This document shows, piece by piece, positions 1 to 43,924 of a stretch of DNA of 43,924 bases. The DNA is from Fibrobacter sp. GTDB lineage: Bacteria > Fibrobacterota > Fibrobacteria > Fibrobacterales > Fibrobacteraceae. The stretch spans positions 1-43,924 of the forward strand of contig JAKSIC010000025.1 in assembly GCA_024399015.1 (NCBI GenBank). Direction: 5' to 3'. Numbering within the stretch: the stretch's first letter is position 1; the number at the start of each line of letters is the position of its first letter. The notes below the pieces were generated by a model. It saw nothing but the letters and a program-made list of their open reading frames with translations. It had not been told where the DNA came from and did no database searches. The translations under genes were made by a program, and so were the position numbers.

Positions 1-2
1 AA

Positions 3-53
3 GAACTGGGTGATTTTGTATACTTTAAACCAGTCCTAAAAATGGGTAGCTGA
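3..53 (+). CDS. Possible 3' end of a truncated upstream gene
   Basis: An open frame runs in from the left edge and ends at TGA 51-53, giving a short tail ELGDFVYFKPVLKMGS. It reads like a protein end but is too short to assign. The rest of the first 220 bases is AT-rich and holds no other convincing gene. Confidence 0.25.
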   Translation, partial: ELGDFVYFKPVLKMGS

Positions 54-146
54 CATTATCAGTAGCAAAAAACATTTCCTCAAAGAATGATATAACAAAA
101 GATAGATGCTTTTTGACAAGATTTGGGTCGCTTTGAATGAGATGAA

Positions 147-182
147 TTGACACTAAAGTGTCAAAAATAAAGATTATCTTTA
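147..182. promoter_or_regulatory. Two adjacent palindromes upstream of the TIR-like operon
   Basis: Positions 147-164 form a perfect palindrome with arms TTGACACT and AGTGTCAA around AA. Positions 168-182 form a second one (TAAAGAT, centre T, ATCTTTA). Both lie 41-76 bases before the start codon at 223 and could bind a regulator or be part of the promoter. A near copy of the first palindrome, followed by a shortened version of the second, lies at the end of the operon (2287-2315). The function is inferred from position and symmetry. Confidence 0.5.
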
Positions 183-222
183 ATCGCATAGTTTGAATAT
201 TTTCAAAATAGGAGGAAAATAC

Positions 223-822
223 ATGCATAAAGTTTTTATTAGCTATCATCACGACAATGACCAGTGGTATAAGGATTATTTGGTCAATTTGGGTGAGCGA
301 AAAGAATTATTTATTGACTGGTCGGTTGATTCTGGTGATATTTCTGATGAATTGAGCGACGAACAAATACGAGTTAAAATTCGTGATGAATACTTGAGAG
401 AATCGTCCATTACGATTTTATTGGTTGGTACAGAAACAAAGAATCGTAAACACATTGATTGGGAATTGTTTTCTAGCATGTATGATGGTTCTGTGAATCG
501 TCAGTCAGGGATTCTTGTTATTCTCTTGCCTTCAGTCAAGAGCAATTATGTTGTTGCTGCTCATGAGACTGAAAAAAGAAGCGTGTTTCCAAATATTTCA
601 GGCTGGTGTACAATAAATGAACGGGAAGAGTATGAACGTCGTTATCCGTATCTGCCAGCAAGAATTATTGATAATCTTCTAGCGCCAAATGCAAAAATAT
701 CTGTAGTTAATTGGGATGATTTGGATGCTGATAAATTGAAATTTATGCTAGATTGTGCGTATAATGATAGACAATCATGCGTATATGATTTATCAAGACC
801 TATGCGAAGACAAAATTCTTAA
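223..822 (+). CDS. TIR-like domain protein (DUF1863/MTH538 type, ThsB-related)
   Basis: The protein has 199 residues. The start at 223 is chosen because AGGAGG stands 6 bases before it; an upstream in-frame ATG at 193 lacks a site. The N-terminus MHKVFISYHHDNDQWYKDYL, then FIDWSVDSGDI, TILLVGTETKNRKHIDWEL and a C-terminal YDLSRPMRRQNS are typical of the DUF1863 TIR-like family, the superfamily that includes Thoeris ThsB. Members sense infection or make or degrade NAD-derived nucleotides, but catalytic activity cannot be read here. It is the first gene of a three-gene operon with 844-1311 and 1313-2290. The region is AT-richer than the later half of the window, consistent with transfer. A role in anti-phage defence is inferred from family and context. 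Confidence 0.85.
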   Translation: MHKVFISYHHDNDQWYKDYLVNLGERKELFIDWSVDSGDISDELSDEQIRVKIRDEYLRESSITILLVGTETKNRKHIDWELFSSMYDGSVNRQSGILVILLPSVKSNYVVAAHETEKRSVFPNISGWCTINEREEYERRYPYLPARIIDNLLAPNAKISVVNWDDLDADKLKFMLDCAYNDRQSCVYDLSRPMRRQNS

Positions 823-843
823 AATACAAAGGGATTGCTGACT

Positions 844-1311
844 ATGCGGTTAAAAGGACTATTGGATAAGTGGCATTTGAATTCTTTGAAAATCAACGTC
901 AAGTTTCTTGAAGCGGAATTTACTCCCTGTGATAAAGATAAAGATGCTGCTTGGGCTCTTTACGTAGAACTGTTGACCCGTGTAACAACTCAGACTTTGG
1001 ATGACTGTGAAGGCAATGAAGAATGTGCGTTAGATAGCGTTTATTCGATTTTCCCAACAACTCGATCTATTTTGAAGGAATACGGTCGTGAATGTGTACA
1101 TTTTACGAAAATTGCTATTGTAGTATTAAATCAGGTTGTTCGCCCGTTTACTGCAAAATGGCATAAGGCCAAGATGGATGGAACATTTGAATTGTATAAA
1201 AGTGAATTTCGCAAAGATTTGAGAGAACTTCAACCAAAGCTTCTTTGCTATACAAGTATGTTAAGTGACATAGCAGAAGTTGAAGATTTGACTGGAATTG
1301 AAAAAGACTAA
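844..1311 (+). CDS. Unknown protein, TIR operon second gene
   Basis: This is a 155-residue soluble protein. ATG 844 is preferred (AAGGGA lies about 10 bases upstream); TTG 835 is an alternative. There is no signal peptide or membrane segment. Landmarks are an N-terminal LLDKWHLNSLKINVKFLEAE, a central AAWALYVELLTRVTTQ helix, and RPFTAKWHKAKMDG near residue 100. The predicted fold is all-helical. I do not recognise a named family. It begins 21 bases after the TIR gene and ends one base before the next start, so co-translation and a shared job are likely: partner, regulator or effector of the TIR-like protein. Confidence 0.75.
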   Translation: MRLKGLLDKWHLNSLKINVKFLEAEFTPCDKDKDAAWALYVELLTRVTTQTLDDCEGNEECALDSVYSIFPTTRSILKEYGRECVHFTKIAIVVLNQVVRPFTAKWHKAKMDGTFELYKSEFRKDLRELQPKLLCYTSMLSDIAEVEDLTGIEKD

Positions 1312-1312
1312 A

Positions 1313-2290
1313 ATGCTCCGTTCCCATTTTATTCCGCAATTCATTCTTCGTGCTTTTTGTGAAGACGATAAGATTCAGTATATGGATCTTGCTTCAAGGA
1401 CTGTGGAATCAAGGAATCCCCGCTCCGTATTCAGCGAGTATGGTTATTACCCTGAGCAGTTGGAACATGACCTGAATGATAAAATCGAAAAGGTTTTTGC
1501 GCCCGTCCATAAAAAGATACTTGCATCCACGAACAAATTGACATTGTCTGCCGCAGAGATGTTTCTGCTCAAGAAGTTTTTGCTGGTGTCTATTTTGCGT
1601 TATAATGCTAAAGACGCCCTAGGTGAGTTTCTTTTGGACGGTATGAGCGAATCTGAACGAGCCTTGATCTTTGGTAAATTCTTTGAGAATATCGGAAAAA
1701 TTCTTGAGTGCAAAGATAAAGTAGAACTGACCAATTTTTACCAGTATAGCTTCGTTCAATCAAATTTAACGTTGACGACTTATGCCAAAGACATCCTCGG
1801 CTCATATCAGATATTCGTGACCTCAAAAGAATGTGGTAGGGAATTCCTATTGCCTGATAAAGGAAATGCGTGGTATATGGGACGCTTGTCGATGGAGAAA
1901 GTATTTCTTCTTCAAGAAATGGCTATAAAATGTCATAATGAGATGTCCTTGCAGACTTTATCTCTGGTGACACCTCATGATTATGTGGTGTTTCCGTTAT
2001 CTAAAAATATTGCCACAATTTGCATGAGTCCTTTTTACAAATTCGTGGCGGATAACCCTGAATATACTGTTGCTAAATCTTCGATTCAAGAGACTTTGGG
2101 ATTTGGTAATGGTTATATGCTTAAACAGGCTAGGGTTTCTTTCGATCGAAATCAAAAGCCCATTGACTACGGCTTTGATATCAAGCCTTTATGCAATCGC
2201 GATGTTGAGTTCCTAAACAAGCTCCTTCTGCAAAATGCAATTAGTCACATAGCCTTTGCCAATAAAGGTAAACTTGGAATTGAAATTTGA
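1313..2290 (+). CDS. DUF4238 family protein
   Basis: The protein has 325 residues. ATG 1313 follows the previous stop by one base; an in-frame TTG at 1298 could extend it into the upstream gene. The N-terminus MLRSHFIPQFILRAFC matches the DUF4238 signature (H-x-[IV]-P-x-[FY]-x-L-[RK]-x-[FW]). The middle is rich in helices and the C-terminal half contains PHDYVVFPLSKNIATICMSP, also usual for the family. The biochemical role is not established; members often sit in variable islands. The stop codon TGA at 2288-2290 lies inside the palindrome at 2287-2304. As third gene of the TIR operon it may be part of the same defence unit or an independent passenger. Confidence 0.8.
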   Translation: MLRSHFIPQFILRAFCEDDKIQYMDLASRTVESRNPRSVFSEYGYYPEQLEHDLNDKIEKVFAPVHKKILASTNKLTLSAAEMFLLKKFLLVSILRYNAKDALGEFLLDGMSESERALIFGKFFENIGKILECKDKVELTNFYQYSFVQSNLTLTTYAKDILGSYQIFVTSKECGREFLLPDKGNAWYMGRLSMEKVFLLQEMAIKCHNEMSLQTLSLVTPHDYVVFPLSKNIATICMSPFYKFVADNPEYTVAKSSIQETLGFGNGYMLKQARVSFDRNQKPIDYGFDIKPLCNRDVEFLNKLLLQNAISHIAFANKGKLGIEI

Positions 2291-2304
2291 CACTAAACTG
2301 TCAA
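2287..2304. repeat. Operon-flanking copy of the TTGACACT palindrome
   Basis: Seventeen of 18 bases match the upstream palindrome at 147-164 (one G to C change). The following bases AAAATCTTTAAT also match the upstream flank after deletion of about ten bases. The copy overlaps the stop codon of the DUF4238 gene. The pair brackets the TIR operon in direct orientation, so it may mark a cassette boundary rather than only a regulator site. Confidence 0.5.
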
Positions 2305-2314
2305 AATCTTTAAT

Positions 2315-2530
2315 TATATTATATCCCATAATTCATTAATCCTTGCGACAGTCGACATAGACTTGTAAAGTCCGTACGTGCATTCGCGGCAAGGCTCATA
2401 AACCATCTAGTTTATGTTATTGGATAGCTGGCAGGAACACAACCTGCTCGAGAGCGTGGAATCGCCGTAAGGCGAAATTACGCCAGGTAACGCCGGAGAA
2501 TACCTCCGCCAACAGCAACGCTAGAACATC
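2315..2530 (+). ncRNA. Structured RNA, copy A (family not identified)
   Basis: This gene-free segment is conserved with 9577-9785. It has a TATATT -10-like box at 2315, then five helices: P1 2341-2346/2389-2394, P2 2397-2403/2410-2416, P3 2431-2435/2443-2447, P4 2462-2466/2471-2475 (GTAA loop, with a further outer pair 2454-2457/2480-2483) and P5 2494-2498/2504-2508. Comparison with copy B shows compensatory changes in P1 (CCTTGC/GCAAGG versus CCCTGC/GCAGGG) and in P5 (CGGAG/CTCCG versus CGAGG/CCTCG), strong support for an RNA fold. It contains no open frame of note. It is neither tmRNA, RNase P nor 6S by its motifs. An orphan transposon-associated (HEARO/omega-like) RNA is one guess; the family is unassigned. 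Confidence 0.7.
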
Positions 2531-2555
2531 GTCATAATCAAAAGAATGCTATTGG

Positions 2556-2581
2556 CCATTTTCCCGGCGTGGGGAAAATGG
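2556..2581 (+). terminator. Hairpin after structured RNA copy A
   Basis: The arms CCATTTTCCC and GGGAAAATGG (10 pairs) enclose a 6-base loop. The bases that follow (TGGTTTAATATTGG) are only moderately T-rich, so termination is plausible rather than certain. The hairpin separates the RNA from the toxin-antitoxin promoter. Confidence 0.45.
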
Positions 2582-2598
2582 TGGTTTAATATTGGTTT

Positions 2599-2630
2599 GT
2601 ATTGACAAATGTCAATACATTATCTATAAT
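2599..2630 (+). promoter_or_regulatory. Consensus promoter with palindromic operator for the TA pair
   Basis: TTGACA (2602-2607), 17 bases, then TATAAT (2625-2630) is a textbook sigma-70 promoter. A perfect 20-base palindrome (GTATTGACA, AA, TGTCAATAC; 2599-2618) covers the -35 box. Toxin-antitoxin operons are usually repressed by their own products through such sites; autoregulation is inferred. Confidence 0.8.
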
Positions 2631-2644
2631 GGAGACTAGGTTTT

Positions 2645-2881
2645 GTGAATATTACAAGGCATGCCTTCGAAAGAATGCGTGAAAGGGGCTTTACCGTAGA
2701 AATGCTTGCACGCGTTTTACGGAAAAACTTCTTGAGGCGAGATCCTTCAGAAGAGGATGGTCTATCAAAAATTACTGCTGAAGTGGACAATCATTTTTGG
2801 ACTTTAATTGTTACGGACGACTTGTCAACTTTGGTAACTGTAAGGAGAGCTCATGAAGACGAGGTGCAAGATGCGAGATAA
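2645..2881 (+). CDS. DUF4258 family protein, putative toxin of a TA pair
   Basis: This is a 78-residue protein starting at GTG 2645, with GGAGACTAGG upstream. RHAFERMRERGF at the N-terminus and the ending TLIVTDDLSTLVTV are typical of DUF4258, a compact fold related to RelE/BrnT-like RNases and found as the toxin half of pairs. The gene overlaps the antitoxin by 29 bases, so translation is coupled. Transcription is from the consensus promoter at 2602-2630. RNase activity is inferred from family analogy; no catalytic residue is assigned. Confidence 0.75.
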   Translation: MNITRHAFERMRERGFTVEMLARVLRKNFLRRDPSEEDGLSKITAEVDNHFWTLIVTDDLSTLVTVRRAHEDEVQDAR

Positions 2882-3188
2882 GTACAAATTGCCCAAGGGC
2901 TTTAAGTTGGTCGATGATTTCCTTTCCGAAGAGGAAATTGAAAAACTCGAAAACGACACAACTGTAAGAGATCCGATGCTTATCACTGGCGGCAATGAAT
3001 CGGAGACTCTAGAAGAATCGATAACCCGTATCAAAAAGGCTATTGCTGATTCCAAAGAGGAGAAGAAGATGTATTCTATCCGACTCAAGGTCAAAACAGT
3101 AGATGCTATCAAGAGAAAAGCGGCAGAAGCGGGTATTCCGTATCAGACATATGTGAATGTTTTGCTGGATAATGCAGCTTTCGCTTAA
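2853..3188 (+). CDS. CopG/BrnA-type antitoxin
   Basis: This is a 111-residue protein whose ATG at 2853 has AAGGAG five bases before it, inside the toxin gene. The N-terminal half is acidic and probably neutralises the toxin. The C-terminus, MYSIRLKVKTVDAIKRKAAE followed by AGIPYQTYVNVLLDNAAF, is a ribbon-helix-helix of the CopG antitoxin type, which would bind the palindrome at 2599-2618. The usual order (toxin first, DNA-binding antitoxin second) matches BrnTA-like modules. A decayed copy of its 3' end lies at 18712-18783. Confidence 0.8.
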   Translation: MKTRCKMRDKYKLPKGFKLVDDFLSEEEIEKLENDTTVRDPMLITGGNESETLEESITRIKKAIADSKEEKKMYSIRLKVKTVDAIKRKAAEAGIPYQTYVNVLLDNAAFA

Positions 3189-3206
3189 GTCTTCCTCCTA
3201 ATATTT

Positions 3207-3235
3207 GATTATCTTTCACATAAAGGAAGATAATC
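3207..3235 (+). promoter_or_regulatory. Inverted repeat around the hsdR ribosome site
   Basis: The arms GATTATCTT (3207-3215) and AAGATAATC (3227-3235) enclose the AAAGGA ribosome site and end one base before ATG 3237. As RNA this could hide the ribosome site; as DNA it could be an operator. The 10-mer GATTATCTTT also occurs in the palindrome upstream of the TIR operon (172-181). Confidence 0.45.
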
Positions 3236-3236
3236 T

Positions 3237-6200
3237 ATGTCTCTCTACGACGAAAATGCCTACGAACAGTGCCTAAAGCAGCTATTCCAGGATAACCTGG
3301 GATGGGATTATGCCTATGGCCCCGACGTAGGGAGAGATTTTAGAGATCCGCTTTACGAGCCTGTTTTTGAAGAGTCTATCCGTCGTATAAACCCGGATGC
3401 AGCTCCAGAGGCTATCGAAGAGGCCTTGAATAAGGTCCGTAACTTTGAAAACGATGATCTTGTAAAGCAGAATGCCCTGTTCATGGATTATATCCAGAAT
3501 GGGGTGGAGGTGGCCTACCATAAGGATGGCCAGACCAAGTCTGATATTATTTATCTGGTCGACTACAAGAACATCGACAACAATTCCTTTATTTTTGCAA
3601 ACCAGTGGACCTTTATCGAAAAGTCCAACAAGCGACCCGATGTGCTCTTGTTCTTGAATGGTTTGCCCGTTTGCCTTTTTGTATTGAAGTCTCCCAGTCG
3701 CGAAGAGACCGACGCCAGCGAAGCTTACCTGCAAATCCGCAATTATATGCAGGAGATTCCTTCGCTGTTTATCTATAACTGCATCTGCGTCATGTCTGAC
3801 CAGCTGATTTCAAAAGCCGGTACCATTACCAGCGGCGAAGACCGCTTTATGGAATGGAAAACCAAGGACGGAAATCGTGAGTCTGGTGCTATTGCAGACT
3901 TTTCCACGTTCTTTGAAGGGATTTTCCAGAAGGATCGTCTTCTTGATATTATCAAGAACTTCATCTGCTTCAATAACGATGGATTAAAGACTTTTAAGAT
4001 TCTGTCTGGCTACCATCAGTATTTTGCAGTGCGCAAGGCTGTAGAACGAACTAAGCAAGCTGTAAGTGGCGATGGAAAGATTGGTGTGTTCTGGCATACC
4101 CAGGGCTCTGGTAAGTCTTTGAGCATGGTATTCTATGCAAACCTGCTCCAATCCAGTATCGAAAGCCCGACCATTGTGGTGATTACGGACCGAAACGATC
4201 TGGATAACCAGCTGTATGGCCAGTTTGCCAACTGTAAGGATTTCCTACGTCAGGAACCTGTTCAGGCTGAATCTCGCGAGCACCTGAAGAAGCTGCTTAA
4301 CGGCCGTAAGGCCAACGGCATCATCTTTACCACCATGCAGAAGTTCGAGGAATCCGACGAGCCTCTTTCAGACCGCAGAAATATCATTGTGATGGCAGAC
4401 GAAGCCCATCGCGGTCAGTATGGTTTAGCAGAAAAGGTAAAGACTTCCGAAGATGCTTCTGGTAATTTAGTAGTCCGCACCATAAAGGGTACAGCTCGCA
4501 TTATTCGTGACAGTCTGCCCAATGCCAGCTTTATCGGTTTTACAGGAACGCCTATCAGCCGTGAAGATCGCAACACCACGGAAGTTTTTGGTGGCTATAT
4601 TGATATTTACGATATGACCCAGGCTGTGGAAGATGGTGCAACTCGCCCTGTCTATTATGAAAGCCGAGTTGTCCGCCTAAAGTTGGACGACAAGGTCCTT
4701 GCCCAGATTGATTCTGAATATGATATGTTGGCTGGGGTTGCCTCTCCGGAAGTCATTGAGAAAAGCAAGCATGAATTAGGCCAGCTAGAAGCAATTCTCG
4801 GTCACGAAAAGACAATCAACTCCTTGGTTGATGACATCCTGGAACACTACGAAACTAATCGTCAGGATCTTTATACCGGCAAGGCCATGATTGTGGCTTA
4901 TTCTCGTGGCATTGCCATGAAGATGTTTAATCGTATTCTGGAACTGCGCCCCGAATGGGCTGGCACCACATCTCAAGTGATGGTGGGTGATCAAACCGTA
5001 ACAGTTCCCGGAGAAGATGCAAAGATTGCCGTGGTCATGACCGAAAGCAACAAGGATCCCGAAACATGGCATCCTATTGTCGGCAATAAGACTCACCGCC
5101 AGGAATTGGCTGTAAGATTCAAGGACAATAAAGGTCCGCTGAAAATCGTGATTGTGGTGGACATGTGGCTTACGGGATTTGATGTTCCGTCCCTAGCGAC
5201 CATGTACGTCTTTAAGCCGATGGAAAGCCATAACCTGATGCAGGCCATTGCACGCGTAAACCGAGTCTACGAAGACAAGGAAGGCGGCCTGGTGGTAGAT
5301 TACATCGGTATCGCCAGCGCATTAAAACGCGCAATGAACGACTATACCGTTCGTGACCGTAAGAACTATGGCGAAATGGACATTGCAAAACAGGCTTTGC
5401 CCAAGGCCCAGGAAAAACTGGAAATTTGCCGTAGCCTGTTCCATGGATTTGACTACTCCGATTTCTTCAGCAATTCCTCGCTGAAGATGGGTGTATGCAT
5501 TACCGATGCCTTGAACTTTATTTTAGAGAAAAGCCGCGAAGAACAGAAGAAGTCTTTTGTCAAAGAAGCCTTGATGCTTCGTCAATCTCTCTCGCTATGT
5601 TCTTCCATAGCTCCTGCAGAAATGCGAATCGAAGCGAACTTTTTTGAAGCTGTTCGTGTACAGCTTATGCGCTTTATGTATGGCGCAGGCAAGAGCAAGG
5701 TTACCCTCAAGGATGTAAACGCACGAATCAACGAATTGCTGAAGCAAAGCGTAAAATCTGAAGGCGTTCTAAATCTGTTCAGTAGTGTAGGGGAGAACTT
5801 CTCCCTGTTTGATCCCAAGTTCCTTGAAGATGTGGCCAAGATGAAACACAAGAACATCGCGGTGGAAATCTTGAAGAAACTTATCGAGGAACAAGTTCGA
5901 GTTTATTCCAGAACGAATATCGTGAATTCCCAGAAGTTCTCCGATATTTTCCATCAGGCCATGAACCGTTACTTGAACGGACAACTTACCAACGAAGAAG
6001 TAATCCAGGAATTGCTGAAATTGGCAAGTAGCATTTCTGATGCCGCTGCTTCTGGCGAAAAGCTTGGCCTGACCAAGGAAGAAACCGCATTCTACGATGC
6101 CCTTACAAGCCCCGAAGGGATTCGTAAGGCGTATAGCGACGAACAGTTCATCGCCCTCACGAAGGAATTGACAGAAAAGCTCCGCACAAGCCGTACTGTT

Positions 6201-6467
6201 GACTGGCAGCGCAAGGAAAGCGCCCGCGCCTCTATGCGCACCGCCATCAAAAAACTTCTCAAAAAATACAAGTACCCGCCCGAAGGCTGGGAAAGCGCAA
6301 TTACGACCGTTATTACCCAGTGCGAACTCTGGACCGATAACGAAGAAATGTTTGACAGCATGAGAGCTCCTGTCGCAGAAAATGCCGCCGGAAACCAGCT
6401 CTACTTCGCCCCCGGCGATGATGTGACCAGCTATGGAATAGCTGCTGATAAAGGTTTGCTGAAATAA
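3237..6467 (+). CDS. hsdR: Type I restriction HsdR-like protein with degenerate nuclease site
   Basis: The protein has 1076 residues, normal for HsdR. Its start is supported by AAAGGA and the HsdR-like N-terminus. The N-terminal nuclease region carries RPDVLLFLNGLP (Asp135), but the E-x-K part reads FVLK: Val149 (codon GTA 3681-3683) stands where the catalytic Glu should be, 14 residues after the Asp as in EcoR124I. Lys151 and Q166-x3-Y170 are kept. The helicase motor looks complete: Walker A TQGSGKS (about 290), DEAH (about 388), FIGFTGTP, TGFDVPSL and QAIARVNRVY. HsdR normally needs HsdM and HsdS, and neither is present in the window. It could be a motor-only or decoy protein, part of a split system elsewhere, or a gene starting to decay. 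The reading frame is intact. Confidence 0.92.
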   Translation: MSLYDENAYEQCLKQLFQDNLGWDYAYGPDVGRDFRDPLYEPVFEESIRRINPDAAPEAIEEALNKVRNFENDDLVKQNALFMDYIQNGVEVAYHKDGQTKSDIIYLVDYKNIDNNSFIFANQWTFIEKSNKRPDVLLFLNGLPVCLFVLKSPSREETDASEAYLQIRNYMQEIPSLFIYNCICVMSDQLISKAGTITSGEDRFMEWKTKDGNRESGAIADFSTFFEGIFQKDRLLDIIKNFICFNNDGLKTFKILSGYHQYFAVRKAVERTKQAVSGDGKIGVFWHTQGSGKSLSMVFYANLLQSSIESPTIVVITDRNDLDNQLYGQFANCKDFLRQEPVQAESREHLKKLLNGRKANGIIFTTMQKFEESDEPLSDRRNIIVMADEAHRGQYGLAEKVKTSEDASGNLVVRTIKGTARIIRDSLPNASFIGFTGTPISREDRNTTEVFGGYIDIYDMTQAVEDGATRPVYYESRVVRLKLDDKVLAQIDSEYDMLAGVASPEVIEKSKHELGQLEAILGHEKTINSLVDDILEHYETNRQDLYTGKAMIVAYSRGIAMKMFNRILELRPEWAGTTSQVMVGDQTVTVPGEDAKIAVVMTESNKDPETWHPIVGNKTHRQELAVRFKDNKGPLKIVIVVDMWLTGFDVPSLATMYVFKPMESHNLMQAIARVNRVYEDKEGGLVVDYIGIASALKRAMNDYTVRDRKNYGEMDIAKQALPKAQEKLEICRSLFHGFDYSDFFSNSSLKMGVCITDALNFILEKSREEQKKSFVKEALMLRQSLSLCSSIAPAEMRIEANFFEAVRVQLMRFMYGAGKSKVTLKDVNARINELLKQSVKSEGVLNLFSSVGENFSLFDPKFLEDVAKMKHKNIAVEILKKLIEEQVRVYSRTNIVNSQKFSDIFHQAMNRYLNGQLTNEEVIQELLKLASSISDAAASGEKLGLTKEETAFYDALTSPEGIRKAYSDEQFIALTKELTEKLRTSRTVDWQRKESARASMRTAIKKLLKKYKYPPEGWESAITTVITQCELWTDNEEMFDSMRAPVAENAAGNQLYFAPGDDVTSYGIAADKGLLK

Positions 6468-6665
6468 AGCAAAAAATTCAAAAAATGGGATTGAAATGAT
6501 AGTTTATCTAGGGTAGACACTTGCTGCCAGGCGTATTTTCGCTTTACTATTTAATTAGAACGATAAAGGAACTTTTAGCAGCAAATCAGAACTGAGATCT
6601 ATGAAACTCTGGTTTTGATGCGCTTTTTATCGTAATTTTCCCTAAACGCTTGCTTTTTTCGGTTT

Positions 6666-6697
6666 TATATTGTATTTTTGTAGAAATTCTACAAAAA
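6666..6697 (+). promoter_or_regulatory. Promoter-like box and strong palindrome before rloAB
   Basis: TATATT (6666-6671) is followed by a perfect 23-base palindrome, arms TTTTTGTAGAA and TTCTACAAAAA around one A (6675-6697), ten bases before ATG 6708. It covers the expected transcription start, so it is a likely repressor operator or a 5' hairpin. The 240-base gap before the gene has no other clear feature. Confidence 0.6.
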
Positions 6698-6707
6698 CGG
6701 ACTAGAT

Positions 6708-7943
6708 ATGCTGGTTAAAATAGAACTTGAGAACTTTTATTCCATTAGAGACCGCATTTGCATCGATTTTAGGGCGGGGAATACGAAAACAGCCCTTTCC
6801 AAGAAGCTGGCGGACAATGTTGTCGAATGGAAGGGATTAAAGCTGCTCAAGTCCGTTGGCCTTTTTGGCGCAAATGCATCCGGAAAGTCCAATATTCTGA
6901 AGGCCATCAGATTTTGCGGAGTGACGATTCTTGAGTCGCATCAGTATAACGAAAATACAGCATTCCAGTATGCACCGTTCAAATTCGAAGGCTTTCCAGA
7001 AAAGCCGAGCCGTTTCTTGATTGATTTCATTTGCGATGACGTTGAATATGAATATTCATTCTCCTTGCTGAAATCTAAGATTATCGCAGAAAGCCTTTTC
7101 TACTATCCCAACGATCGCCGAGCCCGCGTTTTCGAAAGGGAAGGGAACGAATACAAGTTTGCAGAAGGTGTACTGGCCAGGCCCAACGATGTGGTTCTGA
7201 ATACCAGTGACAAGAACTTGTTCCTTACTCGAGCAAGTTCCATGAACCGTGAATTGGCTCAAAAGCTATACCGTTATTTTTGGTCAACTTTTATGCTCGG
7301 GTTGATCCGTTTGGATGATCAGAGTGTCGAGGCGTACTTTGACGAAAACAAACCGTTGATTCTTGCCGCATTGCAACATTGCGATAGCGATATTTGTGAC
7401 ATCGAAAAGAAACTCGAAATGGTTGCAGTTCCTGTGCCAAGTCCTGGAAATCCCTTTGGTATGCCTGGGCAAATCGTGAATCGTGATGTAGTGAGATTCT
7501 TGACCTATCACAAGATCGCTCCCGATGTACCCTTTGATATTGACGAAGAATCCGATGGTACCAAGAGGTTGTTCGGCATTCTCTTGAGATTGATTGATGT
7601 GGTCAAGAACAATAAGTCTGTATTGCTGGATGAATTCGATACAAGCTTGCATGCAAGTATATCGGAATTCGTCTTGGATTTGATTCATGCATCTAAACAG
7701 TCCCAGCTTTTGTTCTCCACCCACAACTTGAGCTTGATTGATATGAATCGTTTTAGGAAGGACCAGATTGTATTTGTGACCAAGAATGAGTTGGGTGCAA
7801 CAGAGGTTCATTCCTTGTACGACTATAAGGACTTTAGAGAAAACATGGACGCGGAAAAGGCTTACAGACAAGGCCGTTTTGACGCCGTTCCTATTGTGAC
7901 CTCGTCTATTGAAGGTCTAAAGAGAATGCTTTACGGGGAGTAG
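6708..7943 (+). CDS. RloA-like AAA ATPase (AbiL-type system, first gene)
   Basis: This is a 411-residue SMC/ABC-like ATPase of the AAA_21/AAA_15 type. The N-terminus MLVKIELENFYSIRD is the usual first strand. Walker A GANASGKS is at 54-61, the signature and Walker B region is SVLLDEFDTSLH, and the H-loop is LLFSTHNLSLID. The C-terminal YRQGRFDAVPIV is typical of RloA-like ATPases. It is followed three bases later by the RloB gene, the arrangement of AbiLi/AbiLii abortive-infection pairs. The ATPase probably senses phage and licenses the RloB nuclease; that is inference from the family. A palindrome at 6675-6697 suggests repression. Confidence 0.88.
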   Translation: MLVKIELENFYSIRDRICIDFRAGNTKTALSKKLADNVVEWKGLKLLKSVGLFGANASGKSNILKAIRFCGVTILESHQYNENTAFQYAPFKFEGFPEKPSRFLIDFICDDVEYEYSFSLLKSKIIAESLFYYPNDRRARVFEREGNEYKFAEGVLARPNDVVLNTSDKNLFLTRASSMNRELAQKLYRYFWSTFMLGLIRLDDQSVEAYFDENKPLILAALQHCDSDICDIEKKLEMVAVPVPSPGNPFGMPGQIVNRDVVRFLTYHKIAPDVPFDIDEESDGTKRLFGILLRLIDVVKNNKSVLLDEFDTSLHASISEFVLDLIHASKQSQLLFSTHNLSLIDMNRFRKDQIVFVTKNELGATEVHSLYDYKDFRENMDAEKAYRQGRFDAVPIVTSSIEGLKRMLYGE

Positions 7944-7946
7944 GGT

Positions 7947-8522
7947 ATGCCGAGGGGTAGAGAAGAGAGAACATCAAAGAAAATGAAGCAAGCATTCCTT
8001 GTATTCTGCGAGGGATTTACAGAGGAATGCTATGTTCAGGAATTGCGCCAGCGATATCGTTCGCCTATAAAAATTGTTCCGATTCGTCAGGGGCAAGATA
8101 TTTCCAATGCGCTTATCGCCCGTGAGGTCAAAAAGGAAAAGGTCTCGATCAGCGACCACATTGAAACTTTTTTGATGTATGACCAGGATGTTCCTGAATT
8201 TAATTCCAGACTGGAAAAATGCAATGGAACAAAGATCTGTTCCAACCCCTGTATTGAATTGTGGTTCCTTTTGCATTCCCGTGAACAGAAATCAAGTCTA
8301 AGTTCTGCAGAATGTGTTAAGACATTGCAGAATTCCACTGGGGAATGGTCTCAGTACAAAAAAGGCATGCTTACCGCGACTCAAAAAAACATGCTGTGGG
8401 ATAACCGTTCTGTAGCCATGGAAAGGGCCAAATCCCTAATTGAAGGGAAAAATCCCTCCACCGGAGTGTATAAACTCCTGGAAGCTGTAGAACAAAGCTT
8501 GTTGAGCAATAATACCCCTTAA
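7947..8522 (+). CDS. RloB-like protein (AbiL-type system, second gene)
   Basis: This is a 191-residue protein of the RloB family, which shares a Toprim-like fold with OLD-type nucleases. The acidic motif FLVFCEGFTEECYVQEL supplies the conserved Glu residues, MYDQDVPEF the conserved Asp positions, and SNPCIELWFLLH is the RloB hallmark. The start ATG 7947 lies three bases after the RloA stop, so the two are co-translated. Predicted to be the nuclease effector of the pair. Confidence 0.85.
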   Translation: MPRGREERTSKKMKQAFLVFCEGFTEECYVQELRQRYRSPIKIVPIRQGQDISNALIAREVKKEKVSISDHIETFLMYDQDVPEFNSRLEKCNGTKICSNPCIELWFLLHSREQKSSLSSAECVKTLQNSTGEWSQYKKGMLTATQKNMLWDNRSVAMERAKSLIEGKNPSTGVYKLLEAVEQSLLSNNTP

Positions 8523-8525
8523 TTC

Positions 8526-8731
8526 GGTGGTTATCAGGAGGGGTATTCCTATGTCCCTGGGGATTGTGTTCCCCGAAATGAAGAGAATGTCTTGATTGAA
8601 TCGGATTTGCGGGAATATCTGCATTATCGTTATGCTACCAACTTGGCGAAGTGAAAATCTTCAAGAAGGCCAAGTCCCTGGCTGATTACGGGATTACTAC
8701 TGCACCGCAGTCCTTTGCGTATGTGGGATAA
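8526..8731 (+). pseudogene. Possible gene remnant after rloB
   Basis: Two adjoining open fragments (8526-8654 and 8651-8731) read like coding sequence without good starts: the first contains NEENVLIESDLREYLHYRY, the second KIFKKAKSLADYGITT and APQSFAYVG. They are in different frames and could be the broken 3' end of one gene. I cannot name the parent family. Confidence 0.3.
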
Positions 8732-8757
8732 TTAGTGCAATTAGAAATTGCACTAAT
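8731..8757. terminator. Two-way hairpin between rloB side and barnase-fusion gene
   Basis: Perfect 12-base arms ATTAGTGCAATT and AATTGCACTAAT surround AGA. It sits four bases beyond the stop of the minus-strand gene 8761-9504 and after the plus-strand remnant, so it can serve both. The minus strand side ends in AT-rich sequence rather than a clean T run. Confidence 0.55.
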
Positions 8758-8760
8758 TTC

Positions 8761-9504
8761 TTAAAATTCAATCTTACTGAAAGACTTGTAATGGTCCCGG
8801 GTGTAATAGATGTTGCATCCGCTGCCATATACAAGTCTGTTTGTTCCTCGATTTGAGGCGTAATAGTCTACGTCAGCTTCGCTCCAGTAACCGCTAGGCA
8901 AAAGTCCTTCTCTGTTGCTGAAATTGTCTCCACCGATCATCACGCCTATGGTGGTAAGAGGATTGAAGTTCCATTTCGAAAAGTAACGGCCGGTTTTCTC
9001 CTCGTACATTCGTTTCCCAGTATACTTATCTACATAATTGTGGGGGAGGTGGCCGTATTGGCAGATATACTTGGCGACCTCCATCTTGGTTGTATAAGCC
9101 CCGTCTGGATTTATATCAGATTTCTGGATGGATATCGATGCTGCAGAAGGTGCGAAACCCTTGCTTACTTGAGTGCCTATTCCTGCTATAGCAGCAAGAA
9201 TCAAGCATGCAACAAGCATTACAGATCTCGTATTTCTTCTGCTTGAAGATCGTTTGCTGTATGTCGTCGTTCGTTTGTTATTTGAGGAGACTGTAACGCC
9301 CTTAATAGAGCCTTTTTCAATTTTCAGCCCTTTTTCGCTCTTACCAAAGTTTTCAATGATTATGGTGTCACCGATTTTCGGGCGTCTAGACATAAGTCCA
9401 AGTGCAGAAATGTGAAAGAAGTACCTTGCACCGTTTGCCTCGGCAAATCCAAAACCCTTTTCATCGTTCCATTGAACAATCTTTGCGCAATTTGAAATGG
9501 TCAT
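8761..9504 (-). CDS. Cold-shock domain / membrane segment / barnase-like RNase fusion
   Basis: The protein has 247 residues in three parts. Residues 1-70 are a cold-shock OB fold with RNP1-like KGFGFA (16-21) and RNP2-like YFFHIS (28-33). A basic stretch (77-93) precedes one membrane helix at about 94-112. Residues about 137-247 match barnase closely: YGHLPHNYVDK, IGGDNFSNREG, SEADVDYY, NRGTNRLVY and TRDHYKSFSKI. All five barnase active-site residues have counterparts: Lys160 (K27), Glu209 (E73), Arg219 (R83), Arg223 (R87), His238 (H102). By the positive-inside rule the cold-shock part is cytoplasmic and the RNase faces the periplasm. No barstar-like gene is visible nearby. It may degrade extracellular RNA or act as a toxin; activity is inferred. 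Confidence 0.88.
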   Translation of the reverse strand: MTISNCAKIVQWNDEKGFGFAEANGARYFFHISALGLMSRRPKIGDTIIIENFGKSEKGLKIEKGSIKGVTVSSNNKRTTTYSKRSSSRRNTRSVMLVACLILAAIAGIGTQVSKGFAPSAASISIQKSDINPDGAYTTKMEVAKYICQYGHLPHNYVDKYTGKRMYEEKTGRYFSKWNFNPLTTIGVMIGGDNFSNREGLLPSGYWSEADVDYYASNRGTNRLVYGSGCNIYYTRDHYKSFSKIEF

Positions 9505-9576
9505 GGCGATAATTTAGCATAAATTTTTTTTAATTTGTGTACTAAAAAAATCCACCCCACCTACAGATGTTTTTAT

Positions 9577-9785
9577 TATATTTCCATCAGTAATTCTTCA
9601 ATCCCTGCGACAGTCGACATAGGCTTGCAAAAGTCCGTACGTGCATTCGCGGCAGGGTCCATAAACCTTCTGGTTCAAGTGTTGGATAGCTGGCAGGAAC
9701 ACGACCTGCTCGAGATCCGCCGTAAGGCTGGCAAGTAACGCCGAGGAATACCCTCGCCAACAACAAGAACTGGAGCATCCCCAAA
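9577..9785 (+). ncRNA. Structured RNA, copy B (family not identified)
   Basis: This is the second copy of the RNA at 2315-2530, in the same orientation and with a TATATT box the same 26 bases before helix P1. Helices: P1 9603-9608/9652-9657, P2 9664-9667/9672-9675, P3 9693-9697/9705-9709, P4 9719-9721/9726-9728 (GTAA loop) and P5 9742-9746/9752-9756. The outer half of P4 is missing, so copy B is about 12-15 bases shorter there. Unpaired stretches such as GACAGTCGACATAG, GTCCGTACGTGCATTCGCGG and TTGGATAGCTGGCAGGAACA are almost unchanged between copies, as expected for a functional RNA. Confidence 0.7.
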
Positions 9786-9799
9786 TAAAATGATAGGCT

Positions 9800-9820
9800 C
9801 AAAGCAAGTTTTTTGCTTTG
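9800..9820 (+). terminator. Hairpin after structured RNA copy B
   Basis: The arms CAAAGCAA and TTGCTTTG enclose a five-base loop GTTTT. No long T tract follows, so it may be a weak terminator or the 3' hairpin of the RNA. Copy A also has a hairpin at the corresponding place but with unrelated sequence. Confidence 0.4.
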
Positions 9821-9914
9821 GCAATGTTGTATATGTCAAATGACTTAAACCACCCGTTTTTGTCATGTTCAACTATTTTGGCCTAGCGCCATTAATAAAT
9901 TACAGGAGGCTCAA

Positions 9915-10334
9915 ATGAGCTGTCATCAAATAGGCGAGGCAATGAATAGCGTCGTTAACACAGTCTTTAAATTGTACGATGCAAATGAATTGTCTAAAAA
10001 AACTGCGATTACACTAATAAAATCGTTGAAAAACGGTGTCAATTATTGTGACGGAAACGAATACGAGGCTGTAGAATCGGTTTCTAAATGCCGTTGCGGC
10101 AGGTGCCTGAAAATCCTAAAACCCGGAGTAGATCGCATATATTATTTAGTAGGTCTTTCTTCTAATGATTTCCTTAAAATTTCAGATAGAGAAGATGTTG
10201 CCTACGAAAACTTGTGCGTTGAATGTACCGATTCCGTTTTGAACGAGTATTTTCACGATGAAAATGCCGGTCAGAAATACCGGGATATGAGGGATGAATC
10301 AGATCCTGGCGATTCCGAAGTTGAAGAATACTGA
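9915..10334 (+). CDS. Unknown small protein with a cysteine (zinc-type) cluster
   Basis: This is a 139-residue protein starting at ATG 9915 after a strong AGGAGG. Cysteines in KCRCGRC (about 57-63) and LCVEC (about 98-102) could form a four-Cys zinc site. The C-terminal tail is very acidic (DESDPGDSEVEEY). There is no signal peptide or membrane segment. I do not recognise a family. It lies in the accessory region between the structured RNA and the small zinc-ribbon gene at 10433, and shares the GGAGGCT-type ribosome site with the following cassette genes. Confidence 0.65.
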   Translation: MSCHQIGEAMNSVVNTVFKLYDANELSKKTAITLIKSLKNGVNYCDGNEYEAVESVSKCRCGRCLKILKPGVDRIYYLVGLSSNDFLKISDREDVAYENLCVECTDSVLNEYFHDENAGQKYRDMRDESDPGDSEVEEY

Positions 10335-10376
10335 ATAATTCACAACAAGTGTTGTAAACCGTAGCTTTATTTAAAT

Positions 10377-10404
10377 ATCATTTTGCCGACATCGGCAAAA
10401 TGAT
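10377..10404 (+). promoter_or_regulatory. 28-base hairpin leader, version 1
   Basis: A perfect dyad (ATCATTTTGCCGA, CA, TCGGCAAAATGAT) ends 28 bases before ATG 10433. The same 28-base element, with two fully compensatory pair changes and two G-T wobbles, is found before both XRE genes (10965-10992 and 16032-16059). The pattern suggests a conserved RNA hairpin or operator in the 5' leader. A T run follows only in this version, so it might also terminate the upstream gene. Confidence 0.6.
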
Positions 10405-10432
10405 GTTTCACTTTTTTAAATGGAGACTTTTT

Positions 10433-10603
10433 ATGGAAGATAATCCTTTCGGTGATATATTTGGAGAATTTTTCGGAAACAAAAATCCTGTTGATGAAAT
10501 TGATCGAAGGATGAAGGAAAAAGACGCGGAGATTGAACGTTTAAAGAATCTGATTTTACGCTGTCCTAAATGCGGTGCAAAATTACGATATCCTAGAGGA
10601 TAA
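10433..10603 (+). CDS. Small zinc-ribbon protein
   Basis: This is a 56-residue protein. ATG 10433 is chosen because GGAGA lies about 8 bases upstream; longer in-frame starts reach back into the hairpin. The N-terminus is MEDNPFGDIFGEFFG, then a short charged coiled-coil (about 20-43), then CPKCGAKLRYPRG, half of a zinc ribbon. It may dimerise to complete the metal site. Function unknown. The gene sits downstream of the hairpin leader shared with the XRE genes, so it may be controlled by the same factor. Confidence 0.6.
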   Translation: MEDNPFGDIFGEFFGNKNPVDEIDRRMKEKDAEIERLKNLILRCPKCGAKLRYPRG

Positions 10604-10623
10604 ACAATAAAAATGGAGGCTGT

Positions 10624-10756
10624 ATGACTCAAAAAGAAATATCCGCTTAAATCTGTTGACAAAGCGAAGTTGGCATGCGAGAAGAGTAATCATCATGTTA
10701 ATCGTAAGGTCAAAATGTGCGTACCTCAAAAAGAACGGCTCACTAAGGGGTTTTGA
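10624..10756 (+). pseudogene. Frameshifted micro-gene
   Basis: A strong GGAGG precedes ATG 10624, but the frame stops after eight codons. A shift of +1 near the A5 run (10631-10635) opens a frame to TGA 10754-10756 encoding KSVDKAKLACEKSNHH and CVPQKERLTKGF, a basic peptide of about 44 residues with two cysteines. It is probably a decayed small gene. Its end coincides with the left edge of the duplicated segment. Confidence 0.35.
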
Positions 10757-10810
10757 TGACCCCGAAGTTAAGCTCGTTAAGCCATTATAACTGGCAATCT
10801 GAAGGATTAG

Positions 10811-10945
10811 TTGTCTATTGAAAATCCTTGGTATGATCCCTCCCGAAGAAATAATGATTCTGATGATAAAACAAGGAATACAATATTTCTTATACTTCAA
10901 GATTTCTTCTCAAAAAATGTTGGCATAGTCCTTTTTAGCAAGTGA
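10811..10945 (+). CDS. Micro-ORF in the direct repeat, copy 1
   Basis: A 44-residue frame starts at TTG 10811 with GAAGGA just upstream: SIENPWYDPSRRNND, a charged stretch, then TIFLILQDFFSKNVGIV with a hydrophobic helix. The second copy (15836-15958) has the same first 40 residues and stops earlier. The long identical DNA means conservation gives no independent support. It is a possible leader peptide or small protein ahead of the XRE gene. Confidence 0.35.
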   Translation: MSIENPWYDPSRRNNDSDDKTRNTIFLILQDFFSKNVGIVLFSK

Positions 10946-10964
10946 TGTCGAACTACATCAAGGA

Positions 10965-10992
10965 ATCATTTTGTTGACATTAACAAAATGGT
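10965..10992 (+). promoter_or_regulatory. 28-base hairpin leader before XRE gene, version 2
   Basis: ATCATTTTGTTG, ACAT, TAACAAAATGGT forms a 12-pair hairpin with two G-U wobbles. Relative to the version at 10377, the C-G pairs at positions 10/19 and 11/18 have become T-A. It lies 34 bases before the XRE start and would also be a natural operator for that regulator. Confidence 0.6.
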
Positions 10993-11026
10993 TCGTGTTA
11001 GAAACGGTTTAAATAATGGAGGCTAT

Positions 11027-11314
11027 ATGGCTAAAGAAAGTGATGAAAATTTTGAAATCAAGAACGAAGAGTCTATTTCCTGGGAAGAAACGGATTTATT
11101 CAAAAATCGCTTTGCAGAATCTACTCCCGGCGAAATGATTTTTGCGAGCAGAGATATGCGAGGATGGTCCCAGGCGGCTTTGGCCGAAAAACTTGGCAAG
11201 TCGTCGCATTATGTTTCTGATCTAGAGAACGGCAGACGCTCTGTATCCAGAAAAATGGCTGTAATGCTCGGCGATGTTTTCGGCTGCGATCCCGCCTTGT
11301 TTTTTGACTTTTAG
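11027..11314 (+). CDS. XRE-family transcription regulator, copy 1
   Basis: This is a 95-residue protein. ATG 11027 has GGAGG five bases upstream; an in-frame ATG at 10988 lies within the hairpin and lacks a site. The first 35 residues are acidic. The helix-turn-helix reads GWSQAALAEKLGKSSHYVSD then LENGRRSVS, a standard Cro/C1 (HTH_3) motif. It probably represses its own leader and perhaps the 10433 gene through the shared dyad. The convergent gene ends 15 bases after it. It is identical to the protein at 16094-16381. Confidence 0.88.
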   Translation: MAKESDENFEIKNEESISWEETDLFKNRFAESTPGEMIFASRDMRGWSQAALAEKLGKSSHYVSDLENGRRSVSRKMAVMLGDVFGCDPALFFDF

Positions 11315-11329
11315 CTCAGTTCATTTATT

Positions 11330-11659
11330 CTATCCGGCAAGCTGGTCGATGAGGTTCTTGACCTGCTTGGCCATCGCTTCGGCGGTTTTCTTGTAATCCT
11401 TGTTCACCTTGGCCAGGTAGGCGTCGGTTTTGATCTTGAAGTTCTCGTTATGCTCGCCCTGTAGCACTGTCGGCCAGGATCCGATCTTCAGGGATTCCGC
11501 AAACAGTTCCTTCATTACCTTAAGCTTCTTTCTGGGCGGGTACGCTTTCTGCGCGTAGTAGGCCACGCATATCCCTGCAAGGTGCTGCATAACGTAATTC
11601 AGGTCAAGTTCGTTGGGAGCGACCACGTAGTTCCTTAGTGAAGATATAAGTGCCTGCAT
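11330..11659 (-). CDS. Unknown helical protein, copy 1
   Basis: This is a 109-residue protein if started at the ATG shared with copy 2 (11659); an upstream ATG at 11692 would add 11 residues, and neither has a clear ribosome site here. The basic, helical sequence includes AYYAQKAYPPRKKLKVMKEL and ends in KQVKNLIDQLAG. There is no signal peptide or metal motif. In copy 2 the same gene is the last of a three-gene operon; here the upstream genes are missing, so this copy may be silent. The family is not recognised. Confidence 0.6.
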   Translation of the reverse strand: MQALISSLRNYVVAPNELDLNYVMQHLAGICVAYYAQKAYPPRKKLKVMKELFAESLKIGSWPTVLQGEHNENFKIKTDAYLAKVNKDYKKTAEAMAKQVKNLIDQLAG

Positions 11660-11760
11660 AATGGGTGCAAAGATAGCTAATGCGGGCATCAAAAAGCATT
11701 CAATGGAGTAAAAAATTTAAAGTGTAGACCTAATATAACTAAGTAAAATATCACACTCCA

Positions 11761-12446
11761 TTAAAACAGTGAGAACTTGCCTTCGTACCACTTGACTCTG
11801 TAGCCCAGGTAGAATGAGGCGTACTGATCCTGCACAAAGGCGGGCTTGGTGGTGAGGGGGCCGAGGGCGCCGAAGTAGATGGTCTGCTTTTTCCAGATGT
11901 TGATGCCGATTTCAAAGCCAGGGACAACCCTGTTTCCCTCAACTTTACCCTTATACAGGTAGCCGGAAGTGACTTCGCTGTACAGGTCCAGGGAGACGAT
12001 GGGGCGGAAGTAGACTCCGATGACGCTGTTTTTGATGCCGACGGCGGCGGAAAGGTCCAGGCGGAGCAAGGTCATGGAGATGTCGTCGTGGTATGAGTCG
12101 GTGTAGTAGTTGAAGGGTACACCATGAGGGAGGGGGCGACACCTGCCCAAAAGAAACTAGTGACGTTGGAGGTGACTGCGAGGCCTGCGCCAAAGGCGGG
12201 GCTGAGGCTTCCGTAATCGAGGGCGAAGCCGTCCTTGGTTTTGTAAGTGAAGTTGTTCTGCAGAACACCGATCTGGGTGAAGGGGATGATTTTGTAGTCC
12301 TTGAGGAAGTACTCGTCCTTCAGGTACGAATCGCTGGAATAGGTATGGCGGGCACCCTCTTCGTAGGGGTTGTAGTTGCCTTCGGCGTGGGCGCTTGCCG
12401 CGACCAGTGCCAGTGCTGCGATTACGATACTGAAATGCTTGGACAT
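11761..12446 (-). pseudogene. Frameshifted outer-membrane barrel-like protein
   Basis: GGAGG precedes ATG 12446, which begins a signal peptide (MSKHFSIVIAALALVAASAH). The first frame runs to about 12130 (FFWAGVAPSLMV), and the continuation is in another frame (VPFNYYTDSYHDDIS to WYEGKFSLF, stop 11761). Alternating hydrophobic strands and an aromatic C-terminus suggest a small outer-membrane beta-barrel of about 228 residues. Adding one C to the C5 run (plus-strand G5 12132-12136) restores a single frame, so this is a one-base slippage: a real inactivation, a phase-variable tract or a sequencing error. Confidence 0.7.
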
Positions 12447-12514
12447 GTTCCAAAATCCTCCGTGCAACCAAAGATATAAAACCTTCGTGGGGCTTTTTTA
12501 GTTATCTTTGGGAT

Positions 12515-12715
12515 ATGGACGAGAATTTGAAAGAAAACAACGCTGCAGCTTCTGCCGCAGAGAACAATGCACAGCCGGCAAACAAGCCTTCTTCCGACCG
12601 TGTCAAGAGAATGCGCGGCTGGCTCGGCATCAACAACTCCTCCCATTCCGGTGGATTCTCCAGGGACGGCGAAGCCCCCGTGTACGGCGACGCCCCCAAC
12701 GGCTGGAACCGCTAA
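12515..12715 (+). CDS. Small low-complexity hydrophilic protein
   Basis: This is a 66-residue frame divergent from the outer-membrane gene and ending 20 bases before a terminator. It is Asn/Ala/Ser-rich at the start (MDENLKENNAAASAAENN), then has a basic RVKRMRGWLGINNSSHSGGF. No ribosome site is obvious. There is no signal peptide, and the family is unknown. An overlapping 97-residue frame from 12508 runs through the terminator and is less likely. Confidence 0.45.
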   Translation: MDENLKENNAAASAAENNAQPANKPSSDRVKRMRGWLGINNSSHSGGFSRDGEAPVYGDAPNGWNR

Positions 12716-12734
12716 CGCACATGGATTTTAAAAC

Positions 12735-12769
12735 AGAAGGACCCCGGCTTTCGCCGAGGCCCTTTTTTG
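12735..12769 (+). terminator. Terminator, first of two identical 35-base copies
   Basis: GGACCCCGGC, loop TTTC, GCCGAGGCCC, then six T. The stem has ten positions with two mismatches. The whole 35-base block, including flanks, recurs exactly at 15738-15772, so the three-gene cassette 12853-15718 is bracketed by direct repeats. Confidence 0.85.
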
Positions 12770-12852
12770 TGGGAAAAATCACAAAAAGAGATTTTTTTTG
12801 ATGATAAGGTAAAATTTTAGTATACATTAATTGGAAAATAAGAGGGAGTTTT

Positions 12853-14442
12853 ATGGCGGCTTGTGCAGCGCAGATTTCGGGTACAAAGGATTCTCTTTTC
12901 GCTCAGTACGAAAAGGTTATTATCAATAGCATCATTACATCGTTTGGCCTGGATATGTTCATCAAGGACCGTCATGGTGGCGATGTGGATACTATCCATA
13001 ATGTTCGACAAATCGGTAAAGATCCGAACATGGGATACAAAAGCGCCAAGAACGCTAAGAATTGGAGCGCTAACCCTGAATACTCCCAGGATATTCATAA
13101 TGAAATTCATAGGAACGGACAGAATTTCCGATCCATGAAGCATGAGGCAAGAGAGGCTTTCCAGGCAACTGGTAAAACCATCCGAGATGAGTACACTGGC
13201 GGTGATATTGGTTTTTATGGTCATACAAAAGCGATTTCTCCAGATAAGAAAGCTGAACTGGACCATATTATTTCTTCCAAGGAAATTCATAATGACCGAG
13301 GTAGGGTATTGGCTGGCTTGGATGCCACGGAACTTGCTGACGACAAGTCTAATCTCGCCTTTACCAATAAGAGCTTGAACGCATCTCTTGGTGACAAGAA
13401 AAAATCCGACTATGTAAATGAACATCCGGAACTTAGTGAAAAGACTAAGTCCGAAATGTTGAAAAAAGACAAGGATGCTCGTGCTGAGTATGAAAAAAAG
13501 CTAAATGAGGCTTACTATTCCAGTGCTTCATTCAAGAAAGATCTTATGGTTGCTGCGGGAACGGCAGGCATCAAGATGGGTACACGTCAGATGCTGGGCT
13601 TTGTGTTCTCCGAAATGTGGTTTGCAGTAAAGGAAGAACTGGATCGTTTTAATTCGATTATGAATGCCGACATGGGGGATGTTTTCCGTGCCATTGGAAA
13701 TGGTGTCAAGAAGGGTCTTGAAAATTGCAAGAAGAATTACAAGGCTCTCTTGGACTCCTTCAAGGACGGTGCTATTGCAGGTTTCTTGTCTAGCGTTACA
13801 ACGACCTTGTGCAATATCTTTTTTACTACAGCTAAAAATGTAGTGAGAATCATTAGACAGACTTGGGTTTCCATTGTGGAAGCTGTAAAGATTCTGTTCA
13901 TCAATCCGGACCATCTCCTGTTTGGCGATAGAATGCTGGCTGCATCCAAGGTGATTGCCACGGGAGCCAGTGTTGTCGTGGGTTCCCTGGTGAGTGAGGC
14001 TATTTCAAAAACAGCTATTGGTGCTTTCCCTGTGGTGGGAGAAATTGTCCAGGCTTTCTGTGGAGCATTTGTTTCTGGCATCATGAGCTGCACGTTGCTT
14101 TATGTGTTGGACAATAGCACTTTGGTCAAGAAAATTGTCGCTGTCTTGAACACGTTCAAAACGAGTCTTACGGCATATTCCGAAAGACTGGATGATATGC
14201 TTGCAATTTTGGAAGAGTATGCAGCAAAGGTCATGGATCTAGATGTTGAAAAGTTCAAACAGGAAACCGAAGTGTTCAATGGGTTTGCCAACCAGATCTC
14301 GGATGCCGCAGACGATGCTGCTCTCAATAAGGTCTTGAAGGATATGTTCAAAAAAATGGGTTGGAAGCCGGTCTATGATCAATACGAAAGTTTTGACGCC
14401 TATATGAAGGATAAGAATGCACCTCCGCTGGAGTTCTGCTAA
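12853..14442 (+). CDS. HNH-like domain fused to membrane helices (unknown)
   Basis: This is a 529-residue protein with a GGGAG ribosome site before ATG 12853. Residues about 130-185 resemble an HNH/His-Me nuclease: ELDHII (Asp137-His138), SNL (167-168) and an Asn at 176 in NKSLNASLGDK, with a preceding IRDEYTGGDIGFYGHTKAI segment. Residues about 285-430 contain three to four hydrophobic segments (around 300-325, 368-390, 396-420). The C-terminus is a charged helical region. It is the first gene of an operon whose next gene overlaps its stop. A membrane-linked nuclease or toxin is possible; I do not know a named family. Confidence 0.7.
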   Translation: MAACAAQISGTKDSLFAQYEKVIINSIITSFGLDMFIKDRHGGDVDTIHNVRQIGKDPNMGYKSAKNAKNWSANPEYSQDIHNEIHRNGQNFRSMKHEAREAFQATGKTIRDEYTGGDIGFYGHTKAISPDKKAELDHIISSKEIHNDRGRVLAGLDATELADDKSNLAFTNKSLNASLGDKKKSDYVNEHPELSEKTKSEMLKKDKDARAEYEKKLNEAYYSSASFKKDLMVAAGTAGIKMGTRQMLGFVFSEMWFAVKEELDRFNSIMNADMGDVFRAIGNGVKKGLENCKKNYKALLDSFKDGAIAGFLSSVTTTLCNIFFTTAKNVVRIIRQTWVSIVEAVKILFINPDHLLFGDRMLAASKVIATGASVVVGSLVSEAISKTAIGAFPVVGEIVQAFCGAFVSGIMSCTLLYVLDNSTLVKKIVAVLNTFKTSLTAYSERLDDMLAILEEYAAKVMDLDVEKFKQETEVFNGFANQISDAADDAALNKVLKDMFKKMGWKPVYDQYESFDAYMKDKNAPPLEFC

Positions 14443-14684
14443 TGTTCCCGTGTACCCAATGTGGCAAATGTTGCAGGAATTTAAATCGATCCCCCATTTA
14501 TGCCGACTTGCATAACGGGGATGGAGTGTGCAAGTATCTGAAGGGTAACTTGTGCTCCATATACAGGGATCGCCCAATCATATGCCGTGTAGATGATGCG
14601 TATGAAGCGTTCTTCAAGGATCACATGACTCTAGAAGAATACTATGAACTGAACAAAAAAGCTTGTGAACAATTGAATAAATAA
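14442..14684 (+). CDS. YkgJ-type cysteine-cluster protein
   Basis: This is an 80-residue protein whose ATG overlaps the preceding TAA by one base. Cysteines in FPCTQCGKCCRNL and then GVCKYLKGNLCSIY, RDRPIICRVD match the YkgJ/CxxCxxCC family, thought to bind zinc or an iron-sulfur cluster. The usual family length is 90-250 residues, so this is a minimal version. Its position between two membrane-active proteins suggests a modification, chaperone or redox role in the same system; this is inferred. Confidence 0.8.
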   Translation: MFPCTQCGKCCRNLNRSPIYADLHNGDGVCKYLKGNLCSIYRDRPIICRVDDAYEAFFKDHMTLEEYYELNKKACEQLNK

Positions 14685-14698
14685 AAAAGGAGAAAATT

Positions 14699-15718
14699 AT
14701 GCCTATTCCGTTTATTGTGGGTGCCGTTGGTGCCATCGCTGCCGCTGCTGGTGTTGGTGCCGGAGTCAAAGGTGCTGTTAAGATGAAGGATGCCAATGAT
14801 ACCATCAAGAGCGCGCAAAGTCGAAATGAACGAAACGTTGCAAAGTACAATAACGCTGAAAAGAATATGAAGGAATCGATGGATGGTCTTGGCAAGTTGG
14901 AACTTGAAGTCATGAAAAGCTTTAAGGATTTTGCTGACTTGTATGCACAAATCAAGAACAGACCGAAATTTAAAGACATTGATATAGGTAATGTGAAATT
15001 TTCCTTTAATCCGGAAGCGATGAAGGATGCATCTGTTGGTGCCTCTGTTTTGTTGGGTGGTCTTGGTGGCGCTGCTGCAGGTACTGCCGGCGGAATTGCT
15101 GCTGGTGGTGCGGTAACGGCTGCGGTGGCGGCTTTTGGTACAACGTCTGCAGGAACCTTGATTGGATCCCTTTCCGGTGCCGCGGCAACTAATGCCACAT
15201 TGGCTTTCCTTGGTGGTGGAAGCCTTGCTGCTGGTGGCGGCGGCATGGCTCTTGGTTCCGCTGTTCTGGGTGGAGCAACTTTAGGCGTGGGACTTCTTGC
15301 AGCCGGAATTATCTTCAATATTACGGGGTCTAAGCTTGAAGAAAAGGCGGACGAAATTGAGCGCAAGGTAGATAAGGCTGAAAAGCAAATCAACAAGCTG
15401 TGCGCCCATTTTGACAAACTCAGTGCTGTTGCCGGAAGATATACCCGTTCTATCCGATGTGTATATGAAAAGTACACAAGCTACTTGTATAGAATTGAAA
15501 ACATTGTTGAAGTGCAGGAACGTTCTGACTGGAATGAATTTACGGATGATGAAAAACTTGCGGTACAAAATCTTGTTCGTCTTGCAACCGTTCTGTATAA
15601 CATGTGTAAGGTTAAACTGGTGAACAAGTCCGAAAAGGAGGGAGAACCGGGTTCAGTCAATACTTCTGAATGTGAAACAGAGATGAGCCATGCTGATAGC
15701 TTATTGAATGAGATGTAA
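14699..15718 (+). CDS. Glycine-zipper membrane protein with coiled coils
   Basis: This is a 339-residue protein with AAGGAG before ATG 14699. A hydrophobic Ala/Gly N-terminus (about 4-25) is followed by a coiled coil (about 30-90), a long Gly/Ala-rich hydrophobic block (about 108-205, many GxxxG repeats), and a second helical region containing KLEEKADEIERKVDKAEKQI. Such glycine zippers insert into membranes in toxins and in proteins partnered with dynamin-like GTPases. The C-terminus is acidic. It is the last gene of the cassette, 19 bases before the second 35-base terminator. The name and activity are unknown. Confidence 0.7.
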   Translation: MPIPFIVGAVGAIAAAAGVGAGVKGAVKMKDANDTIKSAQSRNERNVAKYNNAEKNMKESMDGLGKLELEVMKSFKDFADLYAQIKNRPKFKDIDIGNVKFSFNPEAMKDASVGASVLLGGLGGAAAGTAGGIAAGGAVTAAVAAFGTTSAGTLIGSLSGAAATNATLAFLGGGSLAAGGGGMALGSAVLGGATLGVGLLAAGIIFNITGSKLEEKADEIERKVDKAEKQINKLCAHFDKLSAVAGRYTRSIRCVYEKYTSYLYRIENIVEVQERSDWNEFTDDEKLAVQNLVRLATVLYNMCKVKLVNKSEKEGEPGSVNTSECETEMSHADSLLNEM

Positions 15719-15737
15719 CATCCGTTGAACAATTTAA

Positions 15738-15772
15738 AGAAGGACCCCGGCTTTCGCCGAGGCCCTTTTTTG
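15738..15772 (+). terminator. Terminator, second identical 35-base copy
   Basis: This is the same block as 12735-12769, 20 bases after the stop of the glycine-zipper gene. It ends eight bases before direct repeat copy 2. Confidence 0.85.
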
Positions 15773-15835
15773 ATTGAGAGATGACCTCGGAGTTAAGCTC
15801 GTTAAGCCATTATAACTGGCAATCTGAAGGATTAG

Positions 15836-15958
15836 TTGTCTATTGAAAATCCTTGGTATGATCCCTCCCGAAGAAATAATGATTCTGATGATAAAACAAG
15901 GAATACAATATTTCTTATACTTCAAGATTTCTTCTCAAAAAATGTTGGCATAGTCTAA
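15836..15958 (+). CDS. Micro-ORF in the direct repeat, copy 2
   Basis: A 40-residue frame from TTG 15836 with GAAGGA upstream. It is identical to the copy at 10811 for its first 40 residues but stops at TAA 15956-15958 because the sequence diverges there. The role is unknown. Confidence 0.3.
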   Translation: MSIENPWYDPSRRNNDSDDKTRNTIFLILQDFFSKNVGIV

Positions 15959-16031
15959 CATACCTTATGTTTCCCAAGGATTTTGTAAACAAGGACTTTG
16001 TGATGCAAGTGATGTCGAACTACATCAAGGA

Positions 16032-16059
16032 ATCATTTTGTTGACATTAACAAAATGGT
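16032..16059 (+). promoter_or_regulatory. 28-base hairpin leader before XRE gene, copy 2
   Basis: Identical to 10965-10992 and at the same distance before the XRE start. Confidence 0.6.
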
Positions 16060-16093
16060 TCGTGTTAGAAACGGTTTAAATAATGGAGGCTAT

Positions 16094-16381
16094 ATGGCTA
16101 AAGAAAGTGATGAAAATTTTGAAATCAAGAACGAAGAGTCTATTTCCTGGGAAGAAACGGATTTATTCAAAAATCGCTTTGCAGAATCTACTCCCGGCGA
16201 AATGATTTTTGCGAGCAGAGATATGCGAGGATGGTCCCAGGCGGCTTTGGCCGAAAAACTTGGCAAGTCGTCGCATTATGTTTCTGATCTAGAGAACGGC
16301 AGACGCTCTGTATCCAGAAAAATGGCTGTAATGCTCGGCGATGTTTTCGGCTGCGATCCCGCCTTGTTTTTTGACTTTTAG
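16094..16381 (+). CDS. XRE-family transcription regulator, copy 2
   Basis: The 95 residues are identical to those of 11027-11314, with the same GGAGG site. Two identical regulators with identical dyads will cross-regulate both loci. This copy faces the operon 16397-18668 rather than a single orphan gene, so it is likely the ancestral setting. Confidence 0.88.
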   Translation: MAKESDENFEIKNEESISWEETDLFKNRFAESTPGEMIFASRDMRGWSQAALAEKLGKSSHYVSDLENGRRSVSRKMAVMLGDVFGCDPALFFDF

Positions 16382-16396
16382 CTCAGTTCATTTATT

Positions 16397-16726
16397 CTAT
16401 CCGGCAAGCTGGTCGATGAGGTTCTTGACCTGCTTGGCCATCGCTTCGGCGGTTTTCTTGTAATCCTTGTTCACCTTGGCCAGGTAGGCGTCGGTTTTGA
16501 TCTTGAAGTTCTCGTTATGCTCGCCCTGTAGCACTGTCGGCCAGGATCCGATCTTCAGGGATTCCGCAAACAGTTCCTTCATTACCTTAAGCTTCTTTCT
16601 GGGCGGGTACGCTTTCTGCGCGTAGTAGGCCACGCATATCCCTGCAAGGTGCTGCATAACGTAACTTAGGTCAAGTTCGTTGGGCAACAAAGCGTAGTTT
16701 CTTAGTGAACTGATAAGTGCTTGCAT
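16397..16726 (-). CDS. Unknown helical protein, copy 2
   Basis: This is a 109-residue basic helical protein. AAAAAGG lies directly before ATG 16726. It differs from copy 1 mainly near residues 11-21. It begins seven bases after the stop of the 59-residue membrane gene, so it is the third gene of the operon led by 16920-18668. No family is recognised. Confidence 0.65.
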   Translation of the reverse strand: MQALISSLRNYALLPNELDLSYVMQHLAGICVAYYAQKAYPPRKKLKVMKELFAESLKIGSWPTVLQGEHNENFKIKTDAYLAKVNKDYKKTAEAMAKQVKNLIDQLAG

Positions 16727-16733
16727 ACCTTTT

Positions 16734-16913
16734 TTATTGCTTAACGTCCTTTTTCATTTCCCGGATGGCTTTGCGGCCACGACGGACTGCTAGCCAGTGG
16801 GCAACCTTGTCGTGTGTAATCCAAATGGGGGCGATAATGAGATTCGCCAGAAGCTCCAGGATTACACAGGGCGCAAGGAGGATATAGCGCAGGATTTCCT
16901 TGAGCGCGTTCAT
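16734..16913 (-). CDS. Small single-pass membrane protein
   Basis: This 59-residue frame starts at ATG 16913, six bases after the stop of the coiled-coil gene, and ends at TAA 16734. The sequence begins MNALKEILRYILLAPCVILE, continues with a hydrophobic helix (LLANLIIAPIWI) and ends in a basic tail (RRGRKAIREMKKDVKQ). One or two membrane passes are predicted. No clear ribosome site, so translational coupling is assumed. The function is unknown. Confidence 0.55.
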   Translation of the reverse strand: MNALKEILRYILLAPCVILELLANLIIAPIWITHDKVAHWLAVRRGRKAIREMKKDVKQ

Positions 16914-16919
16914 GGCTAG

Positions 16920-18668
16920 CTACCAGAGCAGGGCCTTGACGGTGTCCTTTCCTCCGTTGATACTGCCTCTCTTGTCGCTGGGGGTGCCGGACTCTGTGCC
17001 CCTGTACCTATCGGTTTTGTCCTTGATGAAGAATATTTTGTAATGTCTTTCTCTTTCGTTTTTTCTTATGCCTAGGCCAAAGGGTTTCAGGCTTTTCTTT
17101 CCTGGATCAGAGTTAAGTTCGGCGGTCTCGGCGTAACCTTCCAGTGTAGCCTTGTCCTTTTTCACTTTATTGAACATGGCCATGGCTTCTTTGTTTGAAT
17201 TGATTATGGCCTCAAAAACGTCGAAGGATCGCTGGGTATGGCTGTTTTTGGGGCGTGGGAGTAGCTTGGGAGCTTCTTGCAATAGGTTGATGACCTGGCA
17301 GAGGGTTTCGTTCTCGAACATCTCGTCTTCGGGCATAACCAATGGAATGTAATTGCCACCTTGTTTTTTGATTGTTTTAATGCTGTTTTGCAAGGTTTCA
17401 ATGGTGGCTTCGCATGCTACGAGCTTTTCGGAGAGATCGTGCTTTTCTTCTTCCGCTTCATCGACCATTCCCACGTATGTATCACATTCCACCTTGAGGT
17501 TGTCGTGCTTGCTTTTCCAAGAATCGGTGTCGGCCTTGGCATCGGCCAGCTCCTGGTTGAGCCTTGCAATATCCTCGGCCTGCTTTGCGGAGGTGTTGAC
17601 CAGTTCGTCGTACTTTGCCTTCAGTTCCTTGTAGTCTTCGATGAGCTTCTTCTGCTCGTTTTTACTTTCGGCAGTCTTGCTCGGCTTGGCGAGAATGTCC
17701 TTGATGCGGCCCATGATGGCCGTGAACTCGCTGTCGCTGAAGACCTTCTTGTTTTCTTCGTTCACCTTCTGCTGGTGGACGAGGGCGTTGCGCTTTTCCT
17801 GCTCCGCCAGGGCCTTCTTCTGCTTGTTCTGTACGTCTACGAAGTCGTCCCAGCTGAAGTCGAACTTTGCGGTAAGGCTGTTCTTGAGGATGGACAGGTA
17901 GATTTTCTGTACAAAGTCCTCGGGGCTTGCGCCGTTGCGGTTGATAATGCTTACGGGCTGGCCGGGGTTGCAAATGCCGATGGCCCCTTTTTTCGGGAAA
18001 GGAGTGTTGACGTCGATCCTGATTCGGTCGGAGAGGGTGTTGTCCTTTTCGGCGTACACATGGGCCACGCCGTAAAGTGTCTTGGCAAGTTCCTTGGGCT
18101 TGATGGCGTGGGTACGTTCTGCACAGCTCAGGTACACAACGGGGAGCTTGTTGTTCTTTTTGCCGAGGAAAATGTTCTTGGCGTCGTTTACGTCGGTGGG
18201 CTGCAGGATGTGCGCGTCCTGGTTGAATTCGATGTCGCCGTCGCCGTCCTGGAACTTGATCAGGTAATCGATGATGCGCGGCTTGGAGAACTTGGGGATC
18301 TTCGCCGCCCTTTCCAGCTTGCAGTCCAGGGAGACGTAGCAGAGCAGATGGTCGCTGGTTCTTTTGAGCGCCACTCGTGTACGCCAAAGGCATCCCATGT
18401 TCAGGGTGCCATGGACAAAGCAGATGTACTGCTCGCCATTGAATACAAGGGAATCGTACTGGAGAAAGTCCCCGGCGAACTCGAACTTCTTGGATTCGTT
18501 ATCCTTGATGTCGATTTTCGGGGTGAGCTTGCGCAGAAGCCTCTCGTAGTTTTTCTTGCCGGTCCTTTTGTTGACGCTTCCGTTCAGCCAAGGGTAGATA
18601 CATTTGCTGTAAACGTCATTCCACGGAAGGTCGTTTCTCAAGTTGATCGAAGTCTTTAAAAGCAGCAT
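16920..18668 (-). CDS. Large coiled-coil protein of unknown function
   Basis: This is a 582-residue protein. ATG 18668 has GGAG seven bases upstream; GTG 18674 is too close to it. Residues 1-280 form a globular domain with features such as YICFVHGTLNMGCLWRTRVA and LPVVYLSCAERTHAI then ELAKTLYGVAHVYAEKD. Residues about 285-420 are a long coiled coil with heptad Leu/Glu/Lys pattern, and the C-terminus is a basic region ending in GGKDTVKALLW. There is no signal peptide or ATPase motif. It leads an operon with a small membrane protein and the duplicated helical gene. It looks like an accessory, possibly defence-related, sensor or scaffold, but no function can be assigned. Confidence 0.7.
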   Translation of the reverse strand: MLLLKTSINLRNDLPWNDVYSKCIYPWLNGSVNKRTGKKNYERLLRKLTPKIDIKDNESKKFEFAGDFLQYDSLVFNGEQYICFVHGTLNMGCLWRTRVALKRTSDHLLCYVSLDCKLERAAKIPKFSKPRIIDYLIKFQDGDGDIEFNQDAHILQPTDVNDAKNIFLGKKNNKLPVVYLSCAERTHAIKPKELAKTLYGVAHVYAEKDNTLSDRIRIDVNTPFPKKGAIGICNPGQPVSIINRNGASPEDFVQKIYLSILKNSLTAKFDFSWDDFVDVQNKQKKALAEQEKRNALVHQQKVNEENKKVFSDSEFTAIMGRIKDILAKPSKTAESKNEQKKLIEDYKELKAKYDELVNTSAKQAEDIARLNQELADAKADTDSWKSKHDNLKVECDTYVGMVDEAEEEKHDLSEKLVACEATIETLQNSIKTIKKQGGNYIPLVMPEDEMFENETLCQVINLLQEAPKLLPRPKNSHTQRSFDVFEAIINSNKEAMAMFNKVKKDKATLEGYAETAELNSDPGKKSLKPFGLGIRKNERERHYKIFFIKDKTDRYRGTESGTPSDKRGSINGGKDTVKALLW

Positions 18669-18711
18669 TCCCACACTCCATTACTTTACCTCACAAATAT
18701 AAAATAGAGTT

Positions 18712-18783
18712 GGAGCCGCTGCGGCAGGGATTCCATACCAGACCTATGTCAATGCCTTGCTTGATAATGCCGCTTTTGCGTAG
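18712..18783 (+). pseudogene. 3' remnant of a CopG-type antitoxin
   Basis: Only the last 23 codons remain, encoding AGIPYQTYVNALLDNAAFA and a stop, nearly the same as the C-terminus of the antitoxin at 2853-3188. No start or N-terminal part is present. It marks the right end of the accessory island and suggests that a second toxin-antitoxin pair was deleted. Confidence 0.8.
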
Positions 18784-18834
18784 TTTATTCCTTGAAATTG
18801 GTCTTTAAACGCCGTTTTTTGTATTTTTCTTTAC

Positions 18835-20295
18835 ATGAAGAAGGTGATTTTTGACCTAGACGGCACCTTGTGGGAAACCAGCGAAGGTTACGTCTATTCC
18901 TATAACAAGGCCTGCAGGCAGCTGGATATTCCGGCCGACAAGATACGGGGCAGGGAGCATGTGCTTTCGTATCTTGGCATGAAGCTTGAAGAGCTTGTGA
19001 TGACCATTCTGCCCGAGGCCCCGGACAAGATGGTGCTGGGCCAGCTGCTTTTGACCAACGTCATTGAGTACCTGCTGACGCACCCCCAGACTTTTGGCAA
19101 GGATATCCGCCAGCTGTTCGAAGGTCTTTCCAAGAAGTACGAGATTTATATCATCAGTAACTGCCCCAGGCCTTTTTTGGAGGCCTTCTATACGGTTTCC
19201 GGGGTAAAGCCTTTTATTACTGGCGATAACACCATCGAAGATTCCGACAAGTCCGAGGCTATCAAGAAGTTTACCAACGGCTATGCTGATTCCGCCTTTT
19301 TGGTGGGGGATTCCCCGGCGGATTACGGTTCCATCGAGAACCATCGCAATGTGCAGTTTGTTTATGCCGCCTACGGCTACTGCAAGAATTGCTCCACCTA
19401 CAATTATTATCTGGAAGATCTGGATTCCTTGCCGGGCATTTTGGCCGGAATGGAATCCATGGAGCGCGCCCTGAATGGTGCCCCCTACGAGGTGGTTTGC
19501 AACAAGGGTACTAGTGCCACAATCATTGACAAGGGTGATTGCTACTACTTTGGTTTTTTGAACGTGCGTAATGTTCTGGATCTGCCGGCTGTGATTGATG
19601 GTATCAAGGCCCGTTGCAAGGGTAAGGCCGTGCTTGGCCCCATCAATGGTAATTCCTGGTACACTTACCGTTTGCCCCTGAATGAATTCGATTACAAGTT
19701 GCTGCCTGATTGCCCGGGTGACGAGGCCACGTTGCAGAAGTTCCTGGACGCAGGTTTCGAGGTGGCTGAAAAGTACATTTCGACGGTGACCTCCCACAAT
19801 ATGGATAAGTGGGGCTTTTCCCAGATTCAACTGCCCGAGGGTTACGAGGCTAAGCTTGTAAAAGGCGACGAATGCTACGATTACCTGGAAGAGATTTTCC
19901 AGATTTCTAGCCGCTGTTTCGAGGGCCACCTTTTTTATGAACCCATTGACTATGATGAATTCAGGGCCATGTACGAAAGGTTCTTGCCCATGTGTTCCCC
20001 TTACCTGGTGTTGATCAGTTACCAGGGCGATGTCATTGGCTACAACTTTTTCTACCCTGATCCGGAGAACCGTTTTATGGTCCTCAAGACCACGGCCATT
20101 GAAAAGGAGCACCGCAGTCGTGCGGTTTTGCTGAAACTTATCGAGCTTACCAACAACGTTGTTTTGGAACAGGATTTCGACCAGCTTTTGATGCATTTTC
20201 AGCATACCAAGAACATTATGCTCCAGAGTTATTTCAAGGGTACGGTGGTTAAGCAGAAGGAATACGGAGTCTTGAAGTATGAGAGTGCTGAATAA
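18835..20295 (+). CDS. HAD phosphatase-acyltransferase (GNAT-like) fusion
   Basis: This is a 486-residue protein. The N-terminal HAD domain (1-210) has FDLDGTLWET (motif I, Asp7 and Asp9), IYIISNC (motif II) and FLVGDSPADYGS (motif IV). The C-terminal half (about 330-486) has a GNAT-like pattern (YLVLISYQGDVIGYNFFYPD, then MVLKTTAIEKEHRSRAVLLK). The layout recalls FkbH-type HAD-acyltransferases that prepare glyceryl units, but the substrate here is not known. It is the first gene of a five-gene operon; the next gene starts inside its last codons (17-base overlap). The AT-rich segment at 18,800-18,830 probably holds the promoter. Confidence 0.75.
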   Translation: MKKVIFDLDGTLWETSEGYVYSYNKACRQLDIPADKIRGREHVLSYLGMKLEELVMTILPEAPDKMVLGQLLLTNVIEYLLTHPQTFGKDIRQLFEGLSKKYEIYIISNCPRPFLEAFYTVSGVKPFITGDNTIEDSDKSEAIKKFTNGYADSAFLVGDSPADYGSIENHRNVQFVYAAYGYCKNCSTYNYYLEDLDSLPGILAGMESMERALNGAPYEVVCNKGTSATIIDKGDCYYFGFLNVRNVLDLPAVIDGIKARCKGKAVLGPINGNSWYTYRLPLNEFDYKLLPDCPGDEATLQKFLDAGFEVAEKYISTVTSHNMDKWGFSQIQLPEGYEAKLVKGDECYDYLEEIFQISSRCFEGHLFYEPIDYDEFRAMYERFLPMCSPYLVLISYQGDVIGYNFFYPDPENRFMVLKTTAIEKEHRSRAVLLKLIELTNNVVLEQDFDQLLMHFQHTKNIMLQSYFKGTVVKQKEYGVLKYESAE

Positions 20296-21361
20296 CCAGA
20301 CTTGCGTACGTTGCATTAACGACAAGACTGTAAGGCATATTTCCTTCGATTCCGAGGGTGTTTGCAATTTCTGCCGCGAGTACGAAAAGTATGCGGGCAA
20401 GTTGCACGATTACGAAGCCCTGGAAAAGAATTTCTTGAACCGCATTAGTAACCGCGCGGGGCATAGGTATGATGCCGCAGTAGGTTTCAGTGGCGGCAAG
20501 GATTCTGCCTTTGTTCTGTACCAGTTGGTAAAAGTCTATGGCCTTAAGGTTAAGGCTTTCACCTTGGATAACGGCTTTATGTCGCCCGAGGCAAAGGATA
20601 AGATTCGCTCCATGGTATCAAAGCTTGGGGTGGAACACGAGTTTGTTGCCTTGGACCAAACCTTGGTAAAGGAAATGTACCGCCAGATTGCGGGGAAGTT
20701 CCTTTCTCCTTGCATGTGTTGCGCCTTTATCGGCTATGCTGTGATGATCAATTACGCCTCCAAGGTAGATGCTGCGGTAATGATTCACGGCCGAAGTCCC
20801 TACCAGATGCTCCGTAACTTTAGCAACCTGGATAACGATTACTTTAAGCCCTTTGTGACCGAGGGCTTGGAAGAGGTGGCCCAGGACCCTGCGGAACTTT
20901 TGCAGGTGATTCTTTCCAAGATCGATATGTTCGTGGATAAGAATTTGGCCGCATCCATTCGTGAAAAGTTCCTGGGGGATTGTTTCGAAAAAGGTTTCCG
21001 CCCCTTTGTGGCATATTTCCTTTATCATAAGTACGACAAGGCCGAAATTTTGGAATTCCTCAAGCAGAATATGGGCTGGGTTGCCGAAAGCGAAGAGGAA
21101 CATTTCGACTGCCTTATTCATCACGGTGCCCTGTACATCAAGAATATTATTGCCCGCCGTAGCCACTTGATGCCGGAACTTTCGGTAATGATCCGCGAAG
21201 GTAAAATCAGCCGTGAACAGGCTCTGGAAATGGCCCTGGAATCGGAGCAGATTGACGAAGGCGTGGCCCGCGAGGAACTGGAAAAGTTTGGAAAGTTTGC
21301 TGGCTTGAACGCCAAATGGATGCTGACCAAGGCCAAGATTTATGGCAAACGCTGGTGGTGA
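20279..21361 (+). CDS. PP-loop ATP pyrophosphatase, sugar amidotransferase-like
   Basis: This is a 360-residue protein. An N-terminal zinc knuckle, Cys9, Cys12, Cys29 and Cys32, leads into the PP-loop FSGGKDSAF (71-76). A second cysteine set, SPCMCCAFIGYA (about 147), is where related enzymes hold a metal or iron-sulfur cluster. The pattern matches the WbpG/PseA-like N-acetyl sugar amidotransferase and thiouridylase superfamily: ATP activates a carbonyl, then ammonia or sulfur is added. No glutaminase partner lies next to it. The gene overlaps the previous one and precedes the membrane PPDK-like gene by 31 bases. The amidation or thiolation step belongs to the operon's product; which one is unknown. 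Confidence 0.78.
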   Translation: MRVLNNQTCVRCINDKTVRHISFDSEGVCNFCREYEKYAGKLHDYEALEKNFLNRISNRAGHRYDAAVGFSGGKDSAFVLYQLVKVYGLKVKAFTLDNGFMSPEAKDKIRSMVSKLGVEHEFVALDQTLVKEMYRQIAGKFLSPCMCCAFIGYAVMINYASKVDAAVMIHGRSPYQMLRNFSNLDNDYFKPFVTEGLEEVAQDPAELLQVILSKIDMFVDKNLAASIREKFLGDCFEKGFRPFVAYFLYHKYDKAEILEFLKQNMGWVAESEEEHFDCLIHHGALYIKNIIARRSHLMPELSVMIREGKISREQALEMALESEQIDEGVAREELEKFGKFAGLNAKWMLTKAKIYGKRWW

Positions 21362-21392
21362 CGCTGTTAATCCTGCGCAAAAATGAGTTTTT

Positions 21393-24278
21393 ATGTTTAA
21401 GACCATTGTTCGTAAATATGTTTTGAACCCGGTGTATGTAGTGGCAGCCTACGCATTGTTTGCGCTGTCGCTTTTATTTTATACAAATCCCTTTGAATCT
21501 CTGGACCGTTTTGTAACGCCCAGCTTGATGATTATGATTCCGCTGTACTTGGGAATGCGTTTTCTAGATGATTACAGCGATTACCAAAAGGATTTTAAGA
21601 GGGGCAAGGCTTATTTAAATCAGAATGTTTTGATTGTTTGCTGGCTGGTGAGCTGTGTTACTTTGATTGCCGTGAGTTTTGCTACGGGTCGCTGGGCTTT
21701 CGTTTTGATGGCTTTGCTGATTGTTGGCGTGTACCGCTTTAATCTGGAGTATGTCAAGCCTTTTGTAACGCCTTTGGTTTTTGCTTTGGTGCTGCTGTAC
21801 GAATACGGTTTCCATGTTTCCAATGGGTTGATTCTTGGACTCAGTTTTGTGGTGAGCATTTTGTTCGCTGTAGTGAAGGGCCGCAAGGGTTGTAAGGAAC
21901 GTGGCCATTTTGGTTGCAAGGGGGAATGTGCCGATTACGCGTTGGAACAGGTTGGCGGCAAGGCCTATAACCTTTTTAAGCTGAACATCAAGAATACTCC
22001 GGACTATTATCCCATTAAGGCGGAGTATTTGAACCCGCCTAATATGTGCGAACTGCGTCGCATTGTAGATAAGTTCTGCAAGCCGGGTAAGCTTTATGCG
22101 GTGCGCTCCTCTGCCGTTGATGAAGATTCTGCAGCCAATAGTTTTGCTGGGGTTCACGATACTTTTTTGAATGTGAAGAAGGATGAGGTTCTGGAAAAGA
22201 TCCTGGCGGTGGTTGAAAGTGCCCATAGCGATGTGGCCCTCAAGTACCGTAAAGAAAATGGTCTGGACGTTGAAAATATCCAGATTGCGGTTCTGCTCCA
22301 GGAAATGGTGGATGCGGATTTCGCCGGCGTGCTGAATACCATCAATCCGGTAACCAACAACGTTTCGGAAACGGTCATCAGTGTTACCCAAGGCCTTGGC
22401 GATAAGCTGGTGGATGGTACGGTGGACGGCTCCACTTATTATTTGGATGGCAAGAAGGTTGAAGTTAACGGCCCTGATATTTTGAACAAGAAGGTTCTGA
22501 AGGGTTTGCTGGATTTGGCCAACGAACTTCGTGTAAAGACCAATCGTTTTCAAGATTGTGAATTTGCGGTAAAGAACGACAAGGTTTACTTTTTGCAGTC
22601 CCGTGCCATTACCACCTACGATGTGGATAGCCATGGCATGACTTTGCTTATTGATAACTCCAACCTCATTGAATCTTATTACGGAATGACGTCGCCTTTG
22701 ACCCATTCCTTTGCCCACGAGATTTATGCCAAGGTTTATGCTGCCACAGGCAAGCTGCTGAATATCGACCAGAAAATTGTAGATGAATGCCAGTACGCTT
22801 TGGACCACATGCTTTATTCCTACGAAGGAAAGCTGTACTACAATTTGAATTCCTGGTACCAGGTGAATTCGGTGCTGCCTTCCAAAAGCTCCACCAGCTA
22901 CATGGAAAGCATGATGGGGGTGAAGGCAGGGAATAGTAGCCTGAAGCGTGTGAAGATGGGCCTTTGGGATATTTGCAAGGTGGCTTGCGCTTTGTTGCCC
23001 AAGTTCCGCAATATCGACAAGCTTTCGGACCAGTTTGTGGAAAACTTCAACGCCATCGTGAATCCTTATTACGGCAAGAATCTGGATCACCTTTCCATGA
23101 AGGAACTGGTTGCCCTTTACGAGGAAATCGATTCCAAGATAATCAAGGAATTCACCATTCCCATTTTGAACGATGTGGGCGTGATGATGAACTTTGGCCG
23201 CCTCAAGGACAAGGTGCAGAAATATCCCAATGCCGATGAACTGCTGGCCTTTGCGGTGAATAACGATGGCAATGTGGAAAGCGCCAAGAACGCCACCGAG
23301 TTTATCAAGATTGTGGAATTCATCAGGGCCGATGGATCGTTGCGTAAGGATTTTGAGGGGCTGAGCGACCAGGAATTGAGTGATAAGTATTTAGTTGAGG
23401 GCGCATTGGTTGGTGGGGCCGCGGCCCGTGCAGATGTGGCCAAGATGCTCAAGGATTACATTCACGATTACGGTCCCCGTGTCATTAACGAACTGAAGCT
23501 TGAAACCGTCACCATGATCGAAGAGCCCGCCCTGATTTTCGGGCTGATTCGTGAAGGTCTCAAGAATCCCCGTAGTGGCGAAACCACTGCCACTGCAAAT
23601 GTGGAAATTCCCAGGGAATTGCGTAAGCTGGCTGAAAAGGCGAAGCATTTTATCCAGAATCGTGAACGCCTCCGCCTCCGCAGAACCTACGTGTTCTCCG
23701 TTATCAGAAACATCTTCTTGAGTTGCGGTAAGAACCTGGAACGTGAAGGTAAGATTGGTTCTTATAGGGATGTGTTCTACCTGAAGAAAAATGAAATCTT
23801 CTACGGGGAAGGGGCTGATGGTGGGAATGATGCGGACCTGGATTATCGCAAGCTTGTTGCGGAACGCAAGGCTCAGGAAGGGATCGATTGCAAAAAGCCT
23901 TATTACAACCGCATCGCTTTCTTTGGCGACAAGGTGCTGCCCATTACTTTTGTAAGCCCAAAGGGTCTTACCGGCTTGCCTTCCGGCCATGGGGTGGTGA
24001 AGGGCAAGGTTTGCGTGATGGAAACCAAGGACGATACTTTTGAACCGGGCTCCATTATTGTAACAAAGCGTACCGATCCGGGTTGGATTAGCTTGTTTCC
24101 GCTGGCCTGCGGCCTGATTGTGGAACACGGAAGCATGCTTTCCCACAGCTTTGTGGTGGCCCGCGAAATGAAATTGCCCTGTATTGTAGGCGTTTCTGGA
24201 ATTACACAACTCCTGAAGACCGGAGATGTTGTAACTTTGGATGCCTCCAAGGGAGAAGTGACCATTGAAACTGTCTGA
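21393..24278 (+). CDS. UbiA-like membrane domain fused to PEP-synthase/RPH-like phosphotransferase
   Basis: The protein has 961 residues. The first ~180 form about six membrane helices with MRFLDDYSDYQKDFKRGK, close to the UbiA prenyltransferase D-x-x-D motif; the second Asp motif of UbiA is not evident. A linker (KGRKGCKERGHFGCKGEC) joins a PPDK-type ATP-grasp domain: AVRSSAVDEDSAANSFAGVH, then TQGLGDKLVDGTVDGSTYY and FLQSRAITTYD. A middle region starts with GMTSPLTHSF, as in rifampicin phosphotransferases. The C-terminal swivel domain holds the phosphohistidine, EHGSMLSHSFVVARE. The reaction is probably ATP-driven phosphorylation or pyruvyl-type activation of a membrane-bound substrate. The fusion itself is unusual. 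It overlaps the next gene by 14 bases. Confidence 0.8.
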   Translation: MFKTIVRKYVLNPVYVVAAYALFALSLLFYTNPFESLDRFVTPSLMIMIPLYLGMRFLDDYSDYQKDFKRGKAYLNQNVLIVCWLVSCVTLIAVSFATGRWAFVLMALLIVGVYRFNLEYVKPFVTPLVFALVLLYEYGFHVSNGLILGLSFVVSILFAVVKGRKGCKERGHFGCKGECADYALEQVGGKAYNLFKLNIKNTPDYYPIKAEYLNPPNMCELRRIVDKFCKPGKLYAVRSSAVDEDSAANSFAGVHDTFLNVKKDEVLEKILAVVESAHSDVALKYRKENGLDVENIQIAVLLQEMVDADFAGVLNTINPVTNNVSETVISVTQGLGDKLVDGTVDGSTYYLDGKKVEVNGPDILNKKVLKGLLDLANELRVKTNRFQDCEFAVKNDKVYFLQSRAITTYDVDSHGMTLLIDNSNLIESYYGMTSPLTHSFAHEIYAKVYAATGKLLNIDQKIVDECQYALDHMLYSYEGKLYYNLNSWYQVNSVLPSKSSTSYMESMMGVKAGNSSLKRVKMGLWDICKVACALLPKFRNIDKLSDQFVENFNAIVNPYYGKNLDHLSMKELVALYEEIDSKIIKEFTIPILNDVGVMMNFGRLKDKVQKYPNADELLAFAVNNDGNVESAKNATEFIKIVEFIRADGSLRKDFEGLSDQELSDKYLVEGALVGGAAARADVAKMLKDYIHDYGPRVINELKLETVTMIEEPALIFGLIREGLKNPRSGETTATANVEIPRELRKLAEKAKHFIQNRERLRLRRTYVFSVIRNIFLSCGKNLEREGKIGSYRDVFYLKKNEIFYGEGADGGNDADLDYRKLVAERKAQEGIDCKKPYYNRIAFFGDKVLPITFVSPKGLTGLPSGHGVVKGKVCVMETKDDTFEPGSIIVTKRTDPGWISLFPLACGLIVEHGSMLSHSFVVAREMKLPCIVGVSGITQLLKTGDVVTLDASKGEVTIETV

Positions 24279-25335
24279 TTACTATAAAGAAGAAAACTAC
24301 ATCCATTACAGCAATTGCCATGAGGACTTTGCGCTGCTGTGGAAGTATGTAACGCCGGAAATGGGCGAGGTGCTTTCGGTGGCTTCGGGCTTGGACAATT
24401 CCTTGGGCTTTTTGGCTCAGGATAATTTGAATGTTCACGCCTTTGACTTTAACCCTTCCCAGGTTTACTTGGGGCAGCTTAAGATTGAAGCTATCCGTAC
24501 TTTTGAATGGGAAGAAATGCTCCAGTTCCTGGGAATTGAGGCTGGGGAGGCGACCTCTGGTGCAGAAAAACGCGTGGCCCTTTACCAAAGGATTGCGAAC
24601 AATCTCCCGGCCGATGCAAAGCAGTATTTTGATGAACACCTTTTCTTGATCGAAGAAGGCCTGGTAAATTGCGGACGCTTTGAACAGTATTTCCATATTT
24701 TCCGCAAGAAGGTTTTCCCTCTGACCAGTGGCGACAAGAACATCCGTAAGTTCGCCATGGCCGAAACCATCGAGGAACAGCGAAAGATTTACGACAAGAA
24801 AATCAATACCATCCGTTTTAAGCTGATGTTCAAGGTTTTCTTCTCCAAGACGCTGATGGGTGCCTTGGGCCGCGACAAGGCTTTTTTCAAGTACAGCAAG
24901 GAAAGCCTGCCGGAACTGCTCAAGACTCGCGTAGATACTGGTTTTTATAATTGCCTGAACCGCAAGAATCCTTATTACGGTTATGTTCTGACCAATAGCT
25001 ATCCGGAGCTGCCCTTCTATTTGCAGAAGGAAAACTTCTACAAGATCAAGAAGAATATTGGCAATATTTCTGTGGAGCGCAAGACATTTGATGAAATGCT
25101 GACCCAGAAATACGACTTCATGAATCTTTCGGATATTTTTGAATATATGGACGTTTCGGTTATGGAAAGCTACGCCAAACGCATTCAGGATCATCTGAAT
25201 GAAAAGGGGATTGTAGCTTTCTGGAATATGATGAATGTCCGTCAGTTTGGTGGTTGGCAGCGAAAGAATGGCAAGCAGGATTGGCTGGAAGATAGGGCCT
25301 TTTTCTACCGAGACTTTTTGGTGTATGAAAAATAA
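24265..25335 (+). CDS. BtaA-like S-adenosylmethionine 3-amino-3-carboxypropyl transferase (DUF3419)
   Basis: This is a 356-residue protein. VLSVASGLDNSLGFLAQ with FDFNPSQVYLGQLKIEAI is the SAM-binding signature of DUF3419/BtaA, which moves the aminocarboxypropyl group of SAM onto diacylglycerol in betaine-lipid synthesis. A C-terminal MNLSDIFEYMD and IVAFWNMMNVRQF also fit. The BtaB N-methyltransferase that normally follows is absent, so the product would be a non-methylated homoserine-type ether or another acceptor is used. The start lies within the preceding gene (14-base overlap), and the next gene starts within its end (11-base overlap). Confidence 0.82.
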   Translation: MKLSDYYKEENYIHYSNCHEDFALLWKYVTPEMGEVLSVASGLDNSLGFLAQDNLNVHAFDFNPSQVYLGQLKIEAIRTFEWEEMLQFLGIEAGEATSGAEKRVALYQRIANNLPADAKQYFDEHLFLIEEGLVNCGRFEQYFHIFRKKVFPLTSGDKNIRKFAMAETIEEQRKIYDKKINTIRFKLMFKVFFSKTLMGALGRDKAFFKYSKESLPELLKTRVDTGFYNCLNRKNPYYGYVLTNSYPELPFYLQKENFYKIKKNIGNISVERKTFDEMLTQKYDFMNLSDIFEYMDVSVMESYAKRIQDHLNEKGIVAFWNMMNVRQFGGWQRKNGKQDWLEDRAFFYRDFLVYEK

Positions 25336-26683
25336 TTTCCTGAAAGATTTCGTTAGCCGCGCCCAGGGCAATTCCAAGACTGCCTTTATTTACAAGGAAT
25401 GCTTTGGTTATCGTAAGGCAACCTTTGCTGAATTCCTGGCCGATGTCTACAAGATGTGCGGGTATTTAAAATCCCAGCTGAAGGGCGACAATGTGATGAT
25501 TTTTTCGTACCCTTACAGCTACTACTTTTATGTAGGGATTTTTGCCGCGGTCTTTTTGGGAAAGAACATTGTCATTGTAGATTCCTTCAGCGATAAAAAG
25601 AAAACCCGTTCCATGATGGAACAGGCCGAAGTGACAGACGTTCTGACAGATGGTTTGACCCGCTGGCTTACGTTCCTGTTGCCGGTGAAAAAGCCTGTGG
25701 TGAACTTGACCAAGTTCCGTTCCTATGGAGCTGAAGATTGCGCCGCTGCCGAAACGCCAAGGGAAAACGCCTCGATCATTACGTTCACCTCTGGCACTAC
25801 GGGGATGCCCAAGCTGATCCGCCGTAACCTGGATTTCCTGGAATCTCAAATCCAGCTTATTAGGGATAACGCCGATATTCGGGAAGACGATGTGACCTAT
25901 GGCTTGTTGCCTATGTATACCCTTCTGTCGGTGCTGATGAATAACACTTGCCTGGTATCTAGGGATATCAAGGCTTGCTCTCAGTTCGGGGCTACAATGC
26001 TTTTGGCTCCCATCAAGAAGGTGCTTCAAGTCAAAACGCCCTTGCAAACTATTCAGCGAGCTTTTTTGGGCGGAGCCATCCTCTACAAAAAGGAAACGGA
26101 AACTATTCTTTCGAAGTTGCCTGCCGCAGATATTACCTATGTGTATGGCGCATCGGAAGGTGCCGTAATCTACAAGACGAATCTCCGCAGTTATAACGAG
26201 AATCCTTTTACTTTTGATACAAAGTCGAAGGGAATCGACGTGACGATTCTGAATCCCGATGCCAATGGGGTAGGGGAAATCCAGATTTCCGGCGAAACAG
26301 TCATTGGGGCTGCCGCTGGTGTTACCGAAGATCGCGGGGTACACAATACAGGCGACTTCGGGAAAATCGTGGATGGCAAGCTGGTTCTGCTTGGCCGCAA
26401 AAAATACAGCTGCAGCGATGTTTCCTTCTATAACTATCAGTACGACGAGTTATTGCGCAAGCGTAACCCGAAAATGACGGCCGGGTTCAGCTTTTACTAC
26501 GAAGGTAAAATCCATGTGGCTTATTGCGGGGCCCTTGATGATGCACCCCTGAATAATTTGCCGACGCTGGAAGTTGCTTTCCACCGTTATGCAAAGTTGC
26601 CCTACGATTTAAAGCACAAGACAAAACTGGACTACGGAAAGGTGATCACCACCAGTCTTCATCCTCGTCGTCTACAGGGGTAG
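25325..26683 (+). CDS. AMP-forming acyl/aryl ligase
   Basis: This is a 452-residue protein. ATG 25325 is chosen because it sits in the coupling position with the BtaA-like stop; the longer frame runs through that gene. The ANL core motif TFTSGTTGMPKLIRRN is present, followed by YVYGASEGAVIY and the hinge region NTGDFGKIVDGKLVLLGRKK. The catalytic C-terminal lysine may be in HKTKLDYGKV. At 452 residues it is slightly shorter than standard acyl-CoA synthetases. It would activate a carboxylic acid as adenylate for the operon's product. The last 38 bases overlap the end of the convergent gene 26646-27521. Confidence 0.82.
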   Translation: MKNNFLKDFVSRAQGNSKTAFIYKECFGYRKATFAEFLADVYKMCGYLKSQLKGDNVMIFSYPYSYYFYVGIFAAVFLGKNIVIVDSFSDKKKTRSMMEQAEVTDVLTDGLTRWLTFLLPVKKPVVNLTKFRSYGAEDCAAAETPRENASIITFTSGTTGMPKLIRRNLDFLESQIQLIRDNADIREDDVTYGLLPMYTLLSVLMNNTCLVSRDIKACSQFGATMLLAPIKKVLQVKTPLQTIQRAFLGGAILYKKETETILSKLPAADITYVYGASEGAVIYKTNLRSYNENPFTFDTKSKGIDVTILNPDANGVGEIQISGETVIGAAAGVTEDRGVHNTGDFGKIVDGKLVLLGRKKYSCSDVSFYNYQYDELLRKRNPKMTAGFSFYYEGKIHVAYCGALDDAPLNNLPTLEVAFHRYAKLPYDLKHKTKLDYGKVITTSLHPRRLQG

Positions 26684-27521
26684 GGGGCGGGGGTGGCGCA
26701 ACAGGCTTTCGTGCCACCTTACGTTTTTTGGCGGCTTTGGCTCTGGCCATGGCCGCCTGCTTTTTTAACAGGGCTTCGTTTTCTGCCATGTTCACCGGAT
26801 CAATTACGGCGTTGATGGGTAAAGTTTGGGCCTGCTGTGTAATTTGCTTATCGGGAACGTTGTTCAACTTTGTAGCGATGGCCGCAATGCAGAACATAAT
26901 GAAAAGGGTGGCGCACACGTACAGCACAAAACTCTGGCGGTGCTTTACCTGATTCTGTGCTTTTTTCTTTTTCGGGGTGAAGAGGTTCATGAATTCCATG
27001 ACCACATCCAGGAACAAGCTTTGGTGATTGGCGTTCACCTCGCGGCACCGCCTGTTCCATACAAAGCTATCCATGAACAGTGATGCAACAACGGCCATGG
27101 GTATAATGAGGGTGGCGTTGGAATACTTGAAGAACATGGCGCAGAACATGACTGCGATGGAAATCTTGAGGCAGTTCAGGAAGGTGACGCAGTTCCTGTA
27201 GAAATCAGGAAGGGCGGTAGCCTTTGCCTGGGCGGGCAATATTTCCGATTCCCTGCGGATGCCCCATTCCATGGTGATGAGGGTGACGCTCAGAAAACCA
27301 AGGGCCGCAATGACCAGCAGCGCCACCATATAGAGGATTTCCATGGAAAAGCAGTAGCCGGCGTTATTCACGTTGCAAAGGGCTTCTGTTTTCTGGAATA
27401 AAATCTTGCCGGTGGAATCTACCGTGTGAACGAACACGTAGCCGAATACAATGAAAATGCCAAAAAGTATGGCAAATAGTTTTAACAAAAGGGTAGAACC
27501 CTTTTCCTCCTTAATAAACAC
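26646..27521 (-). CDS. Unknown polytopic membrane protein
   Basis: This is a 291-residue protein starting at GTG 27521 with AGGAGG nine bases upstream. About five membrane helices (around 12-32, 60-82, 112-132, 133-152, 197-218) are followed by an Ala/Lys-rich tail and the ending APPPPPTPVDDEDEDWW. A segment with two Cys (CNVNNAGYC) lies outside the membrane between helices one and two. No family is recognised. It converges with and overlaps the AMP ligase gene by 38 bases, which is unusual and suggests that one of the two C-termini grew by stop loss. Confidence 0.7.
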   Translation of the reverse strand: MFIKEEKGSTLLLKLFAILFGIFIVFGYVFVHTVDSTGKILFQKTEALCNVNNAGYCFSMEILYMVALLVIAALGFLSVTLITMEWGIRRESEILPAQAKATALPDFYRNCVTFLNCLKISIAVMFCAMFFKYSNATLIIPMAVVASLFMDSFVWNRRCREVNANHQSLFLDVVMEFMNLFTPKKKKAQNQVKHRQSFVLYVCATLFIMFCIAAIATKLNNVPDKQITQQAQTLPINAVIDPVNMAENEALLKKQAAMARAKAAKKRKVARKPVAPPPPPTPVDDEDEDWW

Positions 27522-27659
27522 TCCGCAATCCTCCTAAAGAAAGCGGCTTAAGTATAAGTTATTTTCGGGGGTCTTGGGGCTAAAATGCTAGATGTAATAA
27601 AAATAACGGAAAACTCGTATGACGATGTATTACGTTGTGTATAAAAGTAGCCTTGCGGC

Positions 27660-28217
27660 CTAGAAGAACATCTTCACGCCGATGCCGATGAGGATGATGC
27701 CGGCGATGATTTCGGGGATTTTTGTCTTGAACTGCTTGGCGGCGCGGCGGCCGATTTCGTAACCCAGCACCCCCATCACGAAACTTGCGATGGCGATGGC
27801 GGAGGTGGCGGTAATCATGTCGGCGTTAATGAAGGCAAAGGAAATACCTACGGCGAAGGCATCGATGCTTGTTGCCACGGACATGAGCAAAATATTTGCG
27901 ATGGTCAGGTTCTTGGCGCTGGTTTCGGCGGCTTCATCGTCGCCACCACGGACTGCGCCCCAGATCATGCGTCCGCCCAGAATGCACAGGATGGCGCAGG
28001 CGATGGGGGTACCTATGGAATTGAACCATTTTTCCGCAAAGTTGCCCAGGAAATAGCCGATAAGGGTCATGCCGCCCTGGAAAACGCCGAAGCTTACGGC
28101 CTGGATCATGGCGCGGCTATATTTGATGCCGGACTTGCTTAAACCCGTGGCGATGGAGACTGCGAAACAGTCCATGGCTTCAACAATTGCGATAACGATG
28201 ATTTCAATGATTCCCAT
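27660..28217 (-). CDS. mntP: MntP manganese efflux pump
   Basis: This is a 185-residue six-helix protein, the normal length for MntP. ATG 28217 is taken; longer frames cross the divergent promoter. Conserved acidic motifs EAMDCFAVSIATGL (helix 1) and SVATSIDAFAVGISFAF (helix 4) hold the metal-binding Asp residues, and ILGGRMIW follows the usual pattern. It exports Mn(II). The 40-base divergent gap to 28258 must hold both promoters. No manganese riboswitch-like structure is obvious there. Confidence 0.93.
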   Translation of the reverse strand: MGIIEIIVIAIVEAMDCFAVSIATGLSKSGIKYSRAMIQAVSFGVFQGGMTLIGYFLGNFAEKWFNSIGTPIACAILCILGGRMIWGAVRGGDDEAAETSAKNLTIANILLMSVATSIDAFAVGISFAFINADMITATSAIAIASFVMGVLGYEIGRRAAKQFKTKIPEIIAGIILIGIGVKMFF

Positions 28218-28257
28218 GGGCCTTAAGATAGAAAAAAGAGGTATATTTCGTTTTACA

Positions 28258-28626
28258 ATGGGTGCTCGTTTTAAGATTCTCATAGGTGTATTCGCGCTGG
28301 TGACAGGGTTGTTCGCCCTGGATTTTGCCTTGCCCGAAGTTACCCCGGAGTTGAAGGGCAACGCCCAGGAATTTTTTGCCAATGAGTGCAAGGGCTGCCA
28401 CCGCTGGGCCCGAAAGTTCGCTGCTCCACCCATGAAGGAAAATGTGGAACAGTATGTGAACCGCCCGGAAGAGATGGTACAGTACCTGATGAAGCCTACG
28501 CCGAAACATCCGGACGTTTGGCCTGCCATGGACATTACGCCCCTTTCGGAGACTCAGGCCAAGATGATGACGGCCTGGCTCCTTTATATCCTCAAGAATC
28601 CTGAAGATCCGGGGAGGCCCAAGTGA
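28258..28626 (+). CDS. Mono-heme cytochrome c
   Basis: This is a 122-residue exported protein with an N-terminal hydrophobic segment (about 5-22), a single heme site CKGCH (about 46-50) and a possible Met ligand in KMMTAWLL or WPAMD. It is comparable to ActE-type electron acceptors. Its stop overlaps the GTG start of the next gene by four bases. It is the first gene of the respiratory module running to 32472 and sits in the periplasm or on the membrane, passing electrons on from the multi-heme subunit. Confidence 0.85.
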   Translation: MGARFKILIGVFALVTGLFALDFALPEVTPELKGNAQEFFANECKGCHRWARKFAAPPMKENVEQYVNRPEEMVQYLMKPTPKHPDVWPAMDITPLSETQAKMMTAWLLYILKNPEDPGRPK

Positions 28627-29276
28627 AGGTCCTCGTAGCGGTTCTTTGTTTGTTCTGCGCTTTCTTGACTGCGGATTTTATCTGGAGCCAGGGGGAGACC
28701 CCTGTGCGAACTGGGGTTTCTGGGTTTGAGGAACGCGCTGGGGACGGGGTTCGCGCCGGTATGGAAAGTCGCGGATTAGAAAGTCGCGGAGTGCCGTTTG
28801 ACCACGCCCTTCACGGGGATTCCATTGGCTTGGATTGTGCCGCCTGCCATACGGGATCGAAATCTGGGGCTAGGGCCTATATGCCTGCCAAGAGCGATTG
28901 CATGGATTGCCACCGTTTGCCTTTGACCGAAAAGCCGGGAATTGAAAAACTGGATTCCGCCTTGGCTGATGCTCCGGAACATCCGTGGAAGGCTGTGTCC
29001 CAGTTGCCGGACCATGTGGTGTTTCACCATGGTGTGCATAGTGCGGCTGGGGTGACTTGTGCTGATTGCCATGGGGGACGCGGGGCTGTTGCTCGGGCGG
29101 TTGATGATCGTGAGGCTATTGCTCGGGACGCAAGGAATGTGCCAAATTACGAGCGCAATGTTTATGGCGGCCTGAAGATTGATATGAAGACTTGCCTTCA
29201 GTGCCACAAGGGCGAAACTTTCAAGGAACGTAACTTTAAGCCCGCGGCTACTTACTGTGCCGCTTGCCACAGGTAG
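28623..29276 (+). CDS. Pentaheme cytochrome c (class III / ActA-like)
   Basis: This is a 217-residue protein from GTG 28623 with a signal or anchor helix (4-22). Five C-x-x-C-H sites, CAACH, CMDCH, CADCH, CLQCH and a terminal CAACH, plus extra His residues (DHALH, FHHGVH) fit cytochrome c7/c3-type domains with bis-His hemes. Alternative complex III has a pentaheme ActA in the same place. An insertion rich in Arg/Ala (about 152-172) separates hemes three and four. It would receive electrons from the Fe-S subunit. Confidence 0.88.
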   Translation: MKVLVAVLCLFCAFLTADFIWSQGETPVRTGVSGFEERAGDGVRAGMESRGLESRGVPFDHALHGDSIGLDCAACHTGSKSGARAYMPAKSDCMDCHRLPLTEKPGIEKLDSALADAPEHPWKAVSQLPDHVVFHHGVHSAAGVTCADCHGGRGAVARAVDDREAIARDARNVPNYERNVYGGLKIDMKTCLQCHKGETFKERNFKPAATYCAACHR

Positions 29277-29282
29277 GGGAGT

Positions 29283-30209
29283 ATGGATCGTCGTGATTTT
29301 ATAAAATCCTGTTCCCTGATGGCTTTGGTTGGCTTGTTGCAGGGTTGCAAGAAGGGCCAGCTTGGAGACGGCGCTGGTACCGGTTCCGGTGAACGTTTGT
29401 CTGCTTTTATGAAGCGTTGCGAAGATGAAGTGCGTTTGGCGGTTTCCGAGGCTCATGGTCGTATGGACCTGGTGAAGGTTCCTATGCCTAAAGAAATGAA
29501 AGGTTCCTTGGCTGGATTTTCTGCGGGTTCCGCCCGCGAAGCCAGCGTGAATCGTTTTGGCATGGCCATCGACTTGGATTTGTGCAACGGCTGTGGTAAG
29601 TGCATTCTTGCCTGCAATACGGAAAACAACGTAGCCCTGGTGACCGATGAAGAGGCTGCCCGAGGCCGCTTTATGCACTGGATTGATATGCGCGGTGGTG
29701 CGCCATTCATGTGCGCACATTGCGGTGACGCGCCCTGCGAAAAGGTTTGCCCCACGGGAGCGGCCAATCATACGCCTGATGGCATAAGCGCCATGATGTA
29801 CAAGCGTTGTACCGGGTCTCGTTTCTGCGGGGCCAACTGCCCGGCGAAAGCCCGCAAATTTAATTTCAACGACGCGCAGGAACTGGGCCTGGTGCGTAAG
29901 CTGAATTACGATGTTCCTTTGCGCGAGAAAGGCGTTATGGAGAAGTGCAGCCTGTGTCTGCACCGCCTGCAGAATGACCGCATGCGTTTCAAGACAGAGG
30001 CTGCCATTGCAGGTAGCAATGCGGAATGGCGCGGCCGTGGCGTAAAGACAGCCTGTGCCGAGGCCTGCCCCCGTAACGCCATCGTGTTCGGGAACTGGCT
30101 CGATCCGGAATCGCCCCTGGTGAAGGCCGCGCAAGGTAGGCAACTGTATGCGCCTCGTGAACTTGCGGAACATGATCCTGCTGTTGTATTTATGATGGGG
30201 AAGCGCTGA
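29283..30209 (+). CDS. Ferredoxin-like four-cluster Fe-S subunit
   Basis: This is a 308-residue protein. It starts MDRRDFIKSCSLM, a twin-arginine signal, and has a lipobox-like LLQGC, so it is exported folded and probably anchored. Four cysteine groups are present: CNGCGKCILAC, CAHCGDAPCEKVC, CTGSRFCGANC and CSLC with CAEAC, the pattern of NrfC/HybA/ActB C-terminal-type subunits. There is no molybdopterin subunit beside it. It links the NrfD-type membrane subunit to the cytochromes. The stop overlaps the next start (TGATG). Confidence 0.9.
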   Translation: MDRRDFIKSCSLMALVGLLQGCKKGQLGDGAGTGSGERLSAFMKRCEDEVRLAVSEAHGRMDLVKVPMPKEMKGSLAGFSAGSAREASVNRFGMAIDLDLCNGCGKCILACNTENNVALVTDEEAARGRFMHWIDMRGGAPFMCAHCGDAPCEKVCPTGAANHTPDGISAMMYKRCTGSRFCGANCPAKARKFNFNDAQELGLVRKLNYDVPLREKGVMEKCSLCLHRLQNDRMRFKTEAAIAGSNAEWRGRGVKTACAEACPRNAIVFGNWLDPESPLVKAAQGRQLYAPRELAEHDPAVVFMMGKR

Positions 30210-32017
30210 TGCTCAATTTCCTGAGGTTCATCGGTTTGCTTTTGCTGTTGCCGGGGCTTGTGGCTCTGGGGTACTCGGTGTATCAAGGCCCGGCCGCCTG
30301 GGCGGTAGACTCCAGTACTTTCTGGGGTACGCCTATCAGCCTCTTTGTTTTCTGGATTGGTCTTGCCCATGCGGGAACATTGCTTTCGGCAATCTTCCTT
30401 GCGCTGGACATCAAGATGGACAAGCGAACCGCCATGATGGCGGAACTTTCCACCTTGTGCAGCTTGGCCATTGCGGTCATATTCCCGCTGATGCACTTGG
30501 GTGTGTTGGACCGCTTCTATATGGTGCTGCCTCTTGCCGATGCCCGCGCCAACTTTTCCAACATCAGGTCGCCCCTGGTTTGGGACTTCTGTTGCATTGG
30601 TGTGTACGGCATCCTTTCGCTGTTGTTCTTCGGAACCCATCTGGGGGCCAAGACGTTCAGCGGGCTCAAGAAAATCCGTAAGCCCTTGGCCTGGCTTCTG
30701 TTCCCGCTGGTGCTGTGGGTCCATACGGTAGTGAGCCTGGACTTTGCAGCATCCTTTGTGCCGGAATGGGCCGGCGCGTTCTTCCCGGTCTACTTTATCG
30801 TTGGCGCTGTCTACTCCGGAATTGCTTTGGTGTGCTGCATCCTTTGGTTCGAAGGCTACCGCATGCGCCTGCTGGAAAAGCTCCTGATGATCAGCTCCTG
30901 GATCCTCTGCGCCATCTGGCTTTGGAACTTTGCTGCCCAGCGAACCTTCTGCACTTCGGCCTTTATTTTTGCCGGACTCTTGCCGCAGCTTTACTGGGTT
31001 GAAAGTATCCGCGAAACACGAATCGGCCGCATCTGCATTTACCTTTCTGTTCTTTTGGGCCTTTGGCTGGAACGCCTTTTCCTGGTTTCTCCAAACCTTG
31101 GAACTACTGCCGGAGCAAGTTTTGGTTGGGTGGACCTTGGGTTGATCGCGTTCAGTGCCGGCGCTTTTATCCTGGCCTTTACTTCTATCCGTGGCGGTTT
31201 GGGTTCTGCAATGGAAGGCGAAAGTACCTTCTTTGGCGAAGTGGACAGTACCGACATGGCGACCTCTGCGGATGGCTCCGAAGAAGATGAAGCTTTGGAC
31301 CCTGCCGATGAAAAGAACTATGTAGAACCCTGGGCTTCCCACGAAACAAGAACCCTAAGGTTCCCCTTGTTTGTCGGATTTTCTGTGGCGACCTTCTTCT
31401 GCATTTGGTGCGCTGCCCAATTGAATTTTGATAACATTGAACTTTCCCTGGCCAATGTAATTCCGCTGGTTTATCCCATTGCCGCCTTGGTGGCAGCGTT
31501 CATTGTTTGCGGAAAGGCCTATGTGAATGAAGTTCGACCGAACTTTGGCAGTGTGCAGCTTAGGCATCGAAAAGTGATGCATGTGGTGGCCGTATTGTTG
31601 CTAATCATGTTTGGCAGTTTGTTGGGTGCTTTCTATGCAGGCGGAAAATCTGCTCCCAGTAATCAGGAAGTTGCTGCCCAGCCTTATAATTTTGAAAATA
31701 CAGAAGGAGATTTGATTGGTGACGCTGATAGTTCTGCACAAGAAATTTCAGCACCACGTGCGGCCCTCATTTGGAATTCCCGTTGCGCAACTTGTCACGG
31801 AACTGATGGTAAGTTCAATGAAAAGTTTATTCGTGAGTATTATCCGGTGCCTCAGAAGCTGGACTCTGCCAGAATTGATTCCATCGGTGTGGATTCCTTG
31901 GTGAACGTTATCCTTAACGGACGCGCCAATATGAACGCCTATGGTAACCGTTTGTCCGGCTCGGAAGCCCGTGGCCTAGTTCGCTACATGCAACAGCTTG
32001 CAAAGGAGGCGAAATGA
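30209..32017 (+). CDS. NrfD/ActC-like membrane subunit fused to cytochrome c
   Basis: This is a 602-residue protein. Residues 1-330 hold about eight to ten helices, with WGTPISLFVFWIGLAHAGT typical of ActC/PsrC-NrfD quinol-binding subunits. A charged acidic loop (about 340-370) leads to three or four more helices. A C-terminal cytochrome c domain starts with CATCHG (526) and ends with a probable Met ligand in RANMNAYG. In other alternative complex III operons these parts (ActC, a membrane subunit, ActE) are separate genes. The predicted role is menaquinol oxidation with electron transfer to periplasmic hemes, possibly with proton movement. Confidence 0.85.
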   Translation: MLNFLRFIGLLLLLPGLVALGYSVYQGPAAWAVDSSTFWGTPISLFVFWIGLAHAGTLLSAIFLALDIKMDKRTAMMAELSTLCSLAIAVIFPLMHLGVLDRFYMVLPLADARANFSNIRSPLVWDFCCIGVYGILSLLFFGTHLGAKTFSGLKKIRKPLAWLLFPLVLWVHTVVSLDFAASFVPEWAGAFFPVYFIVGAVYSGIALVCCILWFEGYRMRLLEKLLMISSWILCAIWLWNFAAQRTFCTSAFIFAGLLPQLYWVESIRETRIGRICIYLSVLLGLWLERLFLVSPNLGTTAGASFGWVDLGLIAFSAGAFILAFTSIRGGLGSAMEGESTFFGEVDSTDMATSADGSEEDEALDPADEKNYVEPWASHETRTLRFPLFVGFSVATFFCIWCAAQLNFDNIELSLANVIPLVYPIAALVAAFIVCGKAYVNEVRPNFGSVQLRHRKVMHVVAVLLLIMFGSLLGAFYAGGKSAPSNQEVAAQPYNFENTEGDLIGDADSSAQEISAPRAALIWNSRCATCHGTDGKFNEKFIREYYPVPQKLDSARIDSIGVDSLVNVILNGRANMNAYGNRLSGSEARGLVRYMQQLAKEAK

Positions 32018-32472
32018 CGCCCTTTGTTAATGCCCTTGCATGTTTGCTTTGCCTTGCTTCCGCCATGTTCCTTTGGCGCTACAAGTCTTCGTTCTACCGC
32101 AACAGTTTGCTGTTGGTAGGCTTCATGATTATCTTCGGGGTGTTCACCTTCTTTGGGGGTGAAATGTTCGAAGCAGGCAGCATACCTATGCTGGAACATT
32201 ATCCTTTCAAGATGCTTGCCTTGAGCCTTTGTTTTTCTACCACGTCCCTTGCGGTGCGCCGCCGCCGTTACATGGTTCTTGCCCAGGTATTCTGGCTGTG
32301 GATTGAACTCTTTGGTGGAATATCCTTGTTCTACCGCGGCTTCGATATTGCCTGGACACGCATTATTGCCATCGCAGGCATCGCCTTCTTCAGTTCGCTG
32401 TTGTCCAAGATTTCCAAGGAGATGGAATTCTGCCTGATGGTGTTCTGGATCGCCGTTTGGATTTTCTTCTAG
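32014..32472 (+). CDS. Small polytopic membrane protein of the respiratory module
   Basis: This is a 152-residue protein with about five membrane helices and few charged residues; KSSFYRNSLLL and RRRRYMVLAQ mark cytoplasmic loops. The ATG overlaps the upstream TGA by four bases, so it is translated with the NrfD fusion. No cofactor motif is seen. It is probably an assembly or structural subunit. Confidence 0.75.
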   Translation: MTPFVNALACLLCLASAMFLWRYKSSFYRNSLLLVGFMIIFGVFTFFGGEMFEAGSIPMLEHYPFKMLALSLCFSTTSLAVRRRRYMVLAQVFWLWIELFGGISLFYRGFDIAWTRIIAIAGIAFFSSLLSKISKEMEFCLMVFWIAVWIFF

Positions 32473-32476
32473 GATT

Positions 32477-33241
32477 TTATCCCTTTCGTTCTGCCTTGGA
32501 GACTGTGATTTCCTTCAGGAATTTTTCAGTCAGCTTGGAAAGGTCGGTGGCCTTCTGGCGCTTGATCTGCAGGACTTTCTTGTTCTGGAACCACTTGCTC
32601 AAAATAGAAGGGTGGTGGAGAGTCAAGGAAATCAGGTAAGTGGGTGGGAGGCACATGTAGAAAATGTCCCAGATGGATTTTTCCACATTTTTAAACTTGT
32701 AGTTGAAAGCAGGCTCCAGTGCGTCGGGCTTGTTGGCTGTTTCGTGTTCCGCCACCAGGTAGGGAACGCTGAACATCTTGCCGCCCGCGTGGATCATGCG
32801 CGCGGTGTAGTCGGCGAGCTGAAGTTCCAAAGGCAACTCGGTATCGAACAGGCCGGTGCGCTGGATGATTCTGCGGGAGAATACAGCGATCAACGGGTTG
32901 GGGGCCGCCACAAAACGCATCTTGGAATTTTCGGAAATTTGCCAGTAGCCGTTGTGACCATCGAAAAGGTATCCACCTTCGAATTTGTTGCCGATTTTCA
33001 CGCGGGGAGCGAATGCATCCGCCATGGGGAAACCTTCGGTCACCAGGGCAAGTTCATTCAGGAATTCACGATCCACCTTGACGGAACGGTGGGCGAAAAC
33101 AATCCATTCTGCTTCCAGTTCGTTTAGCTGGGAATTAAGATTCTTGGTGTGGAACCAACCCAGGGCGGGATCTTCGAAAAGGGGAGTCCAGTTGTCAAAA
33201 TCGGGAGTGTCGTCAAAGACGAAAACGTCGAACTGTCGCAT
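32477..33241 (-). CDS. Glycosyltransferase-like (GT-A type) protein
   Basis: This is a 254-residue protein. The N-terminus FDVFVFDDTPDFDNW, then EWIVFAHRSVKVD and DAFAPRVKIGNKF, and later PNPLIAVFSRRIIQRTG resemble small family-2-like glycosyltransferases, although the usual DxD is replaced by a weaker FDDTPDFD pattern. A basic C-terminal stretch may bind the membrane. It starts 12 bases after the barrel gene 33254-34264 and is probably co-transcribed with it. The substrate is unknown. Confidence 0.6.
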   Translation of the reverse strand: MRQFDVFVFDDTPDFDNWTPLFEDPALGWFHTKNLNSQLNELEAEWIVFAHRSVKVDREFLNELALVTEGFPMADAFAPRVKIGNKFEGGYLFDGHNGYWQISENSKMRFVAAPNPLIAVFSRRIIQRTGLFDTELPLELQLADYTARMIHAGGKMFSVPYLVAEHETANKPDALEPAFNYKFKNVEKSIWDIFYMCLPPTYLISLTLHHPSILSKWFQNKKVLQIKRQKATDLSKLTEKFLKEITVSKAERKG

Positions 33242-33253
33242 CAGTTGCCCAGA

Positions 33254-34264
33254 CTAGAAATTGACTCTGAGACCTAAACGGTGCTCAAAGCCGAGACCCT
33301 GAGACAGGTAGGAAATGCCGTAGTCCAGGGCGAAAAGATCAGAGTTGTAGCCGAGACCTGCGCTAAGCATGTGGGCGCGGTTGTTTTCATCGGGGCGCTT
33401 TTCGGAAGCCAAAAGCTCCAGGGCGTCGCGATAAAGGTCAAGCCATGTTCTGCTGAAACCAAGGCGAACTGCAAAACTGCTGCCCAGGAAATATTCACCA
33501 CCCAGACTCAGGAAGGCTTCCTGATAACGGGGAAAATCGCTGCTGGCGAACAAGGTCAAGCGACGAATGGACGTGGGCTTGAAGTAACTAGAAACGGTGA
33601 AAGTCTGGGACATGGGGTAGTAGTCATCGTTGCCGTCGTCGGTATAGTCGCGCCAAAGACAACCGAAATCACGGGCTACCAGGGCCAGTCCTACTTGGTT
33701 TGTGCTGGACTGCCAGGCGATACCCCAGTCAAATGCTGCACCGAATGCGGTACGGTCACCTTCTTCTTCGGCAAGCTTGTCGGAGGCGAACTTGACGGTT
33801 GCTCCAAACTGGAAATGCTTCATGGGGAATGCCACAGAAGCGGTTGCCAACTGGCTGAAAGGCTGATATTCAATACCCGTAGCGTTGTTGTGTTCGTCGT
33901 AACCGTCGATGGTGCCATAATCCAACCAGTTGTAAGTCACCTGGATGATATACTTGTCCACGTGGGTGGTGTAGTTCAGGCTACCCTGGTTAGAAGCGAA
34001 ATCACCGGTCTGCCAATGAATAGAGGCGATACGGTCCTTGCCTTCGGGCAAACGGACTGCTGCCGGGTTCAACTGGACAATGGTAGGATCGGTAGACGGG
34101 GCCGCACCGGCAGACTTTTCGAGAGCTGCGTTACGGGGGCTATCAAAGGTATTGATAAAAGAAAACACTTCCTGTCCGGCGTCGCCTTGCGTGAAATATG
34201 CGTGGCTTGCCACAGGGAGGGCTAGCCAGGCAAGGGCGAGGGGCATGAAGCGTTTCAAAATCAT
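33254..34264 (-). CDS. PorV/PorQ-like outer-membrane beta-barrel
   Basis: This is a 336-residue protein with a signal peptide ending near SHAYF. The first mature part, FSFINTFDSPRNAAL, then VQLNPAAVRLPEG, is the PorV/PorQ-type opening that packs into the FadL-like barrel. Alternating strands run to the C-terminal FEHRLGLRVNF, a normal barrel end. PorV/PorQ shuttle or anchor proteins exported by the type IX secretion system. Which of the two this is cannot be fixed. A GT-like gene follows, which could fit with surface-protein processing. Confidence 0.7.
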   Translation of the reverse strand: MILKRFMPLALAWLALPVASHAYFTQGDAGQEVFSFINTFDSPRNAALEKSAGAAPSTDPTIVQLNPAAVRLPEGKDRIASIHWQTGDFASNQGSLNYTTHVDKYIIQVTYNWLDYGTIDGYDEHNNATGIEYQPFSQLATASVAFPMKHFQFGATVKFASDKLAEEEGDRTAFGAAFDWGIAWQSSTNQVGLALVARDFGCLWRDYTDDGNDDYYPMSQTFTVSSYFKPTSIRRLTLFASSDFPRYQEAFLSLGGEYFLGSSFAVRLGFSRTWLDLYRDALELLASEKRPDENNRAHMLSAGLGYNSDLFALDYGISYLSQGLGFEHRLGLRVNF

Positions 34265-34350
34265 GACCTAAATCTAAAAAATATTGTTTTGGGAAATGTA
34301 ATTTTTACGTTTATTTTTGTTCAAATTAGGGCAAAAAGCCCGTAGTTGCC

Positions 34351-34379
34351 TTTACAAACGGCGGAACCTTTAATATATT
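34351..34379 (+). promoter_or_regulatory. tRNA promoter
   Basis: TTTACA (34351-34356), 17 bases, TATATT (34374-34379), then 11 bases to the first base of tRNA-Lys. A strong sigma-70-type promoter. Confidence 0.8.
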
Positions 34380-34390
34380 TGGACTCACTC

Positions 34391-34463
34391 GGGCTATTAG
34401 CTCAGTTGGTAGAGCAACGCCCTTTTAAGGCGTGGGTCGAAGGTTCGAGTCCTTCATAGCTCA
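34391..34463 (+). tRNA. tRNA-Lys (TTT)
   Basis: The cloverleaf is complete: acceptor GGGCTAT/ATAGCTC, D-arm with AGCTCAGTTGGTAGAGC, anticodon loop CTTTTAA between ACGCC and GGCGT, and T-arm GGTTCGAGTCC. The discriminator is A and CCA is not encoded. The anticodon TTT reads lysine codons. Confidence 0.96.
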
Positions 34464-34465
34464 GG

Positions 34466-34506
34466 AAAGGCCGGTTCCGAGTAATCGGAATCGGTCTTTT
34501 CTTTTT
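34466..34506 (+). terminator. Terminator between the two tRNAs
   Basis: AAAGGCCGGTTCCGA, loop GTAA, TCGGAATCGGTCTTTT then CTTTTT. The stem is near perfect with a wobble, so some read-through into tRNA-Pro may be needed, because no separate promoter is evident before it. Confidence 0.75.
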
Positions 34507-34521
34507 CTAAAACGAGTAAAT

Positions 34522-34595
34522 CGGGGTGTAGCTCAGCCTGGTAGAGCGTCTGCTTTGGGAGCAGAATGTCGTCAGTTCGAATCTGGCTACCCCGA
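34522..34595 (+). tRNA. tRNA-Pro (TGG)
   Basis: Acceptor CGGGGTG/TACCCCG, D-arm AGCTCAGCCTGGTAGAGC, anticodon loop TTTGGGA between TCTGC and GCAGA (anticodon TGG), T-arm AGTTCGAATCT. CCA is not encoded. Its last 16 bases (34580-34595) are repeated downstream. Confidence 0.96.
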
Positions 34596-34634
34596 TACGA
34601 GAAAGGCACCCCTTGTGGGTGCCTTTTCTCGTAT
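34596..34634 (+). terminator. Terminator after tRNA-Pro
   Basis: A 17-pair stem (ATACGAGAAAGGCACCC with GGGTGCCTTTTCTCGTAT, one bulged T) with loop CTTGT. The T tract lies inside the stem, as in other terminators of this window. Confidence 0.8.
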
Positions 34635-34638
34635 CTTA

Positions 34639-34761
34639 GGGTAGCCAGATAGCGCCGACTATGTCGGCGCCCGTAGGGTTCGAGGTCGCTCGTCGAAGAC
34701 GAGTAGTGACGAGAACAATCTGGCTACCCCGAGCCTTCATTCTGCAATCTGGCTACCCCGA
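34639..34761. repeat. tRNA-Pro 3'-end repeats (probable attachment-site scars)
   Basis: The 16-base tRNA end AATCTGGCTACCCCGA (34580-34595) recurs exactly at 34717-34732 and 34746-34761. An inverted copy, GGGTAGCCAGAT, is at 34639-34650. Between them are hairpins, including GCGCCGAC, TAT, GTCGGCGC (34652-34670). tRNA 3' ends are common targets of tyrosine integrases, so these look like left-over att sites. No integrase gene is in the window. Confidence 0.75.
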
Positions 34762-34762
34762 G

Positions 34763-35152
34763 TACGAAAGTGCGGTAGAGGGTTGCCCGTAGGTAATTTC
34801 GTCGTTTCTGAAATGGCTTTTTTTCAAAAATGTGTCACCAAACATTGCAAATATGAACATTAGTGACAAAATTTTTGAATAAATTAATGGAATTTAGCCT
34901 TCAAAGCGTTGGCCATCGGGTGTTTTCTTGAATTCTATTAATAAAACCATCTAAAAATGAATGACTTTTGCTTATTATCCTACAAACAAACTAAAAATTA
35001 TGCCACTAAATGAGAAAGTATATGAATATAGTGACAAAAAAAACAAATTTTACCTGTTTCTACGTTCTTTGGTATCCTCTTTATATATTTTTTCTTGGTA
35101 TTGAATCGCCTCGTGGGCTGATATAATCCCCTTGGTGAAAGGAATCGAAAAG
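34763..35152. other. Gene-free AT-rich stretch after the att-like repeats
   Basis: No credible open frame. It contains two similar short blocks, ATTAGTGACAAAATTTT (about 34858) and ATATAGTGACAAAAAAAA (about 35025). TATATATTTTTTC near 35085 is a candidate -10 for the next gene. It may be leftover mobile-element sequence. Confidence 0.5.
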
Positions 35153-35467
35153 ATGCATTCTTTAATTAGCAAGATTTTTGCCGGTCTTACTGCATTTCTG
35201 TGGGCCGACAAGAAAAGACTTTTCTTGGGCTTGTTTGCCAGTTTTTGGGCTATCCAGCATGTTGCTTGTGCCTATGGCTGCAGCGGCCAATGCCCCGAAG
35301 AAACGTGCGACCCTGCGCTTAGATGCAGTCCCGTGTACGATAGTTCAAATTCAGGTAGCGAACCCACGTCCTATATGTGCAAAAATGGCGAAACGGTTTC
35401 TGTTGAAGAAGGTAAGCGCCGCAACAAAGAATGCATCGACAGTGTTTACGAGTTTGAACAGTATTAA
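35153..35467 (+). CDS. Small exported cysteine-rich protein
   Basis: This is a 104-residue protein. ATG 35153 has AAAGGA upstream; a GTG at 35132 is an alternative. A membrane or signal segment (about 20-42) ends in HVACAYG. The mature part carries CSGQCPEETCDPALRCSP, then YMCKNG and ECID: seven to eight Cys suited to disulfide bonds. A conventional early signal is lacking because the hydrophobic stretch starts after about 20 residues. No family is recognised. Confidence 0.55.
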   Translation: MHSLISKIFAGLTAFLWADKKRLFLGLFASFWAIQHVACAYGCSGQCPEETCDPALRCSPVYDSSNSGSEPTSYMCKNGETVSVEEGKRRNKECIDSVYEFEQY

Positions 35468-35477
35468 CTTGTATGAG

Positions 35478-35500
35478 AGCTCCCGTAAGGGGGCTTTTTT
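35478..35500 (+). terminator. Terminator
   Basis: AGCTCCC, GTAA, GGGGGCT followed by T6, just after the Cys-rich gene. It lies before ATG 35524, which excludes the longer start of the dehydrogenase. Confidence 0.85.
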
Positions 35501-35523
35501 CATATATTGTGGCTGAGGTAATT

Positions 35524-36567
35524 ATGAATTATTCAGAAGTTCTTGAAAACGCAAAGAAGAGAATTGGCCCCAACTGCAAAGTTTGCCCTGTTTGTAACGG
35601 CTTGGCTTGCGGCAATACCATGCCGGGCCCCGGCTCCAAGGCTCCAGGCAACGGTGCCAATGACAACTTCAAGGCTTGGCGCAACATCAAGCTGAATGTG
35701 GATACCTTCGTGCCGAATACGCCTATCACCACGGACATTGAACTTCTGGGAATGAAACTTGCCATGCCGTTGATTACGGCTCCCATCGGCTCCATCGCCA
35801 TGCAGTTTAATCCTACCGACGACGTGGCGGACTTTAACGAAAAGTGCATGGCCGCCTGTGAAACCCGCGGAATTTTCCACGCCTACGGCAATGGCCGTGA
35901 TCAGCGTATTTGGGACCGTGCCATCGAATCGGGCAAGGCTCACAACAATAACGGAATTCCTGTTTTCAATCCCGGTACCAACGAAGGCATCATGGGCTTG
36001 ATGGACCTTTACAAGGATTGCTTACCGCAGGCCATGTGTGTGGTGGTGGATAGCGCAGGCCTTCCGCATCTCAAGACATTTAACGGCAAGGGTGGCGGAA
36101 CCAAGACCATCGAAGACCTGCGCGAACTGAAGGCTTACGCAAAAGTGCCCTTCATCGTCAAAGGCATCATGAGCGCCCGCACCGCCCTCAAGGCTGTTGA
36201 AGCCGGTGCCGACGCCATCATCGTTTCCAATCACGGTGGCCGCGTCCTGTCTGATACTCCCGCCACTGCAGAAGTTCTGCCGGAAATCGTGGACGCTGTC
36301 AAAGGTGTTGCCGTCGACGGATCCCGCGGCGCTTGCAAGATTCTCGTGGATGGCGGCATCCGCTCCGGCCTGGATGTGTTCAAGGCCCTGGCCATGGGCG
36401 CAGACGCTTGCCTCATTTGCCGCCCTGTGCTGATATCCTACTACGGCGGCGGTCAGGAAGGCATCGAAATCTACCTGGATAAAATCAAGGCCGAACTTGA
36501 AGACACCATGTACATGTGCGGTGCCCGCAAGATTTCAGACATCAACGAAACCATGATCCGCTTTTAA
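35524..36567 (+). CDS. FMN-dependent alpha-hydroxyacid dehydrogenase
   Basis: This is a 347-residue protein. ATG 35524 has GAGGT upstream; the in-frame start at 35473 would be inside the terminator. It is a TIM barrel with MPLITAPIGS, PFIVKGIMSARTALKAVEAG, the active-site signature IIVSNHGGRVLSDTP and the phosphate-binding ILVDGGIRSGLDVFKALAMG. The N-terminus carries CPVCNGLACG, seen in a bacterial subgroup. It oxidises lactate or a related 2-hydroxyacid with FMN; the electron acceptor is unknown. A stand-alone gene, closed by the terminator at 36658. Confidence 0.9.
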   Translation: MNYSEVLENAKKRIGPNCKVCPVCNGLACGNTMPGPGSKAPGNGANDNFKAWRNIKLNVDTFVPNTPITTDIELLGMKLAMPLITAPIGSIAMQFNPTDDVADFNEKCMAACETRGIFHAYGNGRDQRIWDRAIESGKAHNNNGIPVFNPGTNEGIMGLMDLYKDCLPQAMCVVVDSAGLPHLKTFNGKGGGTKTIEDLRELKAYAKVPFIVKGIMSARTALKAVEAGADAIIVSNHGGRVLSDTPATAEVLPEIVDAVKGVAVDGSRGACKILVDGGIRSGLDVFKALAMGADACLICRPVLISYYGGGQEGIEIYLDKIKAELEDTMYMCGARKISDINETMIRF

Positions 36568-36657
36568 TGTCATCCCGGATTTAATCCCGGCGGACAGCAC
36601 TTAGGAACTTGTTCCTTAGTGCGCATGGTCCCCGTATGGGGAGGATCTCCTTTGAAC

Positions 36658-36687
36658 AAAAAAGCTCCCCTTGAGGGAGCCTTTTTT
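36658..36687. terminator. Two-way terminator
   Basis: AAAAAAGCTCCC, CTTGA, GGGAGCCTTTTTT serves both the dehydrogenase (plus) and trmFO (minus), whose stop overlaps its right end. Confidence 0.88.
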
Positions 36688-38077
36688 ACCCTTCGCATTC
36701 AGCGTCGGCTTGCGGGTTTATAAACCTCGCGTTGCCGATGGTGCGTTCTGCAATCCACTGGCGCACAGCGCGTTCCGCAGCGGCTCCAAGAATTTCCTTC
36801 TTGTTCTTCTTCTTCAGGCCTTCGTGATGGGGGAGGAGACCGAAGTTGAAATTCATTGGCTGGAAGTCTTCGTTTTCTTCCACAAGGCGGTTCATCAAGG
36901 CGCCGATGCAGCTTTCATCAGGCAGCGGGTCGGCGTGCCCGTGCAACAGTGTCTGTGCCATGTTCCATGCGGAATACCAGCCGGTGGCCACCGCTTCGGT
37001 GTAGCCTTCAGAACCGGTAATCTGGCCTGCGAACCATGTGGGCGGAATATCCTTGGCGCATTCCAGTTCCGGGCGCAGGCGCAAAGTCTTATCCAGGAAC
37101 TTGGGAGAATCGATGAAGGTGTTGCGGTGCATACAGCCCAAGCGTGCAAAGTTGGCATTCTTCAAAGCCGGCACCATGGTGAAGATTTCCTTCTGGGTGC
37201 CCCACTTGAGGCGAGTCTGGAAGCCCACCATGTTGTACAAAGTCTTTTGCTTGTTTTCGGCACGGAGCTGGATCACGGCGTACCAAAGCTTTCCGTTATT
37301 GCCAAGGCCAAGGCCGATGGGGCGCATGGGGCCGTGACGCAAGGTTTCGTAGCCGCGGCGTGCCAGTTCTTCTACCGGGAGGCAGCCTTCGAACAGCTCG
37401 TGCTTTTCGTAGGGGCGGGGTTCTACGGCTTCTGCATCTACAAGAGCCTGCACGAACTTCTCGTAAGTTTCGCGGTCCAGGGGGCAGTTGATAAAGTCTG
37501 CAGTTTCGCCTTTTTCCCAACGGTTCATATAGAAGGCGTGGTCAAAGTCGATGGAGTCCGTTTCCACCACCGGAGCGATGGCGTCAAAAAAGTGCAAACG
37601 GTCGCTACCAAGGCGCTTAAAGATGTCGTCGGCCAAGGTGTCGCTTGCCAAGGGGCCCGCGGCCACCAACGTGGGGCAATCCCCTTCGAGGCTGGTCACT
37701 TCTTCGCGGTGCAGCGTAATGTTGGGGCAGGCGTTAATGCGGGCCTCCACCAGGTCGCTGAAGATGTCGCGATTGACGGTGAGGGAATCGCCTGCGGGCA
37801 CGGCGGCCTCGGCGGCACATTCCATGAGGAAACTGCCCAGCATTCTCAGTTCCTGCTTCAAAAGTCCGTGGGCACTGGTAACGCCCAAAGCCTTAAAGCT
37901 GTTGGAGCAAACCAGCTGGGCCAAATGGCCGTCACGATGGGCGGGGGTAGGCTTTACCGGGCGCATTTCATATAAGTGAACGTCAAAACCGCGGCTTGCC
38001 AACTGCAATGCGGCTTCACATCCGGCGAGACCGCCGCCAATCACACGAACTTTCTGAGCAGAAACATCTTGATTCAT
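36686..38077 (-). CDS. trmFO: TrmFO, folate/FAD tRNA uracil-54 C5-methyltransferase
   Basis: This is a 463-residue protein, slightly longer than the usual 435-450. ATG 38077 is followed by the FAD-binding VRVIGGGLAGCEAALQLASR and the TrmFO block YEMRPVKPTPAHRDG. Later motifs include LVCSNSFKALG, the catalytic cysteine region NRNTF-like MHRNTFIDSP, FAGQITGSEGYTEAVATGW and a C-terminal NFGLLPHHEG. It forms m5U54 in the T-loop of tRNAs using methylenetetrahydrofolate, and both tRNAs in this window carry T54. Confidence 0.95.
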   Translation of the reverse strand: MNQDVSAQKVRVIGGGLAGCEAALQLASRGFDVHLYEMRPVKPTPAHRDGHLAQLVCSNSFKALGVTSAHGLLKQELRMLGSFLMECAAEAAVPAGDSLTVNRDIFSDLVEARINACPNITLHREEVTSLEGDCPTLVAAGPLASDTLADDIFKRLGSDRLHFFDAIAPVVETDSIDFDHAFYMNRWEKGETADFINCPLDRETYEKFVQALVDAEAVEPRPYEKHELFEGCLPVEELARRGYETLRHGPMRPIGLGLGNNGKLWYAVIQLRAENKQKTLYNMVGFQTRLKWGTQKEIFTMVPALKNANFARLGCMHRNTFIDSPKFLDKTLRLRPELECAKDIPPTWFAGQITGSEGYTEAVATGWYSAWNMAQTLLHGHADPLPDESCIGALMNRLVEENEDFQPMNFNFGLLPHHEGLKKKNKKEILGAAAERAVRQWIAERTIGNARFINPQADAECEG

Positions 38078-38148
38078 GGCTTCAAATCTAGAAAAATCCC
38101 GAACTTTCAAATTTTTTTTGGTTAGATTTCCTATAGAGAACTAGAAAA

Positions 38149-39491
38149 ATGAAAAGGTCCATTCGCGATAAGATTCTGGCCCTGAATGTCTCGGCCCTGT
38201 TGTTGTGTACCATCCTTATTGGTGGCGTTGCACTTTTCTATACCAACAGTGCGAAATTCATACCCAGGAAAACCTGAATTTTATCCATTCCACTATCAAG
38301 AATGTTTCTGGTGCCGTGGCTGTCTACCTTCGCTACAATCCGAAGTTGACTCCGCCTACCTCCGGCATTTTTATGGCGAAGACCGACAAGGATCACGAAA
38401 TCCAGAAGCAGACTCCCACGGACTTTTCCAAGTACGATCCCGATGACGTTGAACATGTGGGCTGGTACTACATTTCCGTAAAAAGCGGCAAGTCCCTTTG
38501 GATGGATCCCTACGAAAACAAGAACGTGGACATCTACTTCGGTTATCTCACCTCCAAGATTGCCGACATTCATCCCTTCCAGTCGGGCTATGCCTACCTT
38601 GAATACGCCGATGGAAAGGTGGCCTACCATCCTCATTTGAAAATGGGGGAGACCTTTACCGATACGATCGGCTACAAACTTGCCCGGGCCCCGCTGCCCA
38701 ATGGAATGAACTTGGTCATGATGACTTCAGAAAAGGAACTTAACGCCGCCAAGGAAGGCCTTGCTACAAGAATTTCTGGTTTTGCACTTGTGGTTGTTGC
38801 CTTGTTCGCCCTGCTTTCTGTTGTGTCCGCCAGGTCCATTACACGCCCCTTGATTAAGCTGACCAAGGCCGCCCACAAAATGACCGACGGCGACTTGAAC
38901 GTTTCCTTTGATACAGATTGCAAGGACGAAATCGGAGAACTGGGTAAGAGTTTCTCTGCTGCTCAGAACAATATGCGCAAGTACCTGGAATACGTCAGCG
39001 GCATGGCTTACAAGGATTCCCTGACTGGTGTTCGCAACAAGACTGCCTATGATAAGTTCATGGATGATTTCAAGGATAAGGTTGAACGTCAGGAAATCAC
39101 TCAGTTCGGTATCGTTACTTTAGATGTAAACTACCTGAAGAAAGTGAACGACAACTACGGTCATGACCGTGGCAGCCAGCTTTTGCAGAATGCCTGCAAC
39201 CTTATCTGTAAAACCTATATGCACAGCCCGGTGTTCCGTGTGGGCGGTGATGAATTTATCGTGGTCCTCGTCAATAACGATTACATCAATCGCGAGAACC
39301 TTTATACTCAATTGCAGGTGAACATGGCGAAGACAACCGCCTTTGGTAACGATCCCTGGGAAGAAATTTCCATTGCCGTGGGTATGGCCGTTTACGGTGC
39401 AAATAAAAATGACTCCATCAGCGACGTTGAAAAACGTGCGGATGAAGCCATGTATAAGAACAAAAAAGAAATGAAAGCTGAACGAGATTAG
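38149..39491 (+). pseudogene. Diguanylate cyclase (sensor-HAMP-GGDEF) with a frameshift
   Basis: ATG 38149 begins MKRSIRDKILALNVSALLLC with membrane helix one, but the frame stops at TGA 38275-38277. From about 38250 another frame continues without a stop to 39491: HTQENLNFIHSTIKNVSG, a periplasmic Cache-like sensor, membrane helix two (about 38780-38835), a HAMP linker (SITRPLIKLTKAAHKMTDGD) and a GGDEF domain with the intact signature RVGGDEFIVVL and DSLTGVRNK. A single indel near 38245-38262 separates the parts. If real, the enzyme loses its first membrane helix or is not made; otherwise it is a sequencing error. The intact product would be about 447 residues. Confidence 0.85.
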
Positions 39492-39943
39492 TTCACGACC
39501 ATTTTCTTGTAAGTCTTAGCGTTTCCAATCCATAACTTCACGAGGAGTTCCTCGAGAGAAGCCGTGGTGACGCATTCAGGATCGGCGTCCTGGATCTCGT
39601 CGGAAATCATGTTTGCCTGAGTCAGGTTCAGCATACCATAGTAGAGCGCTTCCAACAGCTGTGAAAGAAACTCGGTAGATACGCGGGCCACGCTTTCCAT
39701 GTCGTTCAACGGCGGCAACATGGTGTTGTCGGGAGTGAACTGGTCCAGGTTATCCATGGTCCACATGTCGGCGGCCTTGCCCATATCCGGAGAAACAGCA
39801 ATTCCCTTGAGACTGGAGCGGTATTCGTTCCATTCCTTTTCGGTGGTCTTGCCGTTCTTGCGAATCTTCTTCAGGAAGGAAAGAACTGTGTAGTACAATT
39901 CTTTCTCTTTCTGGTTGATTTCCTTTTGAGAAGCAGGAATCAT
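39488..39943 (-). CDS. Unknown helical protein
   Basis: This is a 151-residue soluble protein starting at ATG 39943 (IPASQKEINQKEKELYYTVL). It is rich in Glu/Lys and Leu with no metal or nucleotide motif. Its stop overlaps that of the diguanylate cyclase gene by four bases. It is 48 bases downstream of the AICAR transformylase gene and could be its operon partner. No family is recognised. Confidence 0.65.
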   Translation of the reverse strand: MIPASQKEINQKEKELYYTVLSFLKKIRKNGKTTEKEWNEYRSSLKGIAVSPDMGKAADMWTMDNLDQFTPDNTMLPPLNDMESVARVSTEFLSQLLEALYYGMLNLTQANMISDEIQDADPECVTTASLEELLVKLWIGNAKTYKKMVVN

Positions 39944-39991
39944 CGTTACCTTGTTAGTAGCGTTGTATTAGAAACGGATTAGTGCGTACGA

Positions 39992-41053
39992 TTAGTGGCG
40001 GAAGTGACGCATGCCGGTGAAGACCATTGCCACGCCAAGCTTGTTGCAAGCTTCGATGGAAAGGTCGTCCTTCTTGGAGCCACCCGGCTGCACGATGTAC
40101 TGGACACCGGCTGCTGCTGCAGCTTCAACGTTATCCGGGAACGGGAAGAATGCGTCGGAACCCATAACGACTTCGCTGAACACCTTAGCTTCGAGAGCCT
40201 TGAGACCAGCCTTATCGATGCACTTGCCCTTTTCGTTGAAGAACTTCTGTGCAGCCTTCATGCGAGCGACGTTGTCGCGAACGCGGGGCTGGCAAAGGCG
40301 GAGGTTGGAGTCAATGCGGTTGGGCTGGCCGGGGCCAAGACCGAGAACCTGGAAGTAGCCACGAGCGTATTCGTAACCCATGACGATTGCGTTGGACTTG
40401 GTGTGCTTGGTGACGATCCAAGTGAAGCGGGCGAGGGCTTCCTTGTTCTTTGCGAACTTCTTCTTGGTGACGCATTCGAACTTTTCGTAAACGTCAACGT
40501 CGCGGTCCTGAACCAGCATACCGCCGATCACGTGCTTGTAGACCTTCATCTTGGTGGCTTTCTTGATTTCGCCAACTTCCAAGAGACGGATGTCCTTAGA
40601 CTTGTTCTTGAGGAATTCGAGAGCGTCAGCTTCGAATGCCGGAGCGAGGAGGATTTCAACGAACTTGCCCTTCAGGAATTCTGCAGTCTTGAGGTCGACC
40701 TTCTTGGTCACAGCGATCACGGAACCGAAAGCGGACACCGGGTCACCTTCCCATGCAGCTTCCATAGCGTTGCGGAGGGTCTTGCCGGTAGCGAGGCCAC
40801 AGGGGTTCATGTGCTTCACGATGACAACTGCGTTTTCACCAGCGAATTCGCGAGCCATTTCGAGGGCAGCGTCGGCGTCAACGATGTTGTTGTAGGAAAG
40901 TTCCTTGCCGTGGAGCTGCTTTGCGGTAGCGAGGCTTGCTTCATCGCAAGTGGGGTCGCGGTAGAAAACAGCGGACTGGTGAGAGTTTTCACCGTAGCGC
41001 ATGGGCTGCGGGTCAACGAACTTAAGCTTCAATTCTTTGGGTTCTTTAGCCAT
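39992..41053 (-). CDS. purH: AICAR transformylase, stand-alone (PurH C-terminal half)
   Basis: This is a 353-residue protein with AGAGG before ATG 41053. It starts directly at the AICARFT part: PMRYGENSHQSAVFYRD, SYNNIVDADAAL, and the catalytic KHMNPCG (Lys80-His81). LGLGPGQPNRIDS and VMGSDAFFPFPDNVEAAA are the usual C-terminal motifs. Normal PurH is about 510-530 residues; the N-terminal IMP cyclohydrolase domain of about 160-190 residues is missing and does not occur beside it. It catalyses the penultimate purine step (formyl transfer from 10-formyl-THF). The last step must come from a separate gene. The symbol is given for the domain only. Confidence 0.92.
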   Translation of the reverse strand: MAKEPKELKLKFVDPQPMRYGENSHQSAVFYRDPTCDEASLATAKQLHGKELSYNNIVDADAALEMAREFAGENAVVIVKHMNPCGLATGKTLRNAMEAAWEGDPVSAFGSVIAVTKKVDLKTAEFLKGKFVEILLAPAFEADALEFLKNKSKDIRLLEVGEIKKATKMKVYKHVIGGMLVQDRDVDVYEKFECVTKKKFAKNKEALARFTWIVTKHTKSNAIVMGYEYARGYFQVLGLGPGQPNRIDSNLRLCQPRVRDNVARMKAAQKFFNEKGKCIDKAGLKALEAKVFSEVVMGSDAFFPFPDNVEAAAAAGVQYIVQPGGSKKDDLSIEACNKLGVAMVFTGMRHFRH

Positions 41054-41105
41054 TTTATCCTCTTTGGGGTTAGTTTAAAAATTCTTTAGGTTTCGCTTGG
41101 GGCGG

Positions 41106-41918
41106 TTAGGTTTCGCTTTCGCTGGGAGCGCCGCCGAATACGGTTGGTTCCTGGTTGATGTTGTCCAGGGGATCTTCCGGTTCAACCACCAGGTTGTAGT
41201 ACACGTTGTTCTGCAGTTCGTCTTCGATGTAGAACAAGGTGCCGCCCATGGCGCTGCCACAACCGGCGCATGCACCCTGGAACTTGATCTTCAGGCGGTT
41301 GTCCTCGGTAAGGTCCAAAATTTCCAGGTCGCCACCGTCGCCCTGAAGCGTTCCGCGGACAGACTTGTGTAGCCATTCCTCGATCTTTTCGATCTTCTGT
41401 ACCTTGGTCAGGGCGTTCCATTCGGCGTCGGCTTCCGCACGGCCTTCTGCGGTCTGGGTGCGGTACTTGATGCGTTCCATCTTTTCGCGAACGATGATGG
41501 CGGTGCCCTTCTTTTCGGGGTAGGTTTCGTCCACAAGCTTGATGAGTTCGTTCATCTGCTTGATTTCGACTGCGGTTTCAGGAATGGAGCGAACTTCGGG
41601 AATGTCGCGGAGTTCTTCTTCCAAACTTTCAGCGGTAATCTTGCAGGCGTCGTCTACGGTTGCCATCTGAATCTTCTTGCAGAAAGTGTCTGCCAGAGCT
41701 GTAAAGATGGGGCCGCCGTAGGTAAAAAATCTTGTCTCGAGAATCTTGTCGCAATCCGGGTCGATCATCAAGTACACCTTGAGACTTGCGACCTTTACAT
41801 CCACCAGTGCGAGGCCTTTTTCGTCAGCTTCGATCTGGAAGATTGCCCCGCGGTATTTGGGGGACTTTGCAATATCTTGCACCTTTTGAGAAAGTGTGCT
41901 AGTTACTTCTTCACTCAT
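41106..41918 (-). CDS. NifU-like Fe-S protein with degenerate scaffold domain
   Basis: This is a 270-residue protein. The N-terminal part (1-100) resembles the IscU/NifU scaffold (TRFFTYGGPIFTALADTFC), but the key GC-type motif reads YGGP and the usual three Cys are not all present. The middle is a helical linker. The C-terminal Nfu domain (about 175-240) is intact: LQGDGGDLEILDLTEDNRL and CAGCGSAMGGTL with the C-x-x-C that carries a 4Fe-4S cluster. It is probably a Fe-S carrier rather than a de novo scaffold. No NifS-like gene is next to it. Confidence 0.82.
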   Translation of the reverse strand: MSEEVTSTLSQKVQDIAKSPKYRGAIFQIEADEKGLALVDVKVASLKVYLMIDPDCDKILETRFFTYGGPIFTALADTFCKKIQMATVDDACKITAESLEEELRDIPEVRSIPETAVEIKQMNELIKLVDETYPEKKGTAIIVREKMERIKYRTQTAEGRAEADAEWNALTKVQKIEKIEEWLHKSVRGTLQGDGGDLEILDLTEDNRLKIKFQGACAGCGSAMGGTLFYIEDELQNNVYYNLVVEPEDPLDNINQEPTVFGGAPSESET

Positions 41919-41992
41919 ACAAAAACAAAGTTAGAAAAAAGCAAACGCAGTGAAATTGTTGTCCTTGGGGATAATTTTCAGAAAAGCCTGTT

Positions 41993-42246
41993 TTTTACGG
42001 GAAGATTTGTCTTTTAGATAGCAGTTTTCCCGTAAAACATTAGTTTATTTGTAGTAAGAGGCGCGAATGGAGGTAATTACTGCGCTGTTTTTGTTGAAAT
42101 TGACCCCGATTTGTACCCAAATGGTGCCTAAAATGGGGTTGGCATGCCTTTGGGAATACTGTTTGTAGTGGAATTGACGAAAATATTGCAAACAACGTAA
42201 CGAAATTACGGGAAAAATTCCCATGAACCGTGTGGTTTTCCCGTAA
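41993..42246. repeat. Two inverted-repeat units with ACGGGAA / TTCCCGT arms
   Basis: Unit 1 has TTTTACGGGAA (41993-42003) and TTCCCGTAAAA (42027-42037). Unit 2 has TTACGGGAAAA (42206-42216) and TTTTCCCGTAA (42236-42246). Each could form a hairpin with a loop of about 20-25 bases. They lie in the 416-base gene-free gap 41919-42334 between nifU-like and glgC. The role is unknown: possible regulator sites or small repeat elements. Confidence 0.55.
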
Positions 42247-42283
42247 AAATGCCCCAAAATGAAAAATTATCTCCTGAAACATG

Positions 42284-42314
42284 AAAAAAGCCCCGCAATG
42301 AGCGAGGCTTTTTG
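42284..42314 (-). terminator. glgC terminator
   Basis: On the minus strand AAAAAGCCTCGC, TCATT, GCGGGGCTTTTTT forms a hairpin with a T run 21 bases after the glgC stop. Confidence 0.85.
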
Positions 42315-42334
42315 TAATTGCGATTAATTGAATT

Positions 42335-43585
42335 TTACGCTTTAATAATCGTATCCTTGGCCAGCACAACGATTCCGGATTCGGTCACGTGGAACAGCTT
42401 CTTATCACGTTCCAGGTCGTAACCAATCTCGAAACCGGCAGGAATATGCAGGCCCTTTTCGATGATGGCTCTACGAACCTTGGCGCCCGGGCCGATAGTC
42501 ACATTGGGGAAGAGGATGGATTCTTCCACCATGGCGTCCTTCTGGATGGTGACACCCGGAGAAAGGATGCTCTTCACCACGGTACCGCCGCCGATAACGC
42601 AACCGGCAGAAACGATGGAGTCGATAGCTGCACCCTGGTGGGCTTCGGTATCGCCAGCAAAGAATCGTGCAGGAGGCTGGTTCCAGTTGAAGGTACGGAT
42701 GGGCCAGTAGTTGTTGTACAAGTCGAAGGGCGGATTTTCGGAGCAAAGGTCCATGTTTGCTTCGTAGAAGGCGTCGAGAGTACCGACGTCGCGCCAGTAG
42801 CCCTTGGTGCTTGCTTGTTCGCCACGGACGATGTTGGTGTTGAAGTCGTAGACGTACACCGGATAGTCGTGGTAGAGGGCCGGAATAATGTGCTTGCCGA
42901 AGTCAGTTGCGCCGTTCTTAGCGCCGTTCATCAATTCACGAACCAGGAACTTGCTGGTGAACAGGTAGTTACCCATGGAGGCAAGGCACCAACCCGGACG
43001 ACCCGGCATTTCTTTCGGGTTCTTGGGCTTTTCTTCGAAGCCAATCATGCGGTTGTCCTGGTCCACTTCGATAATGCCGAATTCGCTTGCTTCCTTGACG
43101 GGAACAGGAATTGCAGCGATGGTGAGAAGTGCTGCGCGGGACAGATGGAAGTCGATCATCTGGTTGATGTCCATCTTGTAGATGTGGTCACCACCAAAGA
43201 TTGCCACCAGGTCCGGGCGTTCGTCGGTAATCAAGTTGATGTTCTGGAAAATGGCGTCGGCTGTACCGCGGTACCATTCATCGCCGGTGCGCATCTGTGC
43301 AGGAACCAGGTCCACGTACTGGTCCAAACTTGCGTTCAGGTTCCAGGCGGCGGAAATGTGCTTGTTCAGGGAGTCGGACTTGAACTGGGTCAACACCTTG
43401 ATCTTGAAGATGCCGGAGTTGATGAAGTTGTTCAGGACGAAGTCAATAATGCGGTAGGTGCCACCGAAATGGACTGCAGGTTTTGCACGGTCGCGGGTGA
43501 GGGGCTGCAGACGGCTGCCCTGACCACCAGCCATAATCATGCAGAGAATATTCTTCTGATGTTCTCTAGAATAAGACCAGCTCAT
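42335..43585 (-). CDS. glgC: Glucose-1-phosphate adenylyltransferase
   Basis: This is a 416-residue protein with GAGGA before ATG 43585, the normal length. The N-terminal nucleotide-binding motif is MAGGQGSRLQPLTRDRAKPA, with FGGTYRIIDFVLNNFINSG. The glucose-1-phosphate site includes FGIIEVD and FEEKPKNP. A left-handed helix domain ends the protein (GCVIGGGTVVKSIL, FPNVTIGPGAKVRRA). It makes ADP-glucose for glycogen, in keeping with a cell that stores glycogen. It is monocistronic, closed by the terminator at 42284. Confidence 0.96.
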   Translation of the reverse strand: MSWSYSREHQKNILCMIMAGGQGSRLQPLTRDRAKPAVHFGGTYRIIDFVLNNFINSGIFKIKVLTQFKSDSLNKHISAAWNLNASLDQYVDLVPAQMRTGDEWYRGTADAIFQNINLITDERPDLVAIFGGDHIYKMDINQMIDFHLSRAALLTIAAIPVPVKEASEFGIIEVDQDNRMIGFEEKPKNPKEMPGRPGWCLASMGNYLFTSKFLVRELMNGAKNGATDFGKHIIPALYHDYPVYVYDFNTNIVRGEQASTKGYWRDVGTLDAFYEANMDLCSENPPFDLYNNYWPIRTFNWNQPPARFFAGDTEAHQGAAIDSIVSAGCVIGGGTVVKSILSPGVTIQKDAMVEESILFPNVTIGPGAKVRRAIIEKGLHIPAGFEIGYDLERDKKLFHVTESGIVVLAKDTIIKA

Positions 43586-43907
43586 ACATCCTCAAGGAGA
43601 AAAAAGTAAACAAAAAAATTACATCGCATAATCTATCAAATTTTTAGCGAAAACGGAAGAAAAACGCAAATTTTCCTAAAAAATTTCAAGATAGCACAAA
43701 ACGTAAAAGAAAAAGGTGTGGGGGAGGAATTGAAAATTCGACCGCTGCTGTCGGTTCGGTGTGATTTTGACCCGAAATCAAAAAAAAATCTCCTACATCG
43801 GGTGTTTTTTTTGTACATTTTCAGCGTTCGAAAATTCTCGAAAGGGCGAATTGCGCACGGACCACGTGTTCAGGTCGCCTTAACATTAACCAAATAGGAG
43901 CTAAATA
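43586..43907. other. Intergenic region between glgC and the right-edge gene
   Basis: AT-rich, with several A and T runs and no gene. Both divergent promoters must lie here. GTACATTTTC near 43813 and TTAACATTAACC near 43880 are possible promoter parts but not consensus. A short dyad ACCCGA/TCGGGT (about 43771-43804) has a long loop. Confidence 0.4.
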
Positions 43908-43924
43908 ATGTCTCTTACTCTTAA
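43908..43924 (+). CDS. Start of a gene cut by the window edge
   Basis: ATG 43908 follows TAGGAG with good spacing. Only MSLTL can be read, so the product is unknown. Confidence 0.6.

Follow-up and report, generated by a model that had tools for sequence, protein, structure and literature searches.

The systems described so far that come closest to the locus reported here each match a part of it. BtaA and BtaB are the enzymes of betaine lipid (DGTS) synthesis. The UbiA prenyltransferases include digeranylgeranylglyceryl phosphate (DGGGP) synthase, EboC and chlorophyll synthase. Rifampin phosphotransferase (RPH) and the prodigiosin ligase PigC/RedH have ATP-binding and phospho-His domains without a PEP/pyruvate domain, and the WbuX/PseA sugar amidotransferases are PP-loop enzymes. 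In the ornithine and glycine lipids made by OlsB/GlsB-type enzymes, an amino-acid head group is N-acylated by a GNAT-fold enzyme. The archaeal-lipid gene set of the FCB group (Villanueva et al., PMC7852524) contains bacterial UbiA/DGGGPS-like genes.

We analyzed a five-gene operon in a stretch of 43,924 nucleotides from Fibrobacter sp. (the window). It encodes a BtaA/DUF3419 protein, but of a divergent subfamily and without BtaB, and the conserved partners of this subfamily are a dikinase, a GNAT, an AMP ligase, a UbiA and a PP-loop or VTE5-like protein. The dikinase has the RPH and PigC/RedH domain set, but it is joined to a membrane half-UbiA and lies inside a lipid-type cluster. The PP-loop protein shares with WbuX/PseA the loop, the zinc-ribbon-like Cys pairs and a full-length profile match, but scores below the family cut-off and lacks HisF/HisH-like ammonia partners in the operon. 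OlsB/GlsB offer an analogy of function; in contrast to them, the operon has a tandem GNAT alongside an AMP ligase, and the amino-acid part would be drawn from SAM. Unlike the FCB set, the cluster is not generally accompanied by GGGP synthase.

Organization of the operon and its enzymes

Table 1. Features of the island and the operon in the window
Feature	Position	Strand	Evidence
Island with operon, HTH gene, short minus-strand ORF and 584-aa minus-strand gene	15781..26647	.	Congener comparison
Small HTH-like gene, left end of island	16055..16381	+	HTH call by eye from sequence
Divergent 584-aa gene	16920..18674	-	No match in Pfam search
Gene 1: HAD type IA phosphatase domain (1-205) and tandem-GNAT acyl/aminoacyl-transferase-like domain (about 215-486)	18835..20295	+	Pfam, AlphaFold, Foldseek
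Gene 2: PP-loop ATPase, nearest named family N-acetyl sugar amidotransferase WbuX	20279..21361	+	NCBIfam, motifs, PDB
Gene 3: half-UbiA membrane domain (1-165) and rifampin-phosphotransferase-like dikinase (about 185-961)	21393..24278	+	Pfam, structure-profile matches, hhalign
Gene 4: BtaA/DUF3419-type S-adenosylmethionine 3-amino-3-carboxypropyl transferase, divergent subfamily	24265..25335	+	Pfam, tree
Gene 5: AMP-forming acyl/aryl ligase (adenylation enzyme), nearest PRK09274 (OleC-like)	25325..26683	+	PF00501, NCBIfam

The coordinates and spacings given by the first-pass annotation all hold: genes 1 and 2 overlap by 17 bases, a gap of 31 separates genes 2 and 3, gene 3 overlaps gene 4 (start codon TTG) by 14, and gene 4 overlaps gene 5 by 11 if the ATG at 25325 is used, the mechanical ORF of gene 5 beginning earlier, at 25235. 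Genes in this order, overlapping to a similar extent, are also found in Treponema, Bacillales, Anaeroplasma and Clostridia, and the catalytic motifs of the operon enzymes are intact; the arrangement is thus far beyond chance, and a fortuitous adjacency was rejected because it is conserved across phyla.

In gene 1, the HAD domain (Pfam HAD_2, 3e-10) resembles phosphoglycolate phosphatases with a Z of 21, and the GNAT-like part has a weak sequence signal and a clear fold (AlphaFold model, pLDDT 87), with tandem GNATs, LPG synthase, FemX and MprF among the Foldseek matches. The DxD, Ser, Lys and GDxxxDY elements are kept across 11 homologues. The earlier idea of an FkbH-type HAD-acyltransferase (HAD-IIIC plus GNAT) was abandoned: the HAD is of the phosphoglycolate-phosphatase-like type IA, the match to the HAD-IIIC model spans 21 residues with an E of just 0.043, and the operon has no gene for a carrier protein.

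The gene 2 protein contains an N-terminal CxxC...CxxC ribbon, an SGGKDS loop, C145xxC148 and C278, all invariant in 17 homologues. It matches WbuX/TIGR03573 at 4.7e-41 (141 bits, below the cut-off of 203) and the solved structure 8wex at 9e-10. The PP-loop identity proposed earlier stands; the amidotransferase label is a guess from the nearest family, and thiolation is equally possible.

By Pfam, the gene 3 protein has only the PPDK_N (PF01326) and PEP-utilizers (PF00391) domains behind the N-terminal membrane domain, and the C-terminal PEP/pyruvate-binding domain is absent. The phospho-His motif is at H918, and the best solved matches of the dikinase are 5hv1/5fbs. It scores 183 with the RPH equivalog model, against a cut-off of 999, and also matches PigC/RedH models; the lipid context argues against rifampin resistance as its function. 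The structure model is of moderate confidence (pLDDT 71). The relation of the membrane domain to full UbiA is supported by hhalign (probability 96.9, E 1.5e-10), but the earlier description as a UbiA-like/PPDK fusion has to be corrected to a truncated UbiA. The first Asp-rich motif, RxxDDxxDxxxD, is invariant in 16 sequences; the domain stops near residue 165 with about half the helices, and the second Asp-rich motif is absent, which makes prenyl transfer by the half-UbiA doubtful. UbiA proteins of sister clusters carry RxxDExKDxxxD.

Gene 4 matches PF11899 in full length (1.2e-49, model positions 9-384 of 385), and Pfam finds no BtaB or other methyltransferase domain among the five genes, in agreement with the earlier description of an aminocarboxypropyl transferase without BtaB. 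No solved structure is similar by sequence to the BtaA-like profile. The gene 5 protein matches the AMP-binding domain PF00501 at 1.8e-20.

Distribution and two forms of the cluster

A scan with the BtaA-like protein found 540 relatives. At least 15 phyla are represented among the best 80 of these loci. The partner genes, mostly adjacent and overlapping, encode a rifampin-phosphotransferase-like dikinase (PPDK; 73 of 79 loci), an AMP ligase (73) and a tandem GNAT (70). The expectation that the genes cooperate is supported by their co-occurrence in other genomes. Judged by gene content, the window operon is one compact version of a cluster common to at least 15 phyla. Hosts include cultured Sphingobacterium, Dyadobacter, Leptotrichia, Catonella and Roseinatronobacter, and also host-dependent Saccharibacteria.

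Two forms of the cluster were seen. In the first, a full UbiA goes with a protein of the CdsA/VTE5 superfamily, and HMG-CoA reductase (HMGR) is frequently present too; the second, which includes the window, has a half-UbiA and the PP-loop enzyme. The PP-loop (26 loci) and VTE5-like (42 loci) genes never occur together, and their loci fall on opposite sides of one supported branch of the tree. The VTE5-like proteins match the CTP_transf_1 profile in 5 of 18 members (best 8e-6), and no solved structure is similar to their profile by sequence. Their motifs suggest that they may be kinases rather than cytidylyltransferases.

The first-pass annotation knew of no pathway with this gene set, and neither the family libraries nor the open-access PMC full texts searched (preprints being outside the search) contain a match. 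The UbiA and HMGR neighborhoods of the lipocone paper (PMC12419801) differ from this cluster.

Lipid genes in sister clusters

The sister cluster of Sphingobacterium contains a CDP-alcohol phosphotransferase with a CdsA-like protein, and that of a congener contains a CarS-like protein, a CDP-alcohol phosphotransferase and a PS decarboxylase. In Melainabacteria there is an MFS-acyltransferase-AMP ligase fusion (Aas-like), and a YegS/DAG kinase also occurs. Some of the clearest lipid-gene neighbors (L043, L038) belong to clusters without BtaA. The closest solved structure of the cluster UbiA is DGGGP synthase 6m31. A membrane or lipid link of the operon, suggested earlier, gains support.

Among the HMGR-cluster hosts, IspG is present in all 15, and mevalonate-diphosphate decarboxylase is above the cut-off in none of the 15. 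Since these hosts use the MEP pathway, a role of HMGR in isoprenoid supply was rejected, and the HMGR of sister clusters probably works for the cluster itself. The window genome has no HMGR.

Proposed function and alternatives

We lean, if only slightly, towards the reading that the widespread cluster, of which this operon is a compact and laterally acquired version, produces a membrane aminolipid. This is suggested by the co-occurrence of the core genes, the lipid enzymes of sister clusters, the likeness of the cluster UbiA to DGGGP synthase and the fusion of the dikinase to a membrane domain, the resemblance of the tandem GNAT to LPG synthase, FemX and MprF, among others, the MEP route of the HMGR-bearing hosts, and the mutual exclusion of PP-loop and VTE5-like genes across one branch. 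As to the product, a membrane aminolipid whose aminocarboxypropyl group is of homoserine type is the best reading, and a betaine lipid is not.

By family homology, the gene 4 enzyme would transfer the 3-amino-3-carboxypropyl group of SAM to a lipid acceptor at a hydroxyl, so that an ether head group of homoserine type results. The dikinase, presumably anchored at the membrane by the half-UbiA domain, could phosphorylate a lipid or prenyl-type alcohol by way of ATP and His, like rifampin phosphotransferase, and the HAD domain might take off a phosphate later. A carboxylic acid activated by the AMP ligase would be joined to the amino group by the tandem GNAT. The PP-loop enzyme could activate a carboxyl or amide with ATP to give an amide or thioamide, and may stand in for the CdsA/VTE5-like protein of the other form.

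We speculate, at a little under even chances, that this is an undescribed bacterial lipid class across at least 15 phyla, moving between gut bacteria. Its head group would derive from aminocarboxypropyl and probably be N-acylated, its backbone would come from the UbiA/rifampin-phosphotransferase-like pair, and the window form would be a variant amidated or thiolated by the PP-loop enzyme. If true, it would explain the orphan HMGR in MEP-route bacteria, assign a role to the DUF3419 proteins of organisms that do not make betaine lipids, and suggest that rumen and gut microbes have a lipid in common via lateral transfer. The core of the pathway stays the same across these phyla, cultured genera included, and the sources searched assign it no product.

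It is unlikely that the product is a specialised metabolite of a soluble kind, resembling a siderophore, an antibiotic or a signal, though this is the alternative that survives best. Here the dikinase would act as a condensing ligase in the manner of PigC/RedH, an amide would be made by the AMP ligase together with the GNAT, the BtaA-like enzyme would add an aminocarboxypropyl arm, and the PP-loop enzyme would amidate or thiolate. The PigC/RedH matches of gene 3 fit this, as do an MMPL transporter close to a few clusters and the patchy, laterally moved island, present in one of many congeners. However, most versions carry a membrane half-UbiA or UbiA, sister clusters hold lipid enzymes, and the window operon lacks a carrier protein, a condensation enzyme and a dedicated exporter. 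Several observations count against the aminolipid: RPH/PigC-type enzymes serve soluble small-molecule pathways too, the window half-UbiA is a doubtful prenyltransferase, the lipid-gene neighbors belong to sister clusters rather than the window operon, and the patchiness within the genus (gene 4 was found in none of the 36 congeners examined) equally fits a specialised metabolite.

An archaeal-type isoprenoid ether lipid, with UbiA as DGGGP synthase and the other genes adding the head group, is improbable. The best solved match of UbiA, the CarS-like gene of the congener and the capacity of the FCB group to carry archaeal lipid genes (PMC7852524) speak for it. However, a test of 20 genomes, of which 19 have a BtaA-type cluster, found the GGGP synthase family in just 6, and the window UbiA is only a half-UbiA. 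The window genome itself has a GGGP synthase. We rejected this pathway because GGGP synthase is not general among the cluster hosts.

Still less probable is an ordinary betaine-lipid route like that of Rhodobacter, leading to DGTS or to DGHS, its precursor, beside neighbors that are incidental. The full-length gene 4 protein would suit it, but simple DGTS synthesis was rejected for want of BtaB in the operon, and the neighbors are kept across phyla and so are not incidental. Gene 4 is also distant in the tree from an alphaproteobacterial DUF3419 relative (Shinella_H2) that lacks them. The poorest candidate is amidation of a lipid-carried surface sugar by the WbuX-like enzyme, which fits the prenyl-binding-like membrane domain and WbuX as the named family closest to gene 2, but the domain search found no glycosyltransferase, sugar-nucleotide, O-antigen or HisH/HisF-like gene among the five, and the PP-loop gene is missing from the major sister clade.

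Lateral acquisition of the island

The operon lies in an island of 10.9 kb that a congeneric genome lacks at the same site. In this congener (G127), window positions 11759-15788 match at 99% and 26731-29077 at 86%, with about 150 bp between the two flanks. The exact joints were determined by eye on printed sequences. The final 11 codons and stop of gene 5 are host flank DNA outside the island, as seen when its C-terminus is compared with homologues. Promoter and terminator scans gave no excess of sites over shuffled sequence. The closest relatives of the operon are in gut Treponema (BtaA-like protein 71% identical, locus L047), and we conclude that the operon was acquired horizontally. The 0.95-kb module that holds the HTH-like gene has a second copy at 10755-11660, 94% identical by self-comparison.

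Domain composition of the operon

The five genes and the spacings between them (-17, +31, -14 and -11) proposed in the first-pass annotation were confirmed exactly. By Pfam and NCBIfam, gene 1 matches HAD_2 and, weakly, GNAT; gene 2 is a PP-loop protein with WbuX nearest; gene 3 carries PPDK_N and PEP-utilizers domains; the DUF3419/BtaA match spans the full length of gene 4; and gene 5 is an AMP-binding enzyme. Catalytic motifs of the HAD, PP-loop and dikinase proteins are intact and conserved.

Positions of the operon, its surroundings and related loci
Sequence	Coordinates	Strand	Feature
Window	10755-11660		0.95-kb module, first copy
Window	15780-16727		0.95-kb module, second copy
Window	15,781-26,647		island (joints read by eye against G127)
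Window	16920-18674	-	584-aa gene, coiled-coil-like middle, no Pfam match; divergent from operon, inside island
Window	18835-20295	+	gene 1
Window	20279-21361	+	gene 2
Window	21393-24278	+	gene 3
Window	24265-25335	+	gene 4
Window	25325-26683	+	gene 5
Window	28069-32472	+	multihaem cytochrome c/ferredoxin operon
L043 (G151)	4072-15617		sister cluster
L046	8621-10267		distant BtaA-like protein
L099	3915-5003		APH/choline-kinase-like gene
L117	4612-7362		HMGR fusion

The HAD-GNAT fusion suggested for gene 1 was borne out by domain and fold searches: a type IA HAD half (Z ~21 to phosphoglycolate phosphatases) with conserved DxD/Ser/Lys/GDxxxDY motifs precedes a tandem GNAT. Among the Foldseek neighbours of the tandem GNAT are ORF14, MAB_4324, LPG synthase DUF2156, FemX and MprF. 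Gene 2 has an intact, conserved SGGKDS motif and Cys pairs (a zinc-ribbon-like CxxC...CxxC and C145xxC148, besides C278). Its earlier reading as an amidotransferase-like PP-loop protein agrees with the WbuX match, but the cysteine pattern could equally reflect an Fe-S thiolase-type arrangement.

The dikinase part of gene 3 has no PEP/pyruvate domain, and both its sequence and its fold place it closest to rifampin phosphotransferase (5fbs, 5hv1); phospho-His 918 is conserved, and the motif occurs in 68 of 71 cluster dikinases. The predicted fusion stands, but its UbiA part is only a truncated one of 165 N-terminal residues, in which RxxDDxxDxxxD is the sole invariant set (16 homologues). Its profile matches the full UbiA proteins of sister clusters with a probability of 96.9; among solved structures, these are closest to DGGGP synthase.

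Distribution and variants of the cluster

Searching 84,980 species genomes with an alignment built from six BtaA-like proteins yielded at least 540 confirmed relatives, and the best 80 loci, from at least 15 named phyla, were analysed. The five-gene neighbourhood recurs in the top loci (L047-L060, from Treponema, Bacillales, Anaeroplasma, Mollicutes and Clostridia) in the same order as in the window wherever the contig reaches; in a few (L058, L060), the membrane domain has a gene of its own. In the next ring, made up of Oscillospiraceae, Saccharibacteria and Catonella, the GNAT has no HAD part, a membrane protein of ~166 aa is encoded separately, there are two AMP ligases, and an APH/choline-kinase-like gene usually lies close upstream. 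This gene lies immediately 5' of GNAT in L099 and more than 12 other deeper PP-loop clusters; the GNAT of the window branch has an N-terminal HAD phosphatase domain in its place. In the remaining loci, and on Roseinatronobacter plasmid NZ_CP121116.1, full UbiA is combined with dikinase, BtaA, a VTE5/CdsA-like protein, GNAT and AMP ligase. The VTE5-like protein weakly matches CTP_transf_1 and conserves ExxRKxxH, D, K, G and ExxxxxGxDNxxxP.

Among 79 of the best loci, we counted dikinase (73), AMP ligase (73), GNAT (70), VTE5-like (42), UbiA (41), PP-loop (26) and HMGR (17) genes; several of the absences fall at contig ends. PP-loop and VTE5-like genes never share a locus in this set, and each is confined to one side of a single branch of the BtaA tree (support 100/98). 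With midpoint rooting only, the PP-loop group appears to arise inside VTE5-type diversity. In another genome of the phylum (L046), a far more divergent BtaA-like protein is encoded close to an AMP ligase, which is a further and different DUF3419 context.

Lipid genes and proposed function

Lipid genes can be recognised in sister clusters. HMGR, CDP-alcohol phosphotransferase and CdsA-like genes precede UbiA in Sphingobacterium; L038 has YegS/DAG kinase, HMGR and AurF; an MFS-acyltransferase-AMP ligase fusion adjoins a Melainabacteria cluster. In the congener G151, the cluster comprises CarS-like, CDP-alcohol phosphotransferase, PS decarboxylase, UbiA, two rifampin-phosphotransferase-like dikinases, GNAT and AMP ligase genes and no BtaA. 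We infer a shared core to which either BtaA or the PS-decarboxylase route is added as the head-group module.

IspG is present in all 15 genomes tested whose cluster contains or adjoins an HMGR gene, and mevalonate-diphosphate decarboxylase exceeds the cut-off in none of them, so the role of this HMGR is most likely in making the product of the cluster. The L034 enzyme retains the catalytic Glu, Lys, Asp and His of HMGR; the window's genome has no HMGR. In L117, HMGR is fused to an APH/choline-kinase-like domain and adjoins UbiA, BtaA-like and GNAT genes.

From their families, gene 4 would transfer aminocarboxypropyl from SAM, the dikinase would pass a phosphoryl group from ATP via His to a membrane-held alcohol, a carboxylate would be activated and its acyl group passed by GNAT to the amine, the PP-loop enzyme would amidate or thiolate, and HAD would dephosphorylate. 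We somewhat favour aminolipid synthesis, in a model that fixes neither the sequence of reactions nor the acceptor; a soluble specialised metabolite seems an unlikely product. Since all enzymes are assignable to known superfamilies, the cluster is classed with BtaA-type aminolipid synthesis, although what it makes may be a new class of lipid. As first suggested, the gene set appears to match no described pathway, being named by no Pfam or NCBIfam model and described in none of the open-access full-text papers searched. Saccharibacteria make little lipid of their own yet have BtaA-like and dikinase clusters (L061, L065, L086, L116), hinting at remodelling of scavenged lipids or prenols.

Horizontal acquisition

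The operon island was acquired horizontally, as follows from its junctions, the lack of gene 4 in 36 further genomes of the genus, and the placement of its BtaA-like protein in a fully supported clade otherwise composed of Treponema proteins; we infer the direction of transfer and the donor. In the congener G127, the left flank (up to 15,788; 99% identity) and the right flank (from 26,731; 86%) are contiguous but for ~150 bp. The right end lies within the final codons of gene 5. Homologues terminate in ...LDYGKVIEKIKK, and the window protein reads ...LDYGKVI followed by TTSLHPRRLQG, a tail encoded by host DNA. The left end is the second copy of the 0.95-kb module (94% identity between copies), which contains a small HTH-like gene with an inverted repeat in front of it. 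A partial copy of this module also occurs in G127. The cytochrome c/ferredoxin operon downstream of the island is conserved in congeners.
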